Assembly: GCA_027038295.1 (NCBI GenBank)
Contig: JALVXD010000143.1
Coordinates: 1 to 41,014, forward strand
DNA length: 41,014 nucleotides
Origin: Campylobacteraceae bacterium
GTDB lineage: Bacteria > Campylobacterota > Campylobacteria > Campylobacterales > Sulfurovaceae
Reading direction: 5' to 3'
Shown here: positions 1-41,014 of the stretch, one piece after another
Layout of the letters: each line of letters opens with the position of its first letter
Position numbering within the stretch: position 1 is the stretch's first letter
Made by a program: the position numbers and the translations under genes
The notes under the pieces: generated by a model
Database searches by the model: none
What the model saw: the letters and a program-made list of their open reading frames with translations, nothing else
Told to the model about the DNA's origin: nothing

Positions 1-608
1 TTAGCAAGTTTTGCAACCATATCTAAAAAACTTGTTAAAATAAGACCACATCTTGGAATAATCTTTCCATCATCATTAACAAAACCTGCTGCTAAATCAT
101 GTTTATAGTCATCATCTTTTAAATAGGCTTTTCCATCAATATTTATGAAACTGTCTGAGAGCGTTTTGTTCTTTTTTAGTGCTTTAAAGGCTCTGTTTTT
201 TAAGTTACGTTCTGAAATTAGACGTACTGATTCTTTACGAATATACTTTTGCCCTTCAACCATGGCATCTATAAACTCTTGAGAAGTTTCAGAACCATCC
301 TCATCATCTAGGTTATTAAGTAGAAGTGTTGGAATAATCCTCAACTTATGTTTGTGTTCTTGGATGATTCTTTCACACAGTGCATTGGCAAATTTCATAT
401 TTCTCTTGGCCCACTCTTTGTTCTCTTCCTCAAGAGGGAGTGAAAAATGTGCAATTTCTAAAACGATAATGGTTTTTTTATCTTGGTTTTCTAACTGTTT
501 ATTTATAAGTTCATATAAATTATTTAGTTTCTCTTCAGACCACGCTTCATAAGCTAAGGTAGGGGCTGAATACTCTTTATGGTTGGTTGGTGCAATACAT
601 ACTTCGAT
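1..608 (-). CDS. Hypothetical protein, N-terminal part, probable ATC start (runs off left edge)
   Basis: An uninterrupted minus-strand frame of about 202 codons runs from just after the asnB-like stop to the window edge. It is in the same frame as the upstream gene, separated from its TAA by one CCC codon. There is no ATG, GTG or TTG near the beginning; the first in-frame ATG is at 398, about 70 codons in. The codon at 608-606 is ATC, followed by GAA GTA TGT ATT GCA, and it is preceded by AAAGGA at ideal spacing. Initiation at this rare codon, or a base error for ATG, is therefore my best reading. The product is soluble-looking, charged, and has no signal peptide or membrane segment. I do not recognise the family. 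It appears to be in an operon with the asnB-like gene, which suggests a role in the same surface-modification pathway (inference). Confidence 0.6.
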   Translation of the reverse strand, partial: MEVCIAPTNHKEYSAPTLAYEAWSEEKLNNLYELINKQLENQDKKTIIVLEIAHFSLPLEEENKEWAKRNMKFANALCERIIQEHKHKLRIIPTLLLNNLDDEDGSETSQEFIDAMVEGQKYIRKESVRLISERNLKNRAFKALKKNKTLSDSFINIDGKAYLKDDDYKHDLAAGFVNDDGKIIPRCGLILTSFLDMVAKLA

Positions 609-611
609 GGG

Positions 612-2456
612 TTATCCTTTAAAATCTTCGTACCAAAGTTGAAAGAGAAAAATTCTCCATAATCTGGTTTTATGGTTGTTGTTTCCATTGTAAAAATCAT
701 CACGTATCTTAATTATATCATAAGAGTTAAATATATCGTCTTTATCTAACCTCTCTTTGTTTACTTGTGCATAAACAAGCTCTTTTAGTTCATTTCGCAT
801 CCAGGAATCAAAATAAACAGTAAATCCACTCTTAGGTCTATCGAGAAGATTTTTAGGTATATAGGTATGGGCAATCTCTTTTAAAACATATTTTTTAATA
901 CCATCTTTTATTTTGAGAGAGGAGGGAACCTTTGCCATATAAGAGATGAGTTTTTCATCTAAAAATGGAGTATGAATAGAGATGTTGTTATGGTTGGCTG
1001 CTGAGTAGCTTTTAACCAACTCTCCATCGGTCATGGTTGTTTTAAAGTAAACACCAATAATTTCATCAACAGTTTCATGGTGTCCGTTAAAGTCAATCTC
1101 ATCAAACGTTGTATAGATAGGTTGGTGATAGCCTTTAATGAGTGATTGTAATTCTTTTTCTCTAAAGGTCATAATTTTAGTTTTGGTCATTTGAGGAATA
1201 TTTTTAGCAGAAAGTATGGAGAGTAGTTTTTCACATTTTGTTGGAAGGTTGTTGATGTCTCTCAAAAGGGGAAGTGCCTCAATATTTACATTTTTTAATG
1301 GATTTATTAGAGCTTTTCTTATGCTATAAGGGAGAGATATAATACGATTAAAAAAATGAACATCATCTGCAGTTGCAAAGACTTCATCTCCTCCATCACC
1401 TATAAATAGATTCTCTATGCCCTCTGCTTTTATCATCTCTGTAGTTAAGAGTGTTGGTGCAGCTGCATGGTCAGAAAAAGGCTCATCATAAATTTCAGAG
1501 AGCTTAGGGATAATGTTTGTAACATCTTTAGCTGTAAAGTAGTGTTCATGATGTTTTGTTCCTAAATGAGCAGCGATTGCTTTTGCATGAGGTGCTTCAT
1601 TTATGTTGTCATCTTCAAAACCAATAGTAAATGTTTCAAGATTGTAGTCACTTCTATTTTTAAGTAGAGCAGCAATGGTTGAGCTGTCATATCCACCACT
1701 TAAAGAGAGAGAAACAGTTTTATGGTCTATTTCAGATTTTTTAATGGCAGAGACGAGTAATGCTTCTGCATCAGTTATAATTTTAGTTTCAATTTCAGAT
1801 TCATCTAAAGGGAATTTTTTAGTGTCATATTCAGACTCCAAGCTCCAATAAGTCGTGTTAAAGTGTTCTTTTTTTCTCAAGTCAAAGTTGGTAGATGTTC
1901 CAGATTTGACTTTATAGCAATCTTTTAAAATGGTGTTGGGTTGTATAACTGAGCCGAATTGTAAATAGTTTGCTACTGAATCTATACGAATGGTAGGCAT
2001 AAAATTAGGAGCATTTTTAAAATCATTTATTCGACTACCAAAAACAATAAGCTCTTCAGAGAAATAATAACTTAAAGGAATTATCCCAATTTTATCTTTA
2101 TATAAAATTAAGTATTTGTTAATTTTATCAAAAATGATAAGCGTGAAGTCTCCTTCTAAATATTTAATTAGATCCTTCCCCCATACCAAATAGGCTTGGT
2201 TGATAAGGTCAATGGTAGCTAAGGAGTTATTTGAAATATTAAGCTCTGAAATTAAGAAAGACCTATTTGAAACTCTTCCATTGAAAAGTAGTAAGGTCTC
2301 TTTATTGTCAATAGATTTAGACTCTTTATGTTTAGTATAGGATAAAAATATATTATACTCTTGATATTTATAATAATAAGTCTTTTTATGATGAACATTA
2401 CTCTCTATAGAAAAATCATTTTTTCTGTAATCAATAAATCCAAAAAAGTTTTGCAT
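612..2456 (-). CDS. Asparagine synthetase-like amidotransferase lacking the catalytic Cys2
   Basis: About 614 residues with the two-domain layout of AsnB. The C-terminal synthetase domain has a clear PP-loop SGGYDSS near residues 253-259 and a GDGGDE loop near residue 355, the ATP/AMP-forming site. The N-terminal Ntn-glutaminase domain is degenerate: it begins MQNFFGF where AsnB has MCGIVGF, so the nucleophilic Cys is replaced by Gln, and the RHRGPDD glutamine-site motif is absent. I chose the Met at 2456 because GAAAGGA lies just upstream and an extended -10 box (2481-2489) would start transcription near 2474, leaving no room for an ATG at 2474. Such enzymes may use free ammonia, or form an amide or lactam on a non-aspartate substrate. 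In a polysaccharide locus, amidation of a uronic acid is possible (inference). It is read divergently from the methyltransferase. Confidence 0.85.
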   Translation of the reverse strand: MQNFFGFIDYRKNDFSIESNVHHKKTYYYKYQEYNIFLSYTKHKESKSIDNKETLLLFNGRVSNRSFLISELNISNNSLATIDLINQAYLVWGKDLIKYLEGDFTLIIFDKINKYLILYKDKIGIIPLSYYFSEELIVFGSRINDFKNAPNFMPTIRIDSVANYLQFGSVIQPNTILKDCYKVKSGTSTNFDLRKKEHFNTTYWSLESEYDTKKFPLDESEIETKIITDAEALLVSAIKKSEIDHKTVSLSLSGGYDSSTIAALLKNRSDYNLETFTIGFEDDNINEAPHAKAIAAHLGTKHHEHYFTAKDVTNIIPKLSEIYDEPFSDHAAAPTLLTTEMIKAEGIENLFIGDGGDEVFATADDVHFFNRIISLPYSIRKALINPLKNVNIEALPLLRDINNLPTKCEKLLSILSAKNIPQMTKTKIMTFREKELQSLIKGYHQPIYTTFDEIDFNGHHETVDEIIGVYFKTTMTDGELVKSYSAANHNNISIHTPFLDEKLISYMAKVPSSLKIKDGIKKYVLKEIAHTYIPKNLLDRPKSGFTVYFDSWMRNELKELVYAQVNKERLDKDDIFNSYDIIKIRDDFYNGNNNHKTRLWRIFLFQLWYEDFKG

Positions 2457-2480
2457 TGATATCCTTTCTCTCATGGCATA

Positions 2481-2489
2481 ATTCTAACA
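2481..2489 (-). promoter_or_regulatory. Extended -10 promoter of the asnB-like gene
   Basis: On the minus strand this reads TGTTAGAAT, an extended -10 (TGN + TAGAAT), preceded by a T-rich stretch typical of Campylobacterota promoters. Predicted transcription starts near 2474, giving a leader of about 18 nt before the chosen ATG. Confidence 0.5.
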
Positions 2490-2520
2490 TAAATAATCAA
2501 AAAATAATATAAAAAAAAGC

Positions 2521-2541
2521 TTATCTATGAGATAATATCTT
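2521..2541. promoter_or_regulatory. Palindromic candidate operator/promoter in the divergent intergenic region
   Basis: TTATCTATGAGATAA (2521-2535) is a perfect inverted repeat around ATG, and it runs into AGATAATATCT, a second short dyad. It also contains TGAGATAAT, which could be an extended -10 for the plus-strand operon starting at 2613. It sits between two divergent transcription units, so a shared regulatory site is plausible but unproven. Confidence 0.3.
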
Positions 2542-2612
2542 ATAAAATAAAAAAAAAGGTAAAAAATATTAATAATAATACTAATTTAAATAATTTATAT
2601 ATTTTTAAGTGG

Positions 2613-3893
2613 ATGCTAAAGCGATTTGGATTTATTAAAAGTATATTTTTTCAAATAATTGATAAGTTGATTTATCAAGAGCAGTCTCAGTTCCTGCTTC
2701 ACTTTTGGCGTGGACATCGTACGCCATTTCAAAGCATATTGTTTTACAACCGTTTTGGTCGAATTTTATTTGCAGGGAAAGAGTTTATAGCTTTCTTAAG
2801 CAAAGGAAAATTGATAAAAAAAACCATTCGCTTGGAAGGTTATGAGGAGATAGATCGTGATTTTAGAAAGGGAGATTACACTTACTTATATCCTATCTCA
2901 CCAATGGTGGACAGAAGAATTGAACCCATTGAAGAGAGCTATTTAAGAAAAATCGAAAACTCTTTAGAGTTAGCCTATATTATGGAAAACAATATTTTTG
3001 ATAAAACAGAGGAGTGGGATAGGGTTACAGATGTATTTAAGTCACTCTTTTTTAAAGATAATGGAGAGATTGACCCAGCTAAACTTAGTCAGTTTAGAGC
3101 CACTTCTAAGCGTTGTGAAGAGGTTTTTGGTGACCAGTTTTACTATGTAGACCAAGATGTTGGTTATACCAAGGCATATTTACAAGCTATTGATTTGATT
3201 TTAGAGTATCATCGTTATGCAAAAGTGATAAAAAAAGAGTTGTTATCATCGGTCTCTGAGAGTAAAGTCGGGGGAAGTGCTTCGGTTTATTATAGAGGGC
3301 AGTACTTAAGTGAAAAACTTCTTTTCCATACTTTAATAGTTAATGATATTACTACACATATAGATTTCGATAAAAACAAGCGTAATGTTATTGTCGATAT
3401 TGGTTCAGGGTATGGGGGCTTAGACAGATTGCTCTCTTATTATATTCCTAATGCTTGTTTTATTTTGGTTGATTTACCAGAGACGCTACTTTTGACCTCT
3501 TACTATATGGAACATAATTTTCCAAATAAAAAGATAGCACTTTTAAGTGATATTGCTGACAGATTAGATGAGTTTGATGCTTTGGTTTTAGAATATGACT
3601 TTATTCTTGTGCCTCCTTCTGTTGTTGAAAAAATACCAACAGCGACTGTAGATTTGGTCGTAAATAGTGCCTCTTTAGGATTTATGCAGCAAGATTATGT
3701 GCGTTATTATCTCGAACATATCTATCGTATATTACGTACTAGAGGACATTTTTACTCACTTAACAAAGAGTACAATGACCATTTAGGAATTGGTTTTTAC
3801 TCTTGGGACTTCAAAGGTTCATACTTAACAAAATTGATGGAGTACAACAACCGTTTCTCTTATGCTCAATGGTTAGGAGAGAAGGTTGACTAA
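2613..3893 (+). CDS. Putative sugar O-methyltransferase
   Basis: A 426-residue SAM-dependent methyltransferase. The glycine-rich SAM-binding motif VDIGSGYGG is near residues 261-269, followed by the acidic strand end FILVDLPETL, as in the putative sugar O-methyltransferase family found in O-antigen and capsule clusters. The N-terminal half (about 200 residues) is family-specific and not otherwise recognisable. The start ATG has only a weak upstream purine stretch. The gene opens a plus-strand run and overlaps the next gene by a few bases, indicating translational coupling with a glycosyltransferase. The acceptor sugar cannot be read from sequence. The family assignment rests on motif and context; the broad methyltransferase call is secure. 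Confidence 0.8.
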   Translation: MLKRFGFIKSIFFQIIDKLIYQEQSQFLLHFWRGHRTPFQSILFYNRFGRILFAGKEFIAFLSKGKLIKKTIRLEGYEEIDRDFRKGDYTYLYPISPMVDRRIEPIEESYLRKIENSLELAYIMENNIFDKTEEWDRVTDVFKSLFFKDNGEIDPAKLSQFRATSKRCEEVFGDQFYYVDQDVGYTKAYLQAIDLILEYHRYAKVIKKELLSSVSESKVGGSASVYYRGQYLSEKLLFHTLIVNDITTHIDFDKNKRNVIVDIGSGYGGLDRLLSYYIPNACFILVDLPETLLLTSYYMEHNFPNKKIALLSDIADRLDEFDALVLEYDFILVPPSVVEKIPTATVDLVVNSASLGFMQQDYVRYYLEHIYRILRTRGHFYSLNKEYNDHLGIGFYSWDFKGSYLTKLMEYNNRFSYAQWLGEKVD

Positions 3894-4995
3894 TGTGATG
3901 AAAGAAGAAAAATTATTTGTAGGTGTTATTGATAGACTCGTCATGGGTGGAGCTGAACGCATGATGGTGAATATTTTAAACTATTTTGTTAAAGATGGGA
4001 AAGAGGTTCATCTGGTTATTTTTAGTCATAGGGGAGCATTAACTGATTTACTTGATAAGCGTATAGTGATACATGATTTAGAGATGCTCTCTGTGGCTAA
4101 GGGGATGCCCAAATGTCTTAAAAAACTTAAAAGTCTAAAGCCAGATATTGTCTTTTCTGGTACTGCTCATGTCAATATCGCTTTGGCACCTTTTATTCCT
4201 ATAATGAAAATATTTTTGCCACAAACGCGTTGGATAGCTCGTGAGACAAACCTTGCAAGTATGAAAAATAAGAAGCAGAAGTATCCTAAGGTATTTGACT
4301 TTTTATATAGAAATGTTTATAAAAATTATACAACCATCATCGCTCAATCTAAAGATATGCAAGATGATTTACTGCTTCACTATCCTTCTGCTGGGAAAAA
4401 AAGTATTGTTATAAATAATCCTATTGATATAGATAGAGTTTCGGAACTCGCTAATGAGACTATTTCATATAACTTTGAAGATAAAAAAATAAATTTGATA
4501 AATGTGGCAATTATGCGTCAGGCAAAACGCCATAACTTGTTGTTAGAGGTTCTATCTAAATTGTCTTTAAATTACAATTTGGTTTTGGTTGGTTCAGGTG
4601 ATGAAGAGGAGCGTTTAAAAGGTTTGGCACAAAGTTTAAACATAGAAGAGCGAGTGACTTTTGAGGGACATAGGTCAAACCCTTATCCTTATTTGAAATC
4701 TGCTGATTTGTTTATACTCACCTCTGAGCATGAGGGTTTCCCCAATGTTTTGTTAGAAGCAAACAGTTTAGGTCTTCCTCTTGTGGCATTTGCTTGTCCA
4801 GGAGGTATTACAGAGATTATAGAAGAGGGAGAAAATGGTTTTTCTGTCTCTAACGGAGATGTTGATGCTATGGTTAAAACCATAATTAAAGCATCTTCTT
4901 ATCCATTTGATAAAGAAAAAATTATTGCTCGTACACGAGAAAGATTTGCTCATAATATTATTTTAGAGCAGTACCGAGAACTCTTTTTCTCTTAA
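3886..4995 (+). CDS. Glycosyltransferase family 4 (GT-B)
   Basis: 369 residues. The N-terminal GT-B signature is MGGAER near residues 16-21, and the C-terminal domain carries EHEGFPN with the EX7E-type retaining motif (near residue 281), both typical of GT4 enzymes that use nucleotide-sugar donors. The start is TTG, 8 bases inside the upstream gene; AGGAGAG lies about 5 bases before it, which favours TTG over the GTG at 3895 or ATG at 3898. No signal peptide or membrane segment is visible, so it should act on the cytoplasmic face on a lipid-linked acceptor. Its neighbours (methyltransferase upstream, EptA-like transferase downstream) point to assembly of a decorated surface glycan. Confidence 0.88.
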   Translation: MTNVMKEEKLFVGVIDRLVMGGAERMMVNILNYFVKDGKEVHLVIFSHRGALTDLLDKRIVIHDLEMLSVAKGMPKCLKKLKSLKPDIVFSGTAHVNIALAPFIPIMKIFLPQTRWIARETNLASMKNKKQKYPKVFDFLYRNVYKNYTTIIAQSKDMQDDLLLHYPSAGKKSIVINNPIDIDRVSELANETISYNFEDKKINLINVAIMRQAKRHNLLLEVLSKLSLNYNLVLVGSGDEEERLKGLAQSLNIEERVTFEGHRSNPYPYLKSADLFILTSEHEGFPNVLLEANSLGLPLVAFACPGGITEIIEEGENGFSVSNGDVDAMVKTIIKASSYPFDKEKIIARTRERFAHNIILEQYRELFFS

Positions 4996-5032
4996 ATATG
5001 AAAAAAATAAATAAACAACAAGGACAACAACA

Positions 5033-6664
5033 ATGAGAGTAAAATTAGGATTAATTTTTATTATTTTAGTAATTTTTGAAATAGTAGTATTTGAAAACTT
5101 TATTGATAAAATGATGTATCTGTTTGATACGAAAAGCTTGGCTATAGCATCTTTTTATTTATTGGTAACCTTTATAGGATTTTTAAGTATAACACAGCTC
5201 TTTTTTATACGTAATAAAATCATATTTTTCTTCTTTTATCTATTTCTATTTTTCACCTATAGTATAGATTTGGTTTATAAAAACATTAATACAGAGGGCT
5301 TTTCACTCAATGACCTAAGTATCGCACTGGCTCAAGCTGATGCTTTTGGGTTAGATGCTTTATCTACCTATGCAGATGCGATTGAACAGGCAGGAGTAGT
5401 AATGCTTCTCTTTACGATTTTTGTTTTTATAATAAGAAAGATAATCGTTAAAAACAGGCTTTTTATCTCGTTAAAATGGGTTCTTTCTACATTGATTATT
5501 GCTTTTTTACTCTCTTATCTTATTTTGTATCGAACGACAGGTGCAACACAAACACGACCAACAAATTTAAAAATTGCAAATCTATTTATCTACTCTTTTA
5601 CCAATAGTCTCTATTATGGAGAACGAGAAAAACTGACAAAAGAGCCAGTAAATGCATCAACCTATAAAAATATTATTTTAATTGTTGATGAGAGTATAGG
5701 AGGAAAATACCTTGGTATTAATGGATATGATAAAGAGACCACTCCCTATTTGAAGTCGATTAAAGGGAGTTATGTAAACCTAGGTTTGGCATCGTCTGCA
5801 GCGAATGCTTCTGATAGTAGTAATATTTTGTTGATGAGTGGTTTACAGTTGAGTGACCTACCTGATACAGAGAACAACTCGTTAAAACAAGCAATGATTT
5901 TTCAATATGGAAAAAAGGCTGGATACATGACCCATTATCTATCTGGACAAAGTATGGGTGATTATTTGCAGAACCATATGAGTAAATATGACCTACCTTA
6001 TATTGATACTTTTATGCAACCTAAAGGGGAGTATGTTCTTAAGGAGATGCCTGAAGAAGATATTATAAAAGCAACCAAGAAAATACTAAAAAATTCAAAG
6101 AAAAACTTTATATATATGCTTAAACATGGTGCTCATTTTCAATGGGAACATAGTTATCCTGAGACAGAAAAGTACTTTTTACCAACGTTGGGGGGTGATT
6201 TAGATGCTTTATCTTTAGATAAAAAAGAGTATGCTTTAAACTCTTATCGTAATGCTGTTCGTTATAACGTTGACCTATTTTTTAAACATCTACTTCAAGA
6301 AATAGATTTTAAAAACTTAAAAGATACCCTTATTATTTATACTTCTGACCATGGACAATCTATTTTAGAAGAGGGAAGAACCTCTACTCATGGTGACAGT
6401 AAAAATCCTCCTCTTACACAAGGAATTGTACCCATTTTACTTTTTTCAACCAAAGACAACAGTACACTTAAAGATTTCTCTTTTTCAAAAGACATATATT
6501 CTCATTATCAAATTTTTCCAACCATTATAAAACTAATGGGTTATGAGACTAAAGAGAAGAGTTTGTTTGATATAAACAAAGAAAATTCAGAACAAGTTTT
6601 TGTATCAGGAGATCTTTTTGGACGGGTTGCACTCCAAAAAAATGATATACATGAGAAGAGGTAG
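5033..6664 (+). CDS. EptA-like membrane phosphoethanolamine transferase / sulfatase-fold enzyme
   Basis: 543 residues with five predicted N-terminal membrane helices (roughly 4-22, 37-57, 62-80, 118-136, 148-168) and a periplasmic alkaline-phosphatase/sulfatase-fold domain, the EptA/LptA/Cj0256-type layout. Visible landmarks are VDES with NGYDKETTPYL (the GYxRxTTP-type region), a Ser-rich nucleophile region ANASDSSN, and the metal-site motif SDHGQS followed by a conserved HG. The usual CGT(S/T) nucleophile loop is changed, so the attacking Ser/Thr is uncertain. The His before VP in classical EptA is not conserved (QGIVP). AAGGA eight bases upstream supports the ATG. It probably transfers phosphoethanolamine or a related phospho-group to a surface glycan or lipid A. 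A paralogue lies at 7593-9239. Confidence 0.78.
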   Translation: MRVKLGLIFIILVIFEIVVFENFIDKMMYLFDTKSLAIASFYLLVTFIGFLSITQLFFIRNKIIFFFFYLFLFFTYSIDLVYKNINTEGFSLNDLSIALAQADAFGLDALSTYADAIEQAGVVMLLFTIFVFIIRKIIVKNRLFISLKWVLSTLIIAFLLSYLILYRTTGATQTRPTNLKIANLFIYSFTNSLYYGEREKLTKEPVNASTYKNIILIVDESIGGKYLGINGYDKETTPYLKSIKGSYVNLGLASSAANASDSSNILLMSGLQLSDLPDTENNSLKQAMIFQYGKKAGYMTHYLSGQSMGDYLQNHMSKYDLPYIDTFMQPKGEYVLKEMPEEDIIKATKKILKNSKKNFIYMLKHGAHFQWEHSYPETEKYFLPTLGGDLDALSLDKKEYALNSYRNAVRYNVDLFFKHLLQEIDFKNLKDTLIIYTSDHGQSILEEGRTSTHGDSKNPPLTQGIVPILLFSTKDNSTLKDFSFSKDIYSHYQIFPTIIKLMGYETKEKSLFDINKENSEQVFVSGDLFGRVALQKNDIHEKR

Positions 6665-6688
6665 AGTTTTTACTTTATAGTCTCTACC
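6660..6688. terminator. Weak hairpin at the 3' end of the plus-strand operon
   Basis: GGTAGAG (6660-6666) pairs with CTCTACC (6682-6688) around a 15-nt loop that overlaps the stop codon. No clear U-run follows on either strand, so termination is only possible. Confidence 0.25.
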
Positions 6689-6915
6689 GAAACTAGAGGA
6701 GTGAGTAAGAGAAATATCCAAGATATTGAACGTTTTAATCTTAGAATGCGAATGGTTTTAGCTTGATTTCAATATAAACGATTAAGTTTTCTAAGTCTTG
6801 GAAAAATCTTGTGATAAATCGCTATAACCATTAACTAATTTTAGATGCATGACCCAGTTTGGGAATTTCTACTACTGAATAGTTGTCAATTTTTTTATAC
6901 TTAACTCCCTCGTGC
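6665..6915. other. Intergenic stretch with possible minus-strand coding remnants
   Basis: About 250 bases between convergent genes. On the minus strand, one frame directly behind the acyltransferase reads a protein-like stretch ending GHASKIS before a stop near 6835. Another frame further on begins MVIAIYHKIFPRL and is interrupted by a stop. Neither has a ribosome-binding site or useful length. They could be gene debris or chance open frames in AT-rich DNA. Confidence 0.2.
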
Positions 6916-7449
6916 TTACTTCTGATGTGAAATAATTTTAGCAGGTACTCCAGCAATAGTAAGATTCTCCTCAAGAAAACTCTTATTGACTACAGCATTG
7001 GCACCTATACGAATATTGTTACCAAGGATAATCTTCCCATATATCTTTACCCCTGGACCAATATAGCTATGGCTACCTATAGTAGGGGCTGCATATTTGT
7101 CTTTAGCACTTGCACCAATATTAACACAAACATGTATGCGACAATGGCTACCTATTCTTGCTCTCTCATTAACTACAATTGTCCCTTTATGTGCAATAGA
7201 TAAGGCTGGACCAAAGGTATTAATTGGTATTGTAAATCCAAGTTTATTGCTTAATGCTCTATATCTTAATTTATAATATAGTTTAAGTATTTTATTTCCT
7301 TGACAATTGGTTAAATACTCCAGTTTTCTCATCACTCTTTGAAACTTCCATATGTCATCAAAAATATAATATTGTAACGTCATGGTTCTATTTAAAGCAA
7401 TTCTATCTTGTTCAAGATAGTCTAAATATTCGGTATAAGTTGTAATCAA
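6916..7449 (-). CDS. Hexapeptide-repeat (LbH) acyltransferase, serine-acetyltransferase-like
   Basis: 177 residues. The C-terminal half is a left-handed beta-helix of imperfect hexapeptides (IGSHCRI, IGASAK, IGSHSYIGPGV, NIRIGANAVV), closing with IAGVPAKII as in CysE-like and sugar O-acetyltransferases. The His in LSIAHKG matches the position used as catalytic base in the family. The N-terminal helical part is shorter than in true CysE. The start is TTG, supported by AAAGG seven bases upstream and the lack of a better codon. The probable role is acetyl-CoA-dependent O-acetylation of a sugar in the surrounding polysaccharide pathway (inference). A free CysE function is less likely given the locus. 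Confidence 0.8.
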   Translation of the reverse strand: MITTYTEYLDYLEQDRIALNRTMTLQYYIFDDIWKFQRVMRKLEYLTNCQGNKILKLYYKLRYRALSNKLGFTIPINTFGPALSIAHKGTIVVNERARIGSHCRIHVCVNIGASAKDKYAAPTIGSHSYIGPGVKIYGKIILGNNIRIGANAVVNKSFLEENLTIAGVPAKIISHQK

Positions 7450-7552
7450 ATAAAGACCTTTTTTATGTAAAAAGTAAGTACAATAATAATGTAATTTCTT
7501 TATATTAGACTTAAATTAACTCAACCTGCTTTAAATATAGTAGCTTGTTTTA

Positions 7553-7585
7553 CAACACTTTAGCCTTTTTTAGGCTAAGATGTTG
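7553..7585 (-). terminator. Strong hairpin downstream of the second EptA-like gene
   Basis: CAACACTTTAGCC pairs with GGCTAAGATGTTG (13 bp with one mismatch and one G-U) around a short T/A loop, 8 bases after the stop of the minus-strand gene. No long U-run follows on the minus strand, so it may be a terminator or a 3'-end protecting stem. Confidence 0.45.
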
Positions 7586-7592
7586 AAAGAGA

Positions 7593-9239
7593 CTATTTAT
7601 ATATTTTTCTTTTTTCTGAAGATGAGAGAATGTATTTTCTATCTTCACTATTTTTGTATCCATCAAATAGTGTTTTACCATACTTCTCTACGGTTTTTTG
7701 GTCATATCCAAAAAAGGATAGAGTAGTAGGAAATAGTTGTATTTGAGAATAAAAAAGATTTTTATCTTTTTCAAATAATTTTTTTGCATTATTATGAAAG
7801 ACGATTAGTGGTACACTTACTTCATGTTTAACAATTATCTCATTGTTACAGTGTGTACGTGTAAGTGTTGGTGTTTCTAAAATATTTTGACCATGGTCAG
7901 AAGTATAAAAGAAAATACTCTCATTCAAATCAGCTTTTCCTACTAATTCCTTTAAATATAAGTCAGTATTAAAGTATATAGAATTTAGGTAAGTATTCAT
8001 CTGTTGGTCCTTATGCTCTATATCCATTTCTCCATAGCTCGAATCTACGACAGGTTGAAAAGGTGAGTAGTCATGATCGTAGGTAAGTAGGTATGGGAAG
8101 TGAGCACCATACTTAACTAAAACAATAAAGTTTTTACCACTTTTTTTGTTGTTAGAAATATCTATAGCATCATTTAAAAACTTTATATCTCTTTTTGTTC
8201 TATCAATATTTGGACCTAGTGTTTTAAAGTGGTCAATACTCTCTTTATCATATAGCGTTAAGTAGTTTTGTAAGTGATTCTCTTTTGTTTGAGAGTCCAT
8301 AAGCCATGTGGTATAACCTGCTCTTTTTGCATATTGAAATATAGTTGGAAGAGTATACATTTGCTTTTTTATATTAAACTTTTGTTTAGGATTTAGACCA
8401 ATACGTAAAAATAGATTAGATTTAGCTGAACAATTACTAATGGCGTTTACAACACCAAAGTTGAAAATTTGATTACTCTTTTTGTTTAGTTCATCTAAGT
8501 ACGGTGTTGTTTTTTTCTCATAATCATTAATGGATAGATAGCTTCCTACTACTGATTCATCTACAATCCATATAATATTTTTAAACTGTTCTTTTTGTGA
8601 AGGGACTATATTTTTATTTAATTTTCGTTTAATAATGGGTTTTGACTTTATTATATATTTAAGTGCAATAGCTGGAATTTTTATTGTTGCTGGATAGTTA
8701 CTAAGTTTATAGGTATCAACTTTATAACATGCTCCATATATAATAGATGTAGATAAAAGAACAATAAGCAAATATGGTGTAGCAAATTTTTTTGTATAAA
8801 ACTTTTTACGAATAAAATAAAATACTGAGATAACTAAGAGTGCTAGAAGTATAGATTCTATGATAGTATCCATATAAGCTTCTAAATATTTATAGTTTCC
8901 TAGTTCATTCATGCTTAATGCATACTCATCTATTGAAAAACCATGTGTTATGCCTATAAGTTGTACAAAAAAATCCATAGAAAGAAATAGAAAAGAAAGA
9001 AGTAAAAAGAGTCCAAAAAGTTTTGAAGAGCGTAATCCAATTAAGATTAACATAGACAGAGTAGCTAAAAGATATGTTGTTAAAAATATTGTTCCTTTTG
9101 CAAGACCTCTGAAGTCAAATAGTTCAAAATGGGACTTTAGTTCTTCCCATAAAAAGAGAGGATTGTATATCTCTTGAATTCCAATAAGTAAGATTATTAA
9201 GAATAAAAAAGTAAGAAGATGATTAATATTGAGTTTCAT
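7593..9239 (-). CDS. Second EptA-like membrane transferase (sulfatase fold)
   Basis: 548 residues, a diverged paralogue of the 5033-6664 protein. N-terminal membrane helices lie at roughly 8-25, 50-68, 73-92, 126-142 and 155-173, followed by a periplasmic sulfatase-fold domain. VDESVVGSYLSINDYEKKTTP corresponds to the metal/substrate segment (N-D-Y replaces N-G-Y). The presumed nucleophile loop reads SNCSAKSN, and the metal motif TSDHGQN is followed by THC and a His before SVP. The start ATG has AAGG upstream at slightly long spacing. It lies downstream of asnB and GT4 genes on the same strand, separated from asnB by 124 bases that hold a relic of the PPC-family 3' end. The donor and acceptor cannot be determined; phosphoethanolamine or phosphoglycerol transfer to a surface glycan is the leading possibility. 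Confidence 0.75.
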   Translation of the reverse strand: MKLNINHLLTFLFLIILLIGIQEIYNPLFLWEELKSHFELFDFRGLAKGTIFLTTYLLATLSMLILIGLRSSKLFGLFLLLSFLFLSMDFFVQLIGITHGFSIDEYALSMNELGNYKYLEAYMDTIIESILLALLVISVFYFIRKKFYTKKFATPYLLIVLLSTSIIYGACYKVDTYKLSNYPATIKIPAIALKYIIKSKPIIKRKLNKNIVPSQKEQFKNIIWIVDESVVGSYLSINDYEKKTTPYLDELNKKSNQIFNFGVVNAISNCSAKSNLFLRIGLNPKQKFNIKKQMYTLPTIFQYAKRAGYTTWLMDSQTKENHLQNYLTLYDKESIDHFKTLGPNIDRTKRDIKFLNDAIDISNNKKSGKNFIVLVKYGAHFPYLLTYDHDYSPFQPVVDSSYGEMDIEHKDQQMNTYLNSIYFNTDLYLKELVGKADLNESIFFYTSDHGQNILETPTLTRTHCNNEIIVKHEVSVPLIVFHNNAKKLFEKDKNLFYSQIQLFPTTLSFFGYDQKTVEKYGKTLFDGYKNSEDRKYILSSSEKRKIYK

Positions 9240-9272
9240 ATATGTATTACCTTATTTAAAAGTTATTGCTTG

Positions 9273-9293
9273 AGAAAGAGTTAAACTCTTTCT
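9273..9293 (-). terminator. Hairpin downstream of asnB, related to the PPC-gene terminators
   Basis: AGAAAGAGTT and AACTCTTTCT form a perfect 10-bp stem. The same core sequence forms the hairpins at 12515-12540 and 14623-14653. Confidence 0.5.
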
Positions 9294-9330
9294 GTGTAAA
9301 GTTAAGAGGATTACTCCGCAGCAGATAAAA
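9294..9330 (-). pseudogene. Orphan 3' tail of a third PPC-repeat gene
   Basis: Bases 9311-9329 match the last codons of the 12555 gene at 18 of 19 positions (encoding LSAAE then stop). The following CCTCTTAACT stretch and hairpin match the sequence behind the 14666 gene. Upstream of this tail (9331-9363) the similarity stops and asnB ends. I read it as a relic of a third family member or a recombination end point. Confidence 0.55.
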
Positions 9331-9363
9331 GGGTCATATTTTAAGGGACTTAAAAAGATAGGA

Positions 9364-11277
9364 TTACTCCCATCTTTCTCTCCAAGAGACATACATGATT
9401 ATCATCCATATAAAGGTTGGATTCTCAATTTCTCCTCTTTTTAATTTTTCTACCACTTCATTGAGTACCTCTTCTTTAAATATAGCATCTTTTTTTAGTA
9501 AACTACTCTCTAATGCCTCTAGTGCTTTTGGTTTTAGCTCGTTGAGTAACCATGACTTTAAGGGGATGGTAAAACCTGCTTTTGGTTTGTCTGTCATCTC
9601 TGTGGGTATGTACTTTTTAAGTACTTCTCTTAAGAGGTATTTACCTTTAGCATTTTTATATTTTAGCTCACTCGGAACCCTTGCCATATATTCGGCTAGT
9701 TTATGGTCTAAAAGGGGCTCACGACCCTCTAATGAGACGGACATGGAGGCTCTATCTACTTTACATAGAACATCATCAAGCATAAATGTTTTATAGTCAA
9801 TTGCCATCATTTGGCTTGAACTGTCTAGTTTTTCAAGTTTTTGAAAATCGTTAAAATAGGTACTTTCAAAATTTTTAAATTTTCCATCTACCAAAGCTCT
9901 GTCTAAAAAGTCTGCTTCTACTTTAGAACTGGCTCGTATAAACATCTCTTGTTGGGTATTTGCATTTATCATATTTTTAAATTTGTTAAATTTATCAACA
10001 ATATTACTTTGTCTTTTTGATTTTGGCAACAGTGAATTAAGTAGAAGAACAGATTTTTCGGAAAGAAGATTAACAGAAGTTTTTAAAATATGGTTTTTTA
10101 TTTTAGACGATTTTATTTTGAGTACTCTATTGATAGCAAAATATTTACTATAGCCAAGGAAGATTTCATCCCCTCCATCAGCAGAGAGGGCTACGGTTAC
10201 TTCTTTTCGTGCAAGGTTAGAAACCAGCATGGTAGGAAGAGCTGAATCGTCAGCAAAAGGTTCATCGTAATAAAAGGCTAGGTCATCTATAAGCTCTAGC
10301 ATATCTTGTTGGGTACAATACTCTTCTGTATGGTTTGTTCCAAGGTATTGGGCAATTTTTTTAGCATCATTGGCTTCGTTAAACTCTTTTTTTTCAAAAC
10401 CGATGGTGAAAGTATTTAACTTTTCTTTTTTTCCCTTTTGAAGAAGTGAGGTAACCATAGAACTGTCATAGCCACCACTTAGGAAAACCCCTACAGGAAC
10501 ATCAGAGACCATTCTTAGATTTGTAGCCGTAGAGAGTAGAGATTCAATATCCTCTACTATCTCATCTTCATTTTTTGTATGTTTACTCATAAGATAAAAG
10601 TCATTAATGTCCCAGTATTTATGTGTTTCAAAACAGTTTGACTCTAAATTATACTCTATATAGTGTCCTGGTTTTAATTTGAAACACTCTTTATAGATGG
10701 TGTGAGGCGTTGGAATATAGGCAAACTGGAAATAGAAAGGAAGAATCTCTTTGTTTATCTCTTTTGAAAAACTTGGATGTTGATGAAAGGACTTAATCTC
10801 TGAAGAGAAGAGAAAAGCGTTTTCTGATACATGGTAGTAGAGTGGTTTTACACCAGCTCGGTCTCTAAGTAAAAAGAGTCTCTTTTTTATTTGGTCATAG
10901 ATAACAAAGGCAAACATACCCGTAAATTTCTCAACAGAGTCAATGCCCCACTCTTTATAGGCGTAGAGTATAACCTCTGTGTCGGAGTTAGAGACAAAGG
11001 TATGCCCTAAAGCGACTAACTCTTCTTTTATCTCTTGAAAATTATAGACTTCACCATTGAAAATAAGTATGTAGTTCTCACATGAGCTAACAAAAGGTTG
11101 ATGAGCATGAGAGGAGGTATCTTGGATAGAGAGTCTATTGTGTCCAAGGTGAACACCTGTAGTCTCATCAATATAAATACCCGAGTCATCAGGTCCTCTA
11201 TGTTTTTGTATTTGAACCATTTTGCTTAAAATATTTTCTTCTTTGGTTTTGGAAACAAAACCGACTATACCACACAT
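9364..11277 (-). CDS. asnB: Asparagine synthase (glutamine-hydrolysing)
   Basis: 637 residues with an intact class II glutamine amidotransferase domain. Cys2 in MCGIVGF is the nucleophile, HRGPDD (near 26-31), FNGEVYN (73-79) and SNSDTE (97-102) form the glutamine pocket. The synthetase domain has SGGYDSS at about 267-273 and SADGGDE near residue 360. AAGGAG six bases before the ATG fixes the start. It overlaps the upstream GT4 gene by 13 bases, so the two are translationally coupled. In polysaccharide loci such AsnB-type enzymes often amidate uronic acids rather than make asparagine; I cannot distinguish these from sequence. It is clearly distinct from the Cys-less homologue at 612-2456. Confidence 0.92.
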   Translation of the reverse strand: MCGIVGFVSKTKEENILSKMVQIQKHRGPDDSGIYIDETTGVHLGHNRLSIQDTSSHAHQPFVSSCENYILIFNGEVYNFQEIKEELVALGHTFVSNSDTEVILYAYKEWGIDSVEKFTGMFAFVIYDQIKKRLFLLRDRAGVKPLYYHVSENAFLFSSEIKSFHQHPSFSKEINKEILPFYFQFAYIPTPHTIYKECFKLKPGHYIEYNLESNCFETHKYWDINDFYLMSKHTKNEDEIVEDIESLLSTATNLRMVSDVPVGVFLSGGYDSSMVTSLLQKGKKEKLNTFTIGFEKKEFNEANDAKKIAQYLGTNHTEEYCTQQDMLELIDDLAFYYDEPFADDSALPTMLVSNLARKEVTVALSADGGDEIFLGYSKYFAINRVLKIKSSKIKNHILKTSVNLLSEKSVLLLNSLLPKSKRQSNIVDKFNKFKNMINANTQQEMFIRASSKVEADFLDRALVDGKFKNFESTYFNDFQKLEKLDSSSQMMAIDYKTFMLDDVLCKVDRASMSVSLEGREPLLDHKLAEYMARVPSELKYKNAKGKYLLREVLKKYIPTEMTDKPKAGFTIPLKSWLLNELKPKALEALESSLLKKDAIFKEEVLNEVVEKLKRGEIENPTFIWMIIMYVSWRERWE

Positions 11278-12425
11278 AGGCTCTCCTTGTATTGTGTAAT
11301 GATTCTTTCTAGTGAGTACTCTTTTGCTTTGAGGGGTCCTCTTTTTTTATAGTTCTCTTCTAGCTCTCTATTAGTAAAAATTGTATTAATTGCTTTGACC
11401 AAAGCACTGTTATCACCAATAGGGTAGAGTATTCCATTTTCTGCTATCTCAATATCTTTTTGTAATTGAAAATTTATATCTGTAGTTGGTGCAAGTATCT
11501 CTCTAGGTCCTGAGATACAATCGGTTGAGATAATTGGTGTAGCTGTAATCATCGCTTCTACAATGACATTGGGGAAACCCTCTCCACTGGATGCCAAAAC
11601 AAAAATATCTGCTTGGGCAATGTATTTAAAAGGATTGTCTTTTCTTCCAAGTAGGTGAACTCTGTTTTCTAGTTTATATTTAACAATGGCATCTTCTAAC
11701 ATTTGTTGCTCTTCTCCTTCACCTATAATAATGAGTTCAATGTTATCATTGAGTTTAGCAACTGTCTCTATTAAGGTGATTTGCTTTTTTTGAGAAGAGA
11801 GTCTACCGACATTTATAAGGTATTTCTTATCTGGATTGAATGTAAAGTCATCTACTGTTTCATGAGCTAAGTGTTCAATTCTTTCTATATTGTAGGGGTT
11901 GTTAATAACAGTATAGTTTTTTATATTTGGAACTTCTTTTAAAAACTCCTCTTTCATTCTTTGAGCTTTAAAAATAACCAAATCGGCATATTTGTAGAGC
12001 AGTTTTATAAGTTTAAGATTGATTTTTGCAGAGAGTGATTTGTTTTTAAAGTGGTTAATGCTGATAACCTCAACCACTTCTACCTTATGTTTTGCTCCAA
12101 AAACTTTTGCCAGTAGATTGCTAAAATTGGCTCTGTATATATGGCTTTGAATTAAAGGTATGTTATTCTCTTTTATATGTTCTTTTAATTTTAATGCCAA
12201 GTAGGGAAGGTATAAAAATTTTTTAATATTACTGTCATGTTTGGTTAATTTAGAAAGATATATGATATTGACCTCTTTAGGTAAGGTATATACATTGTCT
12301 TTTTCGATGCAGAGTAGGGTTACTGCTATATTTTGTCTTATTAATTCTGTAATAATGACAGAGAGTACTCTTTCTGCCCCTCCAGAAGTCAATGAGTTTA
12401 TAAAGAGTGTAACATGTTGTTTCAA
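11265..12425 (-). CDS. Glycosyltransferase family 4 (GT-B)
   Basis: 386 residues. SGGAER at about 15-20 is the N-terminal GT-B signature. The donor-site region has VGRLSSQK near residue 207 and GEGFPNVIVE near residue 281, a complete retaining GT4 motif. The start is TTG, preceded by AAAGGA at seven-base spacing; there is no ATG in a comparable position. It overlaps asnB downstream by 13 bases. No membrane helix is evident, so it is likely cytoplasmic or peripheral. The upstream AT-rich region carries two candidate -10 boxes. It probably adds a sugar during repeat-unit assembly of the local glycan; the specificity is unknown. Confidence 0.88.
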   Translation of the reverse strand: MKQHVTLFINSLTSGGAERVLSVIITELIRQNIAVTLLCIEKDNVYTLPKEVNIIYLSKLTKHDSNIKKFLYLPYLALKLKEHIKENNIPLIQSHIYRANFSNLLAKVFGAKHKVEVVEVISINHFKNKSLSAKINLKLIKLLYKYADLVIFKAQRMKEEFLKEVPNIKNYTVINNPYNIERIEHLAHETVDDFTFNPDKKYLINVGRLSSQKKQITLIETVAKLNDNIELIIIGEGEEQQMLEDAIVKYKLENRVHLLGRKDNPFKYIAQADIFVLASSGEGFPNVIVEAMITATPIISTDCISGPREILAPTTDINFQLQKDIEIAENGILYPIGDNSALVKAINTIFTNRELEENYKKRGPLKAKEYSLERIITQYKESLCVV

Positions 12426-12473
12426 TATAAAATCCTTTAAATGTAGTAAAGTTAAAATAAAATAAATTATTTA

Positions 12474-12492
12474 ATTATAATGTAATATTATA
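12474..12492 (-). promoter_or_regulatory. Candidate -10 boxes upstream of GT4-asnB
   Basis: On the minus strand two TATAAT hexamers occur (12479-12474 and 12492-12487), 50-70 bases before the GT4 start, in a very AT-rich stretch. There is no recognisable -35. Confidence 0.3.
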
Positions 12493-12514
12493 AAATTTTT
12501 AATTTAGGAATAGA

Positions 12515-12540
12515 AGAGAAAGAGTTATAACTCTTTCTCT
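12515..12540 (-). terminator. Perfect 26-nt palindrome downstream of the larger PPC-repeat gene
   Basis: AGAGAAAGAGTTA followed directly by its reverse complement TAACTCTTTCTCT, 15 bases after the stop codon. On the minus strand it is followed by the pyrimidine-rich TTCTATTCC. A transcription terminator or a protein-binding dyad. Confidence 0.55.
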
Positions 12541-12554
12541 ATATGTTTAGAATA

Positions 12555-14489
12555 TTACTCAGCAGCAGATAAAGTAATGTTGTCTAAATACCCACCTGTT
12601 GTGTGAAATATTATAATTTTAATAATTTCATTATTAGGCTCTAGTCTATGTAATTCATCATCTATGTTCACTTCAAAGTGGTTCCATAAACTTGTTGATG
12701 AATATCCATATCCACGTACCATCTCTACAGGAGAAGGGTAGTTTAAGAAGATATTGTGTCCATTATCATGTTTTCTTGGTGGATAACCTTGATGAGTGTA
12801 CCACGAATCCCATGTCATGATTCTTCTTCCCAATTTTGTTTCAACAATAACACCAACACCATAATGAGGGATAAATCCTCTATGACTTTCAGGGTGGTTA
12901 TAGAGTAGATGGGTTGGTAATCCTCCCATATCCATGGATAATACTCTTTGTGAAGTATTATTTACTGGAAGGTGGTATCTATATATTGTAGCCCCACCAT
13001 TTGCATGTTGAACCAATACACCTGTACCTTCTGGTGCACCAGGTATATCTGGAGTAGGGTAAATGTAGCTAGGTTGATTCCCCAGTACTGTTTGCCAGTT
13101 AGGGTTAAGGGTACCACCTTCTGCGTCTTCAAGAACAGTAGGCACTTCAGGGTTTGCTGGTATCAATTCTAGTTCAGCTGTAGCTCTTAAGAGATAATCA
13201 GATGCTCTAAATCCAGATACTCCTATAAAGACTTCTGTATCATCAGTGATACTAAGTGAACAGGAATTTGTAGTCGCTCCCATATCAACACCTCTACAAT
13301 CATAAGATGCTCTTGTAGGCTTTTCACCTTTTTTCATGTAAATATGAGCAATATTGGTGAGTCCACTGATAGTAGCTATAATTTTATCTCCCAAATGAGC
13401 TTGTATCTTATAATATTTCATATCACCTCTTGCTACAGAAGCAGATACTGATTCACCTGAAACTAAAGTAGGTATACCCCCACCATTATTACCATTATGG
13501 AGTGTAGCAGTTATAGTATAGTTGCTTGATTGGTATCCGTAAACAGTTATGAATGCAGTGGTGTTTTGAGTTGCTGTAATGGAACAACCATCATCTTGAG
13601 TATTACCCTTGGTTGATTTACAATCAAAAGAACTACCTGTTGGAAGTTCACCCATTTTTACATATAAATCACTATCAGCAGAGAGATTGCTTATTAAAGA
13701 GTCCAAAGATTGACCTGCTGTCATGTCGATTTTATAGTGCTTTTCTGCTCTTTCATTAACTGCACTAGATATGGCTTGAGCAGAAGTCAAAGTAGTGATA
13801 GGGTCTTCTTCATCATGACTTTTGGTTACAGTTATTTGATAGTCTGCTGCTCTACGTCCATAAACACGTACATAAACTCTAGCATCATGGTCTAAGGTTA
13901 CAGAACAGCTTTCATTTTGTGTACCAGCATTGGTTGATTTACAATCATTTTTACTGCTTGTTGGTCTGCGACCTACTCTTACATATATATTTGCATTATC
14001 AGATAGTCCAGTTAGGTTGGATGTAATCGTGTCTCCACTCGAAGCCGAGATTAAATAATAATGCGACTTACCTCTATTGACATGACCAGATACACTCTCT
14101 CCTGAGGTAACTAATGTGTCATTTTCAGCAAGGTGATTTTTAGTTGCAGTTACTTGATAGTTGGTTGCTCTTCGTCCATAAACCCGTATATAAACTGTTG
14201 CATCATGGTCTACTAGTGCAGAACAACTATCATTCTCTATACCACCATTGGTTGATTTACAATCATAAGAACTGCTCGTTGGTCTAGCTCCCACTCTTAC
14301 ATATACGTCGGCATTATCTGTTAGTCCCTCTAAAATGGACGAAATGACATCCCCTCTTGAGGCAGAGATTAAATAATAATTTGATTGACCTCTATCTACA
14401 TGACCAGATACAGTCTGACTAGACACAACTGATGTATCATTTGCAAACAGTACATTTGCGAATATTAAAAAGAATATAATTTTATTCAT
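12555..14489 (-). CDS. Secreted protein with four PPC-like repeats and a shared C-terminal domain
   Basis: About 644 residues. A signal peptide (MNKIIFFLIFANVLFA, cleavage after A) is followed by four beta-rich repeats of about 100 residues (roughly 18-112, 123-218, 230-330, 338-435) resembling bacterial pre-peptidase C-terminal (PPC) domains. Each repeat has a YYxI/YKI start, a G-rich turn, a conserved Cys pair spaced for a disulfide, and a closing VYG(R/Y)xxxxYxxTAT strand. The last 200 residues form a different domain with many aromatics, ending GGYLDNITLSAAE, which looks like a jelly-roll carbohydrate-binding fold (inference). No catalytic domain is visible. The ATG at 14489 is preferred over GTG at 14495 because AGGAG lies eight bases before it. 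It is a tandem paralogue of the next gene, with one more repeat. It is likely periplasmic, outer-membrane associated or exported, perhaps binding the local polysaccharide. Confidence 0.75.
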   Translation of the reverse strand: MNKIIFFLIFANVLFANDTSVVSSQTVSGHVDRGQSNYYLISASRGDVISSILEGLTDNADVYVRVGARPTSSSYDCKSTNGGIENDSCSALVDHDATVYIRVYGRRATNYQVTATKNHLAENDTLVTSGESVSGHVNRGKSHYYLISASSGDTITSNLTGLSDNANIYVRVGRRPTSSKNDCKSTNAGTQNESCSVTLDHDARVYVRVYGRRAADYQITVTKSHDEEDPITTLTSAQAISSAVNERAEKHYKIDMTAGQSLDSLISNLSADSDLYVKMGELPTGSSFDCKSTKGNTQDDGCSITATQNTTAFITVYGYQSSNYTITATLHNGNNGGGIPTLVSGESVSASVARGDMKYYKIQAHLGDKIIATISGLTNIAHIYMKKGEKPTRASYDCRGVDMGATTNSCSLSITDDTEVFIGVSGFRASDYLLRATAELELIPANPEVPTVLEDAEGGTLNPNWQTVLGNQPSYIYPTPDIPGAPEGTGVLVQHANGGATIYRYHLPVNNTSQRVLSMDMGGLPTHLLYNHPESHRGFIPHYGVGVIVETKLGRRIMTWDSWYTHQGYPPRKHDNGHNIFLNYPSPVEMVRGYGYSSTSLWNHFEVNIDDELHRLEPNNEIIKIIIFHTTGGYLDNITLSAAE

Positions 14490-14543
14490 TAACACGTCTC
14501 CTATTTTTTATAAAGTTTATTTTATTTTTTAGAATAAAATCAC

Positions 14544-14552
14544 ATTATATCA
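14544..14552 (-). promoter_or_regulatory. Extended -10 promoter of the larger PPC-repeat gene
   Basis: The minus strand reads ATGTGATATAAT, containing TGATATAAT, a perfect extended -10, about 55-60 bases before the start codon. The surrounding 30 bases are nearly identical to the promoter at 16318. Confidence 0.6.
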
Positions 14553-14622
14553 CATACAATGTTTTTTATGGTTTAATATTTATTCTTATGAATTGTTGTT
14601 TGAAGTGAAGTTTCTGGAGAAT

Positions 14623-14653
14623 AACAGAGAAAGAGTAGAACTCTTTCTCTGTT
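14623..14653 (-). terminator. Long hairpin downstream of the smaller PPC-repeat gene
   Basis: AACAGAGAAAGAGT pairs perfectly with ACTCTTTCTCTGTT (14 bp) around a 3-nt loop, 12 bases after the stop codon. It belongs to the same hairpin family as 9273 and 12515. Confidence 0.6.
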
Positions 14654-14665
14654 AGTTAAGAGGGG

Positions 14666-16273
14666 TTAGTTAGCAGCAGATAAAGTAATATTATCTAGGT
14701 AACCACCTGTTGTGTGAAATATTATAATTTTAATAATTTCATTATTAGGCTCTAGTTTATGTAATTCATCATCTATGTTCACTTCAAGATGAGTCCATAA
14801 ATTTGTTGGTGCATACCATCCACGTACCATCTCTACAGGAGATGGGTAGTTTAAGAAGATATTGTGTCCATTGTCATGTTTTCTTGGTGGATAACCTTGA
14901 TGGGTGTACCAAGAGTCCCATGTCATGATTCTTCTTCCCAATTTTGTTTCAACAATAACTCCTACACCATAATGAGGGATATATCCTCTAAGACTTTCAG
15001 AGTAGTTGCTAAACTTATGTGTAGGTAATCCACCTATATCCATAGATAATACTCTTTGTGAAGTATTGTTTACTGGAAGGTGGTATCTATAGAGTGTGGC
15101 TCCACCAGAAGCATGCTGAACCAATACACCTGTACCTGATGGTGCACCAGCAATATGTGGAGTAGGGTAAATGTATCCCGGTTCATTTCCTATCACAATT
15201 TCCCAGTTAGGGTTAAGGATACCATTTTCTGCATCTTCAAGAACAGTAGGCACTTCAGGGTTTGCTGGTATTAATTCTAGTTCAGCAGTCGCAGTTAAGA
15301 GATAATCTGATGCTCTAAATCCAGATACGCCTATGAATACTTCTGTATCATCAGAGATATTAAGTGAACAGGAGTTTGTAGTTGCTCCCATATCAACACC
15401 TCTACAATCAAAAGATGCTCTTGTAGGCTTTTCACCTTTTTTCATGTAGATATGAGCAATATTGGTTAGTTCACTAATGGTTGCTATAACTTTATCTCCC
15501 AAATGAGCTTGTATCTTATAATATTTCATATCATCTCTTGCTACAGAACCAGATACTACTTCACCTGAAACTAAAGTAGGTATACCCTCACCATTACCAC
15601 CATGGAGTGTAGCAGTTAAAGTATAGTTAGCAGCTCGATATCCGTAAACAGTAATATATGCAGTAGTATTTTGTGTTGCTGTAACGGAACAGGCATCATT
15701 TTGAGTATTACCATTGGTTGACCGACAATCATAAAAATCTCTTGTTGCCATTTGACCCATTCTAACATATAAATCATTATCATCAGTGAGATTACTTATT
15801 AAAGAGTCTAATGATTGACCAGCTGTCATTCCAATTTGATAATGTTTTTCCTCTCCTTGAGTAACAGAATCAGATAGGGCTTGACCAGAAATCAATGTAG
15901 GTATATTATTTCCAGCACCATTTTTAGTTACTGTCACTTGATAGTCTGTTGCTCTATGTCCATAAACACGTACATAAACCATAGCATCATGATCTAATGT
16001 TACAGAACAATTTTCATTTTCTATACCACCATTGGTTGATGTACAATCATTTCTACTGCTTGTTGGTCTACTACCTATTTTCATATATAAATCAGCATTA
16101 TCACCTAGTCCAACTAGATTGGAGGTAATGGTGTCTCCATTTGAAGCAGAGATTAGGTAATAGTTTGACTCACCTCTATTGACATGACTGGACACTGTCT
16201 GTCCAGATATAACTGATGTATCACTTGCAAAAAGTACATTTGCAAATATTAAAAAGAATGCAATTTTCTTCAT
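14666..16273 (-). CDS. Secreted protein with three PPC-like repeats and a shared C-terminal domain
   Basis: 535 residues. A signal peptide (MKKIAFFLIFANVLFA) is followed by three repeats of about 100 residues (roughly 17-112, 117-217, 226-323), each with the Cys pair in a D-C-x-S-T-N...C-S context. The roughly 200-residue C-terminal domain ends GGYLDNITLSAAN. The C-terminal domain and the last repeat are nearly identical to those of the 12555 gene, while the N-terminal repeats differ, as expected after duplication plus repeat gain, loss or gene conversion. AGGAG lies eight bases before the ATG. It has its own promoter (16318) and terminator (14623), so the two paralogues are separate transcription units. 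No enzymatic motif is seen; a structural or glycan-binding role is inferred. Confidence 0.75.
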   Translation of the reverse strand: MKKIAFFLIFANVLFASDTSVISGQTVSSHVNRGESNYYLISASNGDTITSNLVGLGDNADLYMKIGSRPTSSRNDCTSTNGGIENENCSVTLDHDAMVYVRVYGHRATDYQVTVTKNGAGNNIPTLISGQALSDSVTQGEEKHYQIGMTAGQSLDSLISNLTDDNDLYVRMGQMATRDFYDCRSTNGNTQNDACSVTATQNTTAYITVYGYRAANYTLTATLHGGNGEGIPTLVSGEVVSGSVARDDMKYYKIQAHLGDKVIATISELTNIAHIYMKKGEKPTRASFDCRGVDMGATTNSCSLNISDDTEVFIGVSGFRASDYLLTATAELELIPANPEVPTVLEDAENGILNPNWEIVIGNEPGYIYPTPHIAGAPSGTGVLVQHASGGATLYRYHLPVNNTSQRVLSMDIGGLPTHKFSNYSESLRGYIPHYGVGVIVETKLGRRIMTWDSWYTHQGYPPRKHDNGHNIFLNYPSPVEMVRGWYAPTNLWTHLEVNIDDELHKLEPNNEIIKIIIFHTTGGYLDNITLSAAN

Positions 16274-16317
16274 TAAATATTTCTCCTATATAGTTTATTA
16301 TTTGTAAATAATATCAC

Positions 16318-16326
16318 ATTATATCA
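16318..16326 (-). promoter_or_regulatory. Extended -10 promoter of the smaller PPC-repeat gene
   Basis: Minus strand ATGTGATATAAT, the same 12-mer as at 14544-14555, with matching flanks. About 45-50 bases before the ATG. Confidence 0.6.
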
Positions 16327-16383
16327 CATAAAATGTTTTTTATAGTTTATTTTTTGCTTTTTTTAAAAAATATATTATTATTA

Positions 16384-16404
16384 TATAATTTATGCTCTAT
16401 AGAG
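16384..16404 (+). promoter_or_regulatory. Candidate promoter and small dyad before the Wzz/BY-kinase gene
   Basis: TATAAT (16384-16389) lies in an AT-rich stretch and is followed by the 10-base palindrome CTCTATAGAG (16395-16404), near the expected transcription start. This would give a leader of roughly 95 bases. Confidence 0.3.
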
Positions 16405-16494
16405 TATATTTATAAGTAATGTATAAGTTTTTAATTGTTATTATTTATTTTAAAAAATAAAAAATAAAAAAATAAAATATTGGTATTGAATAAT

Positions 16495-18789
16495 ATGAAA
16501 TCTCTTCCACCACCTACCACCATAAAAGAAGAAAACTATATCATTGAGCTTTTCAAGCTTATAGCTCCATACAAATGGTTGATTTTAACGATGATGATAC
16601 TCTCTATGTTTTTGGCTCAAGTATATCTTTACTTTACTCCTTCTGTATATAAATCGTATGCTCTGGTAAAGGTTAATCGAGACCTTCCTGTGCCTGCTGA
16701 GAATGGAGATTTCTTAAGTGAAAACCTTTTTAGTGTGAATAAGACTGATACATTACAGGAGATTACTACGCTTAAAACTTATAATATAAACAGCAAAGTA
16801 CTCGAGAAGGTTAATCTTCAAGTACAATACTTTATAGACGATGCTTATCGAAAAGTGGAAATATATGATGATGTGCCTATTGAGATTACAAATTTAACGA
16901 TGACAATAGAGGACTTTAAAGAGCCATACATAGCTCTAATTCCTCAAAAAGATGGATTTGTACTCTCTTCAGATAAAAAAGGAAAATCAAAACTTTATGC
17001 TTATGGTGAAGGGATTGAAACAGAGTATTTTACAGCCAATGTAATAAAAAATAGAGAGTTTAACCAAACCCTCTATTTAAAGATAAATGGAGATAATAGA
17101 CGTATTTATGAAAAATATATAAAAAATAATTTATCTATAACACAAGTTGATTTACAGTCTGATTTTCTTAATATTTCATATAAAGACACTATCCCTCAAC
17201 GGGCTGATAATTATGTCAATACCCTTATTAGTGCTTATGTTGAGCAGAGTAAACATAAAAAAGAGACTACAAATAATAAAATTTTAAACTTTTTAGACGA
17301 GCAACTTGAAAAAATAAGAGTAAAGTTAGAGCTTTCTGAAAAAAAACTTCGAGGATATGAATCTGAAAATGAGAGTATTAATCCAGCAGTTAAGTCAACA
17401 AATCTTTTTAATAAACTAGGAGATATTGATATTAGATTGTCAGAAATAGTCTTAAAAGAACAATTGATTGATAATTTAAAAAAATATGTTGATAATAACA
17501 GAAACTTTGATGCGATTGCTCCTACGTTATTGGAGTTTAACGATCAAAGTACGATTCATTTAATTGACACTTTAAACCAGTTATATGTGGAAGAAGATGA
17601 GCTAAAACTTGAGTTTACAGACAGTTACCCACGATTGATACAAATACATAAAAGAACCGATGAAATTAAGAAAAAAATTGCTTTGAATATTAAAAATTTG
17701 GGTTCTGTTCTGAAAATTAAGCACAAAAATCTTTTAAAGCAAAAAAGTAAATATGAATCTATTTTAAAAACACTTCCTAAAGAAGAGAAAAAGCTTATTG
17801 CTTTTCAGCGTAGTTATGAATTAAACTCTAAGATGTATACCTATCTTTTAGAGAAAAAGTCAGAAAATGAGTTAATTAAAGTCACTGCAGTATCAGATTA
17901 TGAGATAGTTGATAAAGCATATACTCCTCCTGTACCTATCAGTCCAAAGCGAGGTATGGTCTTTGCAATGGCTGCTATTATAGGTTTGGCTTTAGGAAGC
18001 ATGATTGCACTGATACGTTCTATGTTGATAGATAAGGTACAGACAAAACGAGATGTAGAACTGTTAACTAAATTGCCTATTTATGGTACTATTCCTCTCT
18101 ATAAAGATAAAATGTTAATGAACGTTTTATTGGAAGAATCCTATCGTAAACTGGCGATGAACCTTCAGTTCTCAAAAAAGGAGGATGAAGGTAATATTGT
18201 TTTGGTGACCTCTCCTATACAGGGTGAGGGGAAAACAACAACCATTGTAAATTTAAGTGCAATTTTGAGAAATACCAGATATAAGTCAATAATTATAGAT
18301 TTGGATATGCATAATCCTTCTGTACATGAATATTTTGGAATGCAACAGCAATATAGTGGTGTGAGTACTTATTTAAGTGAGCGTGATAATCTTGGTAATG
18401 TTATTTTTACTACCAATCATCCTAATTTAAACATTATACCTTCTGGTCCTACCCCTCCAAACCCTATGGAGTTAATCCTCTCTCCTCGATTTGAAGAGCT
18501 CTTAACTATTTTAAAGAAGGAATATGATTATATTTTTATAGATACGGGTTCTTTTGATATTGCAGAAGAGAGTTTCTATCTGATGCAATATAGTGATGTT
18601 AATTTGGTTGTATTAAGAGAAAACTTTAGTAAAAAGTCCTCTATCTCTGATTTAGAGAATATTGTACGAGCAAAACAACTTAAAAATGTAGGATTGGTAC
18701 TCAAAACGGTACCGATAAAGGAAAAAAAGAAAACACCACCTATACCACAAGTGATTGCTAAAGAAAAACCTCTTAAAGCTCTTTTGTAG
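16495..18789 (+). CDS. Wzz/Wzc-like chain-length regulator with BY-kinase ATPase domain
   Basis: About 764 residues. An N-terminal Wzz domain has TM1 near 29-49, a periplasmic region with long coiled coils (about 255-330 and 390-440), and TM2 near 490-510 after the PxxP motif (PPVPISPKRG). The cytoplasmic BY-kinase domain has Walker A QGEGKTTT near 577-584, Walker A' IDLDMHNP near 600-607, and a Walker B IFIDTGS near 681-687, where PP is usual after DT/DS. The C-terminus (KEKPLKALL) has no tyrosine cluster, so the normal autophosphorylation tail is missing. ATG at 16495 is preferred; a TTG at 16480 is possible. It would control polymer length and export of the polysaccharide made by the neighbouring locus. 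Confidence 0.88.
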   Translation: MKSLPPPTTIKEENYIIELFKLIAPYKWLILTMMILSMFLAQVYLYFTPSVYKSYALVKVNRDLPVPAENGDFLSENLFSVNKTDTLQEITTLKTYNINSKVLEKVNLQVQYFIDDAYRKVEIYDDVPIEITNLTMTIEDFKEPYIALIPQKDGFVLSSDKKGKSKLYAYGEGIETEYFTANVIKNREFNQTLYLKINGDNRRIYEKYIKNNLSITQVDLQSDFLNISYKDTIPQRADNYVNTLISAYVEQSKHKKETTNNKILNFLDEQLEKIRVKLELSEKKLRGYESENESINPAVKSTNLFNKLGDIDIRLSEIVLKEQLIDNLKKYVDNNRNFDAIAPTLLEFNDQSTIHLIDTLNQLYVEEDELKLEFTDSYPRLIQIHKRTDEIKKKIALNIKNLGSVLKIKHKNLLKQKSKYESILKTLPKEEKKLIAFQRSYELNSKMYTYLLEKKSENELIKVTAVSDYEIVDKAYTPPVPISPKRGMVFAMAAIIGLALGSMIALIRSMLIDKVQTKRDVELLTKLPIYGTIPLYKDKMLMNVLLEESYRKLAMNLQFSKKEDEGNIVLVTSPIQGEGKTTTIVNLSAILRNTRYKSIIIDLDMHNPSVHEYFGMQQQYSGVSTYLSERDNLGNVIFTTNHPNLNIIPSGPTPPNPMELILSPRFEELLTILKKEYDYIFIDTGSFDIAEESFYLMQYSDVNLVVLRENFSKKSSISDLENIVRAKQLKNVGLVLKTVPIKEKKKTPPIPQVIAKEKPLKALL

Positions 18790-18869
18790 AGGAATAAGAC
18801 TTTTTTTAGAATTTTTTCTATTTTTATTGATAGAACAAGGATTAATTTTATATAAATAAGTTAGTGTAT

Positions 18870-18875
18870 TATAAT
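18870..18875 (+). promoter_or_regulatory. Candidate -10 of the FecR-OmpA-CHASE2 operon
   Basis: TATAAT about 19 bases before the FecR-domain ATG, in T-rich DNA and without a clear -35. The 18790-18893 gap otherwise holds only AT-rich sequence with a T-run behind the BY-kinase stop. Confidence 0.35.
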
Positions 18876-18893
18876 AATATTTAAAAGGTGTGT

Positions 18894-19316
18894 ATGGTGA
18901 AAACAGTAGTCATGTTGGTATTAATCTTCAGCAATTTTTTATTTGCTGATGTAGGATTTGTGAAAACATTAACAGGTAAAGCAGAACTTAAACAAGGTAA
19001 GAAGATAGTTATGCTTAAAGTAGGTTCTAGTTTAGAGAATGGTGACGTGATTATCACTAAGGAAAATAGTTCTATCGGTATGGTTTTTGATGATGGTACA
19101 ACCATATCTCTTGGAGAAAAAGCTACTTTTGTTATTAATATATTTAAGGTTAAACCCGAGGAAGAAGAATTTGATATAGATGTTTTCTTAAAAAAAGGTA
19201 AAGCCGTTTTTAGTTCTGGAAAAATTGGAAAACTCTCTCCTAAATCAGTCAAATTTCGTATACCTGAGGGTATTATTGGAATCCGTGGTACACATTTTGC
19301 AGTGGAGGCGAAGTAG
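18894..19316 (+). CDS. Secreted FecR-domain protein
   Basis: About 140 residues. A signal peptide (VKTVVMLVLIFSNFLFA) is followed by a compact FecR domain. The segments VGFVKTLTGKAEL, a G-D-V-I-x-T turn, DGTTISLGEKA and the closing IPEGIIGIRGTHFAV are characteristic of the periplasmic beta-rich FecR fold. AAAAGG five bases before ATG 18894 favours that start over GTG 18888. The TAG stop abuts the ATG of the OmpA-domain gene, implying coupling. There is no TonB-dependent receptor or ECF sigma factor nearby, so this is not an iron-citrate system. Stand-alone FecR domains next to CHASE2 sensors are probably envelope-signal inputs or ligand-binding partners (inference). Confidence 0.82.
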   Translation: MVKTVVMLVLIFSNFLFADVGFVKTLTGKAELKQGKKIVMLKVGSSLENGDVIITKENSSIGMVFDDGTTISLGEKATFVINIFKVKPEEEEFDIDVFLKKGKAVFSSGKIGKLSPKSVKFRIPEGIIGIRGTHFAVEAK

Positions 19317-19931
19317 ATGAAAAATCAATTTATTTTTACTATTGCTCTCTTTGTTATTGGCTCTTTTATTGCAGGTCTACTTTTTTCAAATTCGTCTAAA
19401 ACAACAGTAGTCTTATTGAATAATGGAAAAAAACAAAATGCAGTTGTTGTCTCTACAAATAAAGGTAGTAGTCAATTAGATAAGGTAGGAAGCTATGTTG
19501 ATTTAAAAGATAAAGAGTCTGCCATAAGTGAAGTTAAAACAATGACAGAAGAAGAGATAAAGAGACGCTTTGGTAAAGTTTTGGCTGCCTCTCCTAAAAA
19601 ACCAGTTAGTTATATGGTATATTTTAAGCCAAAGTCTAAAGAGTTAACAAAAGAGTCTAAAGAGGTTTTATCTACTGCTATTGAGATGATGAAAAAGCGT
19701 ACTCCTTGTGTGGTTGACCTTATTGGTCATACAGATACAAAGGGCAGTAATGAGCTTAATATTAAGGTCTCAATACAACGAGCAAAATTGATTGAGTCTA
19801 TCTTGAAAGATAGAGGGATTGAGGTACTCTCTTTAAAGGCTAAAGGTTATGGAGAAGAAGATTTACAGGTTAAAACAGCAGATAATGTAGCTGAAGCTAA
19901 AAATAGAAATGTTGAAATTTTTATAAAGTAA
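19317..19931 (+). CDS. OmpA-family peptidoglycan-binding protein, membrane-anchored
   Basis: 204 residues. One N-terminal hydrophobic segment (about 4-24, likely an uncleaved anchor), a linker of about 70 residues, then an OmpA/MotB C-terminal domain from about 98 to 204. MVYFKPKSKELT is the first strand, LIGHTDTKGSNELN is the core motif with the conserved G-H-T-D, and the end carries the usual N-R-N/R-V-E (EAKNRNVEIFI). This domain binds peptidoglycan diaminopimelate through conserved Asp/Arg residues. It begins at the base right after the FecR stop, and the CHASE2 kinase follows seven bases later, so all three probably form one mRNA and maybe one envelope-sensing complex. Confidence 0.85.
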   Translation: MKNQFIFTIALFVIGSFIAGLLFSNSSKTTVVLLNNGKKQNAVVVSTNKGSSQLDKVGSYVDLKDKESAISEVKTMTEEEIKRRFGKVLAASPKKPVSYMVYFKPKSKELTKESKEVLSTAIEMMKKRTPCVVDLIGHTDTKGSNELNIKVSIQRAKLIESILKDRGIEVLSLKAKGYGEEDLQVKTADNVAEAKNRNVEIFIK

Positions 19932-19937
19932 ATAGTA

Positions 19938-21869
19938 TTGCAAACTCTTAAATATATAGTGCTTATTATAGTCTTAATCGTAATGCACTATTCTCTCTAT
20001 AACAGTGAGCATTTAAAGAGAGTTGATTATAAAATTTATGATGTCGTGAGTCTCTTTTCTAGTAAAATTAAAGAAAAAAATGATGCTCCTTCTACTATTA
20101 TTGTTGATATTGATGGCAAGAGCTTAAACTCTCTTGGTCAATGGCCTTGGCCAAGGTGGATTGATGCCAAACTTATTAATAGTATTTATGAGCTTCATCC
20201 CTCTGCTATAGGGGTTAATATACTTTTTTCAGAGAAAGATAGAGTCTCTCCTGTAACTATTCAAAGTTTTTATAAAAGATTTTTTGGCTTAGAAATTAAG
20301 TTTAATGGGTTGCCTTCTGCACTTAAAGATAATGATAAAATTTTATCTCAAAGTATTGAAAAAACAGGATCCACCATCGCAACATATTTTATTAATAGTG
20401 ACTATAATACTTCTTATTGTGAAGAGCTTTCCTATAGAGATAATATGTTTAAAAATATAGAAACAGAACATATGGTAGAAGGGCTTCTTTGTAATTATGA
20501 AACCATACAGAATGGAGTAAAAGATTTTGGTTTTATTAATGCATGGGTAGACAGTGATGGAATATTTAGAAGAGTGCCTCTTTTTATGAAGTATAAGGAG
20601 CGTATTTTCCCCTCTTTAGCACTGGCTACACTTTTGAGTTTTGATAAAAATTTAAAAATAGAGAACGATGACACTCTACTAATAGACTCATTTAAAAAAA
20701 AACCTAAAGTATTTTCTGCTATGGACATTTTAGAGGCTCGTGTTCCAGCAGATGAAATTCAAGGGAAAGTTGTCATTGTTGGCTCGTCTGTGGTAGGATT
20801 AAATCCTACTTATCGTACGTCAAGTGGTCAATCCATTTCAAATAGCATGATACATGCTTTAGTGGCAGATAGTATTTTAAGTAATACTACACTGACTCAG
20901 CCAAAAGTCTATAAGAAAATTAATATTTTACTCTCTTTTTTCTTTTCTACTTTAATAGTCATATTGTTTATAAAGAGGATATATATACAGGCTTTTTTTC
21001 TCTTCCTTGTGACATTGACTATAAGTGTCTTAAGCGTATTTTATTCTTATATGAATGGAGTTTATATCTCAATTGGTTATTTTGGGATACCCTTTTTGTA
21101 TGTTTTTGTTTTGTTCGTTATCTTCTATTCTATAAAAATAGATAGAGAGAAACAGGAACAAGAGAAAATTCTAATTATACAGAGTAAACTTGCTTCAATG
21201 GGTGAGATGATAGCCCTTATTGCTCATCAATGGCGTCAACCACTCTCTTCAATTAATGGTACAGTAATGAGTATAGATGTCGATAATAGAAAGAAAATTC
21301 TTGATGATGAAAAACTTGATAAACATTTAAATCAGATAGAAGAGACAACGGCTTATTTGTCTAAAACCATTAATGATTTTACTGATTTTTTTTCAACAAA
21401 TAAAAAAAGTGAAATGTTTCATATAAGAGATATTGTGAAACAAACAGAGAGTTTAACTGTAATTTCAAGTCATAAAAATATTGATATTACATACAGTGAA
21501 AAAGAAGATATTCAGGTTGTAGGTTACAGTTCCGAACTGATACAGTCACTTTTAATTCTTCTGAATAATGCCATTTATGCTTGTCAGAAAAATCTTCAAA
21601 ATATTGATAAAGGGAAGATTAGAATTGATGCCTATATCGAAAAAAATAGAGTATTTATAACGGTTAAGGATAATGGTGGGGGTATAGAGGAGAGAGACAT
21701 CAAGAAAATATTTGACCCATACTTCACAACTAAAGATAAAGAGAATGGTACAGGTTTAGGACTTTATATTTTGAAATTGATTGTTGAAGAGAGTATGAAT
21801 GGTAAAATTTTTGTTAGTAATTGGGATGATGGAGCTATGTTTACCATACAAATCCCAACTAAAAACTAA
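19938..21869 (+). CDS. CHASE2-domain sensor histidine kinase
   Basis: 643 residues. Short N-terminal TM (about 4-21), extracytoplasmic CHASE2 domain (about 40-315; note VDIDGKSLNSLGQWPWPR and the closing GKVVIVGSS), three TMs (about 325-398), a short coil, then HisKA with the phosphoacceptor His in AHQWRQPLS (about residue 430) and a HATPase_c domain with NNAIYAC (N box), DNGGGI (G1) and GTGLGLYI (G2). The start is TTG with only a weak upstream site; no better codon precedes CHASE2. There is no receiver domain or adjacent response regulator. In the operon with FecR and OmpA proteins it is the likely signal-transducing component, perhaps sensing cell-wall or envelope state. Confidence 0.88.
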   Translation: MQTLKYIVLIIVLIVMHYSLYNSEHLKRVDYKIYDVVSLFSSKIKEKNDAPSTIIVDIDGKSLNSLGQWPWPRWIDAKLINSIYELHPSAIGVNILFSEKDRVSPVTIQSFYKRFFGLEIKFNGLPSALKDNDKILSQSIEKTGSTIATYFINSDYNTSYCEELSYRDNMFKNIETEHMVEGLLCNYETIQNGVKDFGFINAWVDSDGIFRRVPLFMKYKERIFPSLALATLLSFDKNLKIENDDTLLIDSFKKKPKVFSAMDILEARVPADEIQGKVVIVGSSVVGLNPTYRTSSGQSISNSMIHALVADSILSNTTLTQPKVYKKINILLSFFFSTLIVILFIKRIYIQAFFLFLVTLTISVLSVFYSYMNGVYISIGYFGIPFLYVFVLFVIFYSIKIDREKQEQEKILIIQSKLASMGEMIALIAHQWRQPLSSINGTVMSIDVDNRKKILDDEKLDKHLNQIEETTAYLSKTINDFTDFFSTNKKSEMFHIRDIVKQTESLTVISSHKNIDITYSEKEDIQVVGYSSELIQSLLILLNNAIYACQKNLQNIDKGKIRIDAYIEKNRVFITVKDNGGGIEERDIKKIFDPYFTTKDKENGTGLGLYILKLIVEESMNGKIFVSNWDDGAMFTIQIPTKN

Positions 21870-21887
21870 AGGATTATTTTCCTTTAG
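21866..21887. terminator. Bidirectional hairpin between convergent genes
   Basis: CTAAAGGA and TCCTTTAG form an 8-bp stem with a 6-nt loop spanning both stop codons. On the minus strand it is followed by TTTTTAG, so it can terminate the thioredoxin-like gene; the plus strand lacks a U-run. Confidence 0.55.
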
Positions 21888-22554
21888 ATAATGTCTCATA
21901 AATATTATCAAAATCTTTTGACCCAAGTCCACCAGCATGAACAATTTTTACAACAGTTTTTTTATCAAATCCAATTAAAAATGGAATGGCTCCACTCCAG
22001 TTGGCTTGTCTTGAAATATAATTTACAAAGTTAGCACTTTCATCATAGGTCACAAGAGTATAGTTAATTCCTTTACTTTTCTTGAACTCTTTGAGCTGTT
22101 CTGCTGCGTATCCTTGAACCTCAATGGCTATAATCTCTAAATCTTTGTGCTCTTTGTTTTTTAGTTCTATAAGTACAGGAATTTCAGCCAAACATGGTGG
22201 ACATTTATGTCCAAAAAATAGTAAAAGTACTGCTTTGTCTTTATACTCTTTAAATAATAATCCACCTTCTGTTTCATCAATATGAATGGTTTTTCCATCA
22301 AGAGTTTTAAGTGTAAAAAGAGACGCTTTACTTTGGTTTGAATCTGCTTTTAGATTCTCTTCTTTTACATTTTCTTTTTTTACAGTTTCCTCTTTGCTTA
22401 CTGTCTCTTGAACAGTCTCTTTTTTAGGCTCTGTTTTTACCATTTCTTTTTTGATTTTAGTAGCGTTAGTTTCCGTTTTATCTTTACTATCTTGTGAAGA
22501 ACAAGCAGTAAAAAGAATGACAAGTAGTAGTGTATTTATCATTTTGAACATCAT
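21874..22554 (-). CDS. TlpA/ResA-like thioredoxin-fold lipoprotein
   Basis: 226 residues. A lipoprotein signal peptide with lipobox FTACSS is followed by a Lys/Glu/Val/Thr-rich linker of about 55 residues, then a thioredoxin fold. The redox motif is KCPPC (Cys near 118 and 121), with the cis-Pro in AIPFLIG. It has the extra insertion seen in TlpA/ResA/AhpC-TSA-like periplasmic reductases. AGGAG just upstream supports the first ATG (the second, three bases on, is equally possible). It is probably anchored in the periplasm to reduce disulfides, e.g. during cytochrome c maturation. It is convergent to the CHASE2 kinase and not in an operon with its neighbours. Confidence 0.85.
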   Translation of the reverse strand: MMFKMINTLLLVILFTACSSQDSKDKTETNATKIKKEMVKTEPKKETVQETVSKEETVKKENVKEENLKADSNQSKASLFTLKTLDGKTIHIDETEGGLLFKEYKDKAVLLLFFGHKCPPCLAEIPVLIELKNKEHKDLEIIAIEVQGYAAEQLKEFKKSKGINYTLVTYDESANFVNYISRQANWSGAIPFLIGFDKKTVVKIVHAGGLGSKDFDNIYETLSKGK

Positions 22555-22664
22555 CTATCTCCTTTTTTTCTTGAATTATAACCTACTTATGTTATATTCC
22601 CCTAAAAGTAAAAAAGAGGAATATAAAGTCTATTTTTAATGAAGTATCAAAACCTAAGGGCTGA

Positions 22665-22711
22665 TAGACTTATTAATTTAACTGAATATAAATAGGCTTA
22701 TTAATTCACTG
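22665..22711 (+). repeat. Two direct repeats upstream of the MoxR-Bat promoter
   Basis: TAGACTTATTAATTTAACTG (22665-22684) and TAGGCTTATTAATTCACTG (22693-22711) are imperfect direct repeats with a 28-base period, ending just upstream of the presumed -35 area of the -10 at 22727. This placement suits a regulator binding two helical faces (inference). Confidence 0.45.
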
Positions 22712-22726
22712 TTAATATAGAGGTTT

Positions 22727-22732
22727 TATAAT
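22727..22732 (+). promoter_or_regulatory. Candidate -10 of the MoxR-Bat operon
   Basis: TATAAT about 32 bases before the MoxR start codon. There is no strong -35; two direct repeats lie upstream. Confidence 0.45.
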
Positions 22733-22763
22733 TCCATTAGATATTATTAATATAGGAATCAAA

Positions 22764-23711
22764 ATGAATCAAACAATTATTGATATAAAAGAAGAAGTTC
22801 AAAAAGTTATTGTTGGACATGAAGAGTTGATAGATGCACTGCTTATTGGGCTTATATCTGATGGGCATATCTTGGTAGAGGGTGTTCCTGGTTTAGCAAA
22901 GACCACAGCCATTAATGCTTTGGCTCAAGGGTTAGGACTAGACTTTAAGCGTATACAGTTTACACCTGACCTACTTCCTTCAGACATTACAGGAACTGAA
23001 ATCTATGACCAGAAAAATGCAGAGTTTAAAGTACGAAAAGGTCCTGCCTTTACAAACTTACTCTTAGCCGATGAAATCAACAGGGCTCCTGCTAAAGTAC
23101 AAGCAGCACTACTAGAAGTAATGCAAGAGCGACAGATTACTATAGGGGAAGAGACTTATAAACTCGATGACCCATTTTTGGTATTAGCAACACAAAACCC
23201 AGTAGAACAAGAGGGGGCTTACAAACTTCCTGAAGCACAGTTAGATAGATTTATGCTTAATGTCATTGTTGACTACAACAGCATAGAGGAAGAGTTTGAG
23301 ATAGTAAAACGTGTAGCTGATAACGCTTTTGGTGTTATTAACCAAGTGGTTACAAAAGAGCAGTTAACAGCACTTAAAGAGGCTGCAAAAGAGGTCAATG
23401 TAGACGATGCTATTTTAAAATATATTTTAAATATTGTCTTTGCTACCCGTAACCCTGAGCAGTTTGGCATAGCTGAAATAGGAAACTACATCGAGTATGG
23501 TGCCAGTCCAAGAGCCTCTATAAATATCTACAAAGCAGTAAAAGCCGTGGCTGTTTTACGAGGAAAAGATTTTGTAACGCCTGTAGATGTGGCAGAGGTA
23601 GTGGGCAATGTTTTACGGCATAGAATTATCTTAAATTATAAAGCTGAAGCCAATGGAATTACTACTGATTATATTGTAAAGACAATTATGCAGAACATTA
23701 AGTTACCTTAA
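22764..23711 (+). CDS. MoxR-family AAA+ ATPase
   Basis: 315 residues, the typical MoxR length. Walker A is GVPGLAKTT near 39-47, Walker B is LLADEINRAP near 104-113, and sensor 1 is VLATQNPVEQEG near 144-155, followed by the MoxR-specific AYKLPEAQLDRFML and the AAA lid. AGGAA six bases before the ATG is a good ribosome site. It is the first gene of a seven-gene operon with DUF58 and VWA (Bat) genes, the classic pairing in which MoxR acts as a chaperone-like ATPase for VWA proteins in envelope or metal-centre assembly and stress tolerance. Confidence 0.93.
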   Translation: MNQTIIDIKEEVQKVIVGHEELIDALLIGLISDGHILVEGVPGLAKTTAINALAQGLGLDFKRIQFTPDLLPSDITGTEIYDQKNAEFKVRKGPAFTNLLLADEINRAPAKVQAALLEVMQERQITIGEETYKLDDPFLVLATQNPVEQEGAYKLPEAQLDRFMLNVIVDYNSIEEEFEIVKRVADNAFGVINQVVTKEQLTALKEAAKEVNVDDAILKYILNIVFATRNPEQFGIAEIGNYIEYGASPRASINIYKAVKAVAVLRGKDFVTPVDVAEVVGNVLRHRIILNYKAEANGITTDYIVKTIMQNIKLP

Positions 23712-23722
23712 GGGGTACACTT

Positions 23723-24577
23723 ATGAAAGATGATAATAAAAAAAGTATTATAGAGCGAGTTGCACGAGAGATACTTATAAAGAGTAAACGTAAGATTTTT
23801 AGTCAAAATCTAGGAAATAATGCTACTACTTTTGTAGGAAATGGTCTGGACTTTTCTGAACTGCGAGAGTATTACTTTGGTGATGATGTTCGTAAAATCA
23901 ACTGGAAAGCAACAGCCAAGGCACAACGCCCCTACATTAACCTCTTTACAGAAGAGCGTGAGTTAAACATTGTTATAGCATTTATGACAAGTGGAGGGAT
24001 TGCTTTTGGTTCTAAGCGAATTAAACAAGAACTAATGGCTGAGGTCTATGCCCTTTTGGCTTTTTCTGCTATGAAAAATGGAGATAATGTCACCACATTG
24101 GCGTTCTCTTCTAAAGAGGAGTACTACAGACGAGCAACAAAAAGCATTAATGCCCTGCATGAGGTGGTTCCAAATCTTTTGGGCTTGGATGCTTTGGGTA
24201 AAGAGGTAGATTATGAAGCGTTCTCTAACTATATGTTAGGGAGTGTAAAGCAAAAATCTATCGTTTTTCTTATAGGTGATTTTTATGAAGAGGTCGATTT
24301 AACACTGCTCTCTGCCAAACATGAGGTCTATGCCATCGTGGTACGTGACAAGTTTGAAGAGGAGCCAAAACTTATGGGGATGTTGGATTTAATAGACCCA
24401 AATAGCATGAAATCTAGTGCTTTTGAGTTTAATCAAAAGATGTTAAATGATTATAAAAAGGTGATAGATAAAAACGATAAAAAGCTCTATGAACACTTTA
24501 CAGGAAATCATATACGGTATGAGAAGATCTATACCGATGAGGACCCCTATTTTAAATTGAATAATTTGGTGAGATAA
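23723..24577 (+). CDS. DUF58 domain protein
   Basis: 284 residues. The DUF58 hallmark is FSELREYYFGDDVRKINWKA (near 46-66), followed by the T/S-x-E-R-E region and a VWA-like Rossmann core ending LIGDFYEE. Two hydrophobic segments are weak, so the protein is probably cytoplasmic. It lies 11 bases after MoxR; the next gene overlaps its TAA as TAATG. In MoxR operons, DUF58 proteins partner MoxR and the VWA proteins; the biochemical role is not settled. Confidence 0.9.
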   Translation: MKDDNKKSIIERVAREILIKSKRKIFSQNLGNNATTFVGNGLDFSELREYYFGDDVRKINWKATAKAQRPYINLFTEERELNIVIAFMTSGGIAFGSKRIKQELMAEVYALLAFSAMKNGDNVTTLAFSSKEEYYRRATKSINALHEVVPNLLGLDALGKEVDYEAFSNYMLGSVKQKSIVFLIGDFYEEVDLTLLSAKHEVYAIVVRDKFEEEPKLMGMLDLIDPNSMKSSAFEFNQKMLNDYKKVIDKNDKKLYEHFTGNHIRYEKIYTDEDPYFKLNNLVR

Positions 24578-24960
24578 TGGAAGAGTTAAAAGATATAAAG
24601 GGCTTTGTAGAAGTCCCCGATGAATCATTTTTTTATTTTATGTTAACAGCTATCTCTATTGTTGTACTTGTAGCTCTTTTAGTATGGTTAGCTCTTTGGT
24701 TGCGTAAACCAAAACGTAAATCTAAACGTTTAACTCCAAAAGAGTTAGCCAAGTTGGAGCTTCAAAAGATAGATTTTTCAGACACCAAAGAGGCTGTTTA
24801 CCATTTCTCTGAAAATGCACAGATAATCTCACCTGAACATCCAGCACTTTTAGATTTGCTACCAAAACTTGAGACATATAAGTTTAAAAAAGAGGTGCCA
24901 GAGCTGAGTAGTGAAGATATAGAGAAGATGAAAACTGTTATAAAGGAGTTAACCTCATGA
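24577..24960 (+). CDS. DUF4381-like small single-pass membrane protein of the Bat operon
   Basis: 127 residues. One TM at about 20-42 (MLTAISIVVLVALLVWLAL) is followed by a basic stretch (RKPKRKSKRLTPKEL) and a small helical cytoplasmic domain. It fits the DUF4381 position and layout in MoxR-DUF58-VWA operons, although the sequence is short. It overlaps DUF58 by one base (TAATG) and batA by four (ATGA), which shows strong coupling. Probably a scaffold for the complex (inference). Confidence 0.75.
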   Translation: MEELKDIKGFVEVPDESFFYFMLTAISIVVLVALLVWLALWLRKPKRKSKRLTPKELAKLELQKIDFSDTKEAVYHFSENAQIISPEHPALLDLLPKLETYKFKKEVPELSSEDIEKMKTVIKELTS

Positions 24961-25847
24961 GCAATATAATGTTTGAGTACCCTTTTGCTTTTTTGTTACT
25001 GTTACTCTATTTTGTCTGTAAAAAGTTCTGTAAACAGAGAAATGAACAGCTTATTTTCCCAAATATGAAGATATTTAAACAGGTCTCATCAGGGCAAAAC
25101 TATCTTTTGTCTGCTGTAGAGTTTTTAGCTGTTTTACTGTTAACCATTGCTCTAGCTTCACCCTACAAACAAGATGATGTGGTGATAGACAAAGACAAAG
25201 GGTATGAGATATCTATGATACTCGATGCCAGTGGTTCGATGAAAGAGTACAATAAGTTTGGAATCGTTAAAGATATTGTAACTGATTTTATAGATATGCG
25301 AAAGCATGATAAATTGGGCTTGACTATTTTTGCAGACTTCTCTTATGTTGCCATTCCTCTTACTTATGACAAAGAGAGTATTAAACGTCTACTTTCTCGT
25401 TTAGAGGTAGGAATAGCAGGGCAGAGTAGAACCTCTCTTTATGAGGCACTCTTTATGAGTTCTAAGCTCTTTAAAGACTCTAAAGCCAAAGAGAAGATAG
25501 CCATACTCTTAACCGATGGAGTAAACAATGTTAACAACATCCCTTTAGATGTAGCCATTAATACGGCTAAAAAGTATGGTATAAAAGTTTATGTTATAGG
25601 TGTTGGTAATCGTGGTGATTATAACCCTGCTGTGCTTAAAAAAATAGCCACAGAGACAAATGGTCAGTTTTTTGAAGCCGATAGTATTGAGAGGCTGAAG
25701 AAGATATATGAAGTGATAAACAAATTAGAGAAGAGTGAGATAAAAGTGGACAAGTATATTAAAAAGAGTCACTACTTCCAGTACCCTTTAGGTGCAGGAT
25801 TGTTGCTAATGCTTCTCTATTTTCTTGCTAGAAATAGGAGATTTTAA
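24957..25847 (+). CDS. batA: BatA-like VWA protein
   Basis: 296 residues. Two N-terminal hydrophobic segments (about 7-22 and 58-75), a von Willebrand factor A domain (about 85-260) with an intact MIDAS (ILDASGSM near 90-97, the Thr in the GQSRTSLYEA region, and LLTDGVNN near 182), and a C-terminal TM (about 275-292). The VWA lies between membrane helices and is expected in the periplasm, the BatA topology. It overlaps the previous gene by four bases and batB by one. It acts with BatB, BatC and BatD in a membrane complex linked to aerotolerance and envelope stress in other bacteria. Confidence 0.88.
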   Translation: MSNIMFEYPFAFLLLLLYFVCKKFCKQRNEQLIFPNMKIFKQVSSGQNYLLSAVEFLAVLLLTIALASPYKQDDVVIDKDKGYEISMILDASGSMKEYNKFGIVKDIVTDFIDMRKHDKLGLTIFADFSYVAIPLTYDKESIKRLLSRLEVGIAGQSRTSLYEALFMSSKLFKDSKAKEKIAILLTDGVNNVNNIPLDVAINTAKKYGIKVYVIGVGNRGDYNPAVLKKIATETNGQFFEADSIERLKKIYEVINKLEKSEIKVDKYIKKSHYFQYPLGAGLLLMLLYFLARNRRF

Positions 25848-26812
25848 TGGTATTTGATAACAGTGAATATTTATGGCTCTTACTACTTTTGCTCCCTTTA
25901 GGATTTTTTCTAAAGGAGAGTAAGCAGAGTTTAGAAGCCTATTTTGACCCCCAAATACTAAAGCAGATGAGACATAAAGATAAAACGTTCTCTAAAAAGG
26001 TTCGTAATATTCTGCTTATCTCATCTATGGCTTTAGGTATTGTCGCTTTAGCTCGACCTATTTTATATAATGGAGAGGTAAAAGTAGAGAGCAGTAGTAT
26101 AGATGTCATGGTAGGGTTTGATATCTCTCATTCAATGTTTGCCCAAGATGTCTACCCAAACCGTTTTGAGTTTGCCAAGAGAAAATTTGATGCCTTTTTA
26201 TCCAATATGAAAGAGAGCCGTATTGGGGTGATAGGTTTTAGCTCCCAAGCTTTTCTTGTCTCTCCTTTAACCAAAGATATAAGTTCATTGAAGTTTTTGG
26301 TTAAAAATATGAGTTTTGACAATATGAGTCTAAAGGGTACCGATATTCATTCAGCGTTAGAGGTAACCAGTAGACTTTTAGATAACCAAAAGAGAAAAGC
26401 ACTACTACTCTTTACCGATGGTGGTGATAAAAAAGATTATAGTAAAGAGATAGCTTATGCAAAAGAGCATGGTATAGTGGTTTTTGTCTATACCATAGGA
26501 ACCCAAAAGGGTGGGGTGATAAAAGATGAAAATGGTGTTTTAAAAGACAACAAAGGCAATATTGTTGTGGTTAAGAGAAACGATAGTATTAAAGCCTTGG
26601 CGTTAGAGACAGGTGGAGCATACTTAAAATACAGTATGCAACAACAGGATATTAAAGAGTTAAGTGACAATATAAAAAGCAAATTTAAAACCACACAGAA
26701 AAAAGAGCAGACCATCAGAGATACTCAAGAGCTGTTTATGTTTCCATTGCTTTTAGCGATGTTGCTCTTTTTTGTATCATTTGGTTCACTACCAAGAGGA
26801 AAGAAAGCATGA
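25847..26812 (+). CDS. batB: BatB-like VWA protein
   Basis: 321 residues with the same layout as BatA. Hydrophobic segments are near 9-22 and 53-70, the VWA domain is at about 86-275 with MIDAS GFDISHSM (near 90-97), LKGTDIHSAL and LLFTDGGD, and there is a C-terminal TM (about 295-312). It overlaps batA (TAATG) and batC (ATGA). It differs from BatA in a longer insert after the GT strand (KGGVIKDENGVLKDNKGN). Presumed heteromeric partner of BatA. Confidence 0.88.
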   Translation: MVFDNSEYLWLLLLLLPLGFFLKESKQSLEAYFDPQILKQMRHKDKTFSKKVRNILLISSMALGIVALARPILYNGEVKVESSSIDVMVGFDISHSMFAQDVYPNRFEFAKRKFDAFLSNMKESRIGVIGFSSQAFLVSPLTKDISSLKFLVKNMSFDNMSLKGTDIHSALEVTSRLLDNQKRKALLLFTDGGDKKDYSKEIAYAKEHGIVVFVYTIGTQKGGVIKDENGVLKDNKGNIVVVKRNDSIKALALETGGAYLKYSMQQQDIKELSDNIKSKFKTTQKKEQTIRDTQELFMFPLLLAMLLFFVSFGSLPRGKKA

Positions 26813-27702
26813 TAAAACACGTAGGTTCGGTAACACCGAACAAAATAATAATATTACTGGTATCACCTCTTTTGTTATCTGCTTCTCTACTAGACTTTAG
26901 AGAGCTAGACCAAGCATCTAAAGCCGTTTTAGAAGGTAACTACACAAAAGCTGTAAATGCTTATGAGCGTGTTGAAAAGAAGAGTGATGAGGTTATTTAT
27001 GATGAAGCCAACAGTTACTATAAACTAAAAGAGTATAAAAAAGCCAAAGAGCTTTACTCCTCTATACAAAAAGAGTCTCTAGCTTTTAATAAGTGGCACA
27101 ACCTTGGAAATACTCATGCTCAATTAGGTGAGATAGATGAAGGAATAAAAGCTTATGAAGAGGCACTTAAAATAAAAGAGGATAAAGATACACGTTTTAA
27201 CTTGGAACTGCTCAAAAAGAAGAAAAAAGAGCAAGAGAAGAAAAAGAAAGATAATAAAGATAAAAAGAAAGACGACAAAAAAGAGGATAAGAATAAAAAG
27301 AAAGATAATAAAGATAAGAAAAAAGAGGACGACAAAAAGAATCAAGATAAGAAAAATAAAGATTCAGATAACAAAGATAAAAAATCTGATAAACAAAAAA
27401 AAGAAGATGAGAAAAAGAAGAAAGAGCAAGATAAAAAAGATAAAGCTCAAAAAGAGAAAAATAAGAAAAAAGATGACAAAAGTAAAGATGAGAAGAAAAA
27501 AGATGACAATAAGAAAAAAGATAATAAAAACGATAAGTCAGACAAAGAGAAAGAAAAAGCTGCAGCTCAAATGAAAAAAGAGCCTATTTCAGATAAAGAG
27601 TTAAGAAAATATCAAAAGATGCTTGACCAAAGAGGAATCAATACCTTGATGGTACCTTTAGAGACAAAAGGAGATGACAATCATGAACTTAAACCTTGGT
27701 AA
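26809..27702 (+). CDS. batC: BatC-like TPR protein with a long Lys/Asp-rich tail
   Basis: 297 residues. A hydrophobic N-terminal segment (about 12-27) precedes two to three TPR units (about 30-122: GNYTKAVNAYERV, EYKKAKELYSSI, GEIDEGIKAYEEAL), then some 130 residues (about 128-258) consisting almost only of Lys, Asp, Glu and Asn, then a short conserved end. TPR plus a charged tail is the BatC pattern, but this tail is unusually long and low in complexity. Residues 5-11 (VGSVTPN) are encoded by a perfect hairpin that looks like an inserted palindromic repeat. The gene overlaps batB by four bases and batD by 20. Probably a periplasmic adaptor for BatA/BatB. Confidence 0.82.
   Translation: MIKHVGSVTPNKIIILLVSPLLLSASLLDFRELDQASKAVLEGNYTKAVNAYERVEKKSDEVIYDEANSYYKLKEYKKAKELYSSIQKESLAFNKWHNLGNTHAQLGEIDEGIKAYEEALKIKEDKDTRFNLELLKKKKKEQEKKKKDNKDKKKDDKKEDKNKKKDNKDKKKEDDKKNQDKKNKDSDNKDKKSDKQKKEDEKKKKEQDKKDKAQKEKNKKKDDKSKDEKKKDDNKKKDNKNDKSDKEKEKAAAQMKKEPISDKELRKYQKMLDQRGINTLMVPLETKGDDNHELKPW
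26825..26841. repeat. Short palindromic element inside batC
   Basis: GTTCGGT-AAC-ACCGAAC, a 7-bp perfect stem with a 3-nt loop, preceded by GTAG. It resembles GTAGGGTCGG-GTTTAA-CCGACC at 33281-33301 in both form and flank, suggesting a small dispersed palindromic repeat. Confidence 0.4.
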
Positions 27703-29212
27703 AACTATATTGGTATGGATGCTATTCCTACCTCTAATATCATGGGCAGGAGTAACTGCCAAACTTAGTAAAAAAATTATTTATAATGGTGACCAAGTAC
27801 GCTTGATAATAGAAGCAGATGGAGAAGATATTGAGTTTCCTGACCTTGTAGATATCGCAGGTTACCCTGTGGTTGGAACATCAAGTCGTTCGAGTACGAC
27901 TATTATTAATGGAGATATGAAAAAAACCATCTCTAAAAGTTATGTTTTTCAGCCAGATAAAGATGTATCAATTCCATCATATAAAGTAATGGTTGGTGGG
28001 GTAGAAGAGAAGACAGCACCATTGAAGCTAAGAGTAGCAAAAGCATCAGGAGCCATAGGCATAAAAGATGGTGTACGCTTAGAGATGAGTGTAGACAAAA
28101 AAGAGGCGTACGTTGGTGAACCCATTACGTTAAATTTGACATTTAAAAGTTTGCCCAATGCCCATTATGACAAAATAGAACTCTCTGAACCTGAACTAAA
28201 AAAGTTTTGGACTAAAAAAGTCAATGGTCTAAAGCAGGGGGTAGATGGTGACTATACAACACAAACCTATCAATATGTACTATTTCCTCAAGAAGATGGG
28301 AACTTTACTCTAAAACCACCTTTTGTACGCTTAGGTACACGAGTAGCAGGAAGGAGTGCTTTCTCTGACCCATTTTTTGGAAATATAGGTATGCGTATGA
28401 ATTGGAAAAAACTCTTTGCCAATGAGGTAAAGCTTCATATTAAACCTTTACCAAATAATTTGGAGGTGTATGGTGATTTTAGAATATCAGCCAGTGTAGA
28501 CAAGCAAGAGGTCAAAGCCAATAAACCCGTCAATTTAACCATAGATGTTATGGGGCAAGGAAATATAGAAGATATTCAAAAGTTCAAGCTTGATATTCCT
28601 GATGCTGTGGTCTATAGTGATGAGTTAAAGGTCTCTAACTCAGGTATCACCAAAGGTGTCGTAACTCAAAAAGTAGCCATTGTCGCTGACAGAGACTTTA
28701 CGATTCCCTCTATAAGTTTTACCTATTTTGATGCAAAAACCAAAAAGCCTAAAACCATAAAAACAGAAGCTATAAACGTTAAAGTTACTGGCTCGACTAC
28801 GAAGAGTGCCGTACCAAACAAGATAGAGCAAAAAGTAGAGCCAAAAAGTGTAGAACCTGTAGAGAGTAACGTTAATAAAGCAGAAAATAACACTACTGTA
28901 ATAATAAAGAGCCAACCTATAGATAAAATGCTTTGGTATATTTTAGGTCTTTTGTCAGGAGTTGCACTTACTTTGCTTACATGGTTTACGCTTAAAAAAG
29001 TAAAAGGACGTAAAAAAAGAGAAACCCCTATGGCTAAAAAGATAAAAAAAGCAAAAACAGACAAAGCTCTGTTTGAGTTACTCTTGCCTTATAGAGATGA
29101 AGATATTGCTATAAAAAACGCACTTCTTAAGTTAGAAAAAAATATCTATGCTTCAGGGAGTGAGAAGATAGATAAAGATGAGATTTTAGAGTTTTTTGAA
29201 GAGATTCAATAG
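27683..29212 (+). CDS. batD: BatD-like membrane protein
   Basis: About 509 residues. A signal peptide (about 1-22, ending ISWAG), large beta-rich extracytoplasmic Ig-like domains (about 25-380), a TM near 413-433 (MLWYILGLLSGVALTLLTW), and a basic cytoplasmic tail of about 75 residues. This is the BatD/oxygen-tolerance layout. I prefer ATG 27683 because AAAGGAG lies about nine bases before it; the ATG at 27674 is too close to that site. It overlaps batC by 20 bases and is the last gene of the operon. Presumed to bridge periplasmic Bat components to the membrane. Confidence 0.85.
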   Translation: MNLNLGKTILVWMLFLPLISWAGVTAKLSKKIIYNGDQVRLIIEADGEDIEFPDLVDIAGYPVVGTSSRSSTTIINGDMKKTISKSYVFQPDKDVSIPSYKVMVGGVEEKTAPLKLRVAKASGAIGIKDGVRLEMSVDKKEAYVGEPITLNLTFKSLPNAHYDKIELSEPELKKFWTKKVNGLKQGVDGDYTTQTYQYVLFPQEDGNFTLKPPFVRLGTRVAGRSAFSDPFFGNIGMRMNWKKLFANEVKLHIKPLPNNLEVYGDFRISASVDKQEVKANKPVNLTIDVMGQGNIEDIQKFKLDIPDAVVYSDELKVSNSGITKGVVTQKVAIVADRDFTIPSISFTYFDAKTKKPKTIKTEAINVKVTGSTTKSAVPNKIEQKVEPKSVEPVESNVNKAENNTTVIIKSQPIDKMLWYILGLLSGVALTLLTWFTLKKVKGRKKRETPMAKKIKKAKTDKALFELLLPYRDEDIAIKNALLKLEKNIYASGSEKIDKDEILEFFEEIQ

Positions 29213-29238
29213 TATTTATACCCTTTATCTCTCTATAT

Positions 29239-29286
29239 GCACCAAGAGTTCAGCCTCTAGCTTTAAGAAGTTGCACCTCTTGGAGC
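29239..29286. other. Inverted repeat after the Bat operon
   Basis: GCACCAAGAG pairs with CTCTTGGAGC (9 pairs plus one A-A mismatch) around a 28-nt loop. No U-run follows. The rest of 29213-29409 is AT-rich and leads to the ribosome site AGGAAA of the next gene. It could be a 3'-end stem or a regulator site. Confidence 0.3.
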
Positions 29287-29409
29287 TGTGGTAAACTTGA
29301 ATCCTTAGAAAATATTACAATGTAGTGATTACAGTTTTTTTTTGATAGTTTATTTGAGCTACTTTGGTTATAATTTGCATTCAAAAATCTTTAAACATTT
29401 AGGAAAAGT

Positions 29410-30840
29410 ATGGCATGGCGTATTAAAGAGACGAAAGAGGGTGAAGAGCTTCTGTATTTTGCTTATATGCAAAGAGATAAGATAGTCAGAGGAGTTGACC
29501 CTAAAGTATTGGGAGGGCAGTTTGCTGTTGAAAATTCTAAAGAAAAGACAATAGAACTTAGCAATAATGAGATACGATATTTAGAAGAGGTTAATGAGTA
29601 TATTAAAAGACTCAATGCTTATGGAATTAAAAAGTCAAATGAGATTAAAAAGGAGATAAACACGCTTCTTAATAAGGTTTCAAAAGAGAGTAATAGCTTT
29701 GTGAAATTAGAGCGTTTTTTTAAAGAGAAAGCAGGAGTTATTCATGATGCTTTTATTCATGAAGAGGAGTCAAAACAGGAAGCAAGAGTTAACTTAAGAA
29801 AAGAGTTAGATAGATTTCGCCAAGAGAATAATATAACCAAAAGAGAGGCATACTACCCTAAAAGCTATATTTTACACTTTGCTTGGATTTTTGTTTTTAT
29901 CTTTTTAGAGGCATTAGTCAATGCCTATTTTTTTGGTCAAGCCTCTAGTCTAGGGTTGCTTGGTGGAGTGTTTATTGGGTTTATTACCTCTTTTTTCAAT
30001 GTTGTTCTCTCTACCATTGCAGGGTTTGTTTTACGTTACAAGAACCATGTTGTACAAAAGACAAGGCGTATAGGCTTGGCTATTTTTACTCTTTTGTTAC
30101 TATTGATTTTCTTTATACATCTATTTATTGCCCACTATCGAGAGCTTTTACAAAGCAATCCAGATGTGGAGATAGGAGCAGTACTTAAGCCGATGCTTCA
30201 TAGCCCTTTTGCATTGCATGATATGGAGTCACTTATCTTGGTCTCTATTGGTGTATTGGTGACACTTTTTAGTATTATAAAAGGGATGAAAATGGATGAT
30301 AAGTACCCAGGGTATGGTATTGTTTATCGTCAATGGAAAGCCAGTGATAACGAGTTTTTAGATGCTAAAAAGCAACTAAGAAGACTGATGCGAGAACTCT
30401 ACAGCGTAACCATACGAAAATCAGATACTCTGATGGAAAATTTAGAGAGTTCAAAAGATAAGCTTGAAGCTTTGGCTTTAGATTTAGACTCTTTTATTAC
30501 TACTTATAAGCTCTATTATCATAAAGCGTTTCAAACAGGACGAGAGATTTTAGTAGATTATCGTTTAGGAGTAGAGTCTGTTTATGGTGAAGATGACTCT
30601 TTTAACTATAAAAAGATATTGGATGAGCATTTAACTACGCTCAATATTAACATGCTTTTAAATACGAAATTGTTAATAGAGAAAGAGTTAAAGAGTATTA
30701 ATGAGCAGATAGATAGTTTCTATGAGAATCAAGAGCAATTTGAACAGAAACTAGAAGAGATGAAAGAGCGATATTTGGAAAATGAATATATTGAAAAAGT
30801 GCTTCAACAAATTAAGAAAAATAGGGAGATAGAGTTATGA
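29410..30840 (+). CDS. Unknown four-TM coiled-coil membrane protein
   Basis: 476 residues, family not recognised. An N-terminal charged, mostly helical region (about 1-150, with coiled-coil character around 55-140), four hydrophobic helices (about 156-175, 181-205, 221-243, 268-287), and a long C-terminal helical/coiled-coil region (about 305-476). There is no signal peptide, so both ends probably sit in the cytoplasm. AGGAAA just before the ATG marks the start. The last bases overlap the next gene as ATGA, so the two are coupled. It lies 197 bases after the Bat operon on the same strand, but a hairpin-like repeat intervenes. No known enzymatic motif; it may be a scaffold or channel-like partner of the VWA-like protein behind it. 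Confidence 0.75.
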   Translation: MAWRIKETKEGEELLYFAYMQRDKIVRGVDPKVLGGQFAVENSKEKTIELSNNEIRYLEEVNEYIKRLNAYGIKKSNEIKKEINTLLNKVSKESNSFVKLERFFKEKAGVIHDAFIHEEESKQEARVNLRKELDRFRQENNITKREAYYPKSYILHFAWIFVFIFLEALVNAYFFGQASSLGLLGGVFIGFITSFFNVVLSTIAGFVLRYKNHVVQKTRRIGLAIFTLLLLLIFFIHLFIAHYRELLQSNPDVEIGAVLKPMLHSPFALHDMESLILVSIGVLVTLFSIIKGMKMDDKYPGYGIVYRQWKASDNEFLDAKKQLRRLMRELYSVTIRKSDTLMENLESSKDKLEALALDLDSFITTYKLYYHKAFQTGREILVDYRLGVESVYGEDDSFNYKKILDEHLTTLNINMLLNTKLLIEKELKSINEQIDSFYENQEQFEQKLEEMKERYLENEYIEKVLQQIKKNREIEL

Positions 30841-31613
30841 GTAGGGATGATATAAAGGGTATATTGATTATTGTGGTATTGGTTCTTTTGGGAGCTTTAG
30901 GATTTGTTCTTGCCTATAAGTTAACTCCAAACTCTTATGATGTAGATGCTAAAACAATGTGTCTTAAAAATAAGCCAAGTCCAATTAAAAGAGTGGTTCT
31001 AATTGATAAAAGTGACCGATGGACGAGTACTAATGTAGAGAGAATGGAGGATTGGTTATCTCATATTGGAGAGAACATTCCTATGAATAGTCGCCTAAAT
31101 ATTTTGTCACTATCAGGAAGCAAAGGGGAAGAGACAAAGGTTAAAAAAATCTTTGACAAGTGTAGCCCAGGTACTGAAGCAGACTGTAATGCACTTTATG
31201 AAAATTGTCGTGATATTCGAACGAAGTTTGTTTTGGCTTTTGAGGAGCCTCTTTTTGATATTAGCACCCTTTTAAGTAAATCAGGTACAGCTCAGACCTC
31301 TCCTCTTTTTGAGACCATAACTACTATTTTTGATGATATTAAGAGTCAAAAAGCTGAAATACACATCGTAAGTGACTTTATGGAGAATGGACATAAGTTT
31401 AGTTTCTACAAAGGAAAACTACCATCAGTAAAAGAGTTAATCAAAGAGTATCCTCTACCAACCAAAGCAAGAGTTACTGTATATATGCATGTGATAGAGC
31501 GACGACGACACAAGATGGAATTGATTAATGCTGTTAAAAATTTATGGCGTGACTATTTTATGCAACAAGGAATACGTGTTAAAGAGGTAAAACGCTTCTT
31601 TATTTCAGATTAG
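30837..31613 (+). CDS. Single-pass protein with a probable degenerate VWA-like domain
   Basis: 258 residues. One N-terminal TM (about 8-27) is followed by an extracytoplasmic domain. The pattern VVLIDKSDRW (about 50-59), TSPLFETI (about 155-162) and HIVSDFMEN (about 175-183) matches the strand-loop positions of a von Willebrand A MIDAS (D-x-S, T/S, D), but the canonical DxSxS is changed to DKSDR. Several Cys (CLKNKP, KCSPGTEADC, ENC) may form disulfides. It overlaps the previous gene by four bases. The VWA assignment is mine from pattern only. Together with the four-TM protein it forms a conserved-looking pair of unknown role. Confidence 0.65.
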   Translation: MSRDDIKGILIIVVLVLLGALGFVLAYKLTPNSYDVDAKTMCLKNKPSPIKRVVLIDKSDRWTSTNVERMEDWLSHIGENIPMNSRLNILSLSGSKGEETKVKKIFDKCSPGTEADCNALYENCRDIRTKFVLAFEEPLFDISTLLSKSGTAQTSPLFETITTIFDDIKSQKAEIHIVSDFMENGHKFSFYKGKLPSVKELIKEYPLPTKARVTVYMHVIERRRHKMELINAVKNLWRDYFMQQGIRVKEVKRFFISD

Positions 31614-31641
31614 TGCTATTTCTTAAATAGATTTAGAGAGA

Positions 31642-32742
31642 CTAAGCATCTATAGTACTTTTTCGTCTATCATGCACAAAAAGCATAAAAAACGCTCCAA
31701 GTGTGATGATGGACTCAAATAAAAATAGATACTCTCCATAAATATACCCTGCTATAAATGCTCCGATAGAACCACCCAAACCAAATGATATGCCTAAGAA
31801 AAACTGTTGTGCCAAACGTTTTTGGCTATATAGAGAAAAGACGTAGGTAATGGCTGTTGTGTGGTAGAGTGCAAAGCTTACGGCGTGAAGAGACTGACTT
31901 AAAAAGGTTACTTCTATGGAGCTTGGGAAAAAGTAGAGAAGTAACCATCTAAAAGCCGTTATAAGGGTGGCTATTTTTAAAATGGTCAGTAGATTTTTTT
32001 GGAGTAGAGGTCCTTGAAAATAGAGCATAACTATTTCACAAATCACCCCAAACGTCCAAAGGTAGCTGATGACTTGTGGGCTTAACCCTTGCCCCTCTTC
32101 GTAGATGGTAAAAAAGGTGTAAAATCCACCAAAGGCTACTTGCATAAGAAAAATACTTGCCCAAAATGCCCAATATTTTTGTAGAGAAAATTCACTATCG
32201 CTCTCTTGATTACTGCTCTCTTTATGTTGGTCGTATTGGAGTACGAAGTAACCAAAGAGTAGCGTAAGAAAAGCTGAGACTATGAGAAAGTAGATAGTCT
32301 CCATAGGTGAAGCATCTAGCTCTCCGAGTAGAAGAGAGATAACAATAAAACCTACCGACCCCCAAAGGCGAATTTTTCCATACATTTTTTTAGAGAGTCG
32401 TTGTAGTGATATGGTCTCTACAAAGGGAAGGGTAATTCCCATGGAAGCTCCAAATAATAAGTTGGCTATAAAGTGGCTAGAGAAGCCATGAACAGTTTGT
32501 ATAAAAAGGGTAGAACTTAAAAGAGTGCTAATAAGGGCTATGGTGTAGACTTTATGGGTGAGCTTAATATAGTATTTAAATATAAATGGCAGTAAAAAAC
32601 GCATAAAGGGTGCAGCAGCGTAAATGATGCCAATCTCTACGGCATCATAACCAAAGCCTGTAAGGGCTTTTGGCATGTACATAACATAAACACCTACCAA
32701 AGAGAAGTAGGCAAAGTAAAAGAGTGATAATATGTAGTGCAT
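31642..32742 (-). CDS. MFS transporter, HcaT/MFS_1-like
   Basis: 366 residues, nearly all hydrophobic, with 10-12 predicted helices. The N-terminal YFAYFSLVGVYVMYMPKAL, the loop KIRLWGSVGFI (a typical R-x-W-G-S/A-x-G-F motif) and the short C-terminal tail match the MFS_1-like/HcaT group (3-phenylpropionate- and nucleoside-type permeases). The substrate is unknown. Its ATG follows the TAG of the RDD gene with no gap, so the two are co-transcribed and coupled. It converges on the VWA-like gene. Confidence 0.85.
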   Translation of the reverse strand: MHYILSLFYFAYFSLVGVYVMYMPKALTGFGYDAVEIGIIYAAAPFMRFLLPFIFKYYIKLTHKVYTIALISTLLSSTLFIQTVHGFSSHFIANLLFGASMGITLPFVETISLQRLSKKMYGKIRLWGSVGFIVISLLLGELDASPMETIYFLIVSAFLTLLFGYFVLQYDQHKESSNQESDSEFSLQKYWAFWASIFLMQVAFGGFYTFFTIYEEGQGLSPQVISYLWTFGVICEIVMLYFQGPLLQKNLLTILKIATLITAFRWLLLYFFPSSIEVTFLSQSLHAVSFALYHTTAITYVFSLYSQKRLAQQFFLGISFGLGGSIGAFIAGYIYGEYLFLFESIITLGAFFMLFVHDRRKSTIDA

Positions 32743-33246
32743 CTATGCCTTTGGGTAGGGAACTACACAAGTATTGCTAAGTAGGTCATGTAGGGTACGA
32801 TGGTCTTTTCTAAAGAACATCATCATCCAACCAAAAAGGGTAAGAACACTTAAAATAACTGCAAAATTTCTAAAGATAATAGAGAAGAGTGAGGGTTTGT
32901 CTAAGGTATTGACATCTATAACTTTTAAACTTTGAGAGCGTAGACCAGGGGTTTTACCCTCATCTTTGTACATAAAAATGGTTAATACTATAAAAAAAGG
33001 TATAAGGGCATAAGACCAAGCCAAAAGTTTATGCTCCCCTGCATCTTGTAAGCTACCAAAAACAACATAGATAACAAAGTAGAAAAGAGGCATAAAGAGC
33101 ATAAATACATCAGTTAAAAATGCTTTGGCTCTTAGAGCTTTCCCTGCGAAAGGAATTGTAGGTTTTTTTACTTTGTTTGATTTCTCTTTTTGAGGAGTGA
33201 TTTTATTCTTTTTAGTATCCCGAAAACGTTGTTTTGCCATATTCAT
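32743..33246 (-). CDS. RDD-family membrane protein
   Basis: 167 residues. A very basic N-terminal 30 residues (MAKQRFRDTKKNK, KEKSNKVKKP), then an RDD domain with helices near 44-65, 73-92 and 125-145. Family landmarks include RAKAFLTDVFML, the G-x-R loop (KTPGLRSQSLKV) and the closing RTLHDLLSNTCVV. Function is unknown for most RDD proteins; some act in ion or osmotic stress. It immediately precedes the MFS gene. An ATG three codons in (MAKQRF) is an equally plausible start. Confidence 0.85.
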   Translation of the reverse strand: MNMAKQRFRDTKKNKITPQKEKSNKVKKPTIPFAGKALRAKAFLTDVFMLFMPLFYFVIYVVFGSLQDAGEHKLLAWSYALIPFFIVLTIFMYKDEGKTPGLRSQSLKVIDVNTLDKPSLFSIIFRNFAVILSVLTLFGWMMMFFRKDHRTLHDLLSNTCVVPYPKA

Positions 33247-33283
33247 CCTTTTTAAAAGAAAATTGTACCTAAAAAGTTTGTAG

Positions 33284-33301
33284 GGTCGGGTTTAACCGAC
33301 C
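33284..33301 (-). terminator. Hairpin downstream of the GspF/PilC-type gene
   Basis: GGTCGG and CCGACC form a 6-bp GC-rich stem around a 6-nt loop. On the minus strand it is followed by CTACAAACTTTTT, a plausible intrinsic terminator 18 bases after the gene. It also resembles the palindrome inside batC. Confidence 0.5.
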
Positions 33302-33319
33302 TATTTATAAAAGAGCTTA

Positions 33320-34534
33320 TTATGTAGCACCCAAGTTCATCGAGAAAATAGGTAGCAACATCGCAGCAACAATAACCCCAACAATCAAACCGATAAAGAG
33401 CATCATAAATGGCTCTAAGAGGCTCAGTAGAAGTTTTAGTTTATCATCATTCTCTTCTTGGTAGAGTTCAGCGATATTACTTAAAATACTTGCCACTTCA
33501 CTCGACTCTTCACCAAGAGCAAGAGCCTGCATAAAGTTCCGTTTAGGAAGAACCCCTTTTCCTCTTTGGAGTGAGTGTGATAGTTTGTTTCCCTCTATTA
33601 CTCTTTCAGCAGCTATTTCAAAACTCTCTCGAAATGCAGTGTTAGAAAAGGTGGTGGTTGCCAGTTTAACAGCGTGGGCATAAGAGACACCAGAGTTAAG
33701 CATAAGACCTAAAATATAAGAGAAACGACCTAACTCATGGTTTTGTATAAGTTCACCAATGACAGGAAGTTTTAGAACAAAGCCATCGTAAGCTTTTTTG
33801 AAACCATAGCTGTATTTATAGGCAGACTTAAATCCTACAATAATAGCTACAAAACCTAATATAAGTACAATATAGTTGGCAGATAAAAAGTCAGAAACAC
33901 CCAATACAAATTGAGTAATTTCTGGTAGTTCTTGACCTGTATCTTTAAAAATTCCTGTGATTTTAGGAACAACAAAGGCGATGAGGAACCCTGTCATACC
34001 AATAGCAACAAGAAAAATAAAGAGAGGATATGCCATGGCGTTTCCAACCTGTTTTTTTACCTTTGCTTGACTAGAGAAAAATGTACCCATGTTTATAAGT
34101 ACTGAGACCATTTTACCACTCTGTCCTGCAACGTTAATACTTTGTAAAAAGAAGTCAGGCATACCATAGACCGACTGTGAGCTTAGTGCATGATAGAGTG
34201 ATTTACCCTCTTCAATCATGGTTCTAAGTGATGCTAAAAAGGAAGCATATTTTTTCTCTTTTTTATGTTGACCCTCTATAAGTTTAATGGCAGTAAGAAC
34301 AGCCATTCCCGAGTTTAGGTAAGAAGATAGCTCTTTTGCAAATGAACTAAGTAGGGGACCTGGCATCTCTCTTTTTGCAAAGTTTTTTACATTTATTTGA
34401 GAGGTCTCCTGAATACTTTGGTAGAAAATACCTTGCATTTTTAGTTTCTGTTTTGCCTCATCAATAGTTGAAGCCTCTATGCTCCCTTTTGCACTTTTAC
34501 CTTGTTTTGTGATACCTTTATATTTATATAGCAT
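33320..34534 (-). CDS. Type II secretion/type IV pilus inner-membrane protein, GspF/PilC family
   Basis: 404 residues, the full family length. The N-terminal ARS/linker region (MLYKYKGITKQGKSAKGSIEA) precedes two repeated T2SSF domains (about 65-190 and 268-390) and three TMs (about 165-188, 215-235, 373-395). Typical motifs are FAKELSSYLNSGM in the first and LGRFSYILGLMLNSGVSY in the second. It is the platform protein of a pilus or T2SS machine. No GspE, pilin or secretin gene is nearby, so its partners must be encoded elsewhere. It is transcribed from an extended -10 at 34566. Confidence 0.9.
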   Translation of the reverse strand: MLYKYKGITKQGKSAKGSIEASTIDEAKQKLKMQGIFYQSIQETSQINVKNFAKREMPGPLLSSFAKELSSYLNSGMAVLTAIKLIEGQHKKEKKYASFLASLRTMIEEGKSLYHALSSQSVYGMPDFFLQSINVAGQSGKMVSVLINMGTFFSSQAKVKKQVGNAMAYPLFIFLVAIGMTGFLIAFVVPKITGIFKDTGQELPEITQFVLGVSDFLSANYIVLILGFVAIIVGFKSAYKYSYGFKKAYDGFVLKLPVIGELIQNHELGRFSYILGLMLNSGVSYAHAVKLATTTFSNTAFRESFEIAAERVIEGNKLSHSLQRGKGVLPKRNFMQALALGEESSEVASILSNIAELYQEENDDKLKLLLSLLEPFMMLFIGLIVGVIVAAMLLPIFSMNLGAT

Positions 34535-34565
34535 ATTATTTTAAACCTTATTTTCTAGTACCATG

Positions 34566-34574
34566 ATTATATCA
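34566..34574 (-). promoter_or_regulatory. Extended -10 promoter of the GspF/PilC-type gene
   Basis: Minus strand ATGATATAAT, a perfect TGNTATAAT, about 32 bases before the start codon. Confidence 0.6.
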
Positions 34575-34672
34575 TGCTAATACAATAATAGATATTAAAT
34601 ACTTTTTAAGTTTTAGAGTTAAAATAGATTTATTTTAACTTTTTGGCACTAATAATTAAAAAGTATTACAAT

Positions 34673-34713
34673 TTGACATATTTTTAACATTTTTTATTAT
34701 TTTATGTGATAAT
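34673..34713 (+). promoter_or_regulatory. Promoter region of the ComM-family gene
   Basis: TTGACA (34673-34678) and TATTAT (34695-34700) with 16-bp spacing, or alternatively the extended -10 TGTGATAAT (34705-34713). Either would start transcription only about 0-12 bases before the start codon at 34719. Confidence 0.5.
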
Positions 34714-34718
34714 AGCCT

Positions 34719-36317
34719 ATGAGCCAAAATAACCATAGTGGTAATCTTCCACCAAAAGAGAAAATCGTAGATAATTCAGCTAAGAAAAATAGAATAAAGA
34801 AAAAAGCCATTGTCAACCATTTGACCTGTGCAACACTTGATGGTTTATCAGCCAAAATTATTGAAGTCGAAGCAACGTTTACAAAAGGTCTTCCAGGCTT
34901 TTCGGTAGTGGGTTTAGCCAGTTCTGATATTCAAGAGGCAAAAGAGCGAGTAAAATCAGCACTTTTAACCAATGATTTTATATTTCCTCCTCTTAAAATT
35001 ACGGTTAACCTTAGCCCCAGTGATTTGAAAAAGACTGGTACGCATTTTGACCTATCTATTGCCCTGTTGATAGCATTAAATAAAAAGTCCATAGAGGAGG
35101 AGAGGCTTTTTGTCTTTGGAGAGTTGGGTTTAGATGGACGCGTGAAGTCAAGCTCCACACTCTTCCCTATTGTTTTGTCTTTAAAAGAGCAGGGGTTTTT
35201 GAAACGAGCCATTGTTCCCAAAGAGGCGATGAAACATCTCAGTCACATAGCAGGGGTTGATTTTATAGCTGTTGAGACGTTAAGTGAGGCTATAGAGTTA
35301 CTACAGAATAAAAACTTTAAAGCTTCAACAACACAGTTTACTTATAACGCAGAAAAAGTTGTAGTGGGTGAAGATGTCTATTATGACACTGTAGAGATAG
35401 AATCAGACTTTTTAGATGTAAAGGGGCAAAGTGTGGCTAAAAAAGCAGCCCTTATCGCAGCCGCAGGTATGCACAACTACATGATGGAAGGAAACCCTGG
35501 TTGTGGTAAGAGTATGATTGCCAAACGTCTAAAAGACATCTTGCCACCGTTACGAGAAGAGGATATACTCTCTATTGCTAAACATCAGTTTTTAGATGGA
35601 ACCATACCAAGCTTTAAAGCCAAAAGACCAATGCGTTCACCACACCATACGGCAACCTCTGCTTCTATTTTTGGTGGTGGGTCACATAAAGCACGAATAG
35701 GGGAGGTGGCTTTAGCTCATAATGGCATGTTGTTTTTTGATGAGCTTCCACACTTTACAAAAAATATTTTAGAAGCATTAAGAGAGCCTCTGCAAGATAG
35801 ACGGGTTAATATATCGAGGGTAAACTCAAAAGTAGAGTATGATGCAGATATAATGTTTGTAGGTGCTATGAACCCATGCCCTTGTGGTAATGCTTTGTCA
35901 AAGAAAAAGTCTTGTCGTTGTTCAGAGCAGGAGATTAAGCGTTATAAAAATAGACTCTCTGACCCATTTCTTGACCGTATAGACCTATTTGTAGTGATGC
36001 AAGAGGTAAGTTCTACAGATAAGGCAGATATATCCTCAAAAGAGATGAAAAAGCAGGTTAATAGAGCTTTTATAGCACAGAAGAAGCGAGGGCAAGTTCA
36101 TTTAAATGGTAAGTTACGTGAAGACGAGGTTGAGAAGTTCTGTATGCTATCAGATGATGCAAATAAAATTCTTTTTTCAGCAATAGAGCGTTTTTCTTTG
36201 TCCCATAGAAGTATAGGGAGTATTAAAAAGGTGGCTAGAACCATTGCAGATTTAGATTTATCTTCAAACATAGAAAAAAGACATCTTTTAGAAGCCTTAT
36301 CCTATAGAAGAAGATAG
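34719..36317 (+). CDS. comM: ComM-family Mg-chelatase-like AAA+ helicase
   Basis: 532 residues. The N-terminal ChlI domain has GLPGFSVVGLASSDIQEAKERV near residues 62-83. The AAA+ core has Walker A GNPGCGKS near 257-264 and Walker B MLFFDELPHF near 342-351. The family-defining zinc-like motif NPCPCGN is near 386-392 and a C-terminal Mg_chelatase_C region is present. ComM is a hexameric helicase that promotes branch migration during natural transformation. This copy has about 27 extra, mostly polar N-terminal residues (MSQNNHSGNLPPKEK) before the usual start region; there is no internal Met to shorten it. No ribosome-binding site is visible, and the promoter lies almost on top of the ATG. Confidence 0.92.
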   Translation: MSQNNHSGNLPPKEKIVDNSAKKNRIKKKAIVNHLTCATLDGLSAKIIEVEATFTKGLPGFSVVGLASSDIQEAKERVKSALLTNDFIFPPLKITVNLSPSDLKKTGTHFDLSIALLIALNKKSIEEERLFVFGELGLDGRVKSSSTLFPIVLSLKEQGFLKRAIVPKEAMKHLSHIAGVDFIAVETLSEAIELLQNKNFKASTTQFTYNAEKVVVGEDVYYDTVEIESDFLDVKGQSVAKKAALIAAAGMHNYMMEGNPGCGKSMIAKRLKDILPPLREEDILSIAKHQFLDGTIPSFKAKRPMRSPHHTATSASIFGGGSHKARIGEVALAHNGMLFFDELPHFTKNILEALREPLQDRRVNISRVNSKVEYDADIMFVGAMNPCPCGNALSKKKSCRCSEQEIKRYKNRLSDPFLDRIDLFVVMQEVSSTDKADISSKEMKKQVNRAFIAQKKRGQVHLNGKLREDEVEKFCMLSDDANKILFSAIERFSLSHRSIGSIKKVARTIADLDLSSNIEKRHLLEALSYRRR

Positions 36318-36373
36318 GATTCACAACTTTACCACAGTCTTGATATATGATATCCTTAATAAAGGATATGGTT

Positions 36374-36937
36374 ATGAAAAAATTAAAATTACTATTTTTA
36401 TCATTTATAATGTTGTTTTTTACATCTTGTGGTACAACAACAGAAGATAGTAGGAGAATTGACCCCAATAGAGGTTTTGATATGTGGGAATATATGACAG
36501 CAGTTATAGATGTAGAAGCCAAATATGATATTTATGAAAATGGGGTAAGAGTAGATTATTACAGTGAAACACATAGACTGTTTAATAACAAATATGAACG
36601 CCAGAGTAGTAGTGGGCTGACAACACTTTTTGCTAATAGTAGTAATATTCTTATGAAAGAACCAGAACAAGATATTACTATAGAACGTTATTTACATTTA
36701 GGTGATAAAGGAGTTTTTCATGCTCCATCTATAGATTTATGTAGTCTTGAACAATTTTATTATAACTATGAACGTAGAGGTATTGTTTTTCATAATGTCT
36801 TGAAAGTAAACTGTACAAGTAAGAGTGGCGTAAATCAGCAATATTTTTATGGGTATAATGAAGGAATAGTAGTTATTTCAGAACATGATGGTGTTAATGA
36901 AAAAGAGTGGATAAAAGTGGATGAGTCTCGGTTATAA
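36374..36937 (+). CDS. Small hypothetical lipoprotein
   Basis: About 187 residues. A lipoprotein signal peptide (MKKLKLLFLSFIMLFFTSCG, lipobox FTSC) is followed by a soluble domain rich in Tyr, Asn and Asp without a recognised family. AAAGGA seven bases upstream selects the ATG at 36374 over those at 36347 and 36368. Three Cys in the mature part (beyond the lipid-modified one) might pair. It stands between comM and the tRNA cluster, apparently as a single gene. Function unknown. Confidence 0.75.
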   Translation: MKKLKLLFLSFIMLFFTSCGTTTEDSRRIDPNRGFDMWEYMTAVIDVEAKYDIYENGVRVDYYSETHRLFNNKYERQSSSGLTTLFANSSNILMKEPEQDITIERYLHLGDKGVFHAPSIDLCSLEQFYYNYERRGIVFHNVLKVNCTSKSGVNQQYFYGYNEGIVVISEHDGVNEKEWIKVDESRL

Positions 36938-36989
36938 TTGATATAAAATAGTGATAAATAATAAAAAATAGAGAAATATAGAAAAACTC

Positions 36990-37018
36990 TTGACAAAGAA
37001 TAACTTTTTCCCTATAAT
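36990..37018 (+). promoter_or_regulatory. Consensus sigma70 promoter of the tRNA cluster
   Basis: TTGACA (36990-36995) and TATAAT (37013-37018), both perfect, with 17-bp spacing. The start would be about 35 bases before tRNA-Pro. It is the strongest promoter in the window. Confidence 0.85.
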
Positions 37019-37061
37019 TGCACTCCATTTTCATACAGAGTTGTTTGAAAATATAAAATTT

Positions 37062-37138
37062 CGGAGTGTAGCGCAGTCTGGTAGCGCACCTGGTTTGGGA
37101 CCAGGGGGTCGAAGGTTCGAGTCCTTTCACTCCGACCA
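37062..37138 (+). tRNA. tRNA-Pro (anticodon TGG)
   Basis: 77 nt including an encoded CCA. Acceptor CGGAGTG/CACTCCG, anticodon stem CCTGG/CCAGG, loop with TGG at 37096-37098, T-loop TTCGAGT. First gene of the cluster. Confidence 0.97.
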
Positions 37139-37187
37139 TTTAGATATTTAAAATTTCAATATAATAGTTAAATCAAAACAACTTTAT

Positions 37188-37264
37188 GGTAGGCGTAGTT
37201 CAGTTGGTAGAGCACCTGTTTGTGGCACAGGTTGTCGCGGGTTCGAGCCCCGTCGCCTACCCCA
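37188..37264 (+). tRNA. tRNA-His (anticodon GTG)
   Basis: 77 nt with encoded CCA. The extra 5' G (37188) pairs with C73, the tRNA-His identity mark. Acceptor GTAGGCG/CGCCTAC, anticodon GTG at 37222-37224. Confidence 0.97.
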
Positions 37265-37298
37265 TTGGTAATATTGGGAGAACCTCCTAAATGAAGAA

Positions 37299-37375
37299 GC
37301 GCTTGTGGCTCAATTGGATAGAGCATCAGACTTCGGATCTGAGGGTTAGAGGTTCGAGTCCTCTCAGGCGTACCA
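37299..37375 (+). tRNA. tRNA-Arg (anticodon TCG)
   Basis: 77 nt with encoded CCA. Acceptor GCGCTTG/CAGGCGT with two G-T pairs, anticodon stem TCAGA/TCTGA, anticodon TCG at 37333-37335 (reads CGN). Confidence 0.93.
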
Positions 37376-37450
37376 TTTAAAATTGACTTCAGCAGTCGGC
37401 TCAAATGACTGGTCATTTTTTAGAATTTGATTTAAGTATTATATTTATGT

Positions 37451-37527
37451 GCACTCATAGCTCAGCTGGATAGAGCATCGCCCTTCTAAGGCGAGGGTCT
37501 TAGGTTCGAATCCTAATGGGTGTACCA
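37451..37527 (+). tRNA. tRNA-Arg (anticodon TCT)
   Basis: 77 nt with encoded CCA. Acceptor GCACTCA/TGGGTGT with G-T wobbles, anticodon stem TCGCC/GGCGA, anticodon TCT at 37485-37487 (reads AGA/AGG). Confidence 0.95.
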
Positions 37528-37555
37528 CTTATTATTGTTTATAAAACAATCACAT

Positions 37556-37640
37556 GCGGATGTGGTGAAATTGGTATACACGCCAGACTTAGGATCTGGT
37601 GCTTTACGGCGTGGAGGTTCGAGTCCTCTCATCCGCACCA
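37556..37640 (+). tRNA. tRNA-Leu (anticodon TAG)
   Basis: 85 nt with encoded CCA and a long variable arm, as in class II tRNAs. Acceptor GCGGATG/CATCCGC, anticodon stem CCAGA/TCTGG, anticodon TAG at 37590-37592. Last gene of the cluster. Confidence 0.97.
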
Positions 37641-37726
37641 CTCTTTCAATTCTTTTTCCCATAAAATAGCACTTTTAACTACTTACTAAATGTATCTTAG
37701 TTCTTTTAAATGTATAATAATGGAAA

Positions 37727-37769
37727 TAAAAGTACCACCCCAGAGGACACCTATTTTATTGTACTTTTA
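37727..37769 (-). terminator. Terminator of the zinc-ribbon-like gene region
   Basis: TAAAAGTAC pairs with GTACTTTTA (9 bp) around a 25-nt loop. It overlaps the minus-strand stop, and TTTTATTT closes the stem on the minus strand. Confidence 0.45.
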
Positions 37770-37979
37770 GTTTTTAACCAAACAGACCTCCAACTCAACA
37801 CCATGTTCATCTAACCACTGCTGAACCTTATCCAAAACCACTTCCTCACTAAGCTCTTTAAAAGTCACTAAAACATTATCTTCTGATGGCTTAGTCTCTG
37901 TATGGTCATCAACTCTATTGAGCTTAAAAAGATACTCCCGATTTAAACTCTTTTCTATAAATATAGAGCGTTCTTTCAT
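37767..37979 (-). CDS. Probable out-of-frame C-terminal part of the upstream zinc-ribbon-like gene
   Basis: An open frame of about 70 codons that overlaps the 3' end of the next-upstream gene by 56 bases. No ribosome site precedes its ATG (37979) or TTG (37982). The first 19 codons lie over the other gene's frame, and only the part after about 37924 (from KLNRVDDHTETKPSEDN to ELEVCLVKN) looks independent. If one base of the A-run at 37926-37930 were removed, this part would fuse smoothly to the upstream protein. I therefore treat it as a C-terminal extension cut off by a frameshift. A genuinely separate small gene is the alternative. Confidence 0.5.
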   Translation of the reverse strand: MKERSIFIEKSLNREYLFKLNRVDDHTETKPSEDNVLVTFKELSEEVVLDKVQQWLDEHGVELEVCLVKN

Positions 37980-38550
37980 CAACTATTTTATACTGAATCT
38001 CCAAACTATGACGATTAGTACCATAGCTCTCAACAGCTCGAACCAACTCATCTTGTTTGAGATAATTTTTAATCGCCTCCAGTGCTGTCTCCTCTTTAAA
38101 ATCATGAAGCGATGAGAAGAGAGCAACAAATTTATTCTCTTTTTCTTTTTTAGGTTTAGGGGCATCATAAAACTTAACCACTTTTTCCATAAACTGCTTA
38201 TCACTTTGGTGAAACATCCCTCTATTTTGCTTGGGTACTCTTTGAGCATAAAACTTTAAAAGCTTCTCCATATTAAACCCATCTATTGCCTCTTTGGCTT
38301 CCTTATAGGAGCTATAAACACCCAAATAAATACTATACGAACAAGCAACATAAAACTCTATGGTTGCTTTACAGTTAGAACAGTAGTCCCACTCTTCAAA
38401 AAGAGCAAACATTGGAGCAGATGGTATCATATCACCTACATGATAGGTATCTAGCATACATTCAAACTCTTTAATTTGCGTTGATTCTATTTTTTGACCA
38501 CATTTACAGACAATAGGTTTTTCAAAAATTACAGTGTCGAACATTCCCAT
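37924..38550 (-). CDS. Zinc-ribbon-like hypothetical protein, possibly frameshifted at its 3' end
   Basis: 208 residues as read. The N-terminal MGMFDTVIFEKPIVCKCG and a later YCSNCK give two Cys pairs (about 15-17 and 57-60) suited to a single zinc ribbon. The MGMFD start resembles a family of small bacterial and phage-associated proteins beginning MGMFD. The rest is helical and charged. The frame ends at a TAA formed just after a run of five A on the plus strand; restoring the frame would give about 260 residues. AAGGA lies upstream of the ATG, and an extended -10 at 38584 provides the promoter. Function unknown. Confidence 0.7.
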   Translation of the reverse strand: MGMFDTVIFEKPIVCKCGQKIESTQIKEFECMLDTYHVGDMIPSAPMFALFEEWDYCSNCKATIEFYVACSYSIYLGVYSSYKEAKEAIDGFNMEKLLKFYAQRVPKQNRGMFHQSDKQFMEKVVKFYDAPKPKKEKENKFVALFSSLHDFKEETALEAIKNYLKQDELVRAVESYGTNRHSLEIQYKIVDERTLYIYRKEFKSGVSF

Positions 38551-38583
38551 TTTTTGTCCTTCTTTTATCTAATTAAAAAAAAT

Positions 38584-38592
38584 ATTATATCA
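38584..38592 (-). promoter_or_regulatory. Extended -10 promoter of the zinc-ribbon-like gene
   Basis: Minus strand ATGTGATATAAT, identical over 12 bases to the PPC-gene promoters at 14544 and 16318, 34 bases before the start codon. Confidence 0.6.
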
Positions 38593-38668
38593 CATAAATA
38601 TACTCTTCAATAAAAAACAACAACATCTACTGTAAAATACGCATAAAATAAATCATTGAGAAGAGCCA

Positions 38669-38866
38669 ATGCCTAAAAAAGAACTGATATTAAAATTTAA
38701 AACAAAGAGCTGTCTGTTAGTACCCATAACAGAACAAGAGTACACTCAATACAGAAAACATTCTATTCCTATTAATGAAGACTCTACAGGGTATCTATCT
38801 TTTATGGACTCAATAGAGAAATTTTTTCCTTCTTTCATACTCTATATTTTAACTTATCCTTCTTGA
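38669..38866 (+). CDS. Small hypothetical protein
   Basis: 65 residues, unrecognised. GAGAAGAG three bases before the ATG is a weak ribosome site. The end (FFPSFILYILTYPS) is hydrophobic. The next frame begins 10 bases later with a good GAAGG site inside this gene's stop region, so the two may have been an operon. Could be a real small gene or a fragment. Confidence 0.4.
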   Translation: MPKKELILKFKTKSCLLVPITEQEYTQYRKHSIPINEDSTGYLSFMDSIEKFFPSFILYILTYPS

Positions 38867-38876
38867 AGGTAGTTGT

Positions 38877-39150
38877 ATGAATTTAGGTTACCACATCAGT
38901 TCATCTTGTACAGTTTATAAATACTCATGAAGAGTCATATCATGAAGAATTTGTTAGATATTTGGAGTATTGTTTTTTGATATATGGGTATAGAGATGGC
39001 AAGTTTTTTGTTAAACGATATGAGTCTGATGATGAGTTTTACAAAGAGAAAAAAAGAGAGGAAGAGGCTTATAGTAAACAGAAGTGTTTAGAGGCTAGAG
39101 TCTTTTTGGATGAGTTACAAAGAACGATAAAGGCTAGAGTTTTTCTGTAA
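38877..39150 (+). pseudogene. Small frameshifted gene
   Basis: An ATG at 38877 with GAAGG seven bases upstream opens MNLGYHISS and stops after 17 codons (38930). A frame shifted by +1 is open from 38887 to 39150 and encodes a coherent charged sequence (VTTSVHLVQFINTHEES, YGYRDGKFFVKRYESDDEF). It has no start codon before a TTG at 38962. The simplest reading is one gene of about 90 codons with a one-base shift between 38887 and 38927. Family unknown. Confidence 0.45.
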
Positions 39151-39169
39151 TAACTCTAACGAGAAACTC

Positions 39170-39189
39170 GCCATTCCCCACAGGGGGGC
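39170..39189 (+). terminator. GC-rich hairpin upstream of the toxin-antitoxin pair
   Basis: GCC-ATT-CCCC / GGGG-GGC around an ACA loop, with a 3-base bulge, followed by AAAACCCTTTT. It stands out in very AT-rich DNA. A possible terminator of the small ORFs upstream. The rest of 39190-39343 shows nothing recognisable. Confidence 0.35.
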
Positions 39190-39343
39190 AAAACCCTTTT
39201 ATAAACAAAACTTAAAATAATCCAAAACAAAAGCTTTAAGTATAGATAATACACAATAAAAAACAACCTTGAAACTTACACACCCACCACACTTTCAACA
39301 ACTTTCTGATATACTTAAAACAAAACCAAGTAAAGGCTAAAAA

Positions 39344-39574
39344 ATGACCATTACACTTAATGTACAAAATGAACAGTTATTTGATAAAATATTACATTTT
39401 TTAAATCGTTTTACAAATGAGGGTTTAGAGATAATTACCAATAAAACTTATAAAAGTAACAACCAAATAAACCCTACACCTTATAAAAAAAGTCTACCAA
39501 AAGGATTTTTGAACCCTATACAGATAGACAGTTATAGTAACATCGCATCAAGAGATGAGATATATGAGAGATAG
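39344..39574 (+). CDS. Putative antitoxin of a VapBC-type pair
   Basis: 76 residues, small and charged: an N-terminal strand-helix (MTITLNVQNEQLFDKILHFL) and a C-terminal half rich in Asn, Pro and Lys (KKSLPKGFLNPIQIDSYSN). It overlaps the PIN-toxin gene by 11-20 bases, the usual antitoxin-first arrangement. I do not recognise the DNA-binding family (no clear AbrB, RHH or Phd motif). The call comes from size, order and overlap. Confidence 0.65.
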   Translation: MTITLNVQNEQLFDKILHFLNRFTNEGLEIITNKTYKSNNQINPTPYKKSLPKGFLNPIQIDSYSNIASRDEIYER

Positions 39575-40004
39575 AGTTTTTATTGATACAAATATTCTTC
39601 TCTACGCTCTAACTAAACCTAAAAAGAACGACAAAGAGAAAGATTTACCAAAAAGAGTTAAGTCTTTGGAGTTGTTGACAAAGCTTTATAATGAAGATGA
39701 TATTGTAGTATCTGTTCAAGTCTTAAATGAACTTCATTTTAATATGGTACGAAAATTTAAAATTGATGACGATATAGCTTTTAACTCAATACAAGAGAAT
39801 GTTTTTACCATAGCATCGGTTGAAACTCTAACAGCACAAACCTATACCAAAGCATTTCAAATAAGAGAACAATATAACATCTCTTATTGGGATTCATTGG
39901 TTGTTGCTTCTGCTTTAGAGAGTGATTGTACAAAACTCTATTCAGAAGATATGCAAGAGGGCTTAGTGGTTGATGGAGTTCTAAATATTATTAATCCATT
40001 TTAA
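39555..40004 (+). CDS. vapC: PIN-domain toxin (VapC-like ribonuclease)
   Basis: 149 residues (146 if the ATG at 39564 is used). The PIN acidic residues are in place: FIDTNILLYAL (first Asp near 11), LNELHF (Glu near 64), YWDSLVVASAL (Asp near 117) and LYSEDM (Asp near 135). VapC enzymes are Mg-dependent RNases that cut tRNA or rRNA. There is no clear ribosome site, so translation is probably coupled to the overlapping antitoxin gene. The KPKKNDKEKDLPKR insertion after the first strand is longer than in minimal VapC proteins. Confidence 0.88.
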   Translation: MRYMRDRVFIDTNILLYALTKPKKNDKEKDLPKRVKSLELLTKLYNEDDIVVSVQVLNELHFNMVRKFKIDDDIAFNSIQENVFTIASVETLTAQTYTKAFQIREQYNISYWDSLVVASALESDCTKLYSEDMQEGLVVDGVLNIINPF

Positions 40005-40019
40005 AACAGAGGAGTAACC

Positions 40020-41014
40020 TCACTCCTCCACCACACTTTTTTCATCCACCAACCAAACAAACCCAACAGGAATAAAAATCAGCGTCATCAAAGTCCCAAC
40101 AACAAGCCCACCAATCGCCACAGCTCCAAGAGGGGCGAGTCTCTCTAGTCCAATCGCTGTTCCTTGTGCCACAGGTAACATACCAACCGAGACAGCAAAC
40201 GCCGTCATAAGCACAGGTCGGGTTCTGATTTTAATTGACTCTAGCATAGCGTCTCTTTTATTCATTCCCTCTTTTATCTGCTCTAGTGCAAAGTGAATAA
40301 GTAAAATAGCATTGTTTACAATAATCCCTGAAAGCAACATAAATCCCATCATTGCAGGCATAGAGACATGGTAACCTATGGCTAACATTGTCCATGACGC
40401 TCCTATAATGGTTAAGGGAATTGAGAAGAGTATCATAAGTGATATTTTGACCGAATGAAACATTCCAATAAGTGTAAAGAGTATCAAAAAGACAGCCACA
40501 ATAATCGCCCCTACCATTCGTTCGGCTGAGGATTTAAACTGTTTTTGCTCTCCTATCTGTTCCATCTCTACATTGGGGTTGAGTTTGACCTTTTGGAGTT
40601 GCTCTTCTAGGTTTGCCATAATGTGAGAGATTGCCCCTTTTTCTCTGTTTCCGTAAACCTCTAAAGTGTAGTTTAACCCATCTCTTGTAATGGTGCTTGG
40701 CTCTTTGTTTGAGTCAAGTTTAGCTATTTTGCTTAGAGGGATTTTCCCTTTTGGGGTAACGATTAAGGTATTTAAAATGGTGCTAAAGTCATCTATCTGT
40801 TTTTGTGGTAGCCACACTCTCACAGTATAGTCTATAGAGTTAGCTTTAGGAAAAGTCGCCACAGGAACACCACGCAACATCATCTGAAGTTGTTTTGTAA
40901 TATCAGAACGATTTACCCCATACTCCATTGCTTGTTGCTCGTCAATATCTAAATTATAGACCACTTTGTCCATATCCCATGTTTTTAAGACCGATACAAT
41001 CCCTTTGGTTTGGC
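40020..41014 (-). CDS. RND efflux transporter permease, C-terminal part (runs off right edge)
   Basis: The open frame continues through the Met at 40973 to the window edge (QTKGIVSVLKTWDMDKVVY), giving 331 residues of the C-terminal half of a roughly 1000-residue RND pump. Visible parts are the second periplasmic porter/docking loop (about 1-165), then membrane helices 8-12, including AERMVGAIIVAVFLILFTLIG, MPAMMGFMLLSGIIVNNAILL and RTRPVLMTAFAVSVGMLP, which are typical of the HAE/HME AcrB-CusA superfamily. The signature GIVVNNAI-type segment is intact. The substrate class cannot be settled from this half. It converges on the VapC gene, 15 bases apart. Confidence 0.92.
   Translation of the reverse strand, partial: QTKGIVSVLKTWDMDKVVYNLDIDEQQAMEYGVNRSDITKQLQMMLRGVPVATFPKANSIDYTVRVWLPQKQIDDFSTILNTLIVTPKGKIPLSKIAKLDSNKEPSTITRDGLNYTLEVYGNREKGAISHIMANLEEQLQKVKLNPNVEMEQIGEQKQFKSSAERMVGAIIVAVFLILFTLIGMFHSVKISLMILFSIPLTIIGASWTMLAIGYHVSMPAMMGFMLLSGIIVNNAILLIHFALEQIKEGMNKRDAMLESIKIRTRPVLMTAFAVSVGMLPVAQGTAIGLERLAPLGAVAIGGLVVGTLMTLIFIPVGFVWLVDEKSVVEE

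Follow-up and report, generated by a model that had tools for sequence, protein, structure and literature searches.

CHASE2 is a widespread receptor domain, and the locus described here raises the question of what such a receptor might be reporting to the cell. The recognition target of CHASE2 was stated as not known in 2016 (PMC5192318), and a later lead comes from rhizobial CHASE2 cyclases, which sense a plant protein by way of NsrA (PMC13001267). In the window, i.e., the whole 41,014-nucleotide stretch of DNA that was analysed (contig JALVXD010000143.1 of a Campylobacteraceae bacterium), the gene of a CHASE2 sensor histidine kinase lies downstream of genes for a FecR-domain protein and an OmpA-family protein. 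We consider it reasonably probable that these three genes constitute one envelope-sensing unit, in which a reassembled, wall-tethered FecR domain controls CHASE2 output. With similarly moderate confidence, we propose that a single FecR domain is spread over two genes, that one of its halves is fused to a peptidoglycan-binding OmpA domain, and that the halves come together in the periplasm as a cassette tethered to the wall, to which several phyla would have joined different CHASE2 outputs (kinase, hybrid kinase, HD-GYP, or SpoIIE phosphatase).

The initial annotation described three packed genes in the order FecR-OmpA-CHASE2 kinase, and both the open reading frames and the Pfam assignments agree with it: all three are on the same strand, with 0 bp between FecR and OmpA and 6 bp between OmpA and the kinase. 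The features of the locus are as follows.

18847-18875, + strand: promoter-like site 5' of the FecR gene (weak; the regional count of such sites equals the shuffled expectation)
18894-19316, + strand: FecR gene (open reading frame; ATG at 18894, alternative GTG at 18888 or 18897)
19317-19931, + strand: OmpA-family gene (open reading frame, Pfam), encoding an N-terminal anchor, a probable FecR C-terminal half, and a peptidoglycan-binding OmpA domain
19401-19619, + strand: segment of the OmpA protein resembling the C-terminal half of FecR, residues 29-101 (profile homology)
19620-19907, + strand: OmpA domain, PF00691 (Pfam)
19734-19736 and 19779-19781, + strand: Asp140 and Arg155 of the OmpA protein, spaced as in peptidoglycan-binding OmpA domains
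19938-21869, + strand: CHASE2 sensor histidine kinase gene (open reading frame with TTG start, Pfam)
19977-20942, + strand: periplasmic CHASE2 domain (Pfam)
21198-21389, + strand: HisKA dimerisation/phosphoacceptor domain (Pfam), with His430 at 21225-21227
21531-21863, + strand: HATPase_c catalytic domain (Pfam)

Genome-wide, there is a single FecR and a single CHASE2, and both are within this triad. None of the window genes scanned with Pfam encodes a sigma factor, TonB receptor, receiver, or second FecR, which bears out the earlier claim that the first three are missing nearby.

The FecR product is a protein of 140 aa with one N-terminal hydrophobic stretch (signal peptide) and no Pfam domain besides FecR. 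The match to PF04773 is above the cut-off (38.8 bits) and covers positions 1-82 of the 97 in the profile, and the protein ends just past the sequence GIRGTHF (GIRGT at 19278-19292). The FecR proteins of the other triads inspected likewise stop after GI/VRGTxF, mostly at once and in one case (L043) some fifty residues further, and at this stop ~15 positions of the Pfam profile are left. In contrast, the FecR proteins of CHASE2-cyclase loci run on past GIRGT. The OmpA proteins of the triads, for their part, carry a conserved stretch of ~70 residues before the OmpA domain that has no Pfam name. When this stretch was compared by hhalign with the part of FecR that follows GIRGT, the probability was 82.7% (E 9.5e-6), and 30 column shuffles gave at most 1.3%. 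Against single-chain FecR proteins it reached 99.2% (E 2.9e-19; at most 0.9% in 100 shuffles), a score inflated by the fact that this set had been gathered by similarity to the segment. In whole-genome searches, a profile of the OmpA segment containing no FecR rows matched intact single-chain FecR proteins directly after GIRGT. The reverse profile, made from the corresponding parts of single-chain FecR proteins, yielded 38 matches in 3,385 open reading frames, i.e., 37 OmpA proteins and one FecR, and the OmpA protein of the window was itself found by the single-chain FecR profile at E 9.5e-9. Of 58 loci surveyed in Alphaproteobacteria, Gammaproteobacteria, and Desulfobacterota, a script classed 25 as split (a FecR gene adjoining an OmpA gene), 24 as single-chain, and 9 as other; on reading, six of these nine also proved to be split, with misplaced starts or overlapping open reading frames, so that three were assigned to neither form. 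At one locus (L201), FecR, segment, and OmpA domain are all contained within one chain of 385 residues.

An AlphaFold2 model of FecR plus OmpA had a mean pLDDT of 89.2 and a pTM of 0.84, the input being a read-through fusion of the neighbouring frames, by which the two halves were artificially tethered. The model places 12 strands in the FecR product (up to residues 133-138) and four in the OmpA segment (residues 169-203), with a linker of low confidence between the two sets; the corresponding subdomain of PupR has two seven-stranded sheets, 14 strands in all (PMC7186176). Foldseek matches to the model include two FecR-type regulators, PupR (6ovk) and the anti-sigma protein BDI_1681 (4m0h/4m0n), while a sequence search of solved structures gave no meaningful FecR match and no CHASE2 match. 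A model of all three proteins, again from a read-through of the genes and built to look for docking on CHASE2, reached a pTM of only 0.67. FecR and OmpA are thus predicted, from sequence profiles and modelling, to form one composite domain, and they probably represent one FecR domain in two parts, together with a wall anchor, rather than two independent sensors. The N-terminal segment of OmpA, nameless in Pfam, could accordingly be annotated as part of a FecR domain.

The OmpA domain of the window protein scores 58 bits with PF00691, above the cut-off, and the protein has one hydrophobic stretch, at residues 3-27. We take Asp140 and Arg155 to be its peptidoglycan-binding pair, a role known from OmpA-C domains, and the Asp/Arg pair is retained in all 32 triad OmpA proteins examined. 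Most triad relatives carry a lipobox Cys, which the lineage of the window has lost while keeping the hydrophobic N-terminus. The description of OmpA as "anchored" in the initial annotation therefore holds for this genome as a local variant and does not carry over to most relatives.

Conservation of the gene order beyond this genome was the test that the initial annotation had set for itself, and the order recurs both within the genus and across phyla, so it is not due to chance. Within the genus, FecR and OmpA immediately precede the kinase gene at 17 of 20 CHASE2-kinase loci, the genes being separated by small gaps or overlapping. The other three comprise one that ends at a contig edge after OmpA and two that have neither gene, and one of these two genomes has a FecR-OmpA pair elsewhere. 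CHASE2 and the OmpA segment were both present in 24 genomes of the genus, both absent from six, and found one without the other in four (CHASE2 without segment in G143, G148, and G145; segment without CHASE2 in G169), an association with a Fisher p of 4e-4 that ignores relatedness. The profile of the OmpA segment had matches in 19 of 298 Campylobacterota genomes; 16 of these matches were OmpA proteins, and a short FecR gene either adjoined them or lay across CHASE2 in all 16 cases, CHASE2 being in the cluster at 11 of the 16. Triads also occur in other Campylobacterota, in Desulfobacterota, and in Alphaproteobacteria, and a scan of named genomes, which suggests Sulfurovum or a near neighbour as the genus studied here, met with the three genes together in Sulfurimonas, Syntrophaceae, Desulfotignum, Desulfobacterales, Desulfovibrio-type bacteria, Pelagibius, Rhizobium, and others. 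FecR-OmpA pairs remain paired away from CHASE2. These results support FecR, peptidoglycan-binding OmpA, and CHASE2 as a conserved periplasmic input module. The suggestion that the three form a periplasmic sensor thus stands as far as the module is concerned, but its treatment of FecR and OmpA as separate sensors gives way to that of probable halves of one domain. Some loci depart from the common layout: L135-L138, L139, and L233 have FecR-OmpA pairs with no adjoining CHASE2 gene, a CHASE2 protein being encoded elsewhere in those genomes, and two others (L028, 1108-1413; L150, 5465-5770) have a FecR gene of 101 codons beside a CHASE2-HD-GYP gene with no adjacent OmpA. In genome G163, a locus of this latter type coexists with a kinase triad.

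The domains of the kinase all score above their Pfam cut-offs (CHASE2, PF05226, 143.1 bits; HisKA, 29.9; HATPase_c, 70.5). Its hydrophobic stretches comprise one at the N-terminus and a cluster at residues 324-402, and it carries the phospho-acceptor His430 (in HQWRQPL) as well as N, G1, and G2 boxes. Between the kinase domain here and those of several histidine kinases of the same genus, identity is 47-52%, and in one of these cases (L112) the next gene encodes an OmpR-type regulator. Outside the genus, the CHASE2 proteins of Campylobacterota triads end in HD-GYP wherever they were read. In a tree of CHASE2 domains, the 17 kinase rows of the genus form one clade (SH-aLRT 98) nested in an HD-GYP clade (98), and the kinase output appears from these sequences to have taken the place of HD-GYP once, in this genus. 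The four output types require nine changes on the tree, where CHASE2 domains of triads and those linked to cyclases fall on separate branches. In Desulfobacterota, the outputs include hybrid kinases with a receiver, Pelagibius litoralis has a kinase form, and in Proteobacteria there are CHASE2-SpoIIE-type phosphatases whose FecR-OmpA genes run on the other strand (L060, L072, L090, and L190). A STAS-like gene lies near some of the CHASE2-SpoIIE loci, which suggests partner-switching sigma control there. The HD-GYP triads of the genus (L022, L024, L025, L026, and L034) have a convergent gene whose product resembles an NlpC/P60 lipoprotein, possibly a wall hydrolase. In the CHASE2 domain itself, Cys161 (20418-20420) and Cys185 (20490-20492) are conserved in nearly all Campylobacterota triads and mostly missing in cyclase-linked proteins; a disulfide or redox switch is possible.

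The mechanism that we propose begins with a secreted FecR protein that would be an incomplete FecR domain, its missing C-terminal strands coming from the OmpA protein. Together the two would restore a FecR domain that is held to the wall through the peptidoglycan binding of OmpA, as homology and modelling suggest. Considering the conserved linkage and co-occurrence of the genes, this composite may dock on, or come off, the periplasmic CHASE2 domain, and docking or release might depend on the condition of the wall or on its distance from the membrane, in the manner of YfiB-YfiR-YfiN. CHASE2 would in turn set the activity of the cytoplasmic output. Here the kinase would phosphorylate itself at His430 and pass the phosphate to a response regulator whose gene lies elsewhere in the genome, the first candidate being the regulator at C53:45515-46189 (G000); in most close relatives the output would be c-di-GMP hydrolysis by HD-GYP. 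We regard YfiBNR of Pseudomonas aeruginosa (PMC4655355) as the closest working analogy, since it is alike in outline, with an OmpA-type peptidoglycan-binding protein, a small periplasmic partner, and an inner-membrane receptor with a cytoplasmic output. However, the partner here is FecR and not YfiR, the receptor is a CHASE2 kinase or HD-GYP protein and not the diguanylate cyclase YfiN, and the OmpA domain alone is common to both.

Three other explanations were weighed against a reassembled FecR domain. FecR and OmpA could be independent, complete proteins with signals of their own, whose only tie to CHASE2 is the operon, the likeness of the OmpA segment to FecR reflecting a duplicated small beta module. 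The separate Pfam assignments of the two proteins fit such independence, as do the OmpA proteins that carry the segment with no adjoining FecR (in G165, contig C34, and in G169). Nevertheless, we think it unlikely, given that FecR stops at the same point from triad to triad and the OmpA segment supplies just the part that is missing, that FecR accompanies the segment at every one of the 16 Campylobacterota loci of the phylum search, that single-chain versions occur, and that AlphaFold2 folds the two jointly. A still less likely possibility, in our estimation, is that the locus is a two-component system of the BiofilmReg type, controlling biofilm through an OmpR-like regulator that has been relocated in this genome. 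The BiofilmReg operon of Burkholderia contaminans has the same logic, with a peptidoglycan-binding FecR-domain protein adjoining a CHASE2 histidine kinase (PMC5192318). The likeness of the kinase domain to that of L112, with its OmpR-type regulator, also fits, and that regulator (at least 73% identity) is found in 18 of 20 CHASE2-kinase genomes as against 1 of the 14 remaining genomes of the genus, a difference confounded by relatedness in that the carriers are closer relatives. In BiofilmReg, however, the operon includes the response regulator and a DUF4136 gene, one protein combines LysM with FecR, and there is a PAS domain (PMC5192318), whereas the window has no regulator, LysM, or DUF4136, its FecR is split, and the OmpA anchor is a separate gene. 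Since both the sister and the outer branches of Campylobacterota have HD-GYP, the kinase was probably acquired independently.

The name of the FecR domain and the structural match to PupR could also point to an anti-sigma-type protein of cell-surface signalling for iron uptake, with CHASE2 adjacent by accident. We give this hardly any credence. The fold of the FecR (CJM) domain is alike in the FecR/PupR regulators, as the match to 6ovk indicates (PMC7186176), but here the domain is in two chains, with no cytoplasmic anti-sigma domain and no STN subdomain identified; the FecR protein is secreted by a signal peptide, and the triad is conserved across phyla. With an anti-sigma domain, sigma factor, and TonB receptor all missing from the window, signalling of the iron/sigma-factor kind was rejected.

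The probable division of FecR between two proteins also sets this locus apart from the CHASE2 clusters already known in Campylobacterota, in which CHASE2 adenylate cyclase, FecR, TPR, and phosphodiesterase genes occur together (PMC9239204). Those clusters come from the same phylum and likewise join a CHASE2 receptor to a FecR protein, but their output is a cyclase, their FecR is unsplit, and they include a TPR protein, whereas here there are a kinase (HisKA plus HATPase_c), a split FecR, and OmpA. The system had been put forward as undescribed; the pairing of FecR with CHASE2 is in fact published (PMC5192318, PMC9239204), and the description fits better for the split FecR-OmpA form, of which the papers searched gave no instance. 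Neither BiofilmReg, the CHASE2 cyclase clusters, nor YfiBNR is described with a FecR domain over two genes, and the open-access literature searched contained no description of the OmpA-containing triad, the split FecR, or the swaps of CHASE2 output.

A conserved, wall-attached partner made of two proteins is a concrete candidate for a CHASE2 input and a testable complex, and it suggests peptidoglycan or envelope spacing as what is reported. Comparing the lineages would also amount to a natural experiment, with the one input connected to kinases in some and to c-di-GMP enzymes or phosphatases in others.

A coupling of capsule and wall state had been suggested from the neighbouring polysaccharide export gene, but this Wzc-like neighbour is confined to the window and its closest relatives (L003-L005) and is absent from other triads, so the coupling is unsupported. 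Polysaccharide-type genes (asparagine synthases, glycosyltransferases, and sulfatases) and genes for two PPC-domain proteins occupy 612-16273 of the window, and a MoxR/DUF58/VWA/BatD-type cluster lies apart from the triad at 22764-29212. Convergent to the kinase gene and 4 bp from it is a gene (21874-22554) for a redoxin-like protein with a lipobox-like N-terminus, a neighbour that is retained in L003-L005.
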